Virus record (IMG/VR): IMGVR_UViG_3300027833_003138
Span: 62,001 to 126,000 of that record
Source of the DNA: a virus
Strand: one strand, 5' to 3'
Length of the DNA stretch: 64,000 nucleotides
The position numbers and the translations under genes were made by a program. The notes beneath the pieces are model-generated. The model saw only the letters and a program-made list of their open reading frames with translations, did no database searches and was not told the origin of the DNA. This document shows positions 1-64,000 of the stretch, one piece after another; position 1 is the stretch's first letter, and each line of letters opens with the position of its first letter.

Positions 1-715
1 TATCATAATATGGCTTGTCTTTTTGAGTGTGTATGTTAGATTCTTTTTCTGCAGAATAACACAAATCTATACAAGGAAAAAAAGCGAAATCGAGACAAGT
101 CTCCGCAGCATGCATGACGAACCTGTCTGCCGGCGCAGTGATGCTATTTTTCTTACCCCAATCGTATCTAGGGTTTTCTTCTTTGATCCTTAATAAGTGC
201 TCTGATGGCTCTTTTATGAAATCAAAAGGAGAACAATGCCTAAATTTAAAACTATCCTGCACACAAGAGACTAATTTAACTGCTCCTTGATTTTTTAAAA
301 TATACGCTTCAAGCCCGTCCCATCCTCTTGCCCCTAAGTGGATTAAATCTAATGATTCATCTATATCTGGATTCGTCATCAAATAATTTACTAAATCACT
401 AATGACTATATCATCTTCGACGATAAGCGCACAATCTAAATCTTCATCGATAATCTTTTTCCAAGCGGAGTAGTGGCTTAAAAAGCATCCCGCTGCTCCC
501 GCGCTCTGAGAAAAATATAATTTATAAAAAATACCAACAGGGTCTATCTTTAGTCCAAAATCATCGACAACGCTTAAATCTTTGCGAGTGTCAATTGCAT
601 CTATTCTTTCTAGGCAATTTTTCATTTCATCTGGCAGAAGGGAAAATAAATTTTGAGCCTTTAACCAAGGCTGTGGATTATCTTCTAGATTTATAAAAAA
701 TACTTTGAATTTCAT
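1..715 (-). CDS. Glycosyltransferase family 25 (LPS-type), 3' part outside window
   Basis: Reading leftward from the ATG at 715, the frame stays open to the window edge, so the C-terminus is missing. The start MKFKVFFINLEDNPQPW fits the N-terminal strand of family 25 (VFFINL followed by a basic/W segment). GCFLSHYSAW and the acidic motif ALIVEDDIVI follow, which are the family's donor and metal-binding signatures. Members move galactose or similar sugars onto lipopolysaccharide or other surface glycans in the cytoplasm. The start overlaps the stop of the upstream lipoprotein gene by ATGA, so the two are translationally coupled behind the late-type motif at 955-962. Function assignment is by motif; the acceptor is unknown. 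Confidence 0.85.
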   Translation of the reverse strand, partial: MKFKVFFINLEDNPQPWLKAQNLFSLLPDEMKNCLERIDAIDTRKDLSVVDDFGLKIDPVGIFYKLYFSQSAGAAGCFLSHYSAWKKIIDEDLDCALIVEDDIVISDLVNYLMTNPDIDESLDLIHLGARGWDGLEAYILKNQGAVKLVSCVQDSFKFRHCSPFDFIKEPSEHLLRIKEENPRYDWGKKNSITAPADRFVMHAAETCLDFAFFPCIDLCYSAEKESNIHTQKDKPYYD

Positions 716-945
716 TGATTTTTAATTACACAAGCTTTATGCCTTTGTTTATCATATTCTTTAAGATATTCTGGCCAAAAAAAATAATAAGCTTCTCCGT
801 CATCATTCTCTATTGCGGTTTTTAATTCGTGCTCGTAAACCTTTAACCAATTTCGTTTTTGAGGGTCGAATTCTGTTTCACTAATTTGAGGTTTGTGTTT
901 ACTAACACAGCCTGTTAATATCAACAAAAAGCAAAAAAACCTCAC
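712..945 (-). CDS. Small lipoprotein of unknown function
   Basis: A 77-residue protein read from a GTG at 945; no in-frame ATG is available upstream. Residues 2-9 are hydrophobic and are followed by a lipobox, LTGC, with Cys13 as the expected acylated residue, so the mature protein should be anchored in the inner or outer membrane. The rest is charged and aromatic-rich (YYFFWPEYLKEY) and not proline-rich, so it does not resemble an Rz1-type spanin. It is followed by the GT25 gene with a 4-base overlap. The late-type motif AAGTGTA lies 9 bases before the start codon. A role in surface exclusion would fit a phage lipoprotein but is only a guess. Confidence 0.7.
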   Translation of the reverse strand: MRFFCFLLILTGCVSKHKPQISETEFDPQKRNWLKVYEHELKTAIENDDGEAYYFFWPEYLKEYDKQRHKACVIKNQ

Positions 946-954
946 ATATAGTAG

Positions 955-962
955 TACACTTT
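955..962 (-). promoter_or_regulatory. Candidate late promoter motif AAAGTGTA
   Basis: On the minus strand AAAGTGTA is followed by exactly 9 bases and then the GTG of the lipoprotein gene. The same core and the same 9-base distance recur before the genes starting at 10863, 16019 and 20703. It overlaps the stop codon of the upstream early gene, so the lipoprotein/GT25 pair may be switched on late. No conserved -35 box was seen. Confidence 0.45.
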
Positions 963-1128
963 AATCCAGTAAATTCTTGAGTATGCCTATTTGTTTTTCA
1001 ACATCGGAAATTTCTTGCTGTATTTTTCGGGAATAATCTTTTGTTTTGTTTAATTGTTGAAGAATTCTTGTTGTCAGCTCAGACAGTTCTTCGGCTAATT
1101 TTAATAAAACTTTATCTTCTTTATTCAT
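961..1128 (-). CDS. Short MazG-like all-alpha protein
   Basis: A 55-residue, almost wholly helical protein. LAEELSEL near residue 10 and EISDVEKQIGILKNLL near the C-terminus match the ExxE...ExxD pattern of all-alpha NTP pyrophosphohydrolases (MazG-like), in which these acids bind Mg and hydrolyse non-canonical or excess NTPs. It is shorter than usual (about 90-110 residues), so it may act as a dimer or be a remnant. Its ATG overlaps the previous stop (ATGA), placing it fourth in a coupled run starting at 1727. The family call rests on the two motifs only. Confidence 0.5.
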   Translation of the reverse strand: MNKEDKVLLKLAEELSELTTRILQQLNKTKDYSRKIQQEISDVEKQIGILKNLLD

Positions 1129-1298
1129 ATGTGAGAGACTCCGATTTTACTTATCTTTTCCATTGAGCCTTTTAATTGTATTGTATAATCTATTATCTCT
1201 AAAATTTGTTTATTATGATTTTTTTCTTTTTTTGTTTTACTTTTGCAAAATCTATCGTAGACTTCGAATCTTATTTCGTTAATTTTCTGGTCAGTCAT
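1125..1298 (-). CDS. Small basic hypothetical protein
   Basis: A 57-residue protein (starts MTDQKINEIRFEVYDRF) with a lysine-rich centre (KSKTKKEKN) and predicted helices. I do not recognise it. The start overlaps the upstream membrane-protein gene by 8 bases and the stop overlaps the next start (ATGA). This tight coupling on both sides is the main evidence that it is a real gene. Confidence 0.6.
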   Translation of the reverse strand: MTDQKINEIRFEVYDRFCKSKTKKEKNHNKQILEIIDYTIQLKGSMEKISKIGVSHI

Positions 1299-1494
1299 TA
1301 ATTGATATTCCCTTAGCTTCGCAATAAGCTACTGCGTAACCAGTCTTAAAGTTAAATCTTTCGGCAAACAAAACGAGCCCCATGATTACATAGGGCTCCC
1401 AAGTTAAAAATCCGAAATTAAGAAAAAGTATAAAACTAATTAAGAATAAAGGGCAGAACTTGTTGAGGGAATAATTTATTATTTCCTGTATCAC
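1291..1494 (-). CDS. Small membrane protein
   Basis: A 67-residue protein with a long hydrophobic stretch around residues 14-45 (FCPLFLISFILFLNFGFL, then PYVIMGLVLFAE), enough for one or two membrane helices. The polar C-terminus has no recognised motif. It overlaps its neighbours on both sides (4 bases upstream, 8 downstream) and so belongs to the leaderless early operon from 1727. It would act in the host inner membrane; superinfection exclusion and host-takeover roles are both possible and undecided. Confidence 0.65.
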   Translation of the reverse strand: MIQEIINYSLNKFCPLFLISFILFLNFGFLTWEPYVIMGLVLFAERFNFKTGYAVAYCEAKGISIND

Positions 1495-1727
1495 GAAGCC
1501 CGCGTTAGGGAGACAATGCGATCATGCCTAAAAGAACGAATTTCGTTTCTGGCAAAGCAAAAAGCTTTGAAGCCGATGTTGTTGCGCTCTTCGCTTTTGT
1601 TTCCAAAAGACTCCGTTAGCTCTGGGCGACCGATTTCGTAAGTCTTAACTGCGTTGTCAGCATTTTTATAAACAATAAAGTATTTTTGATTTTTCATTTT
1701 TTTGATTTTTGATTTTAAGTTAAACAT
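1491..1727 (-). CDS. WYL-domain-like small protein, first gene of leaderless operon
   Basis: A 78-residue protein. After the basic N-terminus, QKYFIVYKNADNAVKTYEI and then GFKAFCFARNEIRSFRHDRI resemble the strands of WYL-type SH3-like ligand-binding folds (pattern FxAxCxxRxExRxFxxDRI). There is no helix-turn-helix, so if it is a WYL protein it is a stand-alone sensor or anti-host factor. I take the ATG at 1727 because the promoter TTGACA/TATAAT puts +1 on that A. The next in-frame Met (residue 11, MKNQKYF) lacks a Shine-Dalgarno sequence. Family call is tentative. Confidence 0.55.
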   Translation of the reverse strand: MFNLKSKIKKMKNQKYFIVYKNADNAVKTYEIGRPELTESFGNKSEERNNIGFKAFCFARNEIRSFRHDRIVSLTRAS

Positions 1728-1733
1728 GCTTGT

Positions 1734-1762
1734 ATTATACTATATAATGGATTGTATGTCAA
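1734..1762 (-). promoter_or_regulatory. Consensus early sigma70 promoter (leaderless geometry)
   Basis: On the minus strand there is TTGACA (1757-1762), a 17-bp spacer and TATAAT (1734-1739): all 12 consensus positions match. Six bases separate the -10 box from the ATG at 1727, so +1 should coincide with the A of the start codon and leave no room for a Shine-Dalgarno sequence. Confidence 0.85.
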
Positions 1763-1771
1763 GGGAAAAAA

Positions 1772-2200
1772 TTAATTTCCTGTACTTCCGAATCCACCTT
1801 CTCCGCGATCTGTTTCGGATAGTTCATTAACCTCTTCTATGTCTACCCACGGAAGCTTCATTATAATTAATTGAGCTATCTTGTCTCCGTTTTTATATTT
1901 TTTTGAACCTAATGCGGGAACGCTCATTCTGATTTTGATTTCTCCTCTATAGCCAGAATCAATAACCCCGACGGAATTTCTAAGATAGTGATCCGTCTTT
2001 GATATGCTTGACCTCGGGAAGATGTATCCGGCATAACCTTCGGGTATCTCCATGGCCAAGTCTGTTCCATATTCAATAAAGTATCCATTGCTCATTGTTG
2101 TCGTTGCGACCAAATCAATTCCCGCATCGCCTTTCTTTGCGTAATTCGGGATTTTTGCTCGATCATTTATTTTTTTGATTTTTAATTTAATTTTGCTCAT
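1772..2200 (-). CDS. dut: dUTP diphosphatase
   Basis: A 142-residue trimeric-type dUTPase. All five motifs are present in order: DAGIDL (~24-29), PRSSIS, GVIDSGYRGEI, GDKIAQLII and the C-terminal RGEGGFGSTG arm at ~131-140. It hydrolyses dUTP to dUMP and PPi, keeping uracil out of phage DNA and supplying dTMP precursor, which fits the dCMP deaminase two genes upstream. It is the last gene of the operon that begins at 5167. A 74-base gap (2201-2274) precedes it, in which I see no clear promoter. No Shine-Dalgarno is visible before the ATG, only an A-rich leader. Confidence 0.95.
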   Translation of the reverse strand: MSKIKLKIKKINDRAKIPNYAKKGDAGIDLVATTTMSNGYFIEYGTDLAMEIPEGYAGYIFPRSSISKTDHYLRNSVGVIDSGYRGEIKIRMSVPALGSKKYKNGDKIAQLIIMKLPWVDIEEVNELSETDRGEGGFGSTGN

Positions 2201-2274
2201 TTTTTATTCTTTTTTGATATTTTTGTGTGTAGCACGCGAGGCTTTCTGTCGAAAATTTTTTTTCAGATTTGGGA

Positions 2275-2862
2275 TTATTTTATTCTGACCTCTTTCCATG
2301 AAACCAGTTTTGCCTTAACCAAATCCCTTATGTGTCTTTGTTTCTGGCTTAGTTGACTGTTGCCGCTCTTTACCTCTATGAAAGTTATCTCATCATCTCC
2401 GAATGAAATATAATCTATAGGCTGCCCCATGAACGAACACCTCTCGGGTTCAAAATCAAATTGATCCAGGAATGGTGCAAGCGTTTCTGCTATATGTCCA
2501 AGCCTAACCTCTCCGCTTTTCTTTTGCGACAAAACTTTTTTGCGAGCCAGCGTTTCTTCTTCTAATTTTTTTTCCAATTCTTGTTGCTTGCTTATTAATT
2601 CAGACTCTTTTCTTTTTAGCTCGGCATTACTTAATGATGTTATGCCTTGTTGTTTTGATATGCTTAATTGAAGCTCTTGTATAGTTCTATTTAAGTTCTT
2701 CTCTCTTTCTTCTATGGAAGACTCTCTGTCGTTCAGCTTTATTCGCAAGAATTCATTTTCTTCGCGAAGGCTTTCTTCCAGTTCTTTGTTGTGCTTTTCT
2801 TGTTTACCAAAAGCTAAATACAAAATAATACAAATTGAGATAAATAGTAAAGCTTCAATCAT
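2275..2862 (-). CDS. Membrane-anchored coiled-coil protein with Holliday-junction-resolvase-related domain
   Basis: A 195-residue protein in three parts: an N-terminal membrane helix (residues 2-18, EALLFISICIILYLAF), a long coiled coil (~22-110) rich in E/K/L, and a C-terminal domain from ~112. That domain begins SGEVRLGHIAETLAPFL and continues PIDYISFGDDEITFIEVKSG. The last two segments match the Asp...Glu-Val-Lys core of PD-(D/E)XK nucleases and the family annotated as Holliday-junction-resolvase-related. It may resolve recombination intermediates or process phage DNA at the membrane. It overlaps the dCMP deaminase gene by 8 bases and lies in the same operon as a RuvB-like ATPase. Confidence 0.8.
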   Translation of the reverse strand: MIEALLFISICIILYLAFGKQEKHNKELEESLREENEFLRIKLNDRESSIEEREKNLNRTIQELQLSISKQQGITSLSNAELKRKESELISKQQELEKKLEEETLARKKVLSQKKSGEVRLGHIAETLAPFLDQFDFEPERCSFMGQPIDYISFGDDEITFIEVKSGNSQLSQKQRHIRDLVKAKLVSWKEVRIK

Positions 2863-3292
2863 TTAACCGCTCCACTTCTACTCCTGCTTTTTTAAGCAAT
2901 TCTATGCCATCTTTGTTCTTGTACAGCTCATCATATACAACGCGAGCTATGTCTGATTGTATGATCATTTTGGAACACTCTATGCATGGTGATGCCGTGG
3001 TGTATATAGTTGCGCCTACGCTAGATTGGGTTGATTTCGCTAATTTAGTTATAGCATTACTTTCTGCATGAAGAACCTCTGGCTTGGTTTCTTGCTGTTT
3101 CCAGGAAAAATAAGGCACTTGCCTTTCGCATTGATTGCTAAAGCCTTTCGGGGTTCCATTAAAGCCGTCAGAAATAATAGCTTCGCCCTTAACTATCAAG
3201 CAACCAACTTGCTTTCTTTTAGCTTTGGATAGAGATGCCCAAATGTACGCCATTTTAATATAAGCTTTATCTAGCTCTAGCTGATTAGCCAT
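2855..3292 (-). CDS. dCMP (deoxycytidylate) deaminase
   Basis: A 145-residue zinc-dependent deaminase. The catalytic HAE is His75-Ala76-Glu77 and the second zinc motif is Pro102-Cys103-Ile-Glu-Cys106, in the usual order and spacing. It converts dCMP to dUMP, feeding dTMP synthesis together with the dUTPase in the same operon. Length and the N-terminal YIKMAYIWASLSKAKRKQVG helix are typical of phage and bacterial dCMP deaminases. A GGA element about 11 bases before the ATG may act as ribosome-binding site. It overlaps the next gene by 8 bases. Confidence 0.92.
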   Translation of the reverse strand: MANQLELDKAYIKMAYIWASLSKAKRKQVGCLIVKGEAIISDGFNGTPKGFSNQCERQVPYFSWKQQETKPEVLHAESNAITKLAKSTQSSVGATIYTTASPCIECSKMIIQSDIARVVYDELYKNKDGIELLKKAGVEVERLND

Positions 3293-3775
3293 TCACTTTT
3301 TCCAAACTTTAAAAGACTTTAACTTTTTTAATTCTTTTAATTCAACCTGAGAAACTTCTTCTTTTGTGCCGCTTCTTCTGTAAATTCGATACTTAGCTCT
3401 CTTCGCTAGATTAACAAAAGGTAAATCGTACCGAAGTTTTTGAGAACTTCCGCACCAAGACAGCAGTTCTTTTCTGTTGATGAATACAAAATCTTCAGTT
3501 CTTTCAAAAACAACAAAATGCGCGTCTCCGTGCAGCCAACCCGGGTTTCCATAGGAATTTTTAAACTCTAACCAAAGCCAATCTTCGTTTTGTTTTTTGT
3601 TTTTTATTTTTTTAAGGTCAATTTTAATAACAATAGGCTTTTCCTCTTTTCCTTTGCCTTTGAGCAAGTGCGAGACGTTTTTGCAGTTATCTGTAAAGCC
3701 TCTTAGTTTCTCAGGGGAGTAGCCCTTGGATTCAGCTAAAGCATCAAATGGATATTTATCTTTTGGGTCAGACAT
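3293..3775 (-). CDS. Conserved phage protein, possible PD-(D/E)XK-type nuclease
   Basis: A 160-residue protein. The central block DWLWLEFKNSYGNPGWLHG, followed by AHFVVFERTEDFVFINRKEL, has the look of a nuclease core (E-F-K at the end of a strand, then a GWL turn and a second strand). I cannot place all catalytic residues, so the enzymatic call is weak. The C-terminus is lysine-rich and could bind nucleic acid. A near-perfect AAGGA precedes the ATG by about 11 bases. It sits directly between the dCMP deaminase and a 64-residue gene with no spacer. Confidence 0.4.
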   Translation of the reverse strand: MSDPKDKYPFDALAESKGYSPEKLRGFTDNCKNVSHLLKGKGKEEKPIVIKIDLKKIKNKKQNEDWLWLEFKNSYGNPGWLHGDAHFVVFERTEDFVFINRKELLSWCGSSQKLRYDLPFVNLAKRAKYRIYRRSGTKEEVSQVELKELKKLKSFKVWKK

Positions 3776-3970
3776 TTAGCGAATCCTTGCGGGGGATGTG
3801 GTATGCACTACTTTGACTTTGTTAAAGTCTGGATCCTTCCATTTCTTTAATACGTCAACAAGTTTTTGTGCTCTAAATTCGGCGTCCTCCCTCGATTCGT
3901 AATTTCTATCCTCTGTTCTTCTTGAGTTTCTTGTAACTACATATACTTTTTTTTGTATTTTGTCTGTCAT
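3776..3970 (-). CDS. Small hypothetical protein
   Basis: A 64-residue basic protein (starts MTDKIQKKVYVVTRNSRR) with alternating hydrophobic strands and one amphipathic helix (EDAEFRAQKLVDVLKKW). No family recognised. It is spaced 5 bases from the AAA+ gene upstream and abuts the next gene downstream, so it is part of the operon. A TATAAT (complement of 3975-3980) lies 4 bases before its ATG with only a poor -35, so a weak internal promoter is possible. Confidence 0.55.
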   Translation of the reverse strand: MTDKIQKKVYVVTRNSRRTEDRNYESREDAEFRAQKLVDVLKKWKDPDFNKVKVVHTTSPARIR

Positions 3971-3975
3971 TTTAA

Positions 3976-4902
3976 TTATATTGATTGTAATAAGTTTTTA
4001 CCAAAATTGGTAATTTTTCTTTCTCCGTCTATTTGCATAAAGTTCTTTCGAAGTAAATATACTTCATGATCTCGTCTGAGAGAGGTCGGACTTAAGCCTG
4101 TTACCGCAGATAACGTTTGAAGCTTACAGCTCCCTCTGTCCGCAAGTATATCTAGTATCTGCTTCTCTGTGCAGGTTATTCCTTCTGGCAGGATACCGAG
4201 CAAGTCAATCAAAACATTAAAATCTGATGAATTGAACTCGTTTTTGTTTTCGCTTTCACAATACAATACGACTTCTTTTGATCTCATTACGGCGTTGCGA
4301 GCATTTCCCCTAACTGTTGAAGATAAAGATTTTAACGATTGTTCTGAGAAGCTTATTCCATCGCAATTAAGCTTTAAGATCTCCCCTAAATTGGAATCCG
4401 AGTACTGCTCGAAATCAACTGTAGTTAAACGATCTTTTAGCGGAGGAAATAATTTATCACTTTCTGTCGTTGCAAAAATGAATGTCTGCCTTGAGAAATC
4501 AAAGGTAAAAGTTTGCTCTTCAAATGTGAAATCTTTTGTGTTTGTTTTTTCTGTGTTGAAGATGGTCAAGAATGCCATTGTTAGATCTTTTGGAAGCGCG
4601 TGAGCTTCATCAAGAAGAATCGTAATTTCGTTATTCATGATCAATGGAATGAAAATCTGCGAAAAGAATTGCTCGTTGTTTTTTATCGTAGAACAATTAA
4701 GCTCTAGAAAGGGGCGCTTCGATCCATCTTTGTTTTTTAAGTTCTTTGCGAATTCTTTCGCAAATAAAGTTTTGCCAAGACCCTTAGCTCCAACCAAGTT
4801 AAGAAACGGACAGGTGCTTGTTGCTTCATAAGCTTTTAAATAGAAGTTTAATTTCTTCTTTACGTTGTCTTGACCTATTAAGTGTGAGAAATAATTATTC
4901 AT
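3976..4902 (-). CDS. RuvB-like AAA+ ATPase
   Basis: About 308 residues from the ATG at 4902, chosen over an upstream Met at 4929 because it overlaps the preceding stop and opens MNNYFSHLIGQDNV, the standard RuvB/clamp-loader opening. Walker A is GAKGLGKT (38-45) and Walker B ILLDEAH (95-101). A sensor-1 strand, FIFATTES, and LKDRL, carrying a probable arginine finger, follow. The C-terminus forms a winged helix (LADRGSCKLQTLSAVTGLSP) like RuvB domain III. It probably drives branch migration or loads a partner on DNA; a clamp-loader role is the main alternative. A resolvase-related gene is in the same operon, and no RuvA is seen. Confidence 0.75.
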   Translation of the reverse strand: MNNYFSHLIGQDNVKKKLNFYLKAYEATSTCPFLNLVGAKGLGKTLFAKEFAKNLKNKDGSKRPFLELNCSTIKNNEQFFSQIFIPLIMNNEITILLDEAHALPKDLTMAFLTIFNTEKTNTKDFTFEEQTFTFDFSRQTFIFATTESDKLFPPLKDRLTTVDFEQYSDSNLGEILKLNCDGISFSEQSLKSLSSTVRGNARNAVMRSKEVVLYCESENKNEFNSSDFNVLIDLLGILPEGITCTEKQILDILADRGSCKLQTLSAVTGLSPTSLRRDHEVYLLRKNFMQIDGERKITNFGKNLLQSI

Positions 4903-5167
4903 TTTCAAAAGATGTAAGTGCATATTCAATCTTGTCTTCTACGCTTTGAAGGTCAGAAAAGCCGGCGGATGTCGCCTTACCTTGTAAGTAATTAGCGTAC
5001 AGCCTGCTTTTGACCCACTCTTCGCTAACGGGTATAGAACTTACTTCTTGAGAGGCGAGATCCATAATCTCATCGACCGACAAGGAAACAATGCTTGAAC
5101 CACCTTTAACGCCGCTATTTCGACGCTTGCGTGGGGTGCCATCTTTGTTTAATGATATTTTTTTCAT
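4895..5167 (-). CDS. Small hypothetical protein, first gene of leaderless operon
   Basis: A 90-residue protein with a strongly basic N-terminus (KDGTPRKRRNSG) and an acidic, helical C-terminus. It is not recognised; the basic head could bind nucleic acid or the ATPase encoded next. Its stop overlaps the AAA+ start by 8 bases, suggesting the two products work together. The early promoter at 5176-5204 places +1 one or two bases before this ATG, so its message should have almost no leader. Confidence 0.65.
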   Translation of the reverse strand: MKKISLNKDGTPRKRRNSGVKGGSSIVSLSVDEIMDLASQEVSSIPVSEEWVKSRLYANYLQGKATSAGFSDLQSVEDKIEYALTSFENE

Positions 5168-5175
5168 ATAAGACT

Positions 5176-5204
5176 ATTATGCCACAAAACTCGGCGTTAG
5201 TCAA
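5176..5204 (-). promoter_or_regulatory. Early sigma70 promoter (near-leaderless geometry)
   Basis: On the minus strand: TTGACT (5199-5204), 17-bp spacer, CATAAT (5176-5181), then 8 bases to the ATG at 5167. Predicted +1 is at 5169-5168. This would drive the operon from 5167 to the dUTPase gene at 1772. Confidence 0.75.
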
Positions 5205-5213
5205 GAATAAAAA

Positions 5214-5393
5214 TTACTTTTTGTTTTTTAAATCAAGAAGATCTGTTTTAAGCTGCTCTATTGAGGATTTCTGATCTTCTATTAAATGCTTTAAGCTATC
5301 TATTTCATTAAGAGCCATGATGAGAACCTCGTCGGGCTCAAAAACCACTTCAAATTCATCATCTTCATCTTCGTTATCTTCTTTGTTGTTCAT
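5214..5393 (-). CDS. Small acidic coiled-coil protein
   Basis: A 59-residue protein found by reading the gap between neighbours. The N-terminus is very acidic (NKEDNEDEDDEFE). From about residue 24 a leucine-rich heptad helix runs to the C-terminus (LNEIDSLKHLIEDQKSSIEQL). Its ATG overlaps the upstream stop (ATGA). It ends 10 bases before the -35 box of the next operon. No family recognised; it is the likely last gene of the operon containing the tmRNA. Confidence 0.6.
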   Translation of the reverse strand: MNNKEDNEDEDDEFEVVFEPDEVLIMALNEIDSLKHLIEDQKSSIEQLKTDLLDLKNKK

Positions 5394-5689
5394 AGGTATT
5401 TAAAGTACACCTCTAGTAACCTAAAACCCTCTACAATTTTCTTTTGTTTTATTTTTGTTTTGCCTAAAGATTTTAATATTACTGGGTTTTTTTTGTTTGC
5501 TACAGAGAATAGTATTTTATTTAAAATGATTTTCCACTCAGAGTCAGACAGGCCCTCCGGCTTTTCTTTAATATTGTTAAGCTTAAAGTTTATTCTGTCT
5601 ATTACTAGATCGCAAAATTCTTTGCGGAAATCTTTTTTTGTTTTTTTATTTTTAGTAAATAAGTTTTTTATATTTTTTAAAATATTCAT
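5390..5689 (-). CDS. Hypothetical basic protein
   Basis: A 99-residue lysine-rich protein. The N-terminus (MNILKNIKNLFTKNKKTKK) could be a short amphipathic membrane-binding helix; the remainder is predicted helical. TTGGAAA, a possible ribosome-binding site, lies about 9 bases before the ATG. It abuts the gene at 5691 and overlaps the next start by 4 bases. I do not recognise it. Confidence 0.6.
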   Translation of the reverse strand: MNILKNIKNLFTKNKKTKKDFRKEFCDLVIDRINFKLNNIKEKPEGLSDSEWKIILNKILFSVANKKNPVILKSLGKTKIKQKKIVEGFRLLEVYFKYL

Positions 5690-5690
5690 T

Positions 5691-6110
5691 TTATTTCCAA
5701 TGTTTTTTTATTGTTTCTGTGTTTACGTTTTTTAAGCTCCAAATTTCACAAAAGAAATCATGCTTTGATCTCCAGTCCATGATGTTTTTAATTAGATATA
5801 TGTGACTAATGTTATCAATAGAACCAAAGTCAAAGAATTGAAACTCTAGCTCTAGTCTATTTTCGTAAATTAATTGAGATGTAATTTTTGGAGCTGATTG
5901 AGATAGTCCAGTTAATAAAACTGAATAAAAAAGATCTCCGTATGTAGAGTCTGTTTCGAAGTTGATTGATGTTAGTTGTTGTCCATTTTTTGCCTCTCCT
6001 GACATTAGCACTTTGTCTGCATAAAGATTGTCGAAAGATTCTGATAGTTTATAAAAAAATCCCTCTGCTTCGTCTTTATATATGTATCTATCTATTATGC
6101 TTTTATTCAT
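5691..6110 (-). CDS. Hypothetical protein downstream of tmRNA
   Basis: A 139-residue acidic protein, mixed alpha/beta, without motifs I can name (conserved-looking segments: DLFYSVLLTGLSQSAPK and RLELEFQFFDFGSIDN). It begins only 8 bases after the 3' CCA of the tmRNA on the same strand, so it is probably freed by 3' processing of a common transcript. Followed by the 5689 gene with a 1-base gap. Confidence 0.6.
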   Translation of the reverse strand: MNKSIIDRYIYKDEAEGFFYKLSESFDNLYADKVLMSGEAKNGQQLTSINFETDSTYGDLFYSVLLTGLSQSAPKITSQLIYENRLELEFQFFDFGSIDNISHIYLIKNIMDWRSKHDFFCEIWSLKNVNTETIKKHWK

Positions 6111-6118
6111 TTGATAAA

Positions 6119-6510
6119 TGGTGGACGCGGCGGGAGTCGAACCCGCGTCTTTAAATCTTAATAAGTGAGAATCTACAAGTTTAGTTAATTTTTTTTATAG
6201 TTGTGACATTAACATCTAACTTATTGTTTCAATTATTTGCCCCCGAATAATTCAGTGAACTACAGTTTATTAACAATAAAACCTTTTCTGTTTTTGCAGA
6301 TTGATGACCCCTCTCCCACCGTATCTGCGTCTGGCGGGGAGGGGTAGCAGGTGTTTAAGCTGCTAAGGCGAGCTGTTCAGCCTTTGGGCTGAAAGCTACA
6401 ACACGATTTTTATTCTTGCCATGTACAAGGTTGTGCCTTTTAACGAAGCCTGGCACCTCTTCGACTTGCATCATACTTAATCCAATTTAAATCAAATCCA
6501 GTACGCGCCC
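6119..6510 (-). ncRNA. ssrA: Transfer-messenger RNA (tmRNA), complete, CCA encoded
   Basis: A 392-nt one-piece tmRNA. The 5' end GGGCGCG (6510-6504) pairs over 7 bp with the 3' CGCGTCC. The third pair is G-U, the alanyl-tRNA synthetase identity element. The T arm is GCGGG-TTCGACT-CCCGC, and the gene ends ACCA at 6119. The 5' region carries the conserved CTGGATTTGA and GCAAGTCGAAG blocks. The mRNA-like part ends TTAGCAGCTTAA (stop 6357-6355), giving a tag C-terminus AEQLALAA, a protease signal like that of cellular tmRNAs. C-rich and G-rich blocks after the stop can form the next pseudoknot. The resume codon is uncertain: CGT (6405-6403), with A at -4, would give a 16-residue tag, while GCT (6396-6394) would give AFSPKAEQLALAA. 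Confidence 0.95.
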
Positions 6511-6545
6511 TAAACATTTACTTACTATCCTTTCAAAGATTTTAT

Positions 6546-6887
6546 TTAGAATAACTCCTCAGGGACATCTTCGTTAACATCTGCTTGCGCTTCAGCAACA
6601 ACTTCCTTGGTGGCTTCTTCCGCTACCTTTTCAACCTTTTTGGTTTCTGCGTCTTCAGATCTGTAAACTACGTAATCCGGAGCTCTTTCGTTCTTTTCCC
6701 TGCCCTTGTTGGTGAAAACAACAACCTTGATTGTTTCTTCAACACCTGGCATGGTTTCCATTTTGATTTGTCCTGAGAGGTACTTTTGGCTCTTTCCCGA
6801 ACGAACCCACAAGGCACCTAACTCTCGACTTTTCCACTCTGACTGCTTTTCTGTCATTTTTTCTGACTGTTTTTCTGTATTTTCCAT
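6546..6887 (-). CDS. DUF736-like conserved protein
   Basis: A 113-residue protein. Residues ~20-75 (KSRELGALWVRSGKSQKYLSG, then VVVFTNKGREKNERAPDYVVY) match a small beta-barrel family (DUF736-like) common in phages and plasmids and often encoded near DNA-metabolism genes. The flanks are low-complexity: repeated TEKQSE at the N-terminus and an acidic tail ending DVNEDVPEELF. The acidic hydrophobic tail recalls SSB-type tails, so single-strand binding is possible but unproven. It lies 35 bases upstream of the tmRNA on the same strand and is presumably co-transcribed. Confidence 0.6.
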   Translation of the reverse strand: MENTEKQSEKMTEKQSEWKSRELGALWVRSGKSQKYLSGQIKMETMPGVEETIKVVVFTNKGREKNERAPDYVVYRSEDAETKKVEKVAEEATKEVVAEAQADVNEDVPEELF

Positions 6888-6893
6888 AATTTT

Positions 6894-7064
6894 TTACTTG
6901 TTGTATAAATTTTTTAATTCTTCTATAAATAAAGGTTTTGCTCCTTGTGATAATTTGTTGTATTGTTTTTTTGCTCGAGAATAAACTCTCTTGCTTGTCG
7001 GATCCGCACTATTGGGATCAAAGTTTAAAATTTTTCTTATTTTCTTGGCTACTGTATTGTTCAT
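6894..7064 (-). CDS. Small basic phage protein, leaderless
   Basis: A 56-residue lysine-rich helical protein (MNNTVAKKIRKILNF at the N-terminus, AKKQYNKLSQGAKPLFIEEL towards the end). I start it at 7064 because a perfect promoter covers the region upstream and puts +1 at about 7065, excluding the longer frame from 7100. It is the first gene of the transcript that continues through the DUF736-like gene and the tmRNA. Similar short KKxYKxLS proteins occur in other phages, without known function. Confidence 0.6.
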   Translation of the reverse strand: MNNTVAKKIRKILNFDPNSADPTSKRVYSRAKKQYNKLSQGAKPLFIEELKNLYNK

Positions 7065-7071
7065 GGGTTTG

Positions 7072-7100
7072 ATTATAGTATATTTTTTTATTAATGTCAA
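7072..7100 (-). promoter_or_regulatory. Consensus early sigma70 promoter upstream of tmRNA operon
   Basis: On the minus strand: TTGACA (7095-7100), 17-bp spacer, TATAAT (7072-7077), then 7 bases to the ATG at 7064. All 12 consensus bases match. Predicted +1 is 7065-7064. It would transcribe the 56-residue gene, the DUF736-like gene, the tmRNA and the genes to 5214. Confidence 0.85.
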
Positions 7101-7118
7101 GTCTTTTAATTTAATTAT

Positions 7119-7241
7119 TTATCCATAAAAGTCTTCATCTTCTTTTGATCTCTTTAGCCAAAAGATTGATCCGATTATTGCGGCAACCAAAAAATCTCCA
7201 GGAAAGAATTCAAAATATGAACTTGCTATTGTTTCTATCAT
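7119..7241 (-). CDS. Small single-span membrane peptide
   Basis: A 40-residue frame overlapping the stop of the upstream gene (ATGA). Residues ~14-25 (GDFLVAAIIGSIFW) are hydrophobic and are followed by a positive then acidic tail (LKRSKEDEDFYG), the pattern of a short inner-membrane peptide with its C-terminus in the cytoplasm. No homologue recognised. Its existence rests on the coupled start and sensible topology. Confidence 0.5.
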   Translation of the reverse strand: MIETIASSYFEFFPGDFLVAAIIGSIFWLKRSKEDEDFYG

Positions 7242-7783
7242 CTAAATTCTTTTCTTAATAGTCTCCACCTGTCTGAGTCAATTGGTTTATTTCCATTGTC
7301 AATGGCATGCAGCATTTCTATGACTTCGTCGATAGTATTATAAATATATTTATGAGGAAACATTCCAAGCATCCATAGTGGAGTTTTGGATTTTCCACCC
7401 TCCATGCTTACAAAAACGGGCTTTTTCTCTCTAACTGCCGTGACAATTTCTTCTGCACTTCCCCAACTCGCAACCTCAGGAACGAGGTGAGCAATTATAA
7501 AATCACTTCTGTCCACTAAGTTTAGATCGTATGCGCGAACCGTTTTCATTCTTTCTGTTACTCGGTCATACTGCTTTGTTTTCATCCATGTTTCCATTTC
7601 TTGTCTAGACGATTCGTCTTCCTCTACATCTTTTATGAATGGTTTTTTATATGGATCGAAGCAGGTAATGCTTAGTGGCTCAAGGTCTTCTGCAGCTTTA
7701 TCTCTCCAGTTGCGACCACTTACATATTGCATATGCCCTACTAAATAACACTTTGTTTTATATAATAGATTCTTTTCCGTCAT
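7238..7783 (-). CDS. Nucleoside 2-deoxyribosyltransferase-like protein, leaderless
   Basis: A 181-residue protein. CYLVGHMQYVSGRNWRDKA, then TCFDPYKKP, then ADYD/NLVDRSDFIIAHL-type segments (here AYDLNLVDRSDFIIAHL) and GSAEEIVTAVREKKPVFVS follow the order of nucleoside 2-deoxyribosyltransferase-like folds, which exchange bases on deoxynucleosides or hydrolyse deoxynucleotides. The family's catalytic Glu could be in GSAEE. It fits the nucleotide-pool theme of the region. The promoter at 7790-7818 puts +1 exactly on the A of this ATG. It is coupled to the 40-residue membrane peptide. Confidence 0.7.
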   Translation of the reverse strand: MTEKNLLYKTKCYLVGHMQYVSGRNWRDKAAEDLEPLSITCFDPYKKPFIKDVEEDESSRQEMETWMKTKQYDRVTERMKTVRAYDLNLVDRSDFIIAHLVPEVASWGSAEEIVTAVREKKPVFVSMEGGKSKTPLWMLGMFPHKYIYNTIDEVIEMLHAIDNGNKPIDSDRWRLLRKEFR

Positions 7784-7789
7784 TCATTC

Positions 7790-7818
7790 AGTATACAAAA
7801 TACTAAATCAAAAGTCAA
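7790..7818 (-). promoter_or_regulatory. Early sigma70 promoter (leaderless geometry)
   Basis: On the minus strand: TTGACT (7813-7818), 17-bp spacer, TATACT (7790-7795), then 6 bases to the ATG at 7783, so +1 should be the A of the start codon. The -35 box overlaps the stop codon of the fibre gene at 7815, so the early and late transcription units abut here. Confidence 0.82.
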
Positions 7819-8492
7819 GAAAATTCGTCGTATTTATTTATATATGTATACCCAAATGATCCTACAGATGTTCCTACATGAGGAATTACCGCCTCGATCG
7901 ATTCTTGAGTGCTTGCACTGGAATAAGTAACGCCCCCATCCGTAGAGACAGGAAATCTAAAATAAGACCATCGAGAAAATCTACCCTCGGCTTCGCCATG
8001 AGATGTCCAGTGGTCCGATCCATACTGAGCTTTAGTTCTTCCGTTTCCATTGATCGCAAAATCAGCAAGCAAATCATTATAATAATCTACATATTTTTCG
8101 AAGTCGTTGCTGTAACCGTTTATGTTTGTAGATAGCGAATTAGGAGCTGTCCCTCCATTCATATAAGAGCCTGCGTCAGTAAGGGAAACAGTGGCTTGCA
8201 GTGATCCTGCAAACGCTGAACCTCCTGATACGTGAATTTTTGCGTGAGAAATTTGAAGATTTGTAAATCTTGCGGTAACATACCACTTGATTGATCCACC
8301 AGATATTCTTTCGCCTGCTAATCTTACTGCTGGGGTTGTGTCAGTAGAATTAGCTACTCCATCACCGTCAATATCTACTGGCAGCGTAACTTTTTCCCAT
8401 ACAGTTGTTCCGTTTATAATCAAAGTCTCAACCTCCTGAGTGCCAAAAAAAACATTCTCTGTATCTCCTAACGGAATATTGCTTTGTGGCAT
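7815..8492 (-). CDS. Fibre-tip or accessory tail protein with calcium-binding loop
   Basis: A 225-residue protein. The N-terminus (IPLGDTENVFFGTQEVETL then INGTTVWEK) is the short beta-repeat often found where phage tail proteins dock. VDIDGDGVANSTDTTP (~39-54) is a thrombospondin-3/dockerin-like Ca loop. The rest is beta-rich with a Trp/His patch (YGSDHWTSHGEAEGRFSRW) suitable for ligand binding. AAGGA lies about 10 bases before the ATG. It is the last of four leftward fibre genes and ends inside the -35 box of an early promoter. Receptor binding is inferred from position. Confidence 0.55.
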   Translation of the reverse strand: MPQSNIPLGDTENVFFGTQEVETLIINGTTVWEKVTLPVDIDGDGVANSTDTTPAVRLAGERISGGSIKWYVTARFTNLQISHAKIHVSGGSAFAGSLQATVSLTDAGSYMNGGTAPNSLSTNINGYSNDFEKYVDYYNDLLADFAINGNGRTKAQYGSDHWTSHGEAEGRFSRWSYFRFPVSTDGGVTYSSASTQESIEAVIPHVGTSVGSFGYTYINKYDEFS

Positions 8493-8505
8493 TTTAAAAA
8501 AATCC

Positions 8506-10863
8506 TTAAGTTGTGATCGTTAACGTCTTTGTCGTGGAATTATAGGAAAATGTCGGAACAGTATCTGTGAATACCGCATTCGCTGGCACCGCTGTTTTTA
8601 CATTATCAAAAGCCCAATCAGAGCTTATTGAAGTTGTAGTTGCTCCGTTCGTTGGGGTGCTGCTTATAGCTCTGTGTGTATTTGTATCTGTAAATACCGC
8701 ATTCGCTGGCACCGCTGTTTTTACATTATCAAAAGCCCAGTCAGAACTTATTGAAGTTGTAGTTGCTCCGTTTGCTGGGGTGCTACTTATACCTCTCCAA
8801 GTGTCTACATTATCCAAAACATTTTGCCCATTCCAAAATAGATTTCCTCCTGAAGCGTAAAGACGGTTTGTTGTTGTTGATGGCACAGTGGAATTTCTTA
8901 GATAAAGAATTCCGTTTAAGTCTAACTTTTCATTTGGACTCGTAGTACCAATACCTACATTGCCTTTTGATTTAACTGTGAATATAGTGCTATTGCTTGT
9001 GGAAATGTCTCCTCTAACGTTAATAAGGTCAATTTCGTCAGCTCTAGTGGATGAATCGATAAACAAGCCGCCAGGTGAATTATTTAACTGAGCGTTTATG
9101 CAAAATTTATGAGACGTGACTGCATTGCCAATACCTACTGTACCGTCACCGTTCATGACCATTATTGGGACGGCATTTGAGTTTCTTATTTGAAGTTGGT
9201 TTGCGGAATATACTGGGGTTAAGAAAAAATCTGCCGGATCAGATGTATTGGCTGTGTTCCTTAAACGTATCTGAGATCTTGTATTATTATTACCCTCGAT
9301 GTGCAGCGCGCAGTTGGGACTCGTAATACCAATGCCTACATTACCTACAGAGGTGATGCGCATTTTTTCCATTGGTGTTGACGAAGAAGTCCCTGCGGCA
9401 CGAGTTCCAAGGGTTAAAGCTCCTCCATAGTCTCCATCCGTATTGTTTTCTTTTATGATTGATATTTGACCAAAGGTGGTTACGTCATTACCTGAATTGT
9501 ATCTACCTCCAAAAATAATACCAGCACCAGCATTTGAATTGTAAGCGTCTGTTCCGATAAAAGTTGCATTTGAAATATTATCGAATGTGGTGTCGTTTGC
9601 GCCATACACTGTTAATGGTGCGATTGGATTCGTAGTACCAATACCTACATTGCCGTTTGAAAGAATGCGAACCTTTTCAGAGTCATTGGTTTTGAATCGC
9701 ATACTGTTGTTGCTATGATCGTACCAAACTGCCCCAACATTACCATCTTCAGCATCTGCCATTTCAAGAATACTATAAGAATCACTTTTGGCTTTTATTT
9801 GTAGCAAGGCTTGCCCATCTGGATTTTCAAATCGACCCAAACTTGTTGGAGTTGCTGAATTAATTTTAACGTGTAATTTACCGCTGGGATCCGTAGTACC
9901 AATACCTACATTGCCGTCGGCATCTATAGTCATGGACTCTCCGAAACCGGCTTTAGATCTAAATATAATATTTCCTCCGTTACCTGTTGTATTGTTCGAT
10001 ATCAAAAGCTCATCTTTATCGTCAACCCTAAGGGTGTCTTTGGGGTTACCTAAGGAATCTTTCCACCTTATCTTGCTGTTGTTGGAAAGAGAAAGGTTTC
10101 CGTTTATATCTAATTTATCGGAAGGGCTTGTTGTGTTTATTCCAATATTTCCCCCATCCTCAATAAAAATTCCATTTCCGCCGTCATCTTCAAGGCTTAA
10201 TCCTGCAGAGTCTCTAGCCCTTAACTTGTCAGAGAATATATATTTACCATCGGCAATCCCCAAATTTTCACTTAAATCCCAAGAGTCTGTAGCGTTGCTC
10301 CATAAAATAGTTTTATCTGTTGTTCCTTTAAGGGTTATTCCTCCCTGATCTGCAGTTGTATCTGTAGCCGAATCCAAAACAGCCAACTCTATATTTTTAT
10401 CTTCAACCCGAACCGTAGAGGTTTCCATGATCACTCGATCCCCAGAAACATACAGATTTCCATTGATTTGTGCATTTCCCTCCACGAACAAGCCCGAGCG
10501 AAATACCGCATCTTGATCCACATGCAGAGTTCCAGAAAGCTGAGTGTTTTCTCCGACATTTAAATCGTCTTCAACATACAACTTGGATTTCAATACCGCA
10601 TCTTGATCCACATGCAGAGTTCCAGAAAGCTGAGTGTTTTCTCCGACATTTAAATCGTCTTCAACATACAACTTGGATTTCAATACCGCATCTTGATCCA
10701 CATGAAGAGTTCCAGAAAGCTGAGTGTTTTCTCCGACATTTAAGTCATCCCTAACGTCTAGATGGCTATAAACCGAAACTCTTCCTCCTGTTGATTGTAT
10801 ATTATCTATCCATAGGATATTACCGCTGAATGTATCTGCATTAAATATTAGATCTGAAATCAT
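8506..10863 (-). CDS. Tail fibre / adhesin with tandem beta repeats
   Basis: A 785-residue repetitive protein. Near the N-terminus there are three 30-residue repeats (LNVGENTQLSGTLHVDQDAV type), coded by 90-bp units at 10502-10760. The centre has many GNVGIGTTSPxxKL repeats, each about 60-70 residues apart and typical of beta-structured phage and bacterial fibres. The C-terminus has two copies of SSTPxNGATTTSISSDWAFD, coded by 123-bp units, a common tail-fibre end. The ATG at 10863 is 9 bases after the late-type motif AAGTGTA. It would form a trimeric side fibre; no enzymatic domain is seen. Confidence 0.8.
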   Translation of the reverse strand: MISDLIFNADTFSGNILWIDNIQSTGGRVSVYSHLDVRDDLNVGENTQLSGTLHVDQDAVLKSKLYVEDDLNVGENTQLSGTLHVDQDAVLKSKLYVEDDLNVGENTQLSGTLHVDQDAVFRSGLFVEGNAQINGNLYVSGDRVIMETSTVRVEDKNIELAVLDSATDTTADQGGITLKGTTDKTILWSNATDSWDLSENLGIADGKYIFSDKLRARDSAGLSLEDDGGNGIFIEDGGNIGINTTSPSDKLDINGNLSLSNNSKIRWKDSLGNPKDTLRVDDKDELLISNNTTGNGGNIIFRSKAGFGESMTIDADGNVGIGTTDPSGKLHVKINSATPTSLGRFENPDGQALLQIKAKSDSYSILEMADAEDGNVGAVWYDHSNNSMRFKTNDSEKVRILSNGNVGIGTTNPIAPLTVYGANDTTFDNISNATFIGTDAYNSNAGAGIIFGGRYNSGNDVTTFGQISIIKENNTDGDYGGALTLGTRAAGTSSSTPMEKMRITSVGNVGIGITSPNCALHIEGNNNTRSQIRLRNTANTSDPADFFLTPVYSANQLQIRNSNAVPIMVMNGDGTVGIGNAVTSHKFCINAQLNNSPGGLFIDSSTRADEIDLINVRGDISTSNSTIFTVKSKGNVGIGTTSPNEKLDLNGILYLRNSTVPSTTTNRLYASGGNLFWNGQNVLDNVDTWRGISSTPANGATTTSISSDWAFDNVKTAVPANAVFTDTNTHRAISSTPTNGATTTSISSDWAFDNVKTAVPANAVFTDTVPTFSYNSTTKTLTITT
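8561..8800. repeat. Two tandem 123-bp repeats in fibre gene
   Basis: Copies begin at 8561 and 8684 (both GTATCTGTRAATACCGC at the start) and remain nearly identical for over 100 bp. They code for two 41-residue copies of the fibre's C-terminal segment. The few differences are mostly synonymous, which points to fairly recent duplication. Confidence 0.85.
10502..10760. repeat. Three tandem 90-bp repeats in fibre gene
   Basis: Units begin at 10502, 10592 and 10682 (each AATACCGCATCTTGATCC). The first two are identical over 90 bp as read; the third has one early difference and diverges in its last 20 bases. Each unit codes for one 30-residue beta-coil of the fibre. Copy number could vary between isolates by slippage or recombination. 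Confidence 0.9.
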
Positions 10864-10872
10864 GATTTTATT

Positions 10873-10880
10873 TACACTTG
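10873..10880 (-). promoter_or_regulatory. Candidate late promoter motif CAAGTGTA
   Basis: Minus-strand CAAGTGTA lies with 9 bases between GTGTA and the ATG of the fibre gene at 10863, the same spacing as at 945, 16019 and 20703. No -35 consensus seen. Confidence 0.45.
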
Positions 10881-10887
10881 TTTTCTT

Positions 10888-13800
10888 TTATCTTACTGCG
10901 TGAGTATGAATTCTGTACCCAGGTTTTGAGGGAGAAGATAATATAACATAGTAAGAGTCTCTAGAAACGCCTGAAATTAAATATGGAATGCAGTTGGATT
11001 CTGATTCTACTGCAGTTGAGACTGAAGGTATCGCATGAAAGGGGTGGGGGTAAAAAATTTCATATAAATCAGTTCCTTCTGGAATATCTGTCGTGAAGGA
11101 TTGGGTAGTTGTCTTGTTTACTGAGGATTGCCCCGTAGGCCTGGCGTTAATATGAAGTTTGTATTCATCATCCTTTAATTCTGATCCAAAATTTACCGCA
11201 AATCGAAATTCATTCAACCCGGAAATCATATATGGAACGATTGGTCCACCGTTTGAATTTTCTAAAGACAGGGTTACTGCAGGTTTTTCACCGAATGTTT
11301 TCGGGAAATCTAGATAGTAAGAATCCTTGCCTTTATTTAGGGATGCTACAAAGGTAATAACTTCGTCAGAACCTCCGAATACTCTTTCCCAGTGACCGTC
11401 TTCACCGGTTGTAAAAGCTTTTTCAAGGTAAGAGTTTCCCGTTACGGAAAGTTCTCCAATGGGGTTTTCTGTGTTGATTCCGAAATAACCTTCATTGGTT
11501 AGTCTAGCTTGCTCGATGCCAGAGGTTGAAAAAGAAATGAAGTCATCCTCTGTCTCGCTTAGTAGAATTTTTGACTGACCGCCTGCCTCTATCGAAATTT
11601 CATCTTCTCTAAACCTTACAAAGGTGTCTTCATCTTCATAATGATATATATATTCCCCTACATGAATGTCTCCTGTGACTTTTTCGTCTCCATAGATTAA
11701 GGAATTTCCTGACTGAGTGAAATCCCCAGTTAGGTGATAATCCCCAAGCATTCTCATGTCTCCGTATCTCCAGGAGTTTCCAGTTATTTGAAAGTCTCCT
11801 AACAGGTTAGAGTTTCCTATTTTATAAGAATCTCCTTTTTGTCTGTGGTAGCCTGTGTGAGTTAAGTCTCCAACTATTAGTTTGTCTCCATATAACCAAG
11901 AGTCTCCGGTTTGAGCGAAATTTCCCGTTAGATAAAAATTGCCATCCATTCGCATATCCCCGAATCTCCAAGAGTCTCCGGTTATTCGAAGGTCTCCCAG
12001 CAGGTTAGAATCTCCTATTCTGTAAAAGTTCCCTTCTTGCCTGTGGTAGCCTGTATTGGTTATGTCCCCCAAGAAGCAAGAATCTCCAGAAACATGTAGT
12101 GTATAGAGAGGGTTTACTGTTCGAACGTGGTCAAAATAAACGAGCCCTGAAATATTGAAGTGGCTTACTTCCCAGAAATTTCCAGAAATAATTTTCTCTG
12201 CAACTACTCTGTATTTTGAATAAGTTTCTGGGTGATATTTGTCAAGGGTGAAGGTGGAGGCGACCTCTTTACTTTTGTAGTCTGAGGCTTGTAGTCCAGA
12301 AATATTATGTATGGTTTTCCATTCTGTTCCATTGTTTGATGCAACAATCTTTAAGTCTTCCGCGCAGTTTTTCAAATCTTTCCTAAATAAAGAAAAGCCT
12401 TTGTAGTGAAACGGTTCTTCAAAATTTACTTGATGCCAAGCTCCCCCCATCTCTCTATGTATTTCGTCTGGAGAGAGATTATGTCCATCTAGGGATATAT
12501 CAGAACCCCAATTTTGCTGCGACTCAGATGTGTTTGAGTTATAATATCCTGAAGGTTCATATATAGGAAATGACTTTAAGGAAGTTGTTGTTTTTGCTTG
12601 CTCTGAATTTGAGAAATCTATTATTGCTGGATTTAATCTATCAATAACGTTGATTTTTCCGCTTAAATGTTGATGTCCTGCGTGCGAGGATTGATAATAA
12701 AATTCACCCAAATTTGCAGCCTTAAAGTTAAGCTCTCCAGATGCTTCATTCGCGATCACCTGCCCTGTTGAATTTTTAATGCTTATGGACGCGTGTGGCG
12801 TTTGGTTCGAGAACACTAATCTCTGTCCTTTTTTAGCCTCAATCAGAGGGTCTGGCCCAAGCGCGTCTCCACTAAAGTAATAATTTTCTGAATCTACATT
12901 ATGTAATGTATAATTTTTTGTAAGTGGATTTAAAATATCAATCGTTCCGCTGATACTCTCATGCCCAGAGGTTGTCGATTGATAATAAAAGTTTCCTGTA
13001 GAGTTTGGTAAAAATGAAGTTTGACCTTGGTTTTCTAATACTTGTATGTTGTCGTTGTGATCTTTTATAACAACAGGGTGTCCGCTATTGAGGTTTGAGA
13101 AGTTTAAAACGTCTCCCGCTGTAGCTTGAATGTTGGGGTTGGTTCCGCTGGCATCTCCGGAGAATAAATAATTACCTGAATTGCCTGAGTTTAAAAAATA
13201 ATTATATATATCTGAGTCTGCAATAATGATATTGCCACTCATTTTTTCGTGACCCTCTAAGCTGCATTGGTAGAAAAAACTTCCAGTGTTAATTGCTTCA
13301 AGATTAGTTATTCCAGAAACTTCCGAAACTAATTCATTATTTGCGCTATCTTTTATCGATAATGGGTGAGCTTTTGTTTGGTTGGAAAAGGTTAAAGAGT
13401 CGCCGACTTGAACCTGGATATTTGGGTCAAGCCCTGTTGCGCCTCCACTAAATAGGTAGCTACCTCCGTTTTCGTTTATTAAATAATATTCGTGCTCATC
13501 TTCTGATATTGCTCGTGGGTCAATGCCTCCTCCATAACTGTAAGAGCTGTACCCCCCCGACCTTCTTGGGAAATCCATGAATACATCTTTTATTATTCTT
13601 CTGTCTGTAAAGTCTAGGCCGACTCCCATTTTTTCAAATAAGCCAGTTTCTCCAACAAAAATATTTCCGCTGATATCTCCCGTTTGTGTGATATCTATAA
13701 CTTCATTTATGTAAATTGTACTTTGAAAAGTGCAAACATCTGCAAAGGTTTTCTCTCCGCTAATTAATTGGTTGCCAGTTAAGAAAACAGCATTCGCTCC

Positions 13801-13998
13801 GTCTAGTACGGATTTTTTAAAATTTTTAAATTTTATTTTTTCGTTATGGGAGCCTGATCTTGATATCAAAAGAAGTGCGTCATCGTCGCGATTATTTGGG
13901 GGAGCCAGTTTCGCTTGATGCGGAAAAGGGTCTGCAACCTGATCGGAGAGGAGTCTCTGGGTTTCTGGGAGGTTTGATATTCTATTATCCTTATTCAT
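10888..13998 (-). CDS. Large tail adhesin: cupredoxin-like triplet, discoidin-like domain, beta shaft, lectin-like tip
   Basis: A 1036-residue protein. Residues 1-130 are an attachment domain shared with the neighbour at 14029 (PFPHQAK, LISGxKxFADxCTF, TGDISGNIFVG). Three cupredoxin-like domains follow (~165-262, ~265-357, ~360-452). Only the first has a full type-1 copper set: His211, Cys245, His250, Met253. A discoidin-like domain (~515-625) precedes a shaft of GD/TGN repeats (~635-790). The end carries two H-lectin-like modules (PKTFGEKPAVTLSLEN then YPHPFHAIPSVS). It is probably a receptor-binding side fibre. The late motif lies 22 bases before the ATG. Confidence 0.8.
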   Translation of the reverse strand: MNKDNRISNLPETQRLLSDQVADPFPHQAKLAPPNNRDDDALLLISRSGSHNEKIKFKNFKKSVLDGANAVFLTGNQLISGEKTFADVCTFQSTIYINEVIDITQTGDISGNIFVGETGLFEKMGVGLDFTDRRIIKDVFMDFPRRSGGYSSYSYGGGIDPRAISEDEHEYYLINENGGSYLFSGGATGLDPNIQVQVGDSLTFSNQTKAHPLSIKDSANNELVSEVSGITNLEAINTGSFFYQCSLEGHEKMSGNIIIADSDIYNYFLNSGNSGNYLFSGDASGTNPNIQATAGDVLNFSNLNSGHPVVIKDHNDNIQVLENQGQTSFLPNSTGNFYYQSTTSGHESISGTIDILNPLTKNYTLHNVDSENYYFSGDALGPDPLIEAKKGQRLVFSNQTPHASISIKNSTGQVIANEASGELNFKAANLGEFYYQSSHAGHQHLSGKINVIDRLNPAIIDFSNSEQAKTTTSLKSFPIYEPSGYYNSNTSESQQNWGSDISLDGHNLSPDEIHREMGGAWHQVNFEEPFHYKGFSLFRKDLKNCAEDLKIVASNNGTEWKTIHNISGLQASDYKSKEVASTFTLDKYHPETYSKYRVVAEKIISGNFWEVSHFNISGLVYFDHVRTVNPLYTLHVSGDSCFLGDITNTGYHRQEGNFYRIGDSNLLGDLRITGDSWRFGDMRMDGNFYLTGNFAQTGDSWLYGDKLIVGDLTHTGYHRQKGDSYKIGNSNLLGDFQITGNSWRYGDMRMLGDYHLTGDFTQSGNSLIYGDEKVTGDIHVGEYIYHYEDEDTFVRFREDEISIEAGGQSKILLSETEDDFISFSTSGIEQARLTNEGYFGINTENPIGELSVTGNSYLEKAFTTGEDGHWERVFGGSDEVITFVASLNKGKDSYYLDFPKTFGEKPAVTLSLENSNGGPIVPYMISGLNEFRFAVNFGSELKDDEYKLHINARPTGQSSVNKTTTQSFTTDIPEGTDLYEIFYPHPFHAIPSVSTAVESESNCIPYLISGVSRDSYYVILSSPSKPGYRIHTHAVR

Positions 13999-14020
13999 TT
14001 GCTTTTATACAAGTTGTATG

Positions 14021-14030
14021 TACACTTTTT
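14021..14030 (-). promoter_or_regulatory. Candidate late promoter motif AAAAAGTGTA
   Basis: Minus-strand AAAAAGTGTA is 22 bases upstream of the ATG at 13998 and overlaps the stop codon of the upstream fibre gene. The longer leader (about 13-15 nt more than at 10863) has no clear Shine-Dalgarno. Confidence 0.4.
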
Positions 14031-15969
14031 ATCTAGTTGTCAAAAATTCACCTGTTCTTTCGAAAAATTGAGGTATATCCTGCTCGGATTCTTGAGCTTC
14101 ACATCTAGGTTTTATGGTATTTTTTTGTTCATCAAGCTCCCATAGCTGAAGGGTTGGTAAAGAGGTAACAAATTCAGGCCTATAGGAATCGTTTCCTGGT
14201 TGGAAGGTTCTGAAAATCAATTTATCTCCTAGGTCGTCAAACCATTGAGCATGGTAATCAACTTTTTCTCCGAGTCTGTGAGTGCCCTCTGTGCTTGTGC
14301 AACAATGTATCGTATGCTTTGTTGTTAGATTTGAACCCAGTTTTAACATAAAGGATTTTTTGGTTATATTTGAAATTATATATGGAACTACATACTTTCC
14401 GCCTTCTATGTTGATTGAAATATTTGGAGGCTCATCATACTCAAGGGGGAAAAAGATTTCTTGGGTTGGTTCATCTTCTTTTGGTTGAAAATAAAATCTC
14501 TGCATTCCGTGTCTGTTAGCTCCTGGATCCATAGGAGAAACGTAAGGGAAATCATCATAGCTTAATTCTATTTTTCCTTGCATTATTGAGGAACATATTG
14601 CTGTCGTATGAACTGTGTATTCATCAGACGGAAGTATATTCGAGAATTGCATATAAAATTCGTGGCGATTTCCGTCTTGAAGTATAAATGGAACAATAAT
14701 GTTTCCGTTACAATTTTCAACACTTACATTTAAGATGGGCTTCTCTTTAAAGGTTTTGGGTAAATTTATATGATACTTATCCTCCCCTCCTTGAATGACT
14801 GTTTTAAATGTGACTGTCTCGTCGTTACCTCCGAATACCTTGTTGAATCTTTTGCTGAATTCATCATAAACAAAAACGTTTTCCAGGAAGGAGTTCCCTG
14901 TCACAGACAACTCTCCCATTGGTGTTTTATTATTAATTGCCAGTAGCCCTTCGTTGGTTAGCCTAGCATGCTCTTCTCCGGAGGTAAAAAGCGAAATATG
15001 ATTTGATCCTGATTCGTTTAATAATATTTTACAATATTCACCCGCCTCTAAGCGCGCTTCATTGTTTTTGAATTGAATAAAGGTGTCTCGATCTTCGTAA
15101 TGGTATACATATTCCCCTACGTAGATATCTCCTGCAGTTTTTTTATCTCCCAGTATGAAAGAGTTGCCTAGTTGTGTGAAGTCGCCAGTAATTGAGAAAT
15201 CTCCTGACATCCTCAAGTCACCATATCTCCAAGAGTCTCCGGAAATGCGGAATTCGCCCAATAAGTCCGAGTCGCCTATTCTGTAAAGGTCGCCATTTTG
15301 GCTTTCATTTCCTGTGTGCGCGATGTCTCCTAAAATTAACTCGTTTCCATATAGAGAACGGTCCCCCGTTTGAGAAAAATTTCCCGTTAGATAAAAATCA
15401 CCATCCATTCGCATGTCCCCGAATCTCCAAGAGTCTCCGGTTATTCGAAGGTCTCCAAGCAGGTTAGAATCTCCTATTCTGTAAAAGTTCCCTTCTTGCC
15501 TGTGGTAGCCTGTGTTTGTTATGTCCCCGAGAAAACAAGAATCCCCCGAGATATGGAAGCGGTAAGAGGGTTCGCCATGTCTTTCGTGAAATAATGTTGA
15601 TACTCCAATATTTTGAAAAAGACCAGATGTTCCGACGAAAATGTTTCCAGAAATGTCTCCAGTGAGCGTATTATCTAAGACTTCGTTTACATTTGTTCTG
15701 CTCAAAAAAGTACATGGATCCGCAAAAATTTTACCGCCACTTATTAATTGCTTACCTGTTGATAGAAAGCTCTTATCGAGGATTGAGGATTTTAAGTGAT
15801 TATAAGAGATATTTTCGTTAGAAAGGTTTTCTCTTGCAATCATGAAGGATGCGTTATTGTCCCCGCTGCCAGCTGGCGTAATTTTGGCTTGATGCGGAAA
15901 CGGATGCACCAAATAGTCGGAGTGGAGAATAAGGGATTCTTTTAATTCTGAGATTTTACTATTTGGCAT
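14029..15969 (-). CDS. Tail adhesin paralogous to the 10888 gene, without cupredoxin/discoidin part
   Basis: About 646 residues from the ATG at 15969 (MPNSKISELKE), preferred over the GTG at 15990, which lies inside the promoter motif. The attachment domain, the GD/TGN beta shaft and the linker (YHYEDxDTF, SFLENVF) parallel the 1036-residue neighbour. The cupredoxin and discoidin domains are absent. The C-terminus carries two to three H-lectin-like modules (PKTFKEKPILNVSVEN, FPLEYDEPPNISINIEG). A 160-bp shaft stretch (15379-15540) is nearly identical to 11919-12084. Probable receptor-binding fibre with a different tip, made by duplication. Confidence 0.75.
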   Translation of the reverse strand: MPNSKISELKESLILHSDYLVHPFPHQAKITPAGSGDNNASFMIARENLSNENISYNHLKSSILDKSFLSTGKQLISGGKIFADPCTFLSRTNVNEVLDNTLTGDISGNIFVGTSGLFQNIGVSTLFHERHGEPSYRFHISGDSCFLGDITNTGYHRQEGNFYRIGDSNLLGDLRITGDSWRFGDMRMDGDFYLTGNFSQTGDRSLYGNELILGDIAHTGNESQNGDLYRIGDSDLLGEFRISGDSWRYGDLRMSGDFSITGDFTQLGNSFILGDKKTAGDIYVGEYVYHYEDRDTFIQFKNNEARLEAGEYCKILLNESGSNHISLFTSGEEHARLTNEGLLAINNKTPMGELSVTGNSFLENVFVYDEFSKRFNKVFGGNDETVTFKTVIQGGEDKYHINLPKTFKEKPILNVSVENCNGNIIVPFILQDGNRHEFYMQFSNILPSDEYTVHTTAICSSIMQGKIELSYDDFPYVSPMDPGANRHGMQRFYFQPKEDEPTQEIFFPLEYDEPPNISINIEGGKYVVPYIISNITKKSFMLKLGSNLTTKHTIHCCTSTEGTHRLGEKVDYHAQWFDDLGDKLIFRTFQPGNDSYRPEFVTSLPTLQLWELDEQKNTIKPRCEAQESEQDIPQFFERTGEFLTTR

Positions 15970-15985
15970 GACGGTCTTTTGTAAA

Positions 15986-15993
15986 TACACTTA
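15986..15993 (-). promoter_or_regulatory. Candidate late promoter motif TAAGTGTA, leftward
   Basis: Minus-strand TAAGTGTA lies 16 bases before the ATG at 15969. It is arranged back to back with the rightward motif at 16002-16009, so one 30-bp region would serve two divergent structural transcripts. Confidence 0.45.
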
Positions 15994-16001
15994 ATTGATA
16001 A

Positions 16002-16009
16002 AAGGTGTA
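16002..16009 (+). promoter_or_regulatory. Candidate late promoter motif AAGGTGTA, rightward
   Basis: AAGGTGTA is followed by 9 bases and then the ATG at 16019. The spacing equals that at three other late genes, so this transcript may also be leaderless or nearly so. Confidence 0.45.
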
Positions 16010-16018
16010 CTCTATTTA

Positions 16019-17137
16019 ATGGGTAAATCCAAAGTAGATCGAATAAGTTACGAAAGGTTTGGGGTTTTAATAACTGATTTTCCTGGATACAAGGACACAG
16101 CTTCAACCTCTGGGGATTTAACCAGAGTGCAGAGCCTGGAGTATAGCTTTTCTCACCCAGCTTTAGACGTAAAGGCGATCGGTTCCGATATACTGGTCTC
16201 TCAGGACGATGAATCTCCAATTATTCGTCAACCAGAAATCGATTGCAGTATGTCGTATATATTTTCCAGCGGAGAAAACGAAGAAGTATTAGGTTTTTAT
16301 CTTGGGTCTGACGGCAGCGTGTTAAAGAATTTTTATAATACCCAAGGAACTGATGATGTTAATTTATTCTTGGTTGCCGACGCAGGAGGTTGCGGCCATA
16401 GGGATTTAAATAACGTAACAGATCAACAGGGGTTTTCTGGTTATAATGTAGTAGGTTTTGGTAATTCTTTTTTAAAAACTTACGAATACTCAGCCTCTGT
16501 CGGACAGCTTCCTGTTTGCTCTGTATCTTTTCTTTGTAGTAATATGAGGTTTGATGAATATAAAGAACATGATCCTCCTCATTTTCCGTCCATAAAACTT
16601 GGAATAGAAAACGAGCCTTCGGAGGAAAGACTGGTTTTAAACGAAGACTCTTTGAATCCTCATACAGATAATGATGTACCAGCAATAATGCCTGGGGGAA
16701 TCATAATAAATATAACCAAAAACGCAGGAGCCCACGGAGGAGCGGTTCTAGACGATGTGGAAGCTGCTATACAAAACATAAACATAAACCTTCCAATCCC
16801 TAGACAGGATATTTATGGCTTTGGAAGTAATTATGTGTTCGACCGAAAACTTAAGTTTCCTGTGATTGGGTCCGTATCTATGGATATGACTCTTAGAGAA
16901 TTTTATACAGGAGAGATAGACTCTTTTTTTACGCAAGGATCAAGATACGATATGATAATATCTCACACAGAAAGAGACGGATCTGGAGGAATAACCAATA
17001 TAAATTCTTTTAAAATTGAAAACGCTCAATTGAAACAACAAAGCTACTCTCAGGCAATTGGAACAGACGCTTCGGTAAGTTCTTCTTTTTCGTTTGGAGT
17101 TACTGCTAGCGGGGGCTTAAAGTTCTACAGAGCTTAA
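16019..17137 (+). CDS. Tail-tube-fold protein (paralogue of 17328-18707)
   Basis: About 372 residues from the ATG at 16019 (MGKSKVDRISYERF). Segments LTRVQSLEYSFSHPALDV and GNSFLKTYEYSASVGQLPV align with RRVQNANYSFSVNRQDV and GNGYVSNYSIEASVGSMPT in the leftward gene at 17328. Both therefore carry the same beta-sandwich, tube-like fold. It could be a second tube protein, a minor tube variant or a tail-terminator ring. It is unusual as a single rightward gene between leftward structural genes. It is flanked by its own late-type motif and a downstream hairpin. Confidence 0.65.
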   Translation: MGKSKVDRISYERFGVLITDFPGYKDTASTSGDLTRVQSLEYSFSHPALDVKAIGSDILVSQDDESPIIRQPEIDCSMSYIFSSGENEEVLGFYLGSDGSVLKNFYNTQGTDDVNLFLVADAGGCGHRDLNNVTDQQGFSGYNVVGFGNSFLKTYEYSASVGQLPVCSVSFLCSNMRFDEYKEHDPPHFPSIKLGIENEPSEERLVLNEDSLNPHTDNDVPAIMPGGIIINITKNAGAHGGAVLDDVEAAIQNININLPIPRQDIYGFGSNYVFDRKLKFPVIGSVSMDMTLREFYTGEIDSFFTQGSRYDMIISHTERDGSGGITNINSFKIENAQLKQQSYSQAIGTDASVSSSFSFGVTASGGLKFYRA

Positions 17138-17146
17138 ATTAAAAAT

Positions 17147-17170
17147 GTTCGTTCGTTTTAACGAGCGAAC
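17147..17170. terminator. 11-bp hairpin downstream of the tube-like gene
   Basis: GTTCGTTCGTT-TT-AACGAGCGAAC forms an 11-bp stem (one G-U pair) with a 2-base loop, starting 9 bases after the stop at 17137. No T-run follows on the plus strand. On the minus strand it is followed by ATTTTTAATTT, so it may work better against leftward read-through. Confidence 0.5.
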
Positions 17171-17275
17171 AACCTCGGAGTATACTATTATTTCCCTAAG
17201 CGTAGCCTACTCATGCTCACTTTTCATCGGCTAGAGGAATCGATATATTATAATATGCTCTTTATGAGTAAATTC

Positions 17276-17306
17276 AAAAAAACCCGCCCCTTTTTTAAGG
17301 GGCAGG
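17276..17306 (-). terminator. Intrinsic terminator of the tail-tube gene
   Basis: On the minus strand CCTGCCCC-TTAAAAAA-GGGGCGGG forms an 8-bp stem (one G-U) followed directly by seven T residues, 21 bases after the stop of the gene at 17328. It is the clearest rho-independent terminator in the window. The rest of the 17138-17327 gap holds the hairpin at 17147 and no convincing gene. Confidence 0.88.
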
Positions 17307-17327
17307 CTTTAAAGAATTAATTATTAA

Positions 17328-18707
17328 TTAGGCGAATTTACCAGTGATGGTGAGAGCATTCCTTGAGCCGAGTATCCTCAAACCTCTTGCGAGATCTTCG
17401 GGTCCGCCGACTTGAGCAGTAAATGTTAAATCTACTGATTTATTATCCCCAATTGAGGAACTGAAAGATTCTCCTTCTAGCAGTGCGCCTTTAACTATAT
17501 ACTGCATCGCAACAGAGCCTGTCCCGTATTGGTTTGGTTCTCTAAGAGTGAATACTAGATCATGCTCCTCTGTGTTCCATATGAGATCCGCTACGTTTCC
17601 AGCTTTAAGATCTGCCATAATAGCGTTTACGCTAACAGAAATATTTAAAGGGTAATCAACAACTCTTGAGTATCCATAAGGAGTTCCAAGTCTGTTAAGA
17701 ACTGTTCTTGACATCGGAACATCGATACTAAAGCTTTGGACGTGAGCTGAGCCATCAACGGTATAATCATGCATTGGATTATCGTTGACGCCCTGGTAGC
17801 CAGCACCTGTAGAGATATCAAAACCACCCGCTGTTCTTCCATAACCAAGATCTCCTCGAGGATCGTTCCCTGGAAGAAGCTCGAACTCTGCAGCTCTTCC
17901 GTCTGTTCCTAGGGACATTGTTATGTCTCCAGGACGCAAGCAGGACCAACCTTCTTCTTCGGTATCTAAACCTCCTGCAGCACTGTCGTTAAGAACACCG
18001 CTAACTGCCGGAGGAATATCAAAATGTATGTCTGAAATTGGAATCCCAAAATTAGAATTTACTGCCGGAATGTCTAAGCCTGTGCTTCCAACGTAACTCT
18101 TTAAATTTAATCCATCAACAGTAACATTTGCGGTTGGCATACTTCCCACAGAGGCTTCTATGGAATAGTTCGAAACATAACCGTTTCCTAATGCAATAAC
18201 GCTTTTGCCGTCATCCATGTCTTGATTGCCTACTGCATCGTGACCTTCGCAGGTAGTTAATATAAAAAAGTTTTTTCCATCTGCATTAATGTTTTGTCCG
18301 CACTCAGTACCGCCGATAATATCATCCGCTAAGGCGCTTGAAGTTCCGTCAACATTCATTCCTAGAATTCTTTCGTTAATGCCATTTGTCAGGTAGTAAG
18401 AAAAATCAAGAGTTACTGTCGGCGGTTCAATGGAAACAGAATCAATTCTAGCTAACTGTCCAAATTGATTAACATCTTGCCGATTAACGCTAAAACTATA
18501 ATTTGCATTTTGTACTCTGCGCAACTGCTCGATTCCTGTTCTGACTTCGTAGCCAGCTGGAACGTCTGCGAGTTTCGCCACTCCTGATTTTGTTGACCAA
18601 GCGTCATTAGAAACGCTAAAATGGTGCCCTGTAGCATTTACCGTTCCAGCATATAATGCTTCACTCTGGTAAATTACTCTTGCTCGTCCTGGTAAATTTT
18701 GTGCCAT
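17328..18707 (-). CDS. Major tail tube protein (probable)
   Basis: A 459-residue protein with an even beta-strand pattern and no signal peptide. The region GVAKLADVPAGYEVRTG leads into YSFSVNRQDVNQFGQLARI, a strand/loop series typical of siphovirus tube subunits, and the C-terminus is compact. It has its own strong terminator, as expected for a highly expressed structural gene. It precedes completion genes (18770-20703) and is paralogous to the genes at 16019 and, more distantly, 29884. AATGTAAT about 40 bases before the ATG is a poor version of the late motif. Major versus minor tube cannot be settled from sequence. Confidence 0.7.
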   Translation of the reverse strand: MAQNLPGRARVIYQSEALYAGTVNATGHHFSVSNDAWSTKSGVAKLADVPAGYEVRTGIEQLRRVQNANYSFSVNRQDVNQFGQLARIDSVSIEPPTVTLDFSYYLTNGINERILGMNVDGTSSALADDIIGGTECGQNINADGKNFFILTTCEGHDAVGNQDMDDGKSVIALGNGYVSNYSIEASVGSMPTANVTVDGLNLKSYVGSTGLDIPAVNSNFGIPISDIHFDIPPAVSGVLNDSAAGGLDTEEEGWSCLRPGDITMSLGTDGRAAEFELLPGNDPRGDLGYGRTAGGFDISTGAGYQGVNDNPMHDYTVDGSAHVQSFSIDVPMSRTVLNRLGTPYGYSRVVDYPLNISVSVNAIMADLKAGNVADLIWNTEEHDLVFTLREPNQYGTGSVAMQYIVKGALLEGESFSSSIGDNKSVDLTFTAQVGGPEDLARGLRILGSRNALTITGKFA

Positions 18708-18769
18708 AATATTTATTAATAAGATTAGATTCTGTTTCTATTACATTTTTTGTATAAAAAAGGGAAGTT

Positions 18770-19621
18770 TTAAGAAAAGCGAGGATACCTTAGGTTGGTT
18801 ATTTCGAAATCTATAAAGCCTACAAAAAGAGATGGGTCTATATTTTTGCTTATTCTGTCGCTTAATTTTGAAACTCTCGCCTCTTCTATATGAAAAAAAG
18901 TTTCTCGTTTTGATGTTGCAAGCTCTTTATAATTAAAACCTGTAGTGTCTCCGTATTCTGTTAGCGGAAAATCTTCAAAACCTAATTTAGCAAAGACTTC
19001 GTTTTTTGAATCTGCGAATACAGATAAAGCTCCATCAAGCTGATATGTATTTTCTGCAAAAACAACGCAACGAATACTTGTGGTGGTTTTATCTTCTCCT
19101 CCGAATGCAAACGGTTCATTTTCTGCCATTTCCGAGTTTACAAAAATTGCAGGTATGACTTGTTTATAAGGCTCAATTCCTCCTAGCGACTGCTTGAATC
19201 TGCTATTTGAATCAAATTTACTTTCAACTATCAATTGCTCTTCTGTTTGATTTGTTATATAAAAGTTAAAATCTTTTACTGTATAATCTCCACTTAATGT
19301 AGTTTTATTTGCTCCAAAACTTGAATCGAATATCACTCGCCCATTGTCAAAATCAATTTTTAATCCGTCTTGCCCTCTTGGAACGAATGTTCCATTGTCG
19401 TAAACGCCGCTAGGTATGTTCGCCCCCTCTATGCTTTCGTCGCTAACCCATTGCTTGTAGGGGCTATTGTAAGACACCAACCCAGGGCCAAGCCTCGCGT
19501 CTCCGGTGTCTGCATAAAAATCAGACGACTTGCTTGAGAATGCGTCCGCTTTTTTAGTTATAAAATTGTCAGCCCATAAGACAAAACTTGTAGTAACTTG
19601 ATGTTGGAATTGTGGCTTCAT
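18770..19621 (-). CDS. Conserved tail/neck structural protein
   Basis: A 283-residue protein. The N-terminus FQHQVTTSFVLWADNFITKK and the strand-rich remainder (SGDYTVKDFNFYITNQTEEQ) suggest a beta-structured ring or completion protein. DGLKIDFDNGRVIFDSSFG resembles segments seen in tail-terminator-like proteins, but I cannot name a family with certainty. It lies between the tube gene and a tail-completion-like gene and its start abuts the previous stop (19621/19622), so it belongs to the leftward head-tail operon from 20703. Confidence 0.5.
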   Translation of the reverse strand: MKPQFQHQVTTSFVLWADNFITKKADAFSSKSSDFYADTGDARLGPGLVSYNSPYKQWVSDESIEGANIPSGVYDNGTFVPRGQDGLKIDFDNGRVIFDSSFGANKTTLSGDYTVKDFNFYITNQTEEQLIVESKFDSNSRFKQSLGGIEPYKQVIPAIFVNSEMAENEPFAFGGEDKTTTSIRCVVFAENTYQLDGALSVFADSKNEVFAKLGFEDFPLTEYGDTTGFNYKELATSKRETFFHIEEARVSKLSDRISKNIDPSLFVGFIDFEITNLRYPRFS

Positions 19622-20245
19622 TTAAAAATAAGATTTAGATAATCTTGTTGCAGATAGGGTGTTTAAGTTGGTTTCAAAATCTTTCAATAAAGGTTTTATA
19701 TATTGTTTTTTTAAGCTGCCTCCCGACTCCCTGCCGGATTGGATTCCCGCTCCTGATCGTCCTGCTGGAGGGCTTTGTGCGTGCATGTATTGACCTAAAT
19801 TAGCTATGCCTTGACCTTCTAGCTGCTGTAGCCAGCTTGCTCCTTTTGCCCAAGGCAATGGGGTGGCTGCATAAAGATCTTTTAATGTTGGTATATTTAC
19901 CGCAAAACTCCAAACAAAACCAAAAGATCCAAACTTTCTTCTTTTTATTAATATATTTGTGCGCTGTAAAAGATTTTGTAATTCATATACTGGATCATCT
20001 CCAATTTCAAAACCTATAAATCCAAATAAGTTTCCTTCTGGTAAAGTTCCGCTTAAATTTTTAGAAGCGGGGCCTCTTTTTAGCTCTCTTGTTATTGCGT
20101 GGGATTCAAAATCTTGCATTAATTTTCCATGAGCCACTTTGAATTGAGATTCAATTATTAATCTTCCTTCATTTATCAATTGTTTGTTTTTTCGAATTTC
20201 AAGATCTAATGCCCTCTTGACTCCTTTGTCTATCATCTTGGCCAT
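19622..20245 (-). CDS. Tail-completion-like structural protein
   Basis: A 207-residue basic, largely helical N-terminal half (KGVKRALDLEIRKNKQLIN) is followed by a conserved-looking glycine/proline segment: PLPWAKGASWLQQLEGQGIA and GRSGAGIQSGRESGG. The organisation recalls HK97-gp10-type completion proteins (helical front, then beta). It is encoded just downstream of a head-tail-type gene, with which it shares a stop/start base (20245), and upstream of the tail-tube genes. Function inferred from order and fold pattern. Confidence 0.5.
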   Translation of the reverse strand: MAKMIDKGVKRALDLEIRKNKQLINEGRLIIESQFKVAHGKLMQDFESHAITRELKRGPASKNLSGTLPEGNLFGFIGFEIGDDPVYELQNLLQRTNILIKRRKFGSFGFVWSFAVNIPTLKDLYAATPLPWAKGASWLQQLEGQGIANLGQYMHAQSPPAGRSGAGIQSGRESGGSLKKQYIKPLLKDFETNLNTLSATRLSKSYF

Positions 20246-20703
20246 TACTCTATGGGTCTTAATAGCAGTGAATAAAATTGTATAACATCAAAAAGTCCGT
20301 GAGCTCTTGGGTCAGAATCTACGTGAAACATTCTTCCGTCAAGCTCGATTCTTTTTGCCTCTTTAATGTACGCATAGTCTTCAGCTTTTAATTTGATCCT
20401 TACTAAACTACTTCCATCTGGTCGGCTTACTTTTATTTGAGCTCCAGCTTCTCCGAAATTTTCCAAACTTCTATCCGAATCGTATCTAATTCTCGCTTTA
20501 AATATTTTCTTTACAGGGATATTCTCCACGCTTGTGGTGGAAGCTCCGCCTGTTCCGTAAAGATAATTAAAATTAGGGTCTGTGCTAACTATAACTTTTT
20601 GAGCTTCTTTATATACAACAATGTCTCTTCCGAATGTATCATGAAGATCTAACAAGTTCGCTGCCACGCTTGCTCTTTCTGCCGCTGTCAATAATTCTGC
20701 CAT
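20245..20703 (-). CDS. Probable head-tail connector / neck protein
   Basis: About 152 residues from ATG 20703 (MAELLTAAERASVAANL). The longer frame to 20811 crosses the promoter motif and lacks coding character. It has a helical N-terminus, then beta strands: GRDIVVYKEAQKVIV, a DPNFNYLYG loop common in neck proteins, and RMFHVDSDPRAHGLFDVIQF. The pattern fits head-closure proteins (SPP1 gp16-like), and it is the first gene of the leftward head-tail operon. The late-type motif is 9 bases upstream. Family assignment is tentative. Confidence 0.5.
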   Translation of the reverse strand: MAELLTAAERASVAANLLDLHDTFGRDIVVYKEAQKVIVSTDPNFNYLYGTGGASTTSVENIPVKKIFKARIRYDSDRSLENFGEAGAQIKVSRPDGSSLVRIKLKAEDYAYIKEAKRIELDGRMFHVDSDPRAHGLFDVIQFYSLLLRPIE

Positions 20704-20712
20704 GAATACTTT

Positions 20713-20720
20713 TACACTAA
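20713..20720 (-). promoter_or_regulatory. Candidate late promoter motif TTAGTGTA, leftward
   Basis: Minus-strand TTAGTGTA with 9 bases between GTGTA and the ATG at 20703. Back to back with the rightward motif at 20730-20737. Confidence 0.45.
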
Positions 20721-20729
20721 AGATTTTTT

Positions 20730-20737
20730 TTTGTGTA
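20730..20737 (+). promoter_or_regulatory. Possible late promoter motif TTTGTGTA, rightward
   Basis: TTTGTGTA lies 38 bases before the ATG at 20776. It departs from the consensus at one position (T for R before GTGTA). Together with 20713-20720 it forms a second divergent pair like that at 15986-16009. Confidence 0.3.
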
Positions 20738-20775
20738 TATCGATACAGGTACAAGGATCTACAACAATAATACAT

Positions 20776-21063
20776 ATGGAAGCAGAAGACATTTTTAAAA
20801 AATGTTGCCACAGGAATACGGTTTCCCTTTTTAAGGGTTTCCTCGTTATGCTTGAGGATTTACATAAGGAGCATCAAATTAATTTTAATAAATTAAGAAA
20901 TAATTTGCCAGAGGGTTGCGTGCCAGTTGTGGATCAAGCTGACTACTTCAGTTTAGATAAGTTGCAGCACCTAAGAAAAAGAACTTTAGATATTGGCAAT
21001 GAAACTATTAGAAATATCGAAATGGATTTAGATAATTATACCATAGGCTTTACATTTAAATAA
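20776..21063 (+). CDS. Small hypothetical protein at start of tail operon
   Basis: About 95 residues from ATG 20776 (MEAEDIFKKCCHRN). An upstream TTG at 20731 would add 15 residues but overlaps the promoter motif. Helical; LQHLRKRTLDIGNETIRNI looks conserved. The name of the family is unknown to me. It is followed after 9 bases by the probable assembly-chaperone gene, so a tail-related role is likely. Confidence 0.5.
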   Translation: MEAEDIFKKCCHRNTVSLFKGFLVMLEDLHKEHQINFNKLRNNLPEGCVPVVDQADYFSLDKLQHLRKRTLDIGNETIRNIEMDLDNYTIGFTFK

Positions 21064-21072
21064 AATAAAATT

Positions 21073-21882
21073 ATGTCAGACACAGCAACCCCAACAATAA
21101 ACGATACCCGCAAAAAACTGCGTGAAATTTACAGCTTCACTTTTGAAAAAGAAGAGAAGGTCAAGAAAACAGAGACGAGCAAAGTCAAGAACGAAGAAAC
21201 CGGCGAAGAGGAAGAAGTTTCTGTAACCAAGGAAGTGGTTGAGCCAATTCCTTATCGACTCATAATGAAGCAGCCAACTCGCAGACAAATAGAAGATGCC
21301 GAATTGGAATTTAGTGTCGAAATGAGTAATTGTATAAAGCGAGGAATTTTAACAAAAGCCATGCTCGCAAAAAAATACAGCGATACAGGTGGACTGCTTG
21401 CGGAAGAGGACGCAAAAGCTCTGACAAAAATGTACGTAAGGTATGGAGAATTCTCCCAGGAAAGCGAAAAGATTCAGATAAAAAATGTTAAAACAGAAAA
21501 GGATACAGCGCGATTAAAGGAAATCGCTGGAGAGATAGCTCTTTTAAGGAAAGATATTATTAATGTCGAGACTTCATATTCTAACCTTTTCAACCACACC
21601 GCTGACGTAAGAGCCGAGAATAAAGTTATTCAATGGTATATTTTAAATCTCACTTTTGTTCAGAAGTCTGACGAAGAGGAAATATCTCCTTTATTTGAGG
21701 GTCGCGATTTTGAGCAAAAGCTTCAAACTTATTACGAGCTTGAGGAGGAGGGGAACGATCTTTATGATATAGTCGGAGGAAAGGTTGCCGCATTTTTTAG
21801 CTTTTGGTATTACAGTTCTGGCGCAGTTTCGAAACTAGATTTCGAAAAGCTAGACAAAGATATCGAGGACGGTAGTATTTAA
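21073..21882 (+). CDS. Probable tail assembly chaperone, G-like position
   Basis: A 269-residue, highly charged, helical protein. The acidic/basic N-terminal stretch (KEEKVKKTETSKVKNEETG) is low-complexity. The core begins YRLIMKQPTRRQIEDAELEF, typical of proteins encoded just before tape measures, where lambda has gpG/gpGT. Such chaperones coat the tape measure during tail assembly. It is followed at 21888 by a second helical gene in the -1 frame. I looked for a slippery heptamer at the junction and found none, so the two seem to be separate proteins. Confidence 0.5.
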   Translation: MSDTATPTINDTRKKLREIYSFTFEKEEKVKKTETSKVKNEETGEEEEVSVTKEVVEPIPYRLIMKQPTRRQIEDAELEFSVEMSNCIKRGILTKAMLAKKYSDTGGLLAEEDAKALTKMYVRYGEFSQESEKIQIKNVKTEKDTARLKEIAGEIALLRKDIINVETSYSNLFNHTADVRAENKVIQWYILNLTFVQKSDEEEISPLFEGRDFEQKLQTYYELEEEGNDLYDIVGGKVAAFFSFWYYSSGAVSKLDFEKLDKDIEDGSI

Positions 21883-21887
21883 TATAT

Positions 21888-22874
21888 GTGGAAGCGGTCA
21901 AGCGCAGAAAGATATTTAGGGATGTAGTTAGAGGTTACTCTTCCACAATTCTTGACGAGGACTTTGTTTACATCAAGCACTTGACTCCGCACGACCAAGT
22001 AGAGCTTGAAGAGATAGAGGAAAAATATTTTAACGCAGCCCTTCGTCGGGGCGTGCCCACAGAAGAAGAGATGCTTGCTTTTTTAAAAGAAGAGGGAGAC
22101 TGGGGAGACAAGGACGAAAAATTCATAGAGGATAAGGAGTATTTTCTTGAAACTTTAAAGACCGCCAAAACAAAAATGGTTATCAAGAACCAGATTGACA
22201 AGCAAGAAAAAACAATAGAAGAAGAAACCCTCGCACTGAATCAAAAACTCGCTCAGAGGATGTCTCTTGTTGGAAACACTTGCGAGAAATATGCAAAAGA
22301 TAGATTAAATGATTTTTATATGATTAAAAGTTTTTATAAAGATAAAGATTTATTGATTCCTTTATTTGGTGAAGATGAATTTGATGAATTAGAGAATCAA
22401 GATTTAAAGAAAATAGTTTCTCGTTATAACGATGTCTTTAAGAGCTTTAATGAAGAAAATATACAATATACTATATTAGAAGATTTTTATAATCCATATT
22501 TAAGTTTTGCTGAAGATAGTATGCAATTTTATGGAAAGCCGTTTTGTGATTTAACATACAATCAAATAAGATTAATTGTATATACTAGAGTATTTAAAAA
22601 TATATTTGATAATAATGAAAATATACCAGAGAATATAAGAAAAGATCCCGCGAAACTGTTAGACTTTGGAGGCTCCTCAAAAGAAGAGCGAGACAAAGCC
22701 AAAGACAAACTAAATCAAGGTAGCGCTGGAACTCTAGTTGGGGCTAAGGATGAGGATTATGAGTATCTTGGGGTGGACAAGCCTAAGGGAGGAGTAAGTC
22801 TTCACGAAGAAGCCAAAAAGAAGGGCGGAACTTTAAATATGGAAGATTTAATGAAATTGCATGGAGTAGGATAG
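21888..22874 (+). CDS. Probable second tail assembly protein, before tape measure
   Basis: A 328-residue, charged, helical protein from a GTG at 21888, 5 bases after the previous stop. DEDFVYIKHLTPHDQVELEE opens the core. It ends with a glycine/lysine-rich region and a last helix, NMEDLMKLHGVG. The last 20 residues are a short-linear type, suitable for docking to the tape measure. Codons between about 22290 and 22640 end almost only in A or T, unlike both flanks. Function inferred from position between the G-like gene and the tape measure. Confidence 0.5.
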   Translation: MEAVKRRKIFRDVVRGYSSTILDEDFVYIKHLTPHDQVELEEIEEKYFNAALRRGVPTEEEMLAFLKEEGDWGDKDEKFIEDKEYFLETLKTAKTKMVIKNQIDKQEKTIEEETLALNQKLAQRMSLVGNTCEKYAKDRLNDFYMIKSFYKDKDLLIPLFGEDEFDELENQDLKKIVSRYNDVFKSFNEENIQYTILEDFYNPYLSFAEDSMQFYGKPFCDLTYNQIRLIVYTRVFKNIFDNNENIPENIRKDPAKLLDFGGSSKEERDKAKDKLNQGSAGTLVGAKDEDYEYLGVDKPKGGVSLHEEAKKKGGTLNMEDLMKLHGVG

Positions 22875-22876
22875 TT

Positions 22877-22884
22877 TTGGTGTA
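22877..22884 (+). promoter_or_regulatory. Candidate late promoter motif TTGGTGTA
   Basis: TTGGTGTA begins 2 bases after the previous stop and 36 bases before the tape-measure ATG. It matches the GGTGTA variant at 16004-16009. Confidence 0.4.
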
Positions 22885-22888
22885 TTAA

Positions 22889-22910
22889 TACCTTATAACG
22901 GAATAAGGTA
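22889..22910 (+). promoter_or_regulatory. Hairpin that sequesters the tape-measure ribosome-binding site
   Basis: TACCTTAT-AACGGA-ATAAGGTA forms a perfect 8-bp stem with a 6-base loop. The 3' arm contains AAGG, the only Shine-Dalgarno-like sequence before the ATG at 22913 (2 bases after the stem). Folding would hide the site, so translation of the 2322-residue tape measure may be throttled or coupled to upstream translation. Confidence 0.6.
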
Positions 22911-22912
22911 AT

Positions 22913-25900
22913 ATGTCTATAAATCTCAATGTAACAGGTAATACGCAACCGCTTGAAGCGGCTGTTCAAGCGGCTGTAAACCGTATTCGCAAAACACCGA
23001 TCAAAATAACGGTGGACGACAAGGGAGCTACTCAGCCGCTTGGAAATATGAAACGCGGAGCTGATGAGTTTAGCAAATCTATGGAAGCTGCTAACGCTCG
23101 TATCATTGCGTTTGGCGCAAGTATGGCGATAATAAATGGAGTAGCTGACGGCTTTAAGGCCTTAGTTAAAAATGTTGTTGAAGTCGAAAAAGCCCTTGCC
23201 GATATCAATGTAGTGATGAATTTATCTACAGCGAATTTAGAAAAATTCTCAAACGGCTTGTTTAAAACCGCCAAGGAAACTGGAGCAGCTTTTAACGTTG
23301 CCGCTGAAGCAGCTACCGAATATGCTCGTCAAGGCTTGACAATGGAAGAGTCTTTAAAAAGAACTCGAGACGCTCTTATTTTGACCCGATTAACTGGAAT
23401 GGATTCTGCAAATGCAGTAAAAGCTTTAACTGCAGCCATGAATACTTATGGAGATCAAATAAAAGACACTACTCAGTTGGTAAGTAAGTTTGCCGCTGTT
23501 GATGTTAAATTTGCGGTTAGCGCTGAGGACTTTGCGGATGCTATATCTCGTACTGGACAAGCAGCAAGAAGCGCTGGAGTAGATATTGATGAATTGGTTG
23601 GTCTTGTTACTGCGGCTCAGCAGAAAACCGCTCGAGGTGGTAAAGTAATCGGAAACTCATTTAAAACAATTTTCACAAGAATAGGAAGAACAGACACTTT
23701 AAATCAATTGGAAAATCTGGGTATCGCTGTAAGAGATTTGGAAGGCAATACGATTGGCGCAAGAAGAATTTTAACCGATCTCGCTAACACTTTTGATCAT
23801 CTTACGGAATCTCAAAAAGCACAAATAGCTCAGACGGTTGGTGGAGTTTTTCAAATCAATATATTAAAAGCTGTGTTGAGTGACGCTGCAAAGCAAAACG
23901 GTATACTTGCAAACGCTACTCAAATCTCTGCAGGGGCCACCACAGAAGCTATAGACAAAAACGATCAATTAAGGCAGACCATGTCTGCAATGGCCACAGA
24001 AACCGGACTAGCTTTAAAGGAATTAAGTGCACAGATTGGAGAAATTATGCTTGCTCCGGGAATGGAAAAGGTTTTGAATGTTTTTAAGGGACTGGCTGAA
24101 GGAGCAAATGAAATGCTTGGCGGTGGAGAATCCACTGGTAGCGATTTCGCTCAAGGTTTTTTAAAGGGCTTGGGTAATATCATAACTGGTCCAGGGTTGG
24201 TCGTTATTTCCGCAGTATTTATAAAGTTATTTGCTAAAGCTTTGGTTTATGCGAATCAAAGTCTGCAATCTTTAATTGGGGTAACAAGCGAAGCTCATAA
24301 ACAAAAAGCAATACAAACTTCTCTTGTTACTTTATTTGGGCAAAACGCAGCGATAAGCAAGGAAATGTTGCGAACCGATATTTCAAGAACGGAAAAGGAA
24401 AAAATAATCCTTGGACTCTTGAAGGCTCAAGTTGTTGAAGCTAACATGTTGAACTCTGTATCAAAAAGCGTTGCTTCTAGTTTATACACGAAAGGTTACA
24501 ATGCAAGCCTTGCCCCTCGAAAGGGAAGAGCGGGCGGACACATTCCAAATTTTGCAGATCCAGAACGCGAGCAAGCTGCGCGAGGTGGATATGCGGCTGG
24601 AACAATTCGTTCGATGAATATGCCTGGCGAAGGCTCGGTGATATATAACAGCGCAGAAAAAGTAAAGAATTTTAAGGGGATGAGTCAACCTGCGATCATG
24701 CCTCCTCATTCAAGCAAAGCTGGAAAAAATTATCAACAAGCATTTGGTAGTATACATGGATTCGATCCATATGCAGCAGGAGGGTATATACCGAACTATG
24801 CGAGAGTAAAAGATGTTCCAAATACTTATATGGATGTCCGAGCTTTTAAACAATTCGCAGGAATAAGAACTGGCGCTTCCTCGAGTAATACTAAGGCCAC
24901 GGGAGCATATAACACCCTTCGTCAATACGCAGAAACAAATAAACTTCAAAATTTATCTCCGGCAGCGCTTGTAAAGTCTTATAAAGGAAGCCAAACCCTA
25001 AAGAGCCCAAAAAAGTCTTTAGCCGCAATGCTTGTTCCCCCTGAAGGTTATAGTGGCAAGCCTTTTGCTAGCTACAGCGATCTTACGTGGCCAGTCTATT
25101 CCTTAAGGCCTGACGCTCAAACCGACCCATCTTTAAGCAAAATGGTTGAGGGTGACTTCAAGTCGACGGGAAGTAAGTATGCTTCAAGAATCTCCAAAGT
25201 TCTAGAGAGGGGGCCAGTTAGTGAAAGTAAGATTTGGAAAACTATGCAGTCGGACACTGCTGGCGGAGCAAAAGGAGCATGGAAAGCTGCGGTAGGAGCT
25301 TTATTTGAAGCCGCAGTTAATTCCGCTTTAGATTATAGAAGTAAAGGGAGAGGTAAGGATGAGGGAGACTTCGATGTTCGAGGTGGGGATATAGGGATAT
25401 TGTCAACAGCTTTTGATGGTTTTCCTGAGGGTATGACATTAGCCGATTACAAAAGCGATGACCGAAGTCCAGGAAATAAAGCTTCTTTTAGAAAAAAAGT
25501 ACTTAAGCAACTTAAATTTAATAAATCCCAACAGCAAAACAAACTCAAACCAGGAAATTACGCCTCGGGGTTTATACCTAACTTCGCCGCAGCACGGCTA
25601 GCTCTCACGGGTGGATTGGTTGGAAAAAACAAATTTGGCAATATAGATCGCAGGCAGATGACAAGACTGGTAAGATCTAATCCTTACTTCAACGGCTTGA
25701 TGAATGAACATCTTACATGGGACAGTTTTCCGAAAAAAGATAAGCGTAAATTAAGCGGGTGGCTACTCAAACAAGGGGTGTCTAACCGAGCCTTGCAAGC
25801 GTATGGTCTTGCAAGCATGCATTCAAAATCGATCGGAGAGGGAATCTCAAACTTAGCTATGGCGAAAGGCTTTATTCCCAACTTTGCTAACCCATTATCA

Positions 25901-28900
25901 GATGCAATAGGTCGAGAGAAAGCTGCAGGGGTTCCTGTTTCACAAATTCGTGTTGGCTCACACGGCGCGCTCATGGGTAAGAGTAACCCCCTCGGCCTCG
26001 GCGTAACCAATACGCAAGACGAACCAAATGGTCTGCGCGATGTAATTGGTGCAGCAGGCGGGTTTGTGCCGAATTATGCAGAGCCCGGCTTCCAAAGAAC
26101 AGATGTAAACATTAAAGGCAGGAGAAAGCAAGATAAGCTTGTCGAAAAATTAAATCGAGAGCTAGAAAAGTATACAAACGCCTTTAAAAAAGGTCAACTC
26201 TCTCAGAAAAACTTAACCCAAGGAATAAAAAACCTTAATCAAAAATACGGCTTAAGCGAACAAACACAAAAGAGAGTCTTGAAAGAGACGAACAACTCTA
26301 TAACTGCAACTCAAAAACTTAATGCAGCAAGACTAAGTACTACAAAAGCTTTAAGCGGCGGCGCCAAGGGAGCTATGGGGCTATGGGGAAAGGCGAACTC
26401 GAAAATAGAATCGTCCGCTTTAGGTAAAGGTTTAAGCTCCACAGGCGGCCAAATGGGCTTGATGATGGGAGCCCCTATGCTCGCTGGAATGCTTCAAGGC
26501 GACGGAATTGGAACAGTAAGCGACACTAGTTATAAAGCGGGAGGGGTTGCTCAGGGGTTGGGCACTGGCGCCGCAATGGGTATGATGTTTGGACCGTTAG
26601 GTACTATTGTGGGGGGTACTATTGGTGCTTTTAAGGGTCTTGTGGACGCATCCAACGAACTCAAGGAAGCTCAAGAAAAAGCCATTAAAATTGCTAGAGA
26701 ATCAAGCGTTCAGACTGGCGCTGCTCTCGGCCAATCATTAGCTCCCGCTTTAGCTAAAACAGATTTTGGAAAAGGCGGTGCGGTCAATTTTTCTTTTGCA
26801 GGAAAGCAAAGAGAATTAGATCTAGATAGCCCTAATCAGTTATCCACACGAAACGTCGAAGCGGGGCGATTTGGTATGAAAATGGGAGAAAATGTTAGGA
26901 GTCAAATGTTGGGTGGCTTAGATTTTGATTTAAAAAAATTGGTTGATGATTCGCGTGGGGGAAGATCTTTTGCTGAGCTTTCTAAAAATTTGTCTAAAGC
27001 TGGCTTAAGTGGAACGGTGGTAGATAAAGAATTTTTAAAGGACGCTTTGTATGAAGAATATGATCCGGACTCAGAGTATGGAAAAACAAAAGCGAGAGGT
27101 GGGCCAGAAGCAATTAAAAGAATTGAAGATCAGATCCTAGCTCAAATGGGGTCTGCTGCTAGGCCTGAAGCAATTAAGGCCGCATTAGATCAATTACCCG
27201 CTGATATGAAAATTCAAACTGCAGCGCTAGAAAAAGGCTCAACCGCAGGAGGGAGGTTCTTTGACAAAGGCGCTCTCGAATATTTTACTCCCGAAGAATT
27301 AAAAAGACAAATCGACAAAGGTGACATTACGCAGGTCGCAAAAGCTTATGAAGATATTTTAAAACAAATCGACACCCAGAAAGAGGTAAACGCAGAAAAT
27401 AATAAAGCCGTAATCCTCCAACTCAATGCTCAACGAGCAATGGTAGCCGCTCAGCAAGAGACTCGGGATATACAATTCAATATAAAATCTTCATATGCAA
27501 AAATCGGCAGCTCATTGTCTTTGCAAGCTAAAATCATGGGTAATTTTGCTACCGAGCAACAAAAAGCTCAATTAGATTATACAAAAGCAATCAACAAGGC
27601 TGCGCAATCATATGCTACCGGAGCTCAATCAGAGCAGGGTAAATACAGACAAGGTATGCTCGCTTTCTCTAAAAACGATAATATTGCTTCTGCTTTAAAA
27701 ACAAGCTTAGCTCGGAAAAATTTAGTAGAACAGGCTGAACGTTCAGAAGATTTAGCTGGTCAATTTCCTAAGGACTCAGCAATCGAGGCAAAGGCTGAAC
27801 AGATAGATTTAACAAATGAACTAATTAAACTATCAAATGAAGAATTATACGCAGAATTAAAAAAAGCAAATTTAAACACCGTGCAACTTCAAGCACTCGA
27901 AGACTACAAAAACAGCAAAGAAAAAAATATTGAATTATTAGTAAAAGAATTAGACCTATCCAACTCAATTGCAGAAAGTGAAAAGATAATAAATGATGCT
28001 ATTGCAAGAAGAAAAGATTTAATTGCCGATGCGTCCACCGCAATTGGCATGTCTGATAAGCAACTCGCCCATAATCAAAAAATGCGAAGTTTTGCTGATA
28101 AGCTTGCCGCAGCGCAGAGATTAACCGCTTTTGGACCAGGATTTAAAACAGGAAAAGAGCAAGAAGATTTTAAAATGAAAGAAAAGCAATTTACTCTCGC
28201 AAGTTCCGCTATAACTTTAAGAAAAAATGCTAAATCTGCGGTCAATAAAAAAATAAAAGAACGCACCGATCTCGAACTGCAACAACAGACAGCTCAAGAA
28301 AGAATCACGGCTCTGAAAGGGGGCGCCGAGTCAACTATCGAAAACGAGCAAAAAAAGTTAGAGGCGCTTCTTATTAAACAGCAACAGAATCTTGCTTTTA
28401 TAGATCATGAAATAAAAAACATTAACGAATCAACAGAGGTTGAAATATCAAATGCCCAAAAACTCTTAGAAGAAGAGAAAAAAAGATTAAAACTTAAGAG
28501 GGAATACGAAACCGGACCTGGCGCAATGCGTAATGGAGCTCGCGATGCTCAAAAAAGAATTGTTGAGCAGGCTGAAACGATGGAGCTTAGGCTCGGAGGT
28601 GAATTAACAAATCAATTTAGAGACGGCCTTGTTGACGGTATGCAAGCAGCAATAAATAAAGCCGATGACTTGAGCGATGTTATGAATAATATTGCAATGA
28701 ATTTTCTTGGAGCAATTCAACAAGCTTATCTTGGTAAAGCCGCCGATGCAATCGTTGGAGCTTTACCGTTTTCTAGCGGAGGAGGAGTAAGAAAATATTC
28801 TAAAGGAGGCGGAGTTCCTGCAATGGTTACTAATGGCGAATATGTAATGGGTCGCGACGCTGTGAAAAAATACGGTGGCGGATTTATGCATAGATTAAAC

Positions 28901-29881
28901 GCAGGCGGAAAACTTCCAGGTTATTCAACTGGAGGTAAGCCAGACGAGCCTCAGCCAGGATCCGCTCTCGCTTCAAACTTTGGAGGAGGAGAAGGTTACA
29001 ACACAGGAAGAAGATATCAATCTCAAGCAATGTCTGGATTTTTCTACAGCGGACAAGCTGGGAACGTAGGACTTCAAGAAGATACTCAATATACAAAAGG
29101 TATCATTCAAGAAAGAATGAGAAAGGAAGCTGAGAAAAAAGCCAAAAAAAGAGCTTTAATGCAAATGATCGTAGGTACCGCTCTGAGTGTTGGAATTGGA
29201 TCTCTCGCTAACGCCGGAATTGGGGCAATGGCAGAATCTGGAGCCTTAGGGGGAGGAGCTCAACAGCAAGCCTTATTGAAAGCTGCTCCAGAGGGAACTT
29301 TTGGCCCAATGGACCCTAGTTCCGCTAGAAGATATGGAGGTTTCAGCGCACGCTTAAATCAAAACTTTGGGGGTAATGGATCATGGTCTTGGAACAAGAG
29401 TGAGCAGGATGGGTTCTCGAGCCAAGACCTAAGAAGCTTGCAGCCAGATTTTTTTCGTGGAGGAAGAGTGGGTAAATACGCCAACGGCGGCCACATAGCT
29501 GGCAAGTCTGGCATCGATCAAATTCCCGCAATGCTCAGCGAAGGAGAGTATGTAATTCGCGCAAGTAGCGCTCGACAGCTCGGCAAACCAATGCTCGACC
29601 GAATAAATGCAGGAAAATTCAATGATGGTGGAGCAGTGACCCCCTTAACAGAAAACTCAGAAACTGGAACTTCTGGCGGAAATACAAATAATATTAATAT
29701 AACGGTTAATATGGACAAGGGAAGTGGGAAATCAGAAAAAAAGGATGATAAAGCAGGAGCCAATCCAAAAGACTCGTCAGAAGATCAAGAAAAAAGCACG
29801 CAGTTGGCGGAAAAAGTAAAACAACAAGTTATTTCTGTGATAATGGACGAGCAGCGACCAGGAGGCTTGTTGAGTGACTGA
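22913..29881 (+). CDS. Tail tape measure protein with embedded nuclease-like domain
   Basis: A 2322-residue protein. The first ~430 residues match the TP901-type tape-measure core (MAAANARIIAFGAS-type helix, then GVDIDELVGLVTAAQQKTARGG). At the usual ~1.5 A per residue the tail would be about 350 nm. A motif G-[FYH]-[IV]-P-N-[FY]-A occurs five times, near residues 541, 623, 884, 984 and 1047. Residues ~785-860 resemble a PD-(D/E)XK nuclease (GALFEAAV, DFDV, ADYKSD). Hydrophobic glycine segments lie at ~1170-1245 and coiled coils at ~1480-1880. The C-terminus has two GEYV[MI] modules (VPAMVTNGEYVMG; IPAMLSEGEYVIR) typical of tape measures. Confidence 0.93.
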   Translation: MSINLNVTGNTQPLEAAVQAAVNRIRKTPIKITVDDKGATQPLGNMKRGADEFSKSMEAANARIIAFGASMAIINGVADGFKALVKNVVEVEKALADINVVMNLSTANLEKFSNGLFKTAKETGAAFNVAAEAATEYARQGLTMEESLKRTRDALILTRLTGMDSANAVKALTAAMNTYGDQIKDTTQLVSKFAAVDVKFAVSAEDFADAISRTGQAARSAGVDIDELVGLVTAAQQKTARGGKVIGNSFKTIFTRIGRTDTLNQLENLGIAVRDLEGNTIGARRILTDLANTFDHLTESQKAQIAQTVGGVFQINILKAVLSDAAKQNGILANATQISAGATTEAIDKNDQLRQTMSAMATETGLALKELSAQIGEIMLAPGMEKVLNVFKGLAEGANEMLGGGESTGSDFAQGFLKGLGNIITGPGLVVISAVFIKLFAKALVYANQSLQSLIGVTSEAHKQKAIQTSLVTLFGQNAAISKEMLRTDISRTEKEKIILGLLKAQVVEANMLNSVSKSVASSLYTKGYNASLAPRKGRAGGHIPNFADPEREQAARGGYAAGTIRSMNMPGEGSVIYNSAEKVKNFKGMSQPAIMPPHSSKAGKNYQQAFGSIHGFDPYAAGGYIPNYARVKDVPNTYMDVRAFKQFAGIRTGASSSNTKATGAYNTLRQYAETNKLQNLSPAALVKSYKGSQTLKSPKKSLAAMLVPPEGYSGKPFASYSDLTWPVYSLRPDAQTDPSLSKMVEGDFKSTGSKYASRISKVLERGPVSESKIWKTMQSDTAGGAKGAWKAAVGALFEAAVNSALDYRSKGRGKDEGDFDVRGGDIGILSTAFDGFPEGMTLADYKSDDRSPGNKASFRKKVLKQLKFNKSQQQNKLKPGNYASGFIPNFAAARLALTGGLVGKNKFGNIDRRQMTRLVRSNPYFNGLMNEHLTWDSFPKKDKRKLSGWLLKQGVSNRALQAYGLASMHSKSIGEGISNLAMAKGFIPNFANPLSDAIGREKAAGVPVSQIRVGSHGALMGKSNPLGLGVTNTQDEPNGLRDVIGAAGGFVPNYAEPGFQRTDVNIKGRRKQDKLVEKLNRELEKYTNAFKKGQLSQKNLTQGIKNLNQKYGLSEQTQKRVLKETNNSITATQKLNAARLSTTKALSGGAKGAMGLWGKANSKIESSALGKGLSSTGGQMGLMMGAPMLAGMLQGDGIGTVSDTSYKAGGVAQGLGTGAAMGMMFGPLGTIVGGTIGAFKGLVDASNELKEAQEKAIKIARESSVQTGAALGQSLAPALAKTDFGKGGAVNFSFAGKQRELDLDSPNQLSTRNVEAGRFGMKMGENVRSQMLGGLDFDLKKLVDDSRGGRSFAELSKNLSKAGLSGTVVDKEFLKDALYEEYDPDSEYGKTKARGGPEAIKRIEDQILAQMGSAARPEAIKAALDQLPADMKIQTAALEKGSTAGGRFFDKGALEYFTPEELKRQIDKGDITQVAKAYEDILKQIDTQKEVNAENNKAVILQLNAQRAMVAAQQETRDIQFNIKSSYAKIGSSLSLQAKIMGNFATEQQKAQLDYTKAINKAAQSYATGAQSEQGKYRQGMLAFSKNDNIASALKTSLARKNLVEQAERSEDLAGQFPKDSAIEAKAEQIDLTNELIKLSNEELYAELKKANLNTVQLQALEDYKNSKEKNIELLVKELDLSNSIAESEKIINDAIARRKDLIADASTAIGMSDKQLAHNQKMRSFADKLAAAQRLTAFGPGFKTGKEQEDFKMKEKQFTLASSAITLRKNAKSAVNKKIKERTDLELQQQTAQERITALKGGAESTIENEQKKLEALLIKQQQNLAFIDHEIKNINESTEVEISNAQKLLEEEKKRLKLKREYETGPGAMRNGARDAQKRIVEQAETMELRLGGELTNQFRDGLVDGMQAAINKADDLSDVMNNIAMNFLGAIQQAYLGKAADAIVGALPFSSGGGVRKYSKGGGVPAMVTNGEYVMGRDAVKKYGGGFMHRLNAGGKLPGYSTGGKPDEPQPGSALASNFGGGEGYNTGRRYQSQAMSGFFYSGQAGNVGLQEDTQYTKGIIQERMRKEAEKKAKKRALMQMIVGTALSVGIGSLANAGIGAMAESGALGGGAQQQALLKAAPEGTFGPMDPSSARRYGGFSARLNQNFGGNGSWSWNKSEQDGFSSQDLRSLQPDFFRGGRVGKYANGGHIAGKSGIDQIPAMLSEGEYVIRASSARQLGKPMLDRINAGKFNDGGAVTPLTENSETGTSGGNTNNINITVNMDKGSGKSEKKDDKAGANPKDSSEDQEKSTQLAEKVKQQVISVIMDEQRPGGLLSD

Positions 29882-29883
29882 TC

Positions 29884-30765
29884 ATGACTTTCTCAAATTA
29901 TGAACAAACTATAGTTGTAAACAATACCGCTCTTTCTGGAGTAGTAAATGTTAATGGAAGTTACGGAATAACAGAAAAGCCAATAAAGGTTGCTGGCGTA
30001 GGGTTTATAGACGCTTTTGTTAACGGTCCTCTTGAGGGTAATTTTTCGATTTCAAGAAAGATGGTAAGCAGGGATCCTATACTGGATCTGAATGTAGTCG
30101 GGCAGTACGCCTACGACGAAAATGAAATAAGTGGATCAATTTTATACGACAATAACACAAAGGGTTTTGGGTTTACAAAAGGAAGAATTACTCGTTATTC
30201 AGTCAACTGTACAGTGGGCGATCTTCCTGATATTGAAACTGATATCACTGTATTTGGGGATCTAGGAAGCGGAATATTAATTCAAGAAGCTACCAAGCCT
30301 CATCCACCTATACAATTTACTGACCAGGCCAGTATTTCAATAAACGTAAGCGATTTTTCAACAGACGCAGTAACAGATTTCAGCTTTAGTCGAGCTTTAA
30401 ATTTGCAGCCAATGTATGCAATTCCAAAAGGCACCGAAGCCGAATGGCATGCCGACAGCAAAACCACTTACGAAAATCATGATCCAATACAAATCGATAC
30501 AATTTATCCAATCGAAACGGATATTAATTTTACAATGATTGTAAATGAATACGAAGTAAGACAAACCAAAGATCGTCTCAGAGCGGCTCCAGAAAGCGAT
30601 GTCGTTATTCAAATAAAAGATTCTAAAACAAAAGAAGTTATTAATGCTTTTACTGGCGTTAAGGCTAGATTAATAAGCGAATCTATAACATCCTCGGTCG
30701 AAGGAGAAATGAGTATATCTTTAACTTATAAATCATATGAGACCCTTCATAATCCAGTAATATGA
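29884..30765 (+). CDS. Tail-tube-fold protein, distal position
   Basis: A 293-residue, strand-rich protein. TKGRITRYSVNCTVGDLPD followed by DITVFGDLGSG aligns in pattern with GNGYVSNYSIEASVGSMPT in the probable tube protein at 17328. It is therefore likely a tube-fold paralogue used at the distal tail, as distal tail or tube-initiator proteins are. It starts 2 bases after the tape-measure stop and overlaps the next gene by 4 bases (ATGA), in the position of distal tail genes. Confidence 0.6.
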   Translation: MTFSNYEQTIVVNNTALSGVVNVNGSYGITEKPIKVAGVGFIDAFVNGPLEGNFSISRKMVSRDPILDLNVVGQYAYDENEISGSILYDNNTKGFGFTKGRITRYSVNCTVGDLPDIETDITVFGDLGSGILIQEATKPHPPIQFTDQASISINVSDFSTDAVTDFSFSRALNLQPMYAIPKGTEAEWHADSKTTYENHDPIQIDTIYPIETDINFTMIVNEYEVRQTKDRLRAAPESDVVIQIKDSKTKEVINAFTGVKARLISESITSSVEGEMSISLTYKSYETLHNPVI

Positions 30766-31679
30766 GCAAGCCTTTTTTAAGATTTGAAGATGGTAAGATT
30801 TCTTTGGGAGGCAAGGATCTAATGGTTCAGTCTGCTAATTTATCAATAACCCCAACTCTAGAACCAGAAAGAGTATATGGAGACCTTGATCTCTCGATAG
30901 TCGGAGCGAAAACCGAGTTTGTTAATTTTGCAGCTACCGCAGGTCTTCGCGGCAAGCTTGATATTTCTTTTGTAATTACTGCTGAATTTTTTAAACAAAA
31001 TAATATTATTAATTCTATTGATAGATTGTTTGAAATAAAAGACGGTATGAGTGAAAATCCTATTGATGGAAATATAGTTGGTCGTTATTTATTTGATAAT
31101 ATGTATTTAACTAATTTTAGTTTTAGTATAGCTCCTTTTCAAGTTATACAAGCTAATGCAAGTTATGATATATATGGTACAATATTAAAAACAGTAGATA
31201 GAAGGTTTCAAGAATTAAATATTGATCCTGCTCACGGACTTAAATCATTTGGAGAAATAAAAGCAAGCAATACAAATATGGACACCGCGAATAAAAAACA
31301 ATTTGAGGTATCTAAATTAAATTATAATATAATAGTGGGAAGGAAGATACATAATCATATAAAAGACGGCGAACATACCTCTATTAATACAACCGCGAAT
31401 GGAGTGGTTCCTACTCGCGTGTCAATTGAGAATATTGAAGCAGAGATGAATATAGAATCAAACGACATGGTAAGAAATTTAAATCCAGACGGAAATTATC
31501 AATCAGGAACAACTCCCGAAGGTTTAAGCGACTCTACTATACAGGCTTTTTTGTACAGCTTGCAGGGAGAAAAGATCGCTAATTTCTCTTGTTCTGGAAG
31601 GATACACGGTCAGTCAATTTCAATATCAGAGGGCTCGCATGCGATGGGTTCAGTATCTGTAAAGCAGATAATTAAATAA
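30762..31679 (+). CDS. Tail-tube-fold or distal tail protein
   Basis: A 305-residue, strand-rich protein. YLTNFSFSIAPFQVIQANAS parallels the YSxxASVGxxP strand pair of the other tube-fold proteins. Coupled by ATGA to the 29884 gene, so the two may form a hetero-ring below the tube. Codon use changes sharply inside the gene: about 31010-31240 uses nearly only A/T-ending codons, while both flanks use C and G endings freely. Specific role unknown. Confidence 0.55.
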   Translation: MSKPFLRFEDGKISLGGKDLMVQSANLSITPTLEPERVYGDLDLSIVGAKTEFVNFAATAGLRGKLDISFVITAEFFKQNNIINSIDRLFEIKDGMSENPIDGNIVGRYLFDNMYLTNFSFSIAPFQVIQANASYDIYGTILKTVDRRFQELNIDPAHGLKSFGEIKASNTNMDTANKKQFEVSKLNYNIIVGRKIHNHIKDGEHTSINTTANGVVPTRVSIENIEAEMNIESNDMVRNLNPDGNYQSGTTPEGLSDSTIQAFLYSLQGEKIANFSCSGRIHGQSISISEGSHAMGSVSVKQIIK

Positions 31680-31681
31680 TC

Positions 31682-33970
31682 ATGACAATCTCCGCTCCAG
31701 CCTCGGACGTTTCTGAAGGAAGAATGGGAAACCTTGTTAATTATAGCGGGGTTTTTCAAACAGGACAAAATTACGAACAATTTGATTTTGTTTATGCTAC
31801 GGGTGATGGGTTGTATTATTACGCAAAGCAAAATATGGTTTTTGGCGGCGGAGTCTCTGTGTCGGACAATCAAAGATTTACATTGCTTCCTCACGAGGTA
31901 GCAGCTAATTCTCATTATATTATTGATGAGTTTAATAGGCCCGACGATCTAAACGCAACATTTAGCCCTGGAAATATAATAAATATAGCTGGGTCTACTG
32001 GGTCTAGCGATGGAACTTATTCTATATTAAATATAGAAAAAAATTATACAAGTACCACCGTTCAAGGTTTAACTGGTGCAGCAATAAAAATAAAAGGGAC
32101 ATCTGAAACTAGTTTTATAGAAAATTACGAACCTTCGTCTGCTAATGTTCTAACAATCTCAACAATCAATGCGTATCCTGAATCTAATCCAGATTTGTGG
32201 ACAAGTAATAAGTTTTTTTACGACGCAGATTATGGATCAACAGTTAATTTTAAGGCAAATAATATAAAACATGAGTATGGTAATGGTTATTATATTCTGC
32301 AGCCAAAAGGCATAAATGCATTAACGTTTGAGGTTAATTTAAAATTCGACAACAGAACAAATAAAGAAGCTAATTCTATAATACATTTTGTAGAAAACCA
32401 TTTGGGGCAATTAGAGGTTGACTCCTCCTCTCCTAACCTTAAATATAAACAAGGAATATCAGGGTTTCGATGGGACGGAAACGCGATGTTTAATCCTTAT
32501 CGATCGACAGAAAATGAAGCTAAGACTTTTTATTGCTCAGAATTTAATCATGCTTTAAGTTTTGAGAACAGTAACAATATAAGTTTAAAACTTAGAAATT
32601 TAGACACTTCTTCGTTGAGGAAATCTGAGCAGTTGTTTATAAGGAAAGCAGAAACGTTTGACCCGACAATGGTTTACGAGAAAAATGATGTAGCTTTTTA
32701 TACTGGTAACCATTCATACTATTATTGGCACAGCGATTCAAGTACCAGTAATAAAGTTCCTTCTGAGATAACTACGGGTTTTAATGGCAGGCTTGATTAC
32801 AAGAAAGATTTACATACAGGTTACTGGACTCGCGATTTCTTTTGGAGGCCATCTTTAGGGCTAAGCGTTGATCAAAAGCCAAGAATGAACGAAATAGAAC
32901 TGGGAGGATACCTTCAGATTTATAACGACGGCATAAATGAAAGCCTTTTAAATTTGGACTTGCAGTTCAATAATAGAGATGATGAGGAAGCTTACGCTAT
33001 ACTTCATTTCCTTGAGCAAAGACTAGGTTACAAACCTTTTAATTTTACGCCTCCCGCCCCATATAATAGAAAGCAAAACTTTGTGTGTCAGGAGTGGAGC
33101 CACACTTATAATTACAAAAATAATCATAGCATATCTGCTCGATTCGAGCAGTTTCCATTTAATATAGATGAGCAGGATTTTACCAATTTAGACACTCCTC
33201 CAGAATTGGCAGAGGGAGAATTAATATTCACCTCTCCGTTGTCGTTTTCGATCAAGGACCAAGGAGAACAAATAATTCCCGGAGAAAAAGGAAAGGGTAG
33301 GGTTAAGTTAATGAATATAGGAGATAAACCCTTGACGTTAATTAGTGCAGAAGCGATAGAGAGAGACATTGGGTCTTTTTCTATTATAGGGCAGGGCGGA
33401 GGCGCAAACGTTCCTTTTATTGGCGAAGGTCTTGATAAAGAAGATTACATATATAACCTTCCGTCTGCCGGTTTTCCTTTTGGTCTAAACGGCAAAACAA
33501 TAAAACTAAGCAAGTCTTATACACCTGGCGTTAGTGATGGCGGGCAGATGTTTACGGTGGTCACAGGTTCCCCTGGTAACTACAGATCCGAAATAGTTAA
33601 TTCAGTTCCAAACACTTTTTTTCAAAACAACAGAGGGCAAATAAAATCCGGAGTAAGTGAGCCGTTTAATACTGCATACAGGGAGTGCGGTAAATTTGCG
33701 ATTGAGAATTTCTTTATCAATAATCAAAAGACCACAATCGAGGCAGGAGAGGAAGGCTATATTGATATTGAGTTTTATGGAATCAATGACTCGGACGTAA
33801 ATGTTTTTTTGGTCGATGAATTCACGGACAATATAATAGACAATAATTCAGACTTTATTCTTGTGGGCCTTACAAATAAATACTATTTTGGAGATTTGTA
33901 TATAAGAAGCTCTGCTTCAAGCGACCTTCAACAAGGCGAGTTAAAAATATTCGTCGCAGCAGAAAAATAA
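31682..33970 (+). CDS. Minor tail protein with two lambda-gpM-like domains
   Basis: A 762-residue protein. Domain A (~180-310) and domain B (~385-495) both follow the lambda gpM pattern: an aromatic start (NKFFYDADYG; DFFWRPSLG), a strand ending LxFDNRTNKEA or LQFNNRDDEEA, then IIHFVENHLGQ or ILHFLEQRLGY. F-x-C-x-E-W/F-x-H follows (FYCSEFNHAL; FVCQEWSHTY). The N-terminal ~170 residues and a C-terminal Ig-like part (~510-762) are extra. Lambda gpM is single-domain and about 109 residues. It sits just before the L-like gene, as in lambda. Confidence 0.75.
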   Translation: MTISAPASDVSEGRMGNLVNYSGVFQTGQNYEQFDFVYATGDGLYYYAKQNMVFGGGVSVSDNQRFTLLPHEVAANSHYIIDEFNRPDDLNATFSPGNIINIAGSTGSSDGTYSILNIEKNYTSTTVQGLTGAAIKIKGTSETSFIENYEPSSANVLTISTINAYPESNPDLWTSNKFFYDADYGSTVNFKANNIKHEYGNGYYILQPKGINALTFEVNLKFDNRTNKEANSIIHFVENHLGQLEVDSSSPNLKYKQGISGFRWDGNAMFNPYRSTENEAKTFYCSEFNHALSFENSNNISLKLRNLDTSSLRKSEQLFIRKAETFDPTMVYEKNDVAFYTGNHSYYYWHSDSSTSNKVPSEITTGFNGRLDYKKDLHTGYWTRDFFWRPSLGLSVDQKPRMNEIELGGYLQIYNDGINESLLNLDLQFNNRDDEEAYAILHFLEQRLGYKPFNFTPPAPYNRKQNFVCQEWSHTYNYKNNHSISARFEQFPFNIDEQDFTNLDTPPELAEGELIFTSPLSFSIKDQGEQIIPGEKGKGRVKLMNIGDKPLTLISAEAIERDIGSFSIIGQGGGANVPFIGEGLDKEDYIYNLPSAGFPFGLNGKTIKLSKSYTPGVSDGGQMFTVVTGSPGNYRSEIVNSVPNTFFQNNRGQIKSGVSEPFNTAYRECGKFAIENFFINNQKTTIEAGEEGYIDIEFYGINDSDVNVFLVDEFTDNIIDNNSDFILVGLTNKYYFGDLYIRSSASSDLQQGELKIFVAAEK

Positions 33971-33972
33971 TT

Positions 33973-35052
33973 ATGGCAAAATCAGAATCAAATTTTAATA
34001 AGCAATTAATTTCAATCACTCCCGATTCGGTCGTGGATATGTACGAAATCGATTTTAGCAACCTTCAGTCAAACTTTGAAATGCTTAAGGATTTACATGG
34101 AGTTAATCTGGGCGCAGATGCTATATATAGGTTTTGCCCCATGAAGAATTCAAGCAATCCTGTTTATTGGCAGGGGAATGCCTATCAACCTTTGCCTGTA
34201 AAAATGGAGGGTTTTGAGAGTCAGTCAGACGGAAGACTTCCAAGGCCAACAATTTCAATAGCTAACCCCGAGGGGCTTTTGTCTAAAATTATTAGATCTA
34301 ATAAAGATTTCGCCAATTGCAAGGTTACCCGGAAGAGAACTTTTGTTAAATTTCTTGATGATGAAAACTTTCAAAATAGGAATTTAAACGAATCAGGAAA
34401 GAATCCTTTTGGCGAATCCGACCCAAACTCACACTTTCCTGATGATATATTTTTTATAAACAAGAAAACAATAGAAAATAAAAACGTAATTACTTTTGAG
34501 CTTGTGTCTTCATTAGAGCTTCAGGGATCAAGTGTTCCAGCAAGAATAGTCATGCCTTCTCATTGCTCTTGGATGTATAGATGTTCTATTGGTTGTGGGT
34601 ACAAGGGTCTAGCCATAGAGGATAACGAGGGTAGGGATCTAACTCAGAAATATGCCCATAATAATTACGGCAATGGATTGGAAGATATTCCCAAATGGAG
34701 CAAGCATGGGTTTTTAGATAACGAGCTAGTTCCTGGCGGATACGACTCTGGCTCATTGGTTAAAATAATTCCACAAAGCTCGGCTGACCCTTATAAATCT
34801 ACGCCTGTTGTTTTTTTATGTATAAAAACCCACGCTATTGCATCCGATCATATACCGTTTTTTGATAATAATCACTGGGTAAAAGACGAATGTCAGAAAA
34901 CAATAGACTCTTGCAAGAAAAGATTCTCTGAGTCTCATTTGGATTCTTTGGGCGGGTCTAGGAATATCACCGATTATAACAAAATAAACATAACTCATAA
35001 AGGATTAAGGTTTGGAGGTTTCCCGGGCACAGAAAGATATCCAGCTGCATAA
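33973..35052 (+). CDS. Lambda gpL-like tail-tip protein with four-cysteine motif
   Basis: A 359-residue protein. The N-terminus (LISITPDSVVDMYEIDFS) and the region GFESQSDGRLPRPTISIANP are characteristic of gpL. Four cysteines near the end of the core, HCSWMYRCSIGCGYKG and DECQKTIDSCKKRF, correspond to the [4Fe-4S] site that lambda gpL carries. gpL bridges the distal tail to the hub. The next gene starts inside this gene's last 41 bases. In lambda the order is M, L, K, I, J; here it is M-like, L, K-like, I-J. Confidence 0.85.
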   Translation: MAKSESNFNKQLISITPDSVVDMYEIDFSNLQSNFEMLKDLHGVNLGADAIYRFCPMKNSSNPVYWQGNAYQPLPVKMEGFESQSDGRLPRPTISIANPEGLLSKIIRSNKDFANCKVTRKRTFVKFLDDENFQNRNLNESGKNPFGESDPNSHFPDDIFFINKKTIENKNVITFELVSSLELQGSSVPARIVMPSHCSWMYRCSIGCGYKGLAIEDNEGRDLTQKYAHNNYGNGLEDIPKWSKHGFLDNELVPGGYDSGSLVKIIPQSSADPYKSTPVVFLCIKTHAIASDHIPFFDNNHWVKDECQKTIDSCKKRFSESHLDSLGGSRNITDYNKINITHKGLRFGGFPGTERYPAA

Positions 35053-35368
35053 AACTATACTCGAACAGGTTAAGACTTATTGCTTGCGGTCTTTAACTGA
35101 GGAGAGTTGCGGATTGATCGTTGAGTCTACTTCAGGCCTAAAGGTTTTGCCTTGCAAAAACGAAAGCCCTTTTCCTGAGCATCATTTTATGATTAATTTA
35201 AATATTTTTATAGAAAATAAAGTTTTATATGTTTATCATTCTCATGTGAATTGCTCAGTAAATCCATCTATTACAGATAAGTTATATTCTGATGAATTAT
35301 GTATCCCATTTTTGATCTATAGCATTAGGGATGATGAATTTGGTATATATGGCAATATAAGTGTATAG
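35012..35368 (+). CDS. Lambda gpK-like JAMM/MPN+ metalloprotease domain
   Basis: A 118-residue protein with a complete JAMM motif: Glu31 (EESCGL), His76-Ser-His78, Ser86 and Asp89 (HSHVNCSVNPSITD). In lambda gpK this domain is followed by an NlpC/P60 peptidase, which is absent here. JAMM domains are zinc metalloproteases; in tail tips this one may process a tail protein during assembly. The start is a TTG at 35012 behind AAGGATTAAGG and overlaps the L-like gene by 41 bases; no ATG precedes the motif. The late-type motif for the next gene lies in its last codons. Confidence 0.8.
   Translation: MEVSRAQKDIQLHKTILEQVKTYCLRSLTEESCGLIVESTSGLKVLPCKNESPFPEHHFMINLNIFIENKVLYVYHSHVNCSVNPSITDKLYSDELCIPFLIYSIRDDEFGIYGNISV
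35358..35365 (+). promoter_or_regulatory. Candidate late promoter motif TAAGTGTA
   Basis: TAAGTGTA lies 24 bases before the ATG at 35390, inside the last codons of the K-like gene. The leader holds two AAGGTT elements, of which the nearer (about 6 bases before the ATG) may act as ribosome-binding site. Confidence 0.4.
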
Positions 35369-35389
35369 TTATTTAAGGTTTAAGGTTAA

Positions 35390-38300
35390 ATGAAAACAGT
35401 ATATTTATATGGAAAGCTTGGAAAGCGCTTTGGTAGAAAGTGGACCTTGAACGCGGACTCAGCTGTGGAGGTTTTTGCCGCTATAGATGCTAATAAAGAG
35501 GGGTTTCTTGAGTATCTTGCCAAAAGTCAATCGGACGGTATTGATTATGCTGTTTTAAATAAATCTCCGACCGATATTTCATCAAAAAAAGAATTAAAAA
35601 AACATATGATCTCCGAGTCTATGGTTGAGATAAAGGACAGGAAGCAAGAAATGCATATTGTTCCCGCGCCGCAAGGTAACGCGGTCGCCATAAGCTCCCT
35701 CTTTATAGTCGCTGCGACTGGCCAATTGACTCTTCTTGGTAAGATAGTTGTGGCCGTTGCTGTGTCTTTTGTTGTTGGGGCGATAATGAAAGCGTTATTT
35801 AAGCCGCCCGAAAGAAAAACCCCTACAACAACAAAATCTTATTTACTCAAGGGTGTAGCTAATAGGCAAAGCCAAGGAGTTGCAGTACCTTTGGGTTATG
35901 GAAGATTAAAAATAGGTTCAACAAATATATCTCAACACAAAGTATCAAAAAGAAAAAGCGTCCCAGGAAAGTCTCATGTTTTAGAGTCTTATACCGAGAT
36001 AGAGTTTTTGGATTTATTGAGTGAAGGTCCGATAGCTGGACTTTGCGATCAAAATGGGAACTTAATAAACCTTAGTCGTTCTGGCATTATTGAGAGACTA
36101 GCGCAGAAGGTCTTGGGTTACGACCTTCGGGAGGGTATTTTTTTAAACAATGTGCCTGTTGTGAATACCCCAATAAGCGAAGCCGAGACTGGAACTGCAA
36201 ATTATATACTCAATGAAAATGGCGAGACTCCTGTAATCAAGACAGGAGAAGAAAAAGACACTTTGATTATTTCAGATTTTAATTGTTTTGTTGTTGATCA
36301 TTCCGTGTTATTATATGGAGCCGGACCCTACACAAGAAACGAGGGGGGAGCCGAGCATAGGCCTGATGTAGAAAGCGCAAAGAAAAACGGAGCCAAAATA
36401 GCAGCTCATTTTGTGGCAAACAAAAATGTTAACAAAATTCGAATCGAAATGAACACAACTTTGTCGATACAGAACGATGATGGCAGTAATCAGGGGAATA
36501 ATGTTCAATTTGCAATATTAATGGAAAAAGACTATGTCGAGCACAATGTCTTGTCTCCAGGTTCTGGTTGTATCGTTAAGTTTGATGATTCATTGAACGG
36601 AGCCGTAACCACCGACGAAAGCAATAGGTTTATTGTTACGGGCCTCTGCACTTCGCTGTATGCTTTTGATATTATTATTGAATTTGATCGACCAAAAATA
36701 AGCTCTAAGGGTATAACTTTTAAATTAATAAAGTTAAGCAATGAATATGATCCCTCGGTAAAAGGAGCGTTAGGAGGAATAGGTAGAGACAGAAGTTTAA
36801 AGTTATCTTCCGTTGCTGAATACGTAGAAGAGCCTTTGCTTTATCCTTATAGCGCCATCGTCAAACTCAAATTTGACAGTAAGAATTTTTCAAATTTACC
36901 CGATAGATCTTATCATGCGAAGTTAAAGAAAGTTTTAATTCCTTCGAATTATGATCCAATCTCAAAGCATTATGACGGACCTTGGGATGGATTGTTTAAG
37001 GGGCAGCCGGATTCTCTTTCGTCCATACATTCTGTAAGCGATGAAGACAAGTATTGGACGGATAATCCTGCTTGGGTTTTTTATGATTTATTATCTAATG
37101 CTAGATATGGGGTTGGGAAGTACGGTCTATATGAAGAATATATCGATCGATGGCAGCTGTATAGAATATCAAAATACTGCGACGAATTGGTTAGAACCGA
37201 TTACGAAATAGAAACCTCTTCTGGTTCTCCTGTAAATTTTAGCTCCGTGGTTGAGTCGAATAGCAAACTAGACTCTTTTAGCATAACTATAGACCAAGCA
37301 TCATATAGTTCCGATAATTTTATCAAAGATTTTGGAACAGGAAGTCAATTCAAGGGAAAAAAGATAGCTTTTTTTGTTCCATCAAGAAACCAGGATATCT
37401 CGGCTTTGACGGGAACAAATAAAAGCGAAGCCATACAGCAATTGCGATCAAGAGCTACTCAGTTATCTGGCGAAATCAAAATAGAACAGAGAGACATTAT
37501 ATCAAGCAATCCAAATAAAAGTGGGGGAGGCACTGTCATTGTCTCGGGTCCAGATTTAAGCGGTTTGAGTGCATCGTTTCAAGAGGGAGCTTCTATCAAG
37601 ACGATTGGTGGTTGCGCGGTTCAAATCAATCATGCTATAGTCGAGCCAAGATTTACTTCTAACTTGTATATAACTGATGAAATGGAAGCCCTTCAGCTTA
37701 TTAACAATATGGCGTCTGTATTTAGGGGGATTATTACTTTTTATAATGGAAAAATAATGGCGATTCAAGATTCATACAAGAATCCTATTCAGTTATTTAA
37801 TAATTCAAACGTAAGTCAAGATAGTTTTTCGTACTCTGGGGTAAGTAAGGATCAAAAAATAACAAGCTCTATCGTTAGATATAACAATAAAGATGATAGC
37901 TTTAAGCCTGCAACCGCTCAAGAAGAAGATAAGAACGCAGTTAGAACTTTTGGATTCAAGGAAAAGGAGACTCTTGGTTTTGGGATAACATCCTCCAGTC
38001 AAGCAAGAAGGCTCGCCAAGTGGGTTCTGTTTACCACCCAACTAGAAACAGAAACTGTTTCTTTTGAGACTTCTGCCGAGGCTTCATATTTATATCCCGG
38101 ATCAATTTTCGAAGTTTCTGATGAAATGAGGGTGGGTAAGTCAAAAAGCGGAAGGGTTTTGGATATAAAATTTTATACAAAACAATATGAATTTGAACAG
38201 TCTGGTCAGGATAGAGTTTTGAAAAAATCTTTTGATGTATATAGCCCATATATTTTGTTAGATAAGCATATGGTTGATGAGCCGTTCGTATCTATGGTTG

Positions 38301-40045
38301 AATTGACAGTATGTACTGGTCTAGCTAATTCTACGGAAGAGAAAATAAACTTAAGAGCTCCTTTTGAGCGCTCCTCTCTTGATCAGGATGCCGAAATAGA
38401 GTCTGTTTTAGTTCCTCAGGTAATTAAATTTGAATGCTCTATTGGTTACAACTCGGAGGTAACAAAAAAAGGGCCCCAGGGACAAAATGTAATAGCGAGC
38501 GGCTTTTCTTTAAAAATTCCTTTTGAGCTGTCCTTGTCAGACAATACGTTTTCAATATTTAATCACGGCTTTGCCGACGGAGATAGAGTTAGATTTACAA
38601 CAGAGGGATCTCTTCCTTCTGGGATTAGCATGAGTAGAAGAGGTAGCACCGCTTATTATGTAAAAGATTCAACAAAACACACTTTCAAAATAAGCTATTC
38701 TGCGGGAGGGGATGAGGTAAATGTTTCAAGCCAAGGTTTAGATTCTCTTGGAAACGATGGAGGCTTGCATTATATATGCCCGGAGGATCAAGAAAAAACA
38801 AAAGAGGCTTTGACTAAAATAATGATCGGCTCATCTTGGAGCGCAAAGGGCGTGATGGCTGCGAAAACAGACAAAGAGCTCGAACAGGCGGTTGTAGATA
38901 AGTTGGAGTTGACATATGATGCAGCAACGAAGAGTGCAGGGTGGGCGCTCTCGGACTGGCTTGGTTGGGTTCGCGTTTTTAGCAATGATTGGGCATATAT
39001 CTCGCAGTTCGGTTGGGTATATCTTGGAGAGTTAAGGAAGTCTTCAGGAAGTGATGGTTTTTGGTTTTATACCTCGTCATCAAGAGGAAGTTCTTCCAGC
39101 GGTTGGGTATGGACCAACGATTCGCTTAAAGATACCTTTTGGTTTTTTTATTCATTATATTCTGAATCCAGTACCGCAAGTGGGTGGGTTATACCTTATT
39201 ACGATGATAGAAATAGCGTGTGCGAGCTTTTTGTTTACGACTCTGACGCTTCAAGGTCGGTGGGAGATAGCTATACTTTAAACAATGTTGAATACATTAT
39301 TGTTCAAAAGTCTTTTGGCGTCTCAGGTTATTTTATTAGACATCCGAATATTATAAATCAAATAGTCGGCACTCCAAGATCCAACCTAACAAATTCTTCT
39401 CCTTCGGATCTGGGGGGCTTAACGCTTAACCAAAGAAGAGAAACTTTGACCGGGTCGGGCTATTACAAGGAAGTAGATATAAATTCTTTTGATTATTTAA
39501 GCGCAGCTTCTTCGCTGCAAGCAAAGGAATCCATAAGAATAAACCTTAGCGAAACTCACACAGAGGTCATACAGGATGGGCAAGAAGTATTTGTTGAAGA
39601 TGTAATAGATTCTTCTGGGGATTTTGATGATTATGTAAATGTTGTTTATGTGTACGATAATGTAGATAAAAGGTGGACGACTTCCGTTAATCCTTGGCGG
39701 TTAATAAAAATAAATGATTATCAATTTGAATTAGAAAATTCTTCCGCTATCGTTTCTAGGCTGAGCTCTGCAAACATAACATCCTTTGGGAAAATCAATT
39801 TCATCCCTCCCCCTGTTTCCGAGGTTGAAAGATCCTTGCAGGGGCAACTTTTTAGAACAATGAGTGTAAAAGAAAAATCTCATAACAAGTATGAAGTTGT
39901 TGGTCTTGAATACAATCAATCTAAATTCGACGCAGTCGACAAGCAAACTGTCGTCAGGCAACCAGTTATGCCTATACCCCCTCAAGCGGACATGAGAATT
40001 CCAGAAGCTCCTGACACTTTAATATTAACCGATTTAACGATATAA
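35390..40045 (+). CDS. Tail-tip hub: fused lambda gpI-like and gpJ-like protein with aromatic GW module
   Basis: A 1551-residue protein. Residues 1-~85 match gpI (MKTVYLYGKLGKRFG, EGFLEYLAK), followed by HIVPAPQGN and a hydrophobic stretch (~105-140) as in gpI. From ~158, LLKGVANRQSQGVAVPLGYG is the gpJ N-terminus; the hub continues with DLLSEGPIAGL and DNPAWVFYDLLSNARYGVG. In lambda I and J are separate genes. Residues ~1183-1275 form a Trp/Gly/Tyr-rich module (GWAYISQFGWVYLGE, SGWVWTNDS) also seen in the 40049 protein. It should form the trimeric tip that contacts the receptor and ejects the tape measure. Confidence 0.88.
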   Translation: MKTVYLYGKLGKRFGRKWTLNADSAVEVFAAIDANKEGFLEYLAKSQSDGIDYAVLNKSPTDISSKKELKKHMISESMVEIKDRKQEMHIVPAPQGNAVAISSLFIVAATGQLTLLGKIVVAVAVSFVVGAIMKALFKPPERKTPTTTKSYLLKGVANRQSQGVAVPLGYGRLKIGSTNISQHKVSKRKSVPGKSHVLESYTEIEFLDLLSEGPIAGLCDQNGNLINLSRSGIIERLAQKVLGYDLREGIFLNNVPVVNTPISEAETGTANYILNENGETPVIKTGEEKDTLIISDFNCFVVDHSVLLYGAGPYTRNEGGAEHRPDVESAKKNGAKIAAHFVANKNVNKIRIEMNTTLSIQNDDGSNQGNNVQFAILMEKDYVEHNVLSPGSGCIVKFDDSLNGAVTTDESNRFIVTGLCTSLYAFDIIIEFDRPKISSKGITFKLIKLSNEYDPSVKGALGGIGRDRSLKLSSVAEYVEEPLLYPYSAIVKLKFDSKNFSNLPDRSYHAKLKKVLIPSNYDPISKHYDGPWDGLFKGQPDSLSSIHSVSDEDKYWTDNPAWVFYDLLSNARYGVGKYGLYEEYIDRWQLYRISKYCDELVRTDYEIETSSGSPVNFSSVVESNSKLDSFSITIDQASYSSDNFIKDFGTGSQFKGKKIAFFVPSRNQDISALTGTNKSEAIQQLRSRATQLSGEIKIEQRDIISSNPNKSGGGTVIVSGPDLSGLSASFQEGASIKTIGGCAVQINHAIVEPRFTSNLYITDEMEALQLINNMASVFRGIITFYNGKIMAIQDSYKNPIQLFNNSNVSQDSFSYSGVSKDQKITSSIVRYNNKDDSFKPATAQEEDKNAVRTFGFKEKETLGFGITSSSQARRLAKWVLFTTQLETETVSFETSAEASYLYPGSIFEVSDEMRVGKSKSGRVLDIKFYTKQYEFEQSGQDRVLKKSFDVYSPYILLDKHMVDEPFVSMVELTVCTGLANSTEEKINLRAPFERSSLDQDAEIESVLVPQVIKFECSIGYNSEVTKKGPQGQNVIASGFSLKIPFELSLSDNTFSIFNHGFADGDRVRFTTEGSLPSGISMSRRGSTAYYVKDSTKHTFKISYSAGGDEVNVSSQGLDSLGNDGGLHYICPEDQEKTKEALTKIMIGSSWSAKGVMAAKTDKELEQAVVDKLELTYDAATKSAGWALSDWLGWVRVFSNDWAYISQFGWVYLGELRKSSGSDGFWFYTSSSRGSSSSGWVWTNDSLKDTFWFFYSLYSESSTASGWVIPYYDDRNSVCELFVYDSDASRSVGDSYTLNNVEYIIVQKSFGVSGYFIRHPNIINQIVGTPRSNLTNSSPSDLGGLTLNQRRETLTGSGYYKEVDINSFDYLSAASSLQAKESIRINLSETHTEVIQDGQEVFVEDVIDSSGDFDDYVNVVYVYDNVDKRWTTSVNPWRLIKINDYQFELENSSAIVSRLSSANITSFGKINFIPPPVSEVERSLQGQLFRTMSVKEKSHNKYEVVGLEYNQSKFDAVDKQTVVRQPVMPIPPQADMRIPEAPDTLILTDLTI

Positions 40046-40048
40046 GAA

Positions 40049-43000
40049 ATGCTATCTACCGCAATAGGAATTCAGTTTGATGTAAACGATCTCAAGGCTA
40101 ATTACGAAGTGATTGGCTCGTCCGACAATTACTCATTTCAATACAACCTAGGAAAAGGGAGTAAGCTTGTAGATTTTGAAGGAGAAACCGCGCAGAAGAC
40201 CATATCTCTGAATGGTAATTATGGCATTTTTTCAATTAGAATATTTGCGGTAAGCGACGTAGGTATTCGCTCTGAATTTCTTGAGGAAAAGATATCTATT
40301 AGCCCCCCATTGTTTGATGATACTTTTACATTTTCCGAAATCAAAGTTTCAAATCTTCCACAAGATTCAAACATAGGAAGCACTATCGAAATAGAACCTT
40401 CTGAGAGCGGTAATTTATTAGCAGTTAATTCTGAGTATATTAATAGAAATGTCGAAATAGAATGGAGACTATCTCCCCCTCCAGGCCACGCGAAGGAAGG
40501 AAGGTCGTTGGGCAACGAACTGCTCAGCGATAAATTTTTAAGAGACTTTTCTCTGCAAATAAGAAACACAGAAAATGGCAATATAATCTCTGACGCAGAA
40601 TTAAATAACTCTGTAGCTCTTCAGTCTACCCTTAACACCCCCTCGGTGTCCGATATGATGGATGCTTATACAGGATTTTCTTTTACAATATCAAATGACA
40701 CAATAACAGAGTTAAGTCTAGATAGAACTCTTGCTTTAGAGGTTGTCTCTAATGATGCGTTTGGTCGCCAAGCAACTGGAGTGTTAACTGGAATAAATTA
40801 TTTACCTACGGTTGACTCGTTAAGTTATAATTTGAGAGGGGCAAAAATGTCTTTTAGTTGGTCTTCTCAAGATACCGATTTTTATGAAGCTCAAATCTCG
40901 TCTCTCGGTATTCCTGGCGACGAAGAAATATACGATCCTTATAACCTTCAAAGAAGCATAGATTATTATGAAGCTCTGAGCTCGGCAACTATTTGGGAAA
41001 AGCACAATAATTATAGGGTCGGAGATAAGGTCATTCACGATTTAATTGTGTTTGAATGTATACAAGATTACAGATATTCCAACTTTCCAGATGTAAATAC
41101 AAGTGACACTAGCTACTGGACAAATGTGGGGCCAGTAATAGATCATTCTTTTACTCAAGAAAATATAACAGAAAATAATAAAGAATTTAATCAAATATGG
41201 GGATATAATTATTACTATTCTTTTATGCCTTCTGATGGTTACGGCACAGGGCAAAGATTGAATTTAACTGAAACAGGTTTACATCCAGGAGGTGAGCTGA
41301 ATCCTTTTAAGTCTGATGTAAAAATAGATAATTTAAATTTTATAGAAAGAGATGATGATTTAATTTTTCGTTGGAATGTAACTGATCAGGATAATAATTT
41401 AGTAGATTTAAATCAATATAAATTTTTAGTTGGGTCTACTGATAAGCCTTCTATTCTTGGAATAAGTGGATCTTTATATGATAGTGATACAAATTTATTT
41501 CTAACTGGAATAACTGAAGGTTTAAATTCTAGAACTTCTGTTACTGAAAATGGAGTTGAAAGTATATCCGAAAATCTTCCTGGCACAAAAGTTTTTGAGA
41601 CTTATGAATATACAAGAGAAATAAATAATTCAATTTATAAAGTTGGAGGTTTTCCTGAGCATCAAGATTTTTCTTATTCTGGTCAATATAATAATGGTGA
41701 CCATGTAGTATTTGAAAGCTCGTTATACAGAGCTACAAGCGAAACGGCTTTAAGCTCCGATAAGTTGATAACTCCTCTTGTCCCGCCTTGGAGTCCTGGC
41801 ATAAATTATTTATTCAGAACCGGCCTTCATCACTCTGATAGTTTCTCTTATGCTAGCGGAGTTTACTCTGTGTTTGGAACAGTTAATAACGAAATTATTG
41901 GGCCTGACGCAAGCGATGTTGTCGGACTATATAATGAGCTTGAAAACTATTCTATTGGCGATTTGATTATATCTCCAAACGGTAATACGGAAATTTATAA
42001 GGGAGGAAGGTTTTTCGATGTTGGCGATAGCGTTTTATACGAGGGATCTTTGTATACATGTATTACTCAACAGGAAAGCTCTGATTATATATCTCCAGAT
42101 ACGGGAATGAATCATTGGAAAACCGCTTCAGCTTTTTCAAGCGTTTCTGCAGATATTTATAAAGCTATAGCTGCAGTGCCACAATCTTCAGAGATACTTC
42201 CCTCGACGGGGTATACCCATTGGCAAGTTCAAAACCCTGAGACATCTAATAAATATTATTTACTCGCTGAAAATTATGATTTTCCGATTCGTAATTGGTC
42301 TCAGCTTGATGATTTTTCTAGCGCAGATTTTGTTGTATACGCTAATGATATATGGAGCGGGGTCGATTCAAGCGGCCCAAACACCCCTGCAGGATCAAAG
42401 ATTCCAAACTTAAGTAATAATAGTTATTGGACTAATACCGATAACCAATCGAGCGACTTCTCTACGAGTCACCAAGTTGGAGATAAGGTATTCTCTAACG
42501 GAGCTATATATAAATGTTTAGCTAACAATCCGACGGGAGCGCCTCTTGAAGCTGTAGTCGACAACTCTTCACAAATAAACTCTTCATATCAATCGTCTCA
42601 GTGGGCTCCTTATTGGGAATTGAATACAGGGTTTGATGGTGTAATTTTTAAACACGAAGGGATTCCAGAAAAAGGCAAAAGAAGCGTTGGTCTTGAATTG
42701 GCGATTTTAAGCCCTTTGGGTGAAGTTTTAAATTCAAGAAGGATAGTTGGAAATAATCCTGAGCCCAGTATATTGCCCCAAGGATTTCAGGTTGACTCTT
42801 TAAGTAATGTCACTCAAGTGCATTTCAATTTTAATTACGCATTTGGATCTAGAGAGCAAACAACCAAGGTTCAATTATATAGGTCCGAGTTTCCAAGCTT
42901 TTCCATACTGGACGGAAATGGGTTTCCTGGTTCTGGGGCAGGGTCTTTTGTTTCAGAAATATTGGGGCCTGGGGACTCCACTTTTGGGAAAAATATAACA

Positions 43001-46000
43001 TCAATTACAGATTCGCCTCCGATACCAAATATTCCGGGTTTGGGACATCAAATAACCGGTTATTATTACAAACTTCTTCCTTTTGACTCTTTTGGTAGTG
43101 GCGACTTATTTAACGTAACAGATAATCAAGGAAGTCTTGAGCGGGTTTTGGTTTATCCTCATGGGTACAATAACCAGAACGAAAATGGATACATGGGGCC
43201 AGTTTTCTCAACAACAGAAGATGCGATCCCTGGCCCCGTTAAAGATTTTAAGGGAGATACGGCTTTTAGGAATTATTTCTTGAATTGGAAGATGCCTGAT
43301 GCAGAATTTAATTCTGCAAATAACATAATAAACACTTCTCCAAACGATATAAGTCATTACGAAGTTTGGGAGTCGGAAGATAACTACCTTTATTTCGGAA
43401 CTGAGGATACGACTCTCGACGAAACAAGAAATTTATCCGGATACAGAAGAATAACTGGAGACCTAACCAGTGTCGGTCCAATACCCTCAGAGATTAATGA
43501 CCCAGCTTCGGGAATAACCAACGCAACAAACGTTTTAAATATTTCAGCAATATCTCCAAGCGTGCAAGTAACGCATCAAGGAGAACCTAATGATAAAAGA
43601 TATTTTTGGGTTAGATCTGTGGATCACGCGGGTAATAAAGGTCCGTTTACTGGCGACGCTAACCTAGGATCCTCTAATGATATCATAGGTTTGGACTTGA
43701 CCTTGGGGCAGGCTAGAACCACAGATGTTTCGGATTTTGAGCAAAACATAACCCAAACATTTCCAAACACTCTAGCTTTAGTTCCAAACAACCCTTTTGC
43801 AGCTAATCAGCCATACGGGGGGGAAGTTTCGTGGGACCGACATTTTGTATATAATGACGGAGTTGGTTATGTTATTGGGGGTAGCGACACTCACGATCTG
43901 AAAACTAGTCAGGGATTAAGTACAGCTAAATATATTTATTGGAAGAGCGGTGATATGTCCGCCTTAACGGCAGAACAGTACTCGATGTTGGGGCTTGCTC
44001 CTCCTGGAGATAAGGTTGTCCGATTGATTGATGCGGAGATAGATGGGGCACAAAATATAACCAATAATCAATTTTCTATCAAGGAAACAGATTATGATTT
44101 AGGAACAAACAACCAATACAATAATCATTATATACGCTTTAAGAATGGGCTGCTAGACACTCAAGAAAGAAAAATATCTAATTATCAAAGATTTTCTAAT
44201 TACGTAACAATAACCCTAGATAGATCATTTTCTCAACCCCCTTTAAGTGGAGATGATATAGAAATTCTGGAAGAGGTTGCAGTAAGTTCTGCCATCACGA
44301 ATCCTCTTCGCAGTATTCAATTCTCTGGGCAGTATAGGGTTTCTGATTACCACCCAGCTGGAGAAGGAGAAACAAGCGACCCGTCTGCTTACGCAGGGCC
44401 AGACATGGATTCGGAAAAACCAAGTCTGCTTGATGATAATGATTTTATTATTGCAAGAAACGCGGGGGGCATACCAACCCCAATGTGGCACGCTTTTGCG
44501 AATGCAACAATAGGCACCGCTCATATAGAAGAAGCCGCAATAACTAATGCGAAAATACACAATTTAACAGCTGATAAAATAAGATCTTCTGTAATACAGT
44601 CTCAAGACATTCAGGTTGGTGGAGACGCCAATAGTGGGCAAATCCGAAGTGCTGGTTTTGGGCTGTTGAATGATGTAGGCGGTTACGGATATGATTGTGT
44701 GGACGCTCCAGGAGCAGGCTTTGCGATCAGCGGAAACGGTTCTTTTGTTTTTAAAACAGAAAGGGGTAAGTTGTTTTTTGAGGAGGACGAGTTAACTATT
44801 CACGGAAATATAAGACAAAAGGACGGCTCCGAGTTGACCGTAATGTCAATGAATGCAGAGCCCTCGGTTTTTAATTACGAAGAGACTGCAGATGGCGTTT
44901 TTAAACCCGAGCTAAATCAAACTTCAAACATTACTGTAAGATTTAATAATAGCGATATTACCGAAAACGATGTTAGATTCAAAATGGAACTTCCTGATGG
45001 AACTAATGTTTTTAATTATACTGACTATTCAAATGGTTATAATACTCATGGCTTTGAGTATCAGCCAAACAATACTTATTTTAATTCAGACACTCAAGTT
45101 GCAACTGCTACGTTTAAAGTTGGAAATAAAGAAACCAACACCGCAGGTTTTGATAAAATCATTCACGGAAATGATGATATTATTGACTTTCAATCTGTTA
45201 TTATATACGCTTCTGGTATAGGCACAAGCACCGAACATTCAACAACAGTAAGTGTGCTTGCCAATGGAGCTCCTGGACCAACAGGAAAAACACCTGTTTA
45301 TAGAGGCGTGTGGGATTCCACAAAGAATTACATCGGCATGGAGGATGGAATTCAAGGGTCCGACACGGCAGAGGAATTGAGAGGAGATCTAGTCTATTAC
45401 GATAATCCCTCATCTCCAGCAGGAGGAAATGGGCATCATTATATAGCTATGAAAAATAGCGGTCCGTCAAGTGCGGTTATTACCCCGGGACAACACGCCC
45501 AAACAGACGATTATTGGAAGAAATTCGGAGCCGAATTTCAAAGCGTAGCAACTAACTTGCTGCTTGCGGACAATGCGGTCATAACTCATAGCTTGACTAT
45601 GGGGAGTAGCGACGATGATAATCCAGCAACCCATGGAGCGGGTGGAAAAATCGTATCTTCTAGTTTCTTGGGTGGATTTAGTGATGATTTAACAGCCAAT
45701 CGAAGCATAGAAGATTATTCGAATGCGGGTTTTAGGCTGCAAAAATCAGCCACTTCTCCTTATAATGTAGCTTTAGATGTTGGTGGGCCAAACTCATATT
45801 TTAGATATAGCAGTATAGCTGACAGGGTAGAAATAAGAGGAAGTTTTATAAATAATAATATTATTGATGGTTCTGTAACTAGCAACTTAGCGGGTGCAGT
45901 AGGAGATCCAAAGTCTGTTTTTATAGGAGGTGGTTATAATAACCAAATTAATAATTCCAGTTTCACTAATCTTAATTGCCTGGCCTCTTCGATAGTTGGC

Positions 46001-46828
46001 GGTGGAGATAACCTTATACAAGGAAGGTTTTCTATAATAGGTAATGGGTATGGAAATGAATTAAAAGATAATTTTTCTGTTATATGCGGTGGGTTTGAAA
46101 ATAAAATGCCACTCGGCAGCTCTGTTAATGAGGGCGCTAATATAATAGGCGCGGGTTATCAAAACCAAATAAACGGAGGCTCTATTCAGGGAATTCTTGG
46201 CGGTTCAAAAAACGTTATAGATAATTCCTCTGGCACTAAACATTATAATAGTGCAGGTGGATGGGCTAATGTTTTAAAAAGAGGCCTGGATCAAGCAATA
46301 TATGGTGACGCAGGGGTAGGGTGGTTAACTAATACCTGGATTAATACACATCTAGATTATAATGTATTAGGTTATTGGCCGGAAGGTTTATTTTTTAGTT
46401 CAGATTTATCCAATGCATCGGGCGGGTCGACCCCTAAGCTCGGTTGGACCTTCTCGTCCGCTTTTGGGTGGGCTTATTTTTCTTATGTAGGCACACCTAA
46501 CGGTATGTATGATACTGTTAATACAAGCGGCGGCGTTTGGATGTATGCGGAAATTTTCTCAAATACTCCGGAGTGGTGTTTTCTTTTTCATCCAGGTGCG
46601 ATGGTTAATGCATCGTTTTATAAAGCAACTTCTGGGGTTGGTTTATGGTTTGACCCTGCGTATATAGCAAACTCCGCTTCGCTGGGAACTTTCGAACACG
46701 GTTCTGGGAAGCGAATGCATAGATCTTCGAATAGTACATGGTATGATATAATTATTAATTCTGCCAACGAAGTCTGGTATAGCGCTGCAGCTAGTGGCGG
46801 CAGTGCTAAAACTTGGTATAAAAAATAA
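40049..46828 (+). CDS. Central tail fibre / host-specificity protein with carbohydrate-binding modules
   Basis: A 2259-residue protein. It contains at least five or six short modules of CBM5/12 type (Y-x-x-GD-x-V...Y...W), near residues 313-358, 542-583, 651-690, 759-794, 807-857 and 1754-1823. FnIII-like segments separate them. Residues ~1480-1530 (IGTAHIEEAAITNAKIHNLT) are a coiled trimer connector like that of lambda-type fibres. From ~1950 GGxxN repeats (FIGGGYNNQI, ILGGSKNVI) build a beta shaft. An aromatic GW module (~2090-2197) ends the protein. Codons at 41160-41710 are strikingly A/T-ending. It likely extends from the hub and binds polysaccharide. Confidence 0.8.
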   Translation: MLSTAIGIQFDVNDLKANYEVIGSSDNYSFQYNLGKGSKLVDFEGETAQKTISLNGNYGIFSIRIFAVSDVGIRSEFLEEKISISPPLFDDTFTFSEIKVSNLPQDSNIGSTIEIEPSESGNLLAVNSEYINRNVEIEWRLSPPPGHAKEGRSLGNELLSDKFLRDFSLQIRNTENGNIISDAELNNSVALQSTLNTPSVSDMMDAYTGFSFTISNDTITELSLDRTLALEVVSNDAFGRQATGVLTGINYLPTVDSLSYNLRGAKMSFSWSSQDTDFYEAQISSLGIPGDEEIYDPYNLQRSIDYYEALSSATIWEKHNNYRVGDKVIHDLIVFECIQDYRYSNFPDVNTSDTSYWTNVGPVIDHSFTQENITENNKEFNQIWGYNYYYSFMPSDGYGTGQRLNLTETGLHPGGELNPFKSDVKIDNLNFIERDDDLIFRWNVTDQDNNLVDLNQYKFLVGSTDKPSILGISGSLYDSDTNLFLTGITEGLNSRTSVTENGVESISENLPGTKVFETYEYTREINNSIYKVGGFPEHQDFSYSGQYNNGDHVVFESSLYRATSETALSSDKLITPLVPPWSPGINYLFRTGLHHSDSFSYASGVYSVFGTVNNEIIGPDASDVVGLYNELENYSIGDLIISPNGNTEIYKGGRFFDVGDSVLYEGSLYTCITQQESSDYISPDTGMNHWKTASAFSSVSADIYKAIAAVPQSSEILPSTGYTHWQVQNPETSNKYYLLAENYDFPIRNWSQLDDFSSADFVVYANDIWSGVDSSGPNTPAGSKIPNLSNNSYWTNTDNQSSDFSTSHQVGDKVFSNGAIYKCLANNPTGAPLEAVVDNSSQINSSYQSSQWAPYWELNTGFDGVIFKHEGIPEKGKRSVGLELAILSPLGEVLNSRRIVGNNPEPSILPQGFQVDSLSNVTQVHFNFNYAFGSREQTTKVQLYRSEFPSFSILDGNGFPGSGAGSFVSEILGPGDSTFGKNITSITDSPPIPNIPGLGHQITGYYYKLLPFDSFGSGDLFNVTDNQGSLERVLVYPHGYNNQNENGYMGPVFSTTEDAIPGPVKDFKGDTAFRNYFLNWKMPDAEFNSANNIINTSPNDISHYEVWESEDNYLYFGTEDTTLDETRNLSGYRRITGDLTSVGPIPSEINDPASGITNATNVLNISAISPSVQVTHQGEPNDKRYFWVRSVDHAGNKGPFTGDANLGSSNDIIGLDLTLGQARTTDVSDFEQNITQTFPNTLALVPNNPFAANQPYGGEVSWDRHFVYNDGVGYVIGGSDTHDLKTSQGLSTAKYIYWKSGDMSALTAEQYSMLGLAPPGDKVVRLIDAEIDGAQNITNNQFSIKETDYDLGTNNQYNNHYIRFKNGLLDTQERKISNYQRFSNYVTITLDRSFSQPPLSGDDIEILEEVAVSSAITNPLRSIQFSGQYRVSDYHPAGEGETSDPSAYAGPDMDSEKPSLLDDNDFIIARNAGGIPTPMWHAFANATIGTAHIEEAAITNAKIHNLTADKIRSSVIQSQDIQVGGDANSGQIRSAGFGLLNDVGGYGYDCVDAPGAGFAISGNGSFVFKTERGKLFFEEDELTIHGNIRQKDGSELTVMSMNAEPSVFNYEETADGVFKPELNQTSNITVRFNNSDITENDVRFKMELPDGTNVFNYTDYSNGYNTHGFEYQPNNTYFNSDTQVATATFKVGNKETNTAGFDKIIHGNDDIIDFQSVIIYASGIGTSTEHSTTVSVLANGAPGPTGKTPVYRGVWDSTKNYIGMEDGIQGSDTAEELRGDLVYYDNPSSPAGGNGHHYIAMKNSGPSSAVITPGQHAQTDDYWKKFGAEFQSVATNLLLADNAVITHSLTMGSSDDDNPATHGAGGKIVSSSFLGGFSDDLTANRSIEDYSNAGFRLQKSATSPYNVALDVGGPNSYFRYSSIADRVEIRGSFINNNIIDGSVTSNLAGAVGDPKSVFIGGGYNNQINNSSFTNLNCLASSIVGGGDNLIQGRFSIIGNGYGNELKDNFSVICGGFENKMPLGSSVNEGANIIGAGYQNQINGGSIQGILGGSKNVIDNSSGTKHYNSAGGWANVLKRGLDQAIYGDAGVGWLTNTWINTHLDYNVLGYWPEGLFFSSDLSNASGGSTPKLGWTFSSAFGWAYFSYVGTPNGMYDTVNTSGGVWMYAEIFSNTPEWCFLFHPGAMVNASFYKATSGVGLWFDPAYIANSASLGTFEHGSGKRMHRSSNSTWYDIIINSANEVWYSAAASGGSAKTWYKK

Positions 46829-46841
46829 ATAAATAAATAAA
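46823..46841 (+). repeat. (AAAT)n run between fibre and S74 genes
   Basis: AAATAAATAAATAAATAAA supplies two in-frame TAA stops between the end of the 2259-residue fibre gene and the ATG at 46844. Both reading frames are the same (positions 2 mod 3). The run length could vary by slippage, which would change how the two frames are joined. Confidence 0.75.
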
Positions 46842-46843
46842 TT

Positions 46844-47521
46844 ATGAGTTCTATCCCCCCACCTCCGCCAACTTTTACGCCTAGTATTCCTGCGCCAAAT
46901 TTTAATCCAGGATCGCCTCCTTCTGTTTTCGTTCCCTCTTTTACTGCTGACGGATTTGATTCGGGCAACGCTATTATTGCGGGCTATAACAATGAGATAT
47001 TGGGGTCTTGTAGGTCGACAATAATAAATGGGCAAGGTAATTACATAACAAATAAATACAACACTCATATCTTGGGGGACTTTGTTTCCCCTTTGGATCC
47101 TAGTGGGACAAGCAATGGAAGTCAGTCGGATTTGGTCGACAACGCTTTTTATATTGGTTGTATAAATGGGGTTCACTCATACGGTGATGTAGTAGCTTAT
47201 GCTGCGTCGGACAAGAGGTTAAAAGATAATATTAAATCAATCAAGGACCCTTTGTCAAAAATTTTATCTCTGGATTCTGTAAGCTTTGACTGGAACAAAA
47301 AACAGGAAACCTACAAAGGTCGCGATATAGGATTAATAGCCCAGCAGGTAGAAAAGATTGCTCCGGAACTGGTGACAACTAGAGAAAATGGATATCTTGC
47401 GATAAAATACGACAAATTAACAACATTACTTGTTGGAGCTATAAAAGAGCAGCAAGAGCAGATTGATGTTTTAAGCGATAGGGTTGAGAGCTTGCTAAGA
47501 AAGCTAGACTCTATGAGTTGA
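46844..47521 (+). CDS. Separate S74 peptidase / intramolecular chaperone with proline-rich head
   Basis: A 225-residue protein. Residues 1-30 are proline-rich. Residues 40-80 are GGxxN-like beta repeats (IIAGYNNEIL, INGQGNYITN, HILGD) continuing the type seen in the fibre upstream. From 120, SDKRLKDNIKSI begins the S74 domain, with Ser122 and Lys127 as the expected catalytic dyad, then GLIAQQVEKIAPELV and a C-terminal coiled coil. S74 domains trimerise fibre shafts and then cleave themselves off. Here the domain is a separate gene, in the same frame as the upstream fibre and 15 bases after it. Convergent with the next gene, sharing an 11-base overlap. Confidence 0.85.
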   Translation: MSSIPPPPPTFTPSIPAPNFNPGSPPSVFVPSFTADGFDSGNAIIAGYNNEILGSCRSTIINGQGNYITNKYNTHILGDFVSPLDPSGTSNGSQSDLVDNAFYIGCINGVHSYGDVVAYAASDKRLKDNIKSIKDPLSKILSLDSVSFDWNKKQETYKGRDIGLIAQQVEKIAPELVTTRENGYLAIKYDKLTTLLVGAIKEQQEQIDVLSDRVESLLRKLDSMS

Positions 47522-48314
47522 TTACCTTCATTAATACTCTTGACTCTGTCGGGGGAATATCTGAGTAATCGTTCCAGTCTTTAACTGAATCGTTTTTATA
47601 TTTTCCGGTCTTCCACCAATCTCTAAGTATAACTTTAAACTCTTCAAAACTGGAACAATTCAATTTATCTCCAGCTAGAGACTCTATCATTGATGAAGGA
47701 GTAAGTGATCCTCCAGAGGAATTACTAGATACTGTCTGGCTGGATTTATCTATTTCATCGTCTCCCACGATATGAACATTTAAAAAATTTCTTACGCATC
47801 TAACAAAAGCTCTATTGCATGCTATAGTCTCTAAAAACTTCGTAGCAAAGCTGCTAGTGTTGTCTAGAGTGGCGTTAGCCATGTCTTGAAAGATTACTGG
47901 TTCACCAAAGGTTTCATAGTTTGGTAAAAATTTCATTCTGCATACCACTGCAACATGGTTGAGTTCACACCTAACCGTTTCATATGCAACATCCGAAAAG
48001 CCTCTTAATTTTGCAAGCTCCTTGATCCCGCTAAGTTTTATTAATAATTGATAATCTTTTAGTCCAATTATAGATCTAGGCAAATCTTTTTTTCTTAAAC
48101 TAAACCAGGATTTGTTTGGAAAAAGGTTTTCGTCTTTAATCATGGCTCTCCAATTTACAGAGCCATCCTCTGAAAATTCGTAATCTACGTTATCAAGCAA
48201 TCCAAATTCATTTCTTAGAAATTTACCCGGACCGTCTTTGTAGTTTTTAATATAAACTAAATTGCTTTGTTCTTTGTTTTCTGAATTATTTTCTGATGTC
48301 TTTGTTTTTACCAT
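47511..48314 (-). CDS. Possible ssDNA-annealing (Rad52-like) protein
   Basis: A 267-residue protein. SVNWRAMIKDENLFPNKS leads to LSGIKELAKLRGFSDVAYE and FAVVCRMKF-type strands (VAVVCRMKFLPNYETFGEP), and then a helix, ETIACNRAFVRCVRNFLNVH. The helix recalls the conserved KRA/RAF...R...NxL helix of Rad52/Erf-type annealing proteins, which promote recombination with SSB. The match is only a pattern. It has a low-complexity Ser/Asn linker (~200-212) and an acidic C-terminal half, as in Erf and Red-beta modular proteins. Last gene of the leftward glycan operon, 29 bases overlapping the GT9 gene. Confidence 0.4.
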   Translation of the reverse strand: MVKTKTSENNSENKEQSNLVYIKNYKDGPGKFLRNEFGLLDNVDYEFSEDGSVNWRAMIKDENLFPNKSWFSLRKKDLPRSIIGLKDYQLLIKLSGIKELAKLRGFSDVAYETVRCELNHVAVVCRMKFLPNYETFGEPVIFQDMANATLDNTSSFATKFLETIACNRAFVRCVRNFLNVHIVGDDEIDKSSQTVSSNSSGGSLTPSSMIESLAGDKLNCSSFEEFKVILRDWWKTGKYKNDSVKDWNDYSDIPPTESRVLMKVINS

Positions 48315-49473
48315 GATTTTTGTCGTTATAAATTTTTAGAGTATCAATTTCTTCCCAAAATTCAGGACAGTCTATAACTTGGTCGTGTTCTCCTTCGAGC
48401 TCATTTTTCCAAGCAGCTTTACTGTTGTATATTTGTCCTCCTGATATGATCTTCATTGAATTTTTATAACGAGTATTATCGCATAGTTTTTCAGAATTGT
48501 CAAGGTCTTTTTTAGTTTTTTCTTTTAACAAGGTAATCGGCCAGTCGAAGAATTTTAATCTTAGTTCATTTATTATACTTTCATCTTTGCATAATAGATT
48601 AAATCTAACGCCTCCTTTTTCTAGAGATTTAAAATAACTTTCTTTACTGTCGTGTGATACGAAATAATTTATTCTGTTTATATTTTTACGTATAACATTT
48701 AAGTATCTAATTTTCATTGGTTTGTCGAGAAATATATTACATTTTCTATCGTATGCCCATTTTGCTATATTTTGCTCGTCAAAACATTCATGACCCCATA
48801 TGTTGACGGGTTGACCCTTTGCAAAGCTTGCGGGCATTATATGGTTGGGAACTACGGAAATAGCTGGGATGTGGTATTGAGGCCCTAAATGTAGAGTTTC
48901 TATTTCTGAAATGGTATTTTTGATTTTTAACAATTTTAAAATAGACGAAGCTATTTCCTCAGGTTTAATTAAATTCACCATCTTCGGCTCTTCACTGTCA
49001 GAAAACGACGGCTTTAGCCCGTTCCTGTGGGACTCGATAAGTATCTGGTTTTCTTTGTCTCCCCAATATGGACCACAACACTCTTTAAATAGTACGCTAT
49101 ATAGGCACACTATTTTTTTATTAAAGCCAGAGGCTATATGGGTGCTAAATGAATCATTCCCAAAATGCAAAAGCGAATTCTGTATGATATATGCGGATTG
49201 TTTTATATTTGTTCTTCCGTGCAAATGCTCGCAACCCCTGATTGATTTATCTTCTTTTCCGCCTATTTGTATAACCTTAATTCCTTCGCTATTTAAATGA
49301 GGCAGAATCATTTCCATTACGTCATTATAGTAGTCGTAATTCTTTGCTTGCATTCCACTGCTCGCATGAAGGGTTATGTATTTGTTTTCGGCTATGGGGT
49401 AAAAGCAAGTCTCTATGTGGGGCTTATCTATTTTAACTCCACACGATAAGGCGTATTGTTCGATTAAGTGCAT
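48286..49473 (-). CDS. C-terminal half of family 9 glycosyltransferase (heptosyltransferase type), plus extra domain
   Basis: A 395-residue protein starting MHLIEQYALSCGVKID, a point that is normally the middle of a GT9 protein. YITLHASSGMQAKNYDYYN, IQIGGKEDK, LHGRTNIKQSAYIIQNS and HFGNDSFSTHIASGFNKKIV form the complete GT9 C-terminal donor-binding half. The N-terminal half is the C-terminus of the upstream protein (49464-51371), in another frame, with a 10-base overlap. Residues ~190-395 are a further domain I cannot name. The two chains probably assemble into one heptosyltransferase-like enzyme. Confidence 0.75.
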   Translation of the reverse strand: MHLIEQYALSCGVKIDKPHIETCFYPIAENKYITLHASSGMQAKNYDYYNDVMEMILPHLNSEGIKVIQIGGKEDKSIRGCEHLHGRTNIKQSAYIIQNSLLHFGNDSFSTHIASGFNKKIVCLYSVLFKECCGPYWGDKENQILIESHRNGLKPSFSDSEEPKMVNLIKPEEIASSILKLLKIKNTISEIETLHLGPQYHIPAISVVPNHIMPASFAKGQPVNIWGHECFDEQNIAKWAYDRKCNIFLDKPMKIRYLNVIRKNINRINYFVSHDSKESYFKSLEKGGVRFNLLCKDESIINELRLKFFDWPITLLKEKTKKDLDNSEKLCDNTRYKNSMKIISGGQIYNSKAAWKNELEGEHDQVIDCPEFWEEIDTLKIYNDKNHGKNKDIRK

Positions 49474-51371
49474 AAATTAAATTGTATTTTATCTTTACCG
49501 TTGTGCATGTAATTCAACATTCTTTGCGTCCCTATAAACGGAAGAAACGCTACTTCAAAAAAACCTTTATGATTTCCTTGCCCCTCCATTGATGGCAAAC
49601 TGTCCAGTCCCTTGCTATATGGTATCACTTTATGTATATATGGGTTGCCGTCTAGTATGTCGAAATACTCTGGTTTTGTTGCGAAGTAAATGTTGTAATC
49701 AGGGTAAGTTTCTTTGATGTTTTTTAATAGCGATGTGCATAAGTAGATATCTCCAATGCTTTGGGGCATAGATATCAAGAGCCTGCCTCCTTCGTCGTCT
49801 TTATCTAGAAGCTCTATAAAGTCTATTTTTTGATTTTTTTGATTATCTTGAGTCGCTACCTGTTTGAAGTATTTTAAGACATCCTCTCTTGGCATATTTT
49901 CAGATAGTCTTTTCATCCAATGCTTGTGTCCGTCGTCTGTGCTGTCTAGATCTATTTTTAGTATATTTTTGTATAAGTCTATAACCCATTCTGAGTTATC
50001 TTTAATATTTGGAGGTGTGTAGTCTGCATTTTTTTCTTCTACTTCAAAATTAAAATCCCAGTCAACCTCGGGCATTTCATCTATGATAGACTCCAGCTTC
50101 TTTCCGATGACCTCTATGCTATAATTATTTATTACAAATTCTCTCGATTTCTTGCCCACTTCTTTCACCTTGCTAGGCTTCATTTTGAGAACCTTCTTGA
50201 GTTGATTAGCTATGCTTTGGGGGTTAGTGCTTGCTTTTATAAATTGAGTGCCAGGCTCTCTGTATTCGGTCCAGCTAAGAGGCAAGCTTCCGCTTTCATC
50301 GGTACAACAATCTTCTCCACAGCTGTAATTCGTAACCAGGGTTATAAGCTCTGCTAGTTTAGCTTCCTGAATAGGTATTTCTTGCCCGCCGCTAGTAAAG
50401 GGGTGGCAATAAACATTCATTAAATTATATATCTCGTTTAACTGTTCTTCGGAGACCCCAGCTTTAGTGTTGGTTGTTACTTGAGATTTCTCTGCGCCGC
50501 AAAATCTACAATCCAGATCTTCTTCTTTATAAGCTTTTATTTCGTACTTTTTACAGTTCTTGCAAAAATAAGTCGTAACTACTTTTTCTGGGTCAATGCC
50601 TTTTTCTTTAATTAATCTAGGAATGTCCCAACCCTCTTTCCAGTGAGTATGTAATAATAGTTTAGTTTTAGATTCTGGGTTCTGATTGCAGAATATTTTA
50701 AATCCTTCAATTAAATTTGGAACGCTTTTTCTTAATTGGTTTCTAAAAACAAACCCCACTAAGAAGTCATCTTCTTTTATGTTTTGTTCTTTTCTTATTT
50801 TTAATCTATCTTCATCTTTAAGTTTGAAAAATTTAGATGTATCCAGAGCGCCATGTAAAGTTTTCACATGTTCGTGGCCAAGCCTGTTTAGTTCTTTAGA
50901 TGCGAATGACGCCCAGGAGTAATAGTTTTTTATTTTAGGGGCGAGCTTGACAGCTTCCGGTAGAATGGGTAAACTGTCTAGTGTTGTCCATATCATGCAG
51001 TTAATTTTGTTCCACCACTTCTTTTCTGTATATCCAGAAAAAGCCCAAATATCTTCTATACCTATATATATATCAGGCTTCTCTTCTTCTAGAAATTTAT
51101 CTATAGTTTGCCCTCCGTATCCAGCGCTTCTAGCTAAGCCGGGATCTTCATTTAGCTTGCGCAGCAGGGCTGGATTGTTTGGCAGTGAGCCTTGGCATTT
51201 CCATGGCAGGGTTGAAAGTATCGGGTCTCCCCATTTGATTCCGTTTGAGAATTCAACCAGTTCGTACTTTCCTGTTTTCTCTAAGTGGAGAAGTATATTT
51301 TTAGTATGCTTTCCGAAGCCAGTAAAAGCCTTGCAGTGATTGCTGTGTATTAATACCTTTTTCTTCTTCAT
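49464..51371 (-). CDS. Fusion: family 4 glycosyltransferase with zinc ribbon, plus N-terminal half of a GT9 domain
   Basis: A 635-residue protein. Residues 1-~420 are GT4-like (HSNHCKAFTGFGKHTKNIL; GQEIPIQEAKLAELITL near 345). A zinc ribbon (FCKNC...CRFCG, ~268-295) is inserted between the Rossmann domains, which is unusual for GT4. After an acidic linker, residues ~527-635 are a GT9 N-terminal half: ISMPQSIGDIYLCTSLLKN and IYFATKPEYFDIL. The frame ends FNLCT-stop just where the next gene resumes GT9 sequence in the -1 frame. Substrates unknown; a surface-glycan role is inferred from the neighbourhood. Confidence 0.75.
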   Translation of the reverse strand: MKKKKVLIHSNHCKAFTGFGKHTKNILLHLEKTGKYELVEFSNGIKWGDPILSTLPWKCQGSLPNNPALLRKLNEDPGLARSAGYGGQTIDKFLEEEKPDIYIGIEDIWAFSGYTEKKWWNKINCMIWTTLDSLPILPEAVKLAPKIKNYYSWASFASKELNRLGHEHVKTLHGALDTSKFFKLKDEDRLKIRKEQNIKEDDFLVGFVFRNQLRKSVPNLIEGFKIFCNQNPESKTKLLLHTHWKEGWDIPRLIKEKGIDPEKVVTTYFCKNCKKYEIKAYKEEDLDCRFCGAEKSQVTTNTKAGVSEEQLNEIYNLMNVYCHPFTSGGQEIPIQEAKLAELITLVTNYSCGEDCCTDESGSLPLSWTEYREPGTQFIKASTNPQSIANQLKKVLKMKPSKVKEVGKKSREFVINNYSIEVIGKKLESIIDEMPEVDWDFNFEVEEKNADYTPPNIKDNSEWVIDLYKNILKIDLDSTDDGHKHWMKRLSENMPREDVLKYFKQVATQDNQKNQKIDFIELLDKDDEGGRLLISMPQSIGDIYLCTSLLKNIKETYPDYNIYFATKPEYFDILDGNPYIHKVIPYSKGLDSLPSMEGQGNHKGFFEVAFLPFIGTQRMLNYMHNGKDKIQFNLCT

Positions 51372-51932
51372 TTAAAAAGGAGCTTCGTCATTGCCCGTGG
51401 GCTTTTTAGTTTCCTCTTGTTGGTCTTTTTTATATTTTTGTATGTTTTTGATTTCTTCTCTTCTTCTGTGGGAATACAATTCTTTGAGGTAGAATTTCAA
51501 AAACTGATCAAGATTTTCCACTTCTCCAGGCTCAATAGGTATTCTGAATGACTGATTTCCGTTTCTTGTGAAAGTTATGCCAAAGGCTGGTAGGGTAATA
51601 GAACCGTTCTGCGTTTTTTGCTGCTTATCCCACGGAACAAACTTGATGGACGTTTTGTTTTCTTCGTAGCTGTGGAACGCTGAATATTCGTAACGCTTGT
51701 TTAATGAGCTGATAATTCCGCCAATCTCAAATTCACTAAACTTTAGGTTTATGTTTTTGTCTGGATTGTCTTTATTTCCAGAAAAGTTTCCAGATCTTTT
51801 CTTGTCGTCCCAGCTGTATTGTTGTATTGCACTAACATAAACAACAGGTTCTTTGTTTCTGTTGACTCCGATTTTAAAATTAAATGCGCAGCCTGCGTTT
51901 TTACTGTTTGGTTTGTATAGTGATATGCTCAT
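51372..51932 (-). CDS. ssDNA-binding-like protein with acidic aromatic C-terminal tip
   Basis: A 186-residue protein. LYKPNSKNAGCAFNFKIGVN, LKFSEFEIGGIISSLNKRYEY and KTSIKFVPWDKQQ are strand-rich segments of the kind found in phage ssDNA-binding or PC4-like proteins. The C-terminus is a lysine/glutamate helix followed by GNDEAPF, resembling the D-D-I-P-F tip by which SSB recruits partners. It is surrounded by glycosyltransferase genes but could work with the annealing-like product of 47511. A canonical SSB is separately encoded at 63249. Confidence in DNA binding is moderate. Confidence 0.5.
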   Translation of the reverse strand: MSISLYKPNSKNAGCAFNFKIGVNRNKEPVVYVSAIQQYSWDDKKRSGNFSGNKDNPDKNINLKFSEFEIGGIISSLNKRYEYSAFHSYEENKTSIKFVPWDKQQKTQNGSITLPAFGITFTRNGNQSFRIPIEPGEVENLDQFLKFYLKELYSHRRREEIKNIQKYKKDQQEETKKPTGNDEAPF

Positions 51933-51980
51933 AATATATTATTGATTTTATAAGAGATACTATCCTGGAATCTTTTTTTC

Positions 51981-52865
51981 TCAACTATTAATTTTATCTA
52001 TATGATGGCACCAATCTTCTTCTGAGTATAGGTTGCTGTATTTTCTATAACTAGATGTCCATATGTGATTAGGTAAATGTTTTATTCTAATTATGTCAAA
52101 ATGTTTTTTCATTAATTCTGTGCAATTACTCTCTTTAATTTTGTCATACTTTTTATTGATAGGGTCCCAGTAGGTTTCTATTACGGCTTTACATAATAAT
52201 TGTTCTGGGAATCTTGAGACATTTTTAAACGAGCATAAGGATACAGCTCTCTCGAAAGCCGAGATCATTCGATCTTTCTGTCCAGCTACAATATGATCTG
52301 AAGGGTGGAATTTATTTTCCCTAGAGAATCTAAAATAAATGTTAGAGGTTATTATTTTAAACCAATTATAATTTTTTGTTTTTTCGTTTTTATTGTTGTG
52401 AGTATTGGATTTTAACATATGAACTAGAAGGTCTAGGTTTGGGAAGCTCTCATCTGACCTGACCTTTATACAAAAGAAACCTTTTGCGGCTTTAAGCCCA
52501 TTTAATGTAGTGAAGTGCTGGTATATCCATGGGGCTTGTGCGCCCGGTTTTTTTTGAAATTTTGGTAAGTCTGAGTATTTATTAATTACTATTTTTATTT
52601 TATCTTTATATTTGTCTAGTTTATTTACTTCGTCTTTATCCCAGCAGCTAACTATAACCTCTCCGTATTTTAAATAACTATCTATAGTATTGATTGATCT
52701 ATCGTTTATCGGCCCTTGTATTATTATTGATACAGAGTTTTCTAACTTTTCGAATCTTTTTAGTATTTTTTTTTGTAGGGATAGCTCAAAATTAGCAAAG
52801 CTAGATACGTACTTTAGCTCTTTCCCTGATTTGTCTTTTAATTGGTGCGGGTTCCAGTGATTCAT
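51981..52865 (-). CDS. WavE-family lipopolysaccharide synthesis protein
   Basis: A 294-residue protein. VSIIIQGPINDRSINTIDSY, then KVRSDESFPNLDLL, FHPSDHIVAGQKDRM and FPEQLLCKA match the WavE family in order. WavE is needed for core oligosaccharide synthesis in Vibrio and related family members occur in many surface-glycan clusters. It has a GT-A-like fold, with SDE as probable metal-binding motif. It overlaps the GDPD gene by 4 bases. Acceptor unknown. Confidence 0.8.
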   Translation of the reverse strand: MNHWNPHQLKDKSGKELKYVSSFANFELSLQKKILKRFEKLENSVSIIIQGPINDRSINTIDSYLKYGEVIVSCWDKDEVNKLDKYKDKIKIVINKYSDLPKFQKKPGAQAPWIYQHFTTLNGLKAAKGFFCIKVRSDESFPNLDLLVHMLKSNTHNNKNEKTKNYNWFKIITSNIYFRFSRENKFHPSDHIVAGQKDRMISAFERAVSLCSFKNVSRFPEQLLCKAVIETYWDPINKKYDKIKESNCTELMKKHFDIIRIKHLPNHIWTSSYRKYSNLYSEEDWCHHIDKINS

Positions 52866-53284
52866 TTTAAATAATCAGAACACAGCCCAAAGCAGGGCGG
52901 CCCTCCATAGTTTCTTGCGTCATCCACAACAAGAACACTTTTATTGCTAACTCTCTTTCCTGGATAAGTCCATACAAAGTTCTTAGAAGTTAATGTGAAA
53001 TCGTCTGATTCATGCCAAAAATAATTTAACACCTTAAATTCGCTTAATAAATCCATGGCTTCTAGGTTTTTACAATGAATCCATAAGTGTCTAAAATTCT
53101 GAATTAGGAATTTCATTGGACACGGATTTTCAGGATTGTCGTGACCAAGCCATAGCTGTTCTTTCGCCCAGACATCGATTTCAACGTCAAACCCCGAGTC
53201 TAGAGCTTCTTGTATGTAGCTTATTGAGTTTTCTCTTTTCTCGTTCGGACCTTCGGTATTGCCTCTATGGGAGATCAGTATCAT
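52862..53284 (-). CDS. Glycerophosphodiester phosphodiesterase (GDPD) family protein
   Basis: About 140 residues from ATG 53284 (the longer frame needs a TTG). SHRGN carries His6-Arg7; Glu35 and Asp37 in FDVEIDVW and His48 in LGHD are the other expected active-site residues. It is shorter than classical GDPDs (about 240), as is common for this family in phage and capsule clusters. It may hydrolyse glycerophosphodiester substituents or teichoic-type links in surface glycans. It overlaps the cupin gene by 20 bases and the WavE gene by 4. Confidence 0.75.
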   Translation of the reverse strand: MILISHRGNTEGPNEKRENSISYIQEALDSGFDVEIDVWAKEQLWLGHDNPENPCPMKFLIQNFRHLWIHCKNLEAMDLLSEFKVLNYFWHESDDFTLTSKNFVWTYPGKRVSNKSVLVVDDARNYGGPPCFGLCSDYLK

Positions 53285-53642
53285 CCGTGAAATATTTATC
53301 CCCAATCACTGAGGGCGTTTTGATTACGCAGGTTATAGTATTATCTTCAAGCGGCATGAAATCTGTAGCCTCGTTTTTTTCTATTAAAATAATATCGTCT
53401 TTTTTGTAAATTTCTCCGTTCATTCTTGCTGAGCCCTGTATTATTATCGATAGCTCCTCAGCCTCTTTGTGGACATGCCTATCTTGGTACTCTCCTTTTT
53501 CGTAACTTTTTACGGAAACTTCAAACTCTTTGGTTTTAAATATAGTGGGCGCAAAATTTCCCGCAACCCAACCTCCTTTGAAGTTGTTTAGATTATATTT
53601 TTTCAAGATTTTTATTCGTTCGGGTTTGGAGTGTTTGCCCAT
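53265..53642 (-). CDS. Cupin-domain protein, capsule/sugar type
   Basis: A 125-residue single-domain cupin. RHVHKEAEELSIIIQGSARM gives motif 1 (H-x-H...E) and DDIILIEKNEATDFMPLED motif 2. Similar small cupins occur in capsule and O-antigen loci, where they may epimerise or isomerise nucleotide sugars or sense metabolites. It overlaps the HAD/nucleotidyltransferase gene by 31 bases, the longest overlap in the operon, which suggests co-regulation. Activity cannot be assigned from sequence. Confidence 0.75.
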   Translation of the reverse strand: MGKHSKPERIKILKKYNLNNFKGGWVAGNFAPTIFKTKEFEVSVKSYEKGEYQDRHVHKEAEELSIIIQGSARMNGEIYKKDDIILIEKNEATDFMPLEDNTITCVIKTPSVIGDKYFTDDTDLP

Positions 53643-55033
53643 AGGTCAGGATCCGAATCTTCTCTCCCTTGGTGTTCTAGAAAATACTTTAGGTCCTCTG
53701 GAGTTCCTAGTCCCCACATTTCCGGAATATCAAAGATTTTTATTTTTTTATTATCATTGATTGCTTCATTGTAGACCGGGCAAACGTAAAATTCATTGTT
53801 AACCCTTACGTCATTTTTTATCATCCGCTCTGCATATTTTACGTAATCCGAGCCTTTAGTCCAATAATAAATTCCTACCGTGGCTTTATCGCTGATTGGT
53901 TTCTTCTCTTGAACCTCCGAGACGAAACCGTTTTCATCTAGCTTTGCGTAACTCCATTTTGGGTGAGTTGAATAAAAGGTTAATATGCCCCCGTCAATAT
54001 TATCCCCCACCATCGAGTACATGAATTCATTACTATCCCATTCTACAAACTGATCTGAGTTTGCAATCAGCAAAGGCTCGTCGTTATCGATAAGGCTTTT
54101 GGCTAGTAGGGTTGTGCAGGCCGCACCTTCTGTTACTCCGTTAACCGTTACTATCTCACAATCGGGAGAGATCATTTCCAGGGTTTCTTTTAAACTGTAT
54201 TTGTGATAATGTTCTTCTTGAACTATAAATATATGTTTTGCCTCTATGTTCAAGTTTTCTGTAATTACTTGAATCATTGGTTTTCCCCTCACTTCAATCA
54301 AGGGCTTCGGGAATGTGAATCCAGCCTTTTGGAAGCGCGAGCCTGCTCCAGCCATTGGTATTAGTACGTTCATTTTTCCCCCTTGCCATTTTTGGTTAAT
54401 TTTTGAATTTGCATTTGCTTTGTCTATAGTATATTGTATTTTTGATAATTCGAGATCTTTTGCGTTTGTGACTCCGCATAAATGCGCGCCAGATAGCATT
54501 GCCGCCTTTCTTCCTATGTGAGAATCCTCCACGATGACACACTCTTTTGGTGCTAAACCAAGATTGATCATAGCCTTTAAGTACATTTCTGGGTTAGGCT
54601 TGGAATTTTTCACATCTTCGTTTGTTACATAAAATTCCACATACTCAATCAACCCTTTTCTAAGTAGTATCATTTTGGTTGTCTCTCTGATGGAGTTCGA
54701 GCAAACACACATCTTGAATCCCCTGCTTTTTAGGTTTTTAAATATTTTTATTTGTTCAGGGTCAGGTTTTAATTCTGCGTTTATAAAGTCTATGGTAAAT
54801 TCTTGCTTCCCTTTCCATACTTCTTTATGCATATCTTCAGGCAGACCTTTAAGCTCCGATAGCTTGTTTAGTTTTTTGGCGGTAGGCAGGCCGTCGTATG
54901 TAGATAAATGCTCCTCTCTTTTTATGGCGAATTTTGGATCCAAAGAACTTAGGGATTTATTTAGGCAGTGGTAATGCATATCTCTAGAGTCAACTAAAAC
55001 TCCGTCAAGATCAAATAGTATCGCCTTAATCAT
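53612..55033 (-). CDS. Fused HAD phosphatase and sugar nucleotidyltransferase
   Basis: A 473-residue, two-domain protein. Residues 1-~200 are a beta-phosphoglucomutase-like HAD phosphatase: FDLDGVLVDS (nucleophile Asp8, Asp10), CVCSNS, and VIVEDSHIGRKAA. A second complete domain begins at Met221, MNVLIPMAGAGSRFQKAG then FPKPLIEVRGKPMI, a nucleotidyltransferase (NTP + sugar-1-P). Logically it could make a sugar phosphate ready and then activate it, like the HldE/GmhB steps of heptose supply. Adjacent heptosyltransferase-like genes fit, but the sugar is not proven. Confidence 0.85.
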   Translation of the reverse strand: MIKAILFDLDGVLVDSRDMHYHCLNKSLSSLDPKFAIKREEHLSTYDGLPTAKKLNKLSELKGLPEDMHKEVWKGKQEFTIDFINAELKPDPEQIKIFKNLKSRGFKMCVCSNSIRETTKMILLRKGLIEYVEFYVTNEDVKNSKPNPEMYLKAMINLGLAPKECVIVEDSHIGRKAAMLSGAHLCGVTNAKDLELSKIQYTIDKANANSKINQKWQGGKMNVLIPMAGAGSRFQKAGFTFPKPLIEVRGKPMIQVITENLNIEAKHIFIVQEEHYHKYSLKETLEMISPDCEIVTVNGVTEGAACTTLLAKSLIDNDEPLLIANSDQFVEWDSNEFMYSMVGDNIDGGILTFYSTHPKWSYAKLDENGFVSEVQEKKPISDKATVGIYYWTKGSDYVKYAERMIKNDVRVNNEFYVCPVYNEAINDNKKIKIFDIPEMWGLGTPEDLKYFLEHQGREDSDPDLWANTPNPNE

Positions 55034-55846
55034 TTAAACAAGATAGTTCTTTCCCAAGAGCTCTTCTATATCTTTCTCGAAGTAGGGATATGTTATATAG
55101 CTTTTAGACAGTGTTTTGTTTCCGGCCCTGCTTATAGTCTCTGTTGTCCAGGGGTACGGATCGAACCCGTATTTATCAAGTATTAGTTTTAGTGATATAG
55201 AGTTATTTATAGTGTCCGAGTCGCTCCATTGTGTTCCGTCTATTTTTCTGACATCTGGGTCTACAAGGTACTTTCTGGAGCCTGTTTCGTCGTTTTTTAA
55301 TATTGGGTTTAATACCCTGTTGTGCCCAATGTCCTGTATCGATGATCCATCTTTGTTGTACATAACACACCTCCAGAAGAAATCCGCAGCCTGCCTGAAT
55401 AACCCACAAAACCTTTCGTCCCATAGTCCGGTTTTAATTATAGATTCCGGTAGATAAGAGTGGAATTGGTCCCCGTGTCCGTTTTGTATGAATGAATATT
55501 TTTTATGCAACTCTACGCATTTTGAGGCCCAATCTTTTTTGAATATAGAGTCGTCCTGACTGCAAACTACTATATCACAATCAGGATTTTTTAAAGACTT
55601 GAATCCACTAATGATGGCCTGATTCCAATTTCTCGAAAGGTGTCCGGTGGACCAATCGGGCCTCAGGTCATTGTTCATTACTGAAATTTTATCTTTAAAT
55701 TCTTCTGGTATTTTTAGAGTCGTGTGGTTGTTTATCAAAAAAACTTCGAAGTCAAAGTTATTTATATCGCTATTGAATAAAGATGGAAGGGTGGCCCGCA
55801 ACCTCTTTTCCCCTAGGTAGGTAACTATAAATATCTTTATCTTCAC
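55034..55846 (-). CDS. Glycosyltransferase family 2-like protein
   Basis: A 270-residue protein. It opens KIKIFIVTYLGEKRLRATLPSL, has FEVFLINNHTT after the first strand, and DIVVCSQDDSIFKKDW as the DxD-type metal site, followed by GDQFHSYLPES. This is the GT-A order of family 2 transferases, though the acceptor region is not typical. No membrane helices. It starts 1 base after the HAD fusion gene in the transcription direction and abuts the methyltransferase gene by a 3-base gap. Confidence 0.75.
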   Translation of the reverse strand: MKIKIFIVTYLGEKRLRATLPSLFNSDINNFDFEVFLINNHTTLKIPEEFKDKISVMNNDLRPDWSTGHLSRNWNQAIISGFKSLKNPDCDIVVCSQDDSIFKKDWASKCVELHKKYSFIQNGHGDQFHSYLPESIIKTGLWDERFCGLFRQAADFFWRCVMYNKDGSSIQDIGHNRVLNPILKNDETGSRKYLVDPDVRKIDGTQWSDSDTINNSISLKLILDKYGFDPYPWTTETISRAGNKTLSKSYITYPYFEKDIEELLGKNYLV

Positions 55847-55849
55847 AGG

Positions 55850-56515
55850 TTAGCCGTTTCTTAGTTCATGTATCTCAAAATCTTCTGGAAGTTCATGCGT
55901 CTTTATGTGCCACCAGTCAACGGGGAATCCAAAGTCGGAGTATTCTTCCGGAATACCTGGGTGTTCATCTAGGCATGAGTCAAAAAAGAACGAGTCAGGC
56001 TTCTTTCCTGTATGTCTCCATATATTAAACATGAATGTGTTCACTGCAGAAACCACTCCGATATGTTCGTAGTCATGCCCCGCTATGACTCCTCCTTTTT
56101 TGATTTTTGGGTAAATAGCTTTAATTTCTTTCAGTAAATGATTAAATTCGTGGCTTGAGTCTAGGTAAACAAAGTCTAGCGGCTCATCTATCTCCTTGAG
56201 CTTATCGATAGAGTTTCCTTTCATAAACTCAACATTGTCTCTGTTTATTAGTGAGGTTCCAGGCTCTCTTGGGGGGTGGTTGACGTCAATTAGGTAAAGC
56301 TTACTTATATCTAGGTTTGTGTATATATTCTGAGAGTTCAGGCAACTTCCAATCCCCGACTCAACTCCAACCAGGTCTTTTTTTCCTTTTAGCGTCTCCA
56401 TTGAGGGTCGCAATTTGGTTAGGGTTTTATTTTCTTCCCATTTCCTGCTTGCTAGATATTTATTTACATCGTACCAGTTTCTTTGCAGATCTTCGCTTCC
56501 GTATGATTTGTTCAT
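55850..56515 (-). CDS. SAM-dependent methyltransferase (Methyltransf_24-like)
   Basis: A 221-residue protein. VGVESGIGSCLNSQ is motif I; IDVNHPP may bind the ribose; EPLDFVYLDSSHEFNHLLKE and KKGGVIAGHDYEH are the characteristic D...H and GG-x-x-x-GHD blocks of Methyltransf_24-like enzymes. It probably methylates a sugar on a surface polysaccharide. Codes between GT2 and exostosin genes in the operon. The C-terminus is Trp/His-rich. Substrate unknown. Confidence 0.8.
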   Translation of the reverse strand: MNKSYGSEDLQRNWYDVNKYLASRKWEENKTLTKLRPSMETLKGKKDLVGVESGIGSCLNSQNIYTNLDISKLYLIDVNHPPREPGTSLINRDNVEFMKGNSIDKLKEIDEPLDFVYLDSSHEFNHLLKEIKAIYPKIKKGGVIAGHDYEHIGVVSAVNTFMFNIWRHTGKKPDSFFFDSCLDEHPGIPEEYSDFGFPVDWWHIKTHELPEDFEIHELRNG

Positions 56516-56538
56516 ACTGGATAGTATTTTTTAATTTA

Positions 56539-57429
56539 TTATTTTCTATTTAATATGAATTTTTCAAATAGTATTTTGTCACAATTTTCTATATTTACAT
56601 ATTGGTCCCAGAAGTTTATTGCGTTGTTCCTTATTTCCTTGTAGTTGTCATCGTCAATAGAGAGAAGCTCCACTGGGTCTACAGTTCTTCTAACACACAT
56701 AGAGTCCCAGCTGACCTCGTCCTGAAATGGGTAATCATTCATGCCTGAAACTATAGGAACTGTTCCCGACATCATTGATTGATAGAGCCTAAATGAACTA
56801 CTTCCCGCCCCTCTAGGGGCAAACGAAAACTTAGAAGCAGATAATCTTTTGCAGAAATTTTTATTTAATTTTATTCTTTCTTCTTTATCTTTTATATGCC
56901 AGATAGGTTTTGTTTTCTCTTTGTCGAACTTTGGTAGGTTGTAGTTGAGTATTTTATCTCTGCTTGCATATCCTGTTTGACCTGCAAAGCAGAAATTGTT
57001 TACTTTTTTAGAAGCTCTGCATTCTTTTATAAAAAAGATATCTTTAATCATTTCATGTTCGAAATGCCTCATGGTTAAGGGTATTGGTATTATTTTTCTG
57101 GCGGAATTTTCTGCGGAGCCCATTAATGGTTGACATATGAATTTAGTAGAAATATTATCTTTATAGGCGAAGCTTGGGTTGTCGTGCATCGCTAGGCAAA
57201 AACATTTGTCTCCGTACTTTTTGTATAAATCTGTATTTGATAGTCTACCGAAGTCTCTGTCGCATTCTAGGTAGTCTAGATATAATAATATAGCATCTGC
57301 TTCGTTATGTTTTTCTGTATAATCTATCCGATGTAAATTGTGAGAGAATGGCCTTCCTAGTATTGGGTCCCGGAGGGTCTCTTCGTTTCCGTTGATTACC
57401 GATACTTTTATTCTAGAATTCATATCCAT
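56539..57429 (-). CDS. Exostosin-like (GT47-type) glycosyltransferase
   Basis: A 296-residue protein. LSASKFSFAPRGAGSSSFRL, then YQSMMSGTVPIVSGMNDYPF and DEVSW match the exostosin C-terminal domain (SKF-x-L-x-PRG...S-x-RL...GxxPV). GT47 enzymes in eukaryotes make heparan and plant wall polysaccharides; bacterial members build capsule. Its neighbour downstream in the operon order is a sulfotransferase, so a sulfated polysaccharide is conceivable. It overlaps the sulfotransferase gene by 17 bases. Confidence 0.8.
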   Translation of the reverse strand: MDMNSRIKVSVINGNEETLRDPILGRPFSHNLHRIDYTEKHNEADAILLYLDYLECDRDFGRLSNTDLYKKYGDKCFCLAMHDNPSFAYKDNISTKFICQPLMGSAENSARKIIPIPLTMRHFEHEMIKDIFFIKECRASKKVNNFCFAGQTGYASRDKILNYNLPKFDKEKTKPIWHIKDKEERIKLNKNFCKRLSASKFSFAPRGAGSSSFRLYQSMMSGTVPIVSGMNDYPFQDEVSWDSMCVRRTVDPVELLSIDDDNYKEIRNNAINFWDQYVNIENCDKILFEKFILNRK

Positions 57430-57955
57430 ATAGCTCTATATCTCTTGCGAAAGATTTCCTGACTATGTCTCTAGTCTCGTTGTCGTAATAATCTCTATAA
57501 TTTTTTTTATCCCTATCTCTTGATCTTGATTTTTTATTGGGGTCAACCTTGATGCCGCAAATATCCCGAAGGGAATTTAACCCTTTTTCTCTATTTTCGA
57601 ATTTGATAATTAAGTCCATTTCTTCATCGGCATAATCAGAGCACTGAAACCCGTGCTCCCAGGGGGCGGGTCTATAATGTTTCAAGAAAAATAACAAACT
57701 TTTTCCAGTTCTTATTCCGTAAGCTTCGTGGAAAACTTGGTGATAAAAAGATATAACTCTATCCCAGGGGTTCCTGACTATTGTAAACTTAAAATAATCA
57801 TCCCATTCTTTATTTAGGTGCTGCTTTATTTGGCTTGCCCTTAGGTGTTTTTGGTGATCTGGCACTAATTGGTCTTTTAGTATTTCATTCTCGATCGATG
57901 TCCCGCTAGTTCTGGGGGCATGAATGAATATTATTTTTTGTTCACTTAAAATCAT
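57413..57955 (-). CDS. Sulfotransferase (PAPS-dependent, Sulfotransfer_2-like)
   Basis: A 180-residue protein. The 5'-phosphosulfate loop is HAPRTSGTSIE (12-22) and the 3'-phosphate site FTIVRNPWDRVISFYH (57-72), with Arg61. The C-terminal YRDYYDNETRDIVRKSFARD is the typical end of polysaccharide 2-O-type sulfotransferases. All parts are present and length is normal. It should transfer sulfate from PAPS to a glycan hydroxyl. It overlaps the glycosyltransferase gene upstream by 14 bases. Sulfotransferases are uncommon but known in marine phage genomes. Confidence 0.88.
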   Translation of the reverse strand: MILSEQKIIFIHAPRTSGTSIENEILKDQLVPDHQKHLRASQIKQHLNKEWDDYFKFTIVRNPWDRVISFYHQVFHEAYGIRTGKSLLFFLKHYRPAPWEHGFQCSDYADEEMDLIIKFENREKGLNSLRDICGIKVDPNKKSRSRDRDKKNYRDYYDNETRDIVRKSFARDIELYGYEF

Positions 57956-58637
57956 TTTTAAGTCTCATCCTAAAATTGGCTTCATCGTTTGCGGCGAATG
58001 TGTCGTTTTTTTCGTCAAGGCAATCTCTTGAATTATTATTGTCTTTATGAGACCAGTGTTTGTGCCTTATTATGATCTTGTCTATGTATTGACATTTATT
58101 TAGTTTTTGTGAAACTTTAGTAAATTCATTGTCGCAATAAAGGGTTATATAGGAAGGGTGATATATATATCCGAATCTGTCATAATATTTCTTTCCTAAG
58201 ATACAGAGTGTGTTTAGGTTTTGCCCTTGGTAGCCATCATTATACCAAAGAACTCCATCTGTATTTGGAAAGAATTTTTTCATATCATCAACTATTGTAG
58301 AATCATAACCAATGAGCTCTGGATGCATGTCGTCGCTTGCGAGTAGGCATACGTCAAAATCTTGATCTTTGGCTCCTGAATTTATTGCGCATATTTTTGT
58401 TGTGAAATTGCTAATTAGGTTATTTTTTACTATCCTATTTTCATTAAATATAATACTTACGTTTGGGAAGGAGTTTATTAAATCGATGGTTGTTTTTTGA
58501 TTCATTGATCTATCATCCTTATCACAGCTGATCACAAACCTAGTTTCTTTATGTGTCGATAGGTTTATATATGACTTTAATACCTCTATGCATTTATTTA
58601 ATCTATTTCTAGTGGGTAATACTATTAATAATTTCAT
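57942..58637 (-). CDS. GT-A glycosyltransferase (family 2-like)
   Basis: A 231-residue protein. MKLLIVLPTRNRLNKCIEVL is the start of GT2 proteins and DFDVCLLASDDMHPELIGYD the DDx metal site. Histidine-rich C-terminal segment (RHKHWSHKDNNNSRD). No membrane helices. Coupled to the preceding gene by 1-base contact (58637) and to the sulfotransferase gene by a 14-base overlap. Confidence 0.75.
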   Translation of the reverse strand: MKLLIVLPTRNRLNKCIEVLKSYINLSTHKETRFVISCDKDDRSMNQKTTIDLINSFPNVSIIFNENRIVKNNLISNFTTKICAINSGAKDQDFDVCLLASDDMHPELIGYDSTIVDDMKKFFPNTDGVLWYNDGYQGQNLNTLCILGKKYYDRFGYIYHPSYITLYCDNEFTKVSQKLNKCQYIDKIIIRHKHWSHKDNNNSRDCLDEKNDTFAANDEANFRMRLKNDFK

Positions 58638-59593
58638 TATAATAAATTGTTTAAAAAATTATTTAATTTAAAATTTTGTTCTTCGTTGTTTATTATCTCT
58701 CTTATTTTTTTAGAGCAATTAAATTGAACTTCATTTCTGAACTCTTTATTTGATAGAAGGAAGTTTAACTGGGATATGTAATCTCCTAAGTCTCTAAATG
58801 TAAAGGCGGTTATTCCCAACTTGAGCCACTGTAGGTAACTCTTTCCTTCTGTCAGGGGCTCCCAGAAGAAAACGGGCCTACCTTTTGCCATGCTTTCTAT
58901 AACTGCGAAGCCATAACCCTCTAACCTCTTAATGTGTAGGGTTGCACAACTTTTATTCATTATGTCGGACGTTTCTGCTTTTGTCTTATCTTCACATAAT
59001 ATATAGTTTGCTACAGTTGATTTTGTTATTTTGTTATAACATTCAAAATCTTCGGGGAAATTATTTTTATAATCGCATATATAAGTACCTATAATGTCTG
59101 AATCGCTAGACCCTTCGTATGAAAACATATCATAATCTATCCAGGGTCTATAATGAAAGTAATGTTTATTATTTTTTTCACAAAGCTTTGCGGCAAGTTG
59201 ATCTGCGGGCATATAGTTTTGTATTATATCCCAAGGGTATGCGGTGTCCCAATAATCGTTCCCGCTGTAGAACGCTAATTTAGCACCCCACTTTTTGGCC
59301 TCTGGCCATAATACATTTAAAACTTCAAATTGATTTTCGAATGCGGTCACGAAGATAACCTCTGGCTTTATGTCAAATATTTCCTCCTTACTTGCGTAGA
59401 TTGTATTTTTTGCGAAGCCGTACTTTTGTGTGGACTCTTTAGTGTGGGATTCGTTCCATGCCCAGCGTTGAGGTGGAAATTCTGATATTCTGTAATCTTT
59501 TGATGGCACTACTAGCTGGTGTCCAAGACTCTCAACACTTAAGCTTAAATTTTTAGTTAAAGTTATATGTATGTCTGGAAAGAATATTTTCAT
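58637..59593 (-). CDS. GT-B (family 4-like) glycosyltransferase
   Basis: About 318 residues from ATG 59593, which overlaps the previous stop (TAATG); an upstream Met at 59629 is less likely. KIFFPDIHITLTKNLSLSVE opens the first Rossmann domain. AVIESMAKGRPVFFWEPLTEG, the acidic E-x7-E-like donor site of GT-B family 4 enzymes, lies near residue 240. The middle has YICDYKNNFPEDFECYN. Soluble. Sugar unknown. Confidence 0.75.
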   Translation of the reverse strand: MKIFFPDIHITLTKNLSLSVESLGHQLVVPSKDYRISEFPPQRWAWNESHTKESTQKYGFAKNTIYASKEEIFDIKPEVIFVTAFENQFEVLNVLWPEAKKWGAKLAFYSGNDYWDTAYPWDIIQNYMPADQLAAKLCEKNNKHYFHYRPWIDYDMFSYEGSSDSDIIGTYICDYKNNFPEDFECYNKITKSTVANYILCEDKTKAETSDIMNKSCATLHIKRLEGYGFAVIESMAKGRPVFFWEPLTEGKSYLQWLKLGITAFTFRDLGDYISQLNFLLSNKEFRNEVQFNCSKKIREIINNEEQNFKLNNFLNNLL

Positions 59594-60381
59594 TAAGCTA
59601 TTGTAGATATATGTCCCCTGTTTCTCCATTTTTTGCCATCTTTACATAGGATCGTTTTTATATTACCAAAGGAATTTGTACCTGTCAGTTGTTTATATTT
59701 ACATTGTTGTATGTTCAGGCACGTTGTTATTACGGACTCGGGGACTTTAATCATGTATTCTGGGTACCCACTCTCCCACATAGTTTGTATAGATGTGGTC
59801 ACGCTAGACAGGCAGTTGGCATATTTGCTCATTTGGTCTGGGCTTCCTACTGCTAATTGGTCATTAACTTGATTTGGTAGCGAAGCTTTTTCATGCACAA
59901 AACTAAAGCTAAATTCATTTTTCATTTCTTTTTCATGATCATAAATATTGTCACTTTCGAATAACGGCAATCTAATGTGTTTGTTTTTTAAGCAATCTTT
60001 TATTTCGTGAGTTTTTATTTGCTCTAGTACTTGTATGTCCGGCCTTAGCCTTATAACTAAGTCATAATTAATTTTTTTCAACGAAGCGTAATTGTGAAAC
60101 ATCGTGTTTGAGGCCTTTACCCCTACCAGCATCGGAATTAGTCCGGGGCCTGGCTCGCAGGGTAAGTTCTTTGTTGGATCCAATAGCTTCATTGTTTTCT
60201 CAAAATTAAGTATTTCCCGTTTTACAGGGTTGTAATAATTAGCAAAGTCGTAAGACGGTTGGTCTTCCCAGGTTGTAAGGAAGATATCTGGCCTTAATGG
60301 CCAGATTATGTTTTTTGTAATTGACTCCACGCAATGCTTCCAGTCTCCGAGTTTGCCGCTAAATAATAATGCTGTTCTCAT
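59593..60381 (-). CDS. Glycosyltransferase-like protein with RLRPD motif
   Basis: A 262-residue protein. It starts MRTALLFSGKLGDWKHCVES and has DIFLTTWEDQPSYDFANYY and YDLVIRLRPDIQVLEQIKT. This group of bacterial and phage proteins (S/T-x-R/K-D-W...Y-D-x-V-I-R-x-RxD) is thought to be GT-A glycosyltransferases, with the RxRPD segment at the nucleotide-sugar site. It overlaps the next gene by TAATG and the one before by 4 bases. No experimental function known to me. Confidence 0.6.
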   Translation of the reverse strand: MRTALLFSGKLGDWKHCVESITKNIIWPLRPDIFLTTWEDQPSYDFANYYNPVKREILNFEKTMKLLDPTKNLPCEPGPGLIPMLVGVKASNTMFHNYASLKKINYDLVIRLRPDIQVLEQIKTHEIKDCLKNKHIRLPLFESDNIYDHEKEMKNEFSFSFVHEKASLPNQVNDQLAVGSPDQMSKYANCLSSVTTSIQTMWESGYPEYMIKVPESVITTCLNIQQCKYKQLTGTNSFGNIKTILCKDGKKWRNRGHISTIA

Positions 60382-61328
60382 TCTGTGATATACTCTGTTA
60401 TGTCTCTCTGCGCTACAAGCTGCTCTATATTATCCAACAGGAAGGGGTAGAGCTTGTACGCCGGATTCCTTAATGTGTTTTTTATTATTCTAGACGCGCT
60501 TTTTATGTCATAATGCAATGGGAATACAAACTTTTCGTTAAATAACCAACGTATAAGATAAGAATATTGTACGGTTCCGTATTGCTCGCAATATTTTGAA
60601 AAGGTGAACGTGGGCTTTCCTAGGTGGTAGGGTATATATCTAACCCCAGAATCAATACCAAAGAAAGCTATACATTTACTTGATGCGTAAAATATTTCCT
60701 CAAGAGATAGAGAGAGAAAAGATATGTTTTCTAAGTTTTCGTTCATCAGTTTTGAGTATTTGTGCTCCGACTTTTCGTCGTAAAGTATTACTAGGTGAAA
60801 GTCTTGTATTATGTTTTTTATTAATTTATTTATATACCAATCTTCCATGTTAGAGTCAGCACCGTCCCTGGCATATAGATGTGCAAGCACAAATTTGTCA
60901 GGGAGCTCTACTCCGGTTTTTGGTTGAACCTGTGGCGCGGGGAAAAAATTAAAATTCTTGAACCAGTCGTACTCATGATTTAGCCATTCCAGTGAGTCTA
61001 TATGAAGATCGTAAAACTTGTCATAAGAGGATTCCATCCTTGCTCTAATCTCATCTGGGACATTATTTATATTTCCGGGATGAAGTTCTTCGGGAAAATT
61101 AGAACATTTGATTTTGAATTTATTGTATTTTTTGTCCTTAATAATAAATGTGTTTTCAAAATGAGACGGCCACATGGCGTTTAGTATATTTGATTGGGCT
61201 CTGTTTCCTTCTGTATCTGAAAAAAGATCTATAGTACAATCTGGGTGAAGCTGTTTTATTGCAGGTATAAACCTGTTTGCTGCAAAATGGTCGCCCAAAC
61301 CCCCTTCCATCCTTACGGAAACTCTCAC
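60378..61328 (-). CDS. Family 9-like glycosyltransferase (ADP-heptose type)
   Basis: A 316-residue protein from a GTG at 61328 overlapping the preceding stop. RMEGGLGDHFAANRFIPAI is the GT9 N-terminal motif (G-x-G-D...A...L/I) and IAFFGIDSGVRYIPYHLGKP the C-terminal one (G.DSG..H...G.P). The second segment of the GT9 family, usually N-x-x-K-R-W, is not clear here. Second GT9 in this operon and the first one in transcription order, directly after the winged-helix gene. Confidence 0.75.
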   Translation of the reverse strand: MRVSVRMEGGLGDHFAANRFIPAIKQLHPDCTIDLFSDTEGNRAQSNILNAMWPSHFENTFIIKDKKYNKFKIKCSNFPEELHPGNINNVPDEIRARMESSYDKFYDLHIDSLEWLNHEYDWFKNFNFFPAPQVQPKTGVELPDKFVLAHLYARDGADSNMEDWYINKLIKNIIQDFHLVILYDEKSEHKYSKLMNENLENISFLSLSLEEIFYASSKCIAFFGIDSGVRYIPYHLGKPTFTFSKYCEQYGTVQYSYLIRWLFNEKFVFPLHYDIKSASRIIKNTLRNPAYKLYPFLLDNIEQLVAQRDITEYITE

Positions 61329-61633
61329 GACACCCTCCCGTTTACTAGAACCTTGCCCTCTATCACAAATGTTTTTAGCTGGGTTAACATCTTGTTTGCA
61401 GTCTTTCTTCTTTTTATGTGGTTGTTTGTGGAAAGCCTCTTCATGCTTGCCGATATCTTGCCGTAGGACATGCCCCCTAGGTCTTCTGCTATTTTGTTAT
61501 TGGAAAAGAATATAGGTTTGCCGTGCCCCCCTTTCGTCAATAAATAGCTGTATACTACTAAATCGTTTCCTATTAATCTTCCACTAATCACATCTTCTTG
61601 TATTACCATTGGTATCTGTATAAATTTTCTCAT
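61325..61633 (-). CDS. Winged-helix (helix-turn-helix) protein, leaderless
   Basis: About 102 residues from ATG 61633; an upstream in-frame Met lies inside the promoter. GNDLVVYSYLLTKGGHG and NKIAEDLGGMSYGKISASMKRLSTN form a winged helix of replication-initiator/regulator type; the rest is a basic tail. The promoter at 61641-61669 puts +1 one base before the start codon. It is the first gene of the leftward glycan operon, and the inverted repeats upstream of its promoter are candidate operators, so it may regulate itself and the divergent early genes. Confidence 0.65.
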   Translation of the reverse strand: MRKFIQIPMVIQEDVISGRLIGNDLVVYSYLLTKGGHGKPIFFSNNKIAEDLGGMSYGKISASMKRLSTNNHIKRRKTANKMLTQLKTFVIEGKVLVNGRVS

Positions 61634-61640
61634 GCCGACA

Positions 61641-61669
61641 ATAGTACCATACGATTTGTTTTTCGTCAA
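61641..61669 (-). promoter_or_regulatory. Early sigma70 promoter of the glycan operon (near-leaderless)
   Basis: On the minus strand: TTGACG (61664-61669), 17-bp spacer, TACTAT (61641-61646), then 7 bases to the ATG at 61633. Predicted +1 is 61634. Weaker -10 than its sister promoters. Confidence 0.75.
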
Positions 61670-61670
61670 G

Positions 61671-61713
61671 TAGAATTCATAAAAATCAATTCTAGTAGTT
61701 CAAAAAATTGAAC
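61671..61713. promoter_or_regulatory. Two inverted repeats between divergent early promoters: candidate operators
   Basis: TAGAATT (61671-61677) and AATTCTA (61688-61694) form a 7-bp inverted repeat with a 10-bp gap. GTTCAA-AAAA-TTGAAC (61698-61713) is a perfect 6+6 inverted repeat. They lie between the -35 boxes of divergent promoters. Binding by the winged-helix protein encoded at 61325 is a natural hypothesis. Confidence 0.5.
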
Positions 61714-61771
61714 GATGTTAATAGTATAGAGTTCCTTACTATATTTTTTATTAATATATAAATATAAGATA

Positions 61772-61800
61772 TTGACATTATTGAGTTTTGATGATATACT
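61772..61800 (+). promoter_or_regulatory. Consensus early sigma70 promoter, rightward (leaderless geometry)
   Basis: TTGACA (61772-61777), 17-bp spacer, TATACT (61795-61800), then 6 bases to the ATG at 61807, so +1 is the A of the start codon. It drives the small unknown gene, dNMP kinase, sigma factor, SSB and glycosyltransferase. Confidence 0.85.
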
Positions 61801-61806
61801 GTTCTC

Positions 61807-62103
61807 ATGAAATTTATAGATTTAAGTGATGATAGATACTTTTTAATAAAGTGTTCTGACTGGTCGGTGATTCTATCCGCCGAAGATGAGGTCGAAGCCT
61901 GCACCGTAGCCTTAACGGGAATGCTGGAAAAAAGGGGTAAGCAGTTAAAACTCTCATCAGTAATGATATCCAACGAACTAAAGCATGATGTCATGGATGA
62001 AGACTATGATGAGCTAGTAGCTTACCACTCTGTATCAAGAATGCTCGCCAATGCAGGAATGCACGAGCTTTCATCTAATATGAAAAGTATATTTGGAGCA
62101 TAA
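61807..62103 (+). CDS. Small hypothetical protein, leaderless
   Basis: A 98-residue protein with a strand-rich front (FIDLSDDRYFLIKCSDWSVI) and a helical end (YHSVSRMLANAGMHELSSNM). No family recognised. First gene of the rightward early operon, 5 bases before the dNMP kinase gene. Its message should begin at the start codon (see promoter 61772-61800). Confidence 0.6.
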   Translation: MKFIDLSDDRYFLIKCSDWSVILSAEDEVEACTVALTGMLEKRGKQLKLSSVMISNELKHDVMDEDYDELVAYHSVSRMLANAGMHELSSNMKSIFGA

Positions 62104-62108
62104 AAAAT

Positions 62109-62657
62109 ATGAAGATAATAGGAATATCGGGGCTGGCGAGGTCGGGAAAAGATTCATTTTATGAATTTTGTAAACCATTACTGGATCAGGAAGGAATAGG
62201 GCACAGGAGAATGGCATTCGCGGACGAACTGAAAGAAGAGGCAGATACTATCTTGAGTAAATACGTAGGCATATCAGCATTTACTGAAGATACCGAAGAA
62301 AAGAAGATTATACGCCCGCTTCTAGTTACCTACGGCACACACATAAGAAGAAAGATGAACCCAGATTGCTGGATAGAGAAAGTGAGAGGCAAAATGAGGC
62401 GCCTTGAAAAAAGCGAAGAAATTGTCTTCATAACGGACGTTAGATTCAAGAACGAAATAGAATGGGTGCACAAAGAAGGGGGGTCTTCGATACATGTATC
62501 TAGGTCCGGCATAGTCCCCCCAAACGAAGATGAAAAACAGAACGATCCCATCCTAAGAAAAGAATCTAATTTCAGAATAAAATGGAATAACTTTGACACA
62601 GAAGATATGATCAAGATAAACAACGAGGTAAATGAAATACTAAAATCTATACTATGA
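62109..62657 (+). CDS. Deoxynucleoside monophosphate kinase
   Basis: A 182-residue P-loop kinase. IIGISGLARSGKDSFYEF is the Walker A region (G-x4-GK-D/S), and HRRMAFADELKEEA follows as in phage dNMP kinases (A-x-A-D-x-L-K). The lid region is in MNPDCWIEKVRGKMRRLEKS, and IVFITDVRFKNEIEWVH carries the D-V-R segment seen in T4 gp1-like enzymes. It raises dNMPs to dNDPs, matching the dCMP deaminase and dUTPase encoded in the left early region. The stop overlaps the sigma gene start (ATGA). Confidence 0.88.
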   Translation: MKIIGISGLARSGKDSFYEFCKPLLDQEGIGHRRMAFADELKEEADTILSKYVGISAFTEDTEEKKIIRPLLVTYGTHIRRKMNPDCWIEKVRGKMRRLEKSEEIVFITDVRFKNEIEWVHKEGGSSIHVSRSGIVPPNEDEKQNDPILRKESNFRIKWNNFDTEDMIKINNEVNEILKSIL

Positions 62658-63256
62658 ATAATTTATCTGATTTAGAAATAATAAACGAAATCAAGGAAGA
62701 TAAGAACGTTGAGGAGAATTTGCAAAATTTAGTCGAAAGACATAGCGGTATTTATCTAGACATGGTTAATGCCTACTCATCAAACGGCAACCCCTACATA
62801 GACAGGTCTGAGCTGGTAAAAGACAAGGAGTACAAGATATACCTAGCGGCGCTTAATTTTGACGAAAGTAGAGGTGCTAAATTCAGCACTTACCTAGGGA
62901 ACGAAACTAAATGGTCTTGCCTAAACACTTACAATAAAAACAAAAGAAAGCCGGTATTCAACTCTGAATATATAGAAAATATGCCCGAAAACCCAAATTT
63001 TAACGAAGAGAATATGGCTGAATCACTAAAGAGAGACATGTTTGATAAAGTTTTATCAATCATCAAGCATCACCCCGACAAAAGAGTTGAAAAAATATTT
63101 AAAATGAGATATATTATAGGAACAAAAAACAAAGTTATGGCATGGAAAGACATAGGAAACAAAATGAAATTAAGTATACAAGGCTGCATAAACATTCACA
63201 ACTCAGCGGTTGTTCACGTCCAAGAAGAATTGAAAGGGGAGTTAAGTTTTGAATAA
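62654..63256 (+). CDS. Phage RNA polymerase sigma-factor-like protein
   Basis: A 200-residue protein. Residues ~65-105 (YLAALNFDESRGAKFSTYLG then WSCLNTYNKNKRK) are sigma70 region 2.1-2.4: the aromatic/basic core-binding and -10 segment. Residues ~140-195 (RVEKIFKMRYIIGTKNKVMA then WKDIGNKMKLSIQGCINIHN) are a region-4 helix-turn-helix. It is a two-domain sigma without regions 1 and 3. It might direct RNA polymerase to the GTGTA-type motif before structural genes; that link is inference. Coupled by overlaps to dNMP kinase (4 bases) and SSB (8 bases) genes. Confidence 0.8.
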   Translation: MNNLSDLEIINEIKEDKNVEENLQNLVERHSGIYLDMVNAYSSNGNPYIDRSELVKDKEYKIYLAALNFDESRGAKFSTYLGNETKWSCLNTYNKNKRKPVFNSEYIENMPENPNFNEENMAESLKRDMFDKVLSIIKHHPDKRVEKIFKMRYIIGTKNKVMAWKDIGNKMKLSIQGCINIHNSAVVHVQEELKGELSFE

Positions 63257-63629
63257 GTTCATAGGGCTAGGCAATCTAACGAAAGATCCAGAGCTTAAAG
63301 AGATTAAATCAGGAAAGTCGGTTTGTGTATTTAGCATAGCCATAAATAATAAAGTTAACGACTCTGTTACATTTGTTGATGTAGAGACATGGAATAAGTC
63401 TGCAGAAAATTGCGCAAGGTTCCTCAGTAAGGGAAGGAAGGTTCTAGTAGAAGGGAGGCTTCAATTAAACACCTGGAACTCCAAGAGTGGAGAGACTAGA
63501 AGTAAGTTGTTTTGTATAGCCGACCTAGTAACCTTCTTGGATAAATCTAGCGAGAATCAAGAATCAAGCAACAACCAACAGCAATCCGCACCAATCGAAG
63601 AAGATGAATTTGCGGACATTCCATTCTGA
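63249..63629 (+). CDS. ssb: Single-stranded DNA-binding protein
   Basis: A 126-residue protein with an OB fold. NKFIGLGNLTKDPELKEIKS is the SSB start, FVDVETWNKSAENCARFLSK and GRKVLVEGRLQLNTWNSKSG follow in the usual order. A Gln/Asn-rich linker then leads to the acidic tip DEFADIPF used for partner binding. The start is a TTG at 63249, supported by AAGGGGAG about 10 bases upstream. It overlaps the sigma gene by 8 bases. It covers ssDNA during replication and recombination. Confidence 0.92.
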   Translation: MNKFIGLGNLTKDPELKEIKSGKSVCVFSIAINNKVNDSVTFVDVETWNKSAENCARFLSKGRKVLVEGRLQLNTWNSKSGETRSKLFCIADLVTFLDKSSENQESSNNQQQSAPIEEDEFADIPF

Positions 63630-64000
63630 TGAACAAATTAATATTCAAAGCCCCGCTAAACTCTTTGTCCTTCGGCAACGTTTCCTTTAACATACTTAAG
63701 GAAATTTTCAAAAAAGGTATAGACTTGGCTCTATTTCCTATTGGCAAGGTTGATATTAACTCGTTTGGGGAACAGAGCGAGGAATTCAAAAACTGGCTAG
63801 AAGACTCCATAAACAACAGGTTTACAAAATTAAACAAAGACACAACAACATTGCAAATGTGGCATCTAAACGGCTCTGAAAACAGGATAAGTAGAAAACA
63901 AATACTTTACACCTTTTTTGAGCTCGATAAACCTACAGGCAGTGAGATTAATCTTGGATCTATGCAGGATAAGCTTGTGTTTAGTAGCTCTTATGCTTCG
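63629..64000 (+). CDS. Glycosyltransferase (phage GT-B type), 3' part outside window
   Basis: A reading frame from ATG 63629, overlapping the SSB stop by one base (TGATG), open to the window end (124 residues seen). LNSLSFGNVSFNILKEIFKK, LQMWHLNGSE and YTFFELDKPTGSEIN resemble the N-terminal half of the group-1 glycosyltransferases often coded beside phage dNMP kinase genes. The catalytic half is missing, so the call rests on this front. Part of the rightward leaderless operon. Confidence 0.65.
   Translation, partial: MNKLIFKAPLNSLSFGNVSFNILKEIFKKGIDLALFPIGKVDINSFGEQSEEFKNWLEDSINNRFTKLNKDTTTLQMWHLNGSENRISRKQILYTFFELDKPTGSEINLGSMQDKLVFSSSYAS

Follow-up and report, generated by a model that had tools for sequence, protein, structure and literature searches.

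In a marine phage known from the virus record IMGVR_UViG_3300027833_003138, sigma70-type promoters are placed so close to start codons that the resulting messages would be leaderless, and this layout, present at about 20 operon heads, is probably an adaptation to a Verrucomicrobiota host in which Shine-Dalgarno (SD) motifs are scarce. The window analyzed here is a stretch of 64,000 nucleotides, corresponding to bases 62001–126000 of the 140,314-bp record, and the record outside the window was read as stretches. Coordinates below are those of the window unless the record is named.

The record has a GC content of 36% and contains genes for a tail sheath, rIIA/rIIB, dUTPase, dCMP deaminase, a clamp loader, and a tmRNA. 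The tail sheath and the other genes of the record indicate that this is a contractile-tailed phage. Its relatives are also marine. For the DNA polymerase clamp loader, at least 52 relatives were found in IMG/VR and none among named phages, and the tail sheath has only distant relatives among named phages, nearly all of which are Pseudomonas phages. Consequently, the named phages gave no host. At locus L013, the tail sheath gene has two genes for DUF2827 proteins nearby (8507–9586 and 10373–11479), and glycosyltransferase-like genes are also present.

Promoters adjacent to start codons

Six sites in the window had been proposed to place a consensus promoter immediately before an ATG. All six are found where they were predicted, each composed of TTGAC followed by A, T, or G, a 17-bp spacer, and a -10-like hexamer, with the ATG 6–8 nt further on. 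The number of nucleotides between the -10 hexamer and the ATG is referred to as the gap. These sites and their genes are as follows.

1734..1762, minus strand: sigma70-type promoter TTGACA-N17-TATAAT, gap 6
1491..1727, minus strand: 78-aa ORF, predicted leaderless; weak match to phrog_6785 (function unknown)
5176..5204, minus strand: sigma70-type promoter TTGACT-N17-CATAAT, gap 8
4895..5167, minus strand: 90-aa ORF, heads the clamp-loader operon
3976..4902, minus strand: DNA polymerase clamp loader (phrog_168, E=8e-16); start set from relatives and overlapping the end of the 90-aa ORF
7072..7100, minus strand: sigma70-type promoter TTGACA-N17-TATAAT, gap 7
6894..7064, minus strand: 56-aa ORF
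7790..7818, minus strand: sigma70-type promoter TTGACT-N17-TATACT, gap 6
7238..7783, minus strand: 181-aa ORF; a second ATG lies at 2 nt, in another frame
61641..61669, minus strand: weaker promoter-like site TTGACG-N17-TACTAT, gap 7, the weakest of the six
61325..61633, minus strand: 102-aa ORF, read from the ATG after the TTGACG site
61772..61800, plus strand: sigma70-type promoter TTGACA-N17-TATACT, gap 6
61807..62103, plus strand: 98-aa ORF

Based on promoter spacing, +1 is predicted to coincide with the first base of the start codon or to lie no more than 2 nt away; for gaps of 8 or more, a leader of 1–3 nt is possible.

A scan of the full record against randomized sequence shows that the pattern is more extensive than first described. 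Near-consensus sites number 54 in the record, whereas order-2 Markov resamples have 15.4 +/- 4.5. At 27 of the sites, an ATG follows the -10 hexamer by 5–9 nt, versus a mean of 1.5 and a maximum of 5 in 60 resamples. AT-rich sequence could yield promoter-like strings near ATG codons by chance, and the low GC content of the record does raise this background; however, the excess over the resamples, together with the conservation of the layout in orthologues described below, leads us to reject chance, which has a negligible probability. The claim that all strong early promoters share the layout holds for the six sites of the window and is too broad for the record as a whole. Thirty genes have a sigma70-type site within 60 nt upstream of the ATG, 21 of them at 5–8 nt, and the other nine are spaced by 12–51 nt, including rIIA at 35 nt. 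The layout is therefore dominant, not universal.

The genomic setting of these sites is also distinctive. None of 25 sigma70-adjacent genes abuts an upstream gene on the same strand, versus 84 of 154 genes that carry neither this motif nor the GTGTA motif discussed below, indicating that the sigma70 sites stand at operon heads. The sigma70-adjacent promoters cluster at 0–42 kb and 63–70 kb of the record, beside replication and small-ORF genes.

Conservation of the layout in related phages

The conservation of the layout was probed using a family sample composed of the clamp-loader relatives L021–L072 (0.83 Mb). Among 320 sites located at most 60 nt before an ATG-initiated ORF in these relatives, 221 have a gap of 5–9 nt, 20 a gap of 10–19 nt, and 77 a gap of 20–59 nt. 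For comparison, other viral contigs were sampled using loci from a pattern scan of viral_contigs at gap 14–16; among the matches listed, 18 of 83 ATG-proximal sites have a gap of 5–9 nt. This comparison shows that the layout occurs in other phages too, less often.

Orthologues of the window genes were then collected without requiring a promoter. The promoter is found at gap 6 in 14 of 14 orthologues of the gene starting at 1727, at gap 6–10 in 31 of 33 orthologues of the gene starting at 5167 (gap 8 in 26), and at gap 6–8 in 26 of 26 orthologues of the gene starting at 7064. The gene starting at 7783 is unsuited to this test because its start is kept in 4 of 19 relatives and the rest appear to start elsewhere. 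Identity to the window is 90–100% in the -35 hexamer, 87–93% in the -10 hexamer, and 47–64% in the spacer.

The orthologues also permit evaluation of the alternative that the promoters are real and the messages carry ordinary short leaders, with transcription starting elsewhere or a later in-frame ATG being used. Some genes do have a further ATG downstream, such as that at codon 11 of the gene starting at 1727. However, the adjacent ATG is kept in the orthologues, and third positions account for 55 of 83, 50 of 63, and 79 of 164 differences in codons 2–10 of three window genes. Since these codons vary mostly at third positions, coding begins at the adjacent ATG, which is indirect evidence that translation starts there, and this bias, apparent from codon 2 onward, likewise makes mis-annotated starts unlikely. 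The distribution of gaps in the family, in which 10–19 nt is rare and 5–9 nt dominates, also argues against short leaders, and we consider this alternative rather unlikely. The proposal that the phage systematically begins its early messages without leaders is thus well supported at the sequence level by the excess in the record, conservation across the clade, coding constraint directly after the ATG, and position at operon heads.

The GTGTA motif upstream of late-type genes

A second motif was identified upstream of genes. The most enriched 5-mer is GTGTA, which is seen 16 times versus 2 expected and lies 14–17 nt before the ATG. Besides the tail sheath gene, it precedes a number of other genes that are late-type or unassigned. 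Its occurrences include the following.

10873–10877, minus strand: GTGTA 14 nt before the ATG of a 785-aa ORF (8506–10863); present in both relatives aligned there
16005–16009, plus strand: GTGTA 14–17 nt before an ATG
Record positions 129877, 127036, 132492, and 138768, among others, plus strand: GTGTA 14–17 nt before an ATG

GTGTA is kept at 14 nt in 8 of 8 sheath orthologues and at 17 nt in 6 of 6 orthologues of another gene, and in both cases the neighboring bases vary. Fourteen genes in the record bear the motif, only one of which abuts an upstream gene, and no conserved -35 partner of GTGTA was found. A role for GTGTA as a signal before tRNA and tmRNA genes was rejected, as the motif is not conserved there. 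A divergent GTGTA pair occurs at 15948–16020, between a 653-aa gene on the minus strand and a 380-aa gene on the plus strand, and a similar TACAC...GTGTA arrangement is present in L035, L036, L037, and L041.

These features suggest that GTGTA may be a candidate phage-specific late promoter from which messages would have a very short leader or none; alternatively, it may be a translation signal. By extension, the entire clade might run a programme largely free of leaders and SD motifs, in which sigma70 early promoters and GTGTA late promoters would both start the message at, or a few nucleotides from, the first AUG. This extension is tentative, and we regard it as possible rather than probable.

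Shine-Dalgarno scarcity, the candidate host, and known leaderless systems

The use of SD motifs was assessed with a single crude method. By this method, the SD5 motif frequency is 0.029 in the phage, 0.020 in the family, and 0.033 in the candidate host MAG (400 kb sampled), versus 0.211 in an E. coli stretch, 0.139 in T4, and 0.189 in other viral contigs. The rates of strong SD motifs in the phage and family are near background, indicating that the phage does not rely on SD motifs for leaderless or leadered genes. The cultured Verrucomicrobia phage P8625 is also SD-poor (3 of 52 annotated genes). In three P8625 genes (L435; 5448, 10772, and 15594), TTGACA was read by eye approximately 36 nt before the start codon, a position that is likewise compatible with leaderless messages. 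In published work, the bacteria listed as SD-scarce include Akkermansia and a further strain of Verrucomicrobia (PMC10783764), and Cappable-seq assigned 10% of TSS in Akkermansia muciniphila to the leaderless class, versus 0.4% in E. coli (PMC4782308).

The candidate host was identified from a search of 84,980 species genomes (one per species), which yielded only two relatives, one in an Opitutae MAG and one in a Verrucomicrobiales MAG. Short contigs can be mis-binned in MAGs, and binning is no proof of host. On the Opitutae contig, promoters are laid out similarly, with gaps of 9–10. The Opitutae MAG is the candidate host referred to here, and no sigma70 site at gap 5–9 was found in 400 kb of its sequence. 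The class to which this MAG belongs was sampled with 57 genomes, in which the strict layout was counted 27 times at gap 5–8 and 10 times at gap 14–17, versus 2 in the reversed-pattern control. The tmRNA gene offers a further comparison.

6119–6510, minus strand: phage tmRNA, tag GKNKNRVVAFSPKAEQLALAA

This tag had no match in genome_contigs and is unlike the tags of the MAG tmRNAs, GEEQFALAA and ADSNELALAA. Phage tmRNAs need not match the tmRNA of the host. A tmRNA is present in many, not all, close relatives of the phage, with variant tags. The host phylum is likely, though not certain, to be Verrucomicrobiota: the assignment is drawn from two binned contigs, and the phage and MAG tmRNAs carry different tags.

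In the proposed mechanism, the host RNA polymerase at sigma70-type promoters would begin transcription at the A of the AUG of the first gene or 1–2 nt upstream of it, and the leaderless messages would head about 20 short, probably early operons. Translation would presumably proceed by direct recognition of the 5'-terminal AUG, with the messages presumably being used in early infection. The layout could instead be a phage-specific strategy for early infection that takes advantage of 70S initiation at a time of disturbed host initiation. The clustering of sigma70-adjacent promoters beside replication and small-ORF genes is in keeping with such a strategy, as is the finding that IF2 goes up and IF3 goes down during phiYS40 infection (PMC3594737). 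However, SD scarcity covers the whole phage as well as the candidate host, a species of the host phylum has leaderless TSS without phage infection, and late-type genes carry GTGTA at a comparable position, making this strategy quite unlikely. Leaderless messages most likely follow a habit of the host, as the phage, the candidate host, and P8625 are all SD-poor and a tenth of Akkermansia starts are leaderless; the layout would then be an adaptation to an SD-scarce Verrucomicrobiota host and not a phage device against host translation.

Systematic use of leaderless early messages had also been called unusual for a phage. This view is weakened by the SD scarcity of the phage, its clade, the candidate host, and P8625, and by the leaderless phage mRNAs already known. 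The leaderless class of Thermus thermophilus phage phiYS40 is reportedly that of middle and late genes, unlike the class described here, which is of sigma70 type and probably early. Similar to the present phage, phiYS40 is a tailed phage with leaderless mRNAs (PMC3594737) and a host phylum rich in leaderless genes. For phage lambda, a leaderless mRNA cited in PMC3160421 likewise starts at the AUG; it is one message only, in a host that uses SD motifs, in contrast to the genome-wide layout found here. The '-10 region adjacent to ORF' expression pattern of Deinococcus-Thermus (PMC12340547) also has a -10 that precedes the ORF by a few bp and gives leaderless mRNA. It involves cellular genes for which a -10 alone can suffice, whereas the phage has the full TTGACA-17-TATAAT. 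Akkermansia muciniphila, which likely shares its phylum with the host, has TATAAT-type promoters and about 10% of its TSS at start codons; it differs from the present case in being a gut bacterium and not a marine phage. Given the lambda, phiYS40, and Deinococcus-Thermus precedents, the array is not new in kind; leaderless phage messages are already known, and this phage adds a well-populated case.

Together, the phage and its relatives form a sizeable natural collection of phage messages predicted to be leaderless. The collection is conserved across numerous contigs and allows the distance between promoter and AUG to be studied from sequence alone. The findings suggest a candidate late promoter motif, GTGTA, and gene callers tuned to SD motifs may misplace starts in such phages. 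They also suggest that phages mirror their hosts in being scarce in SD motifs.
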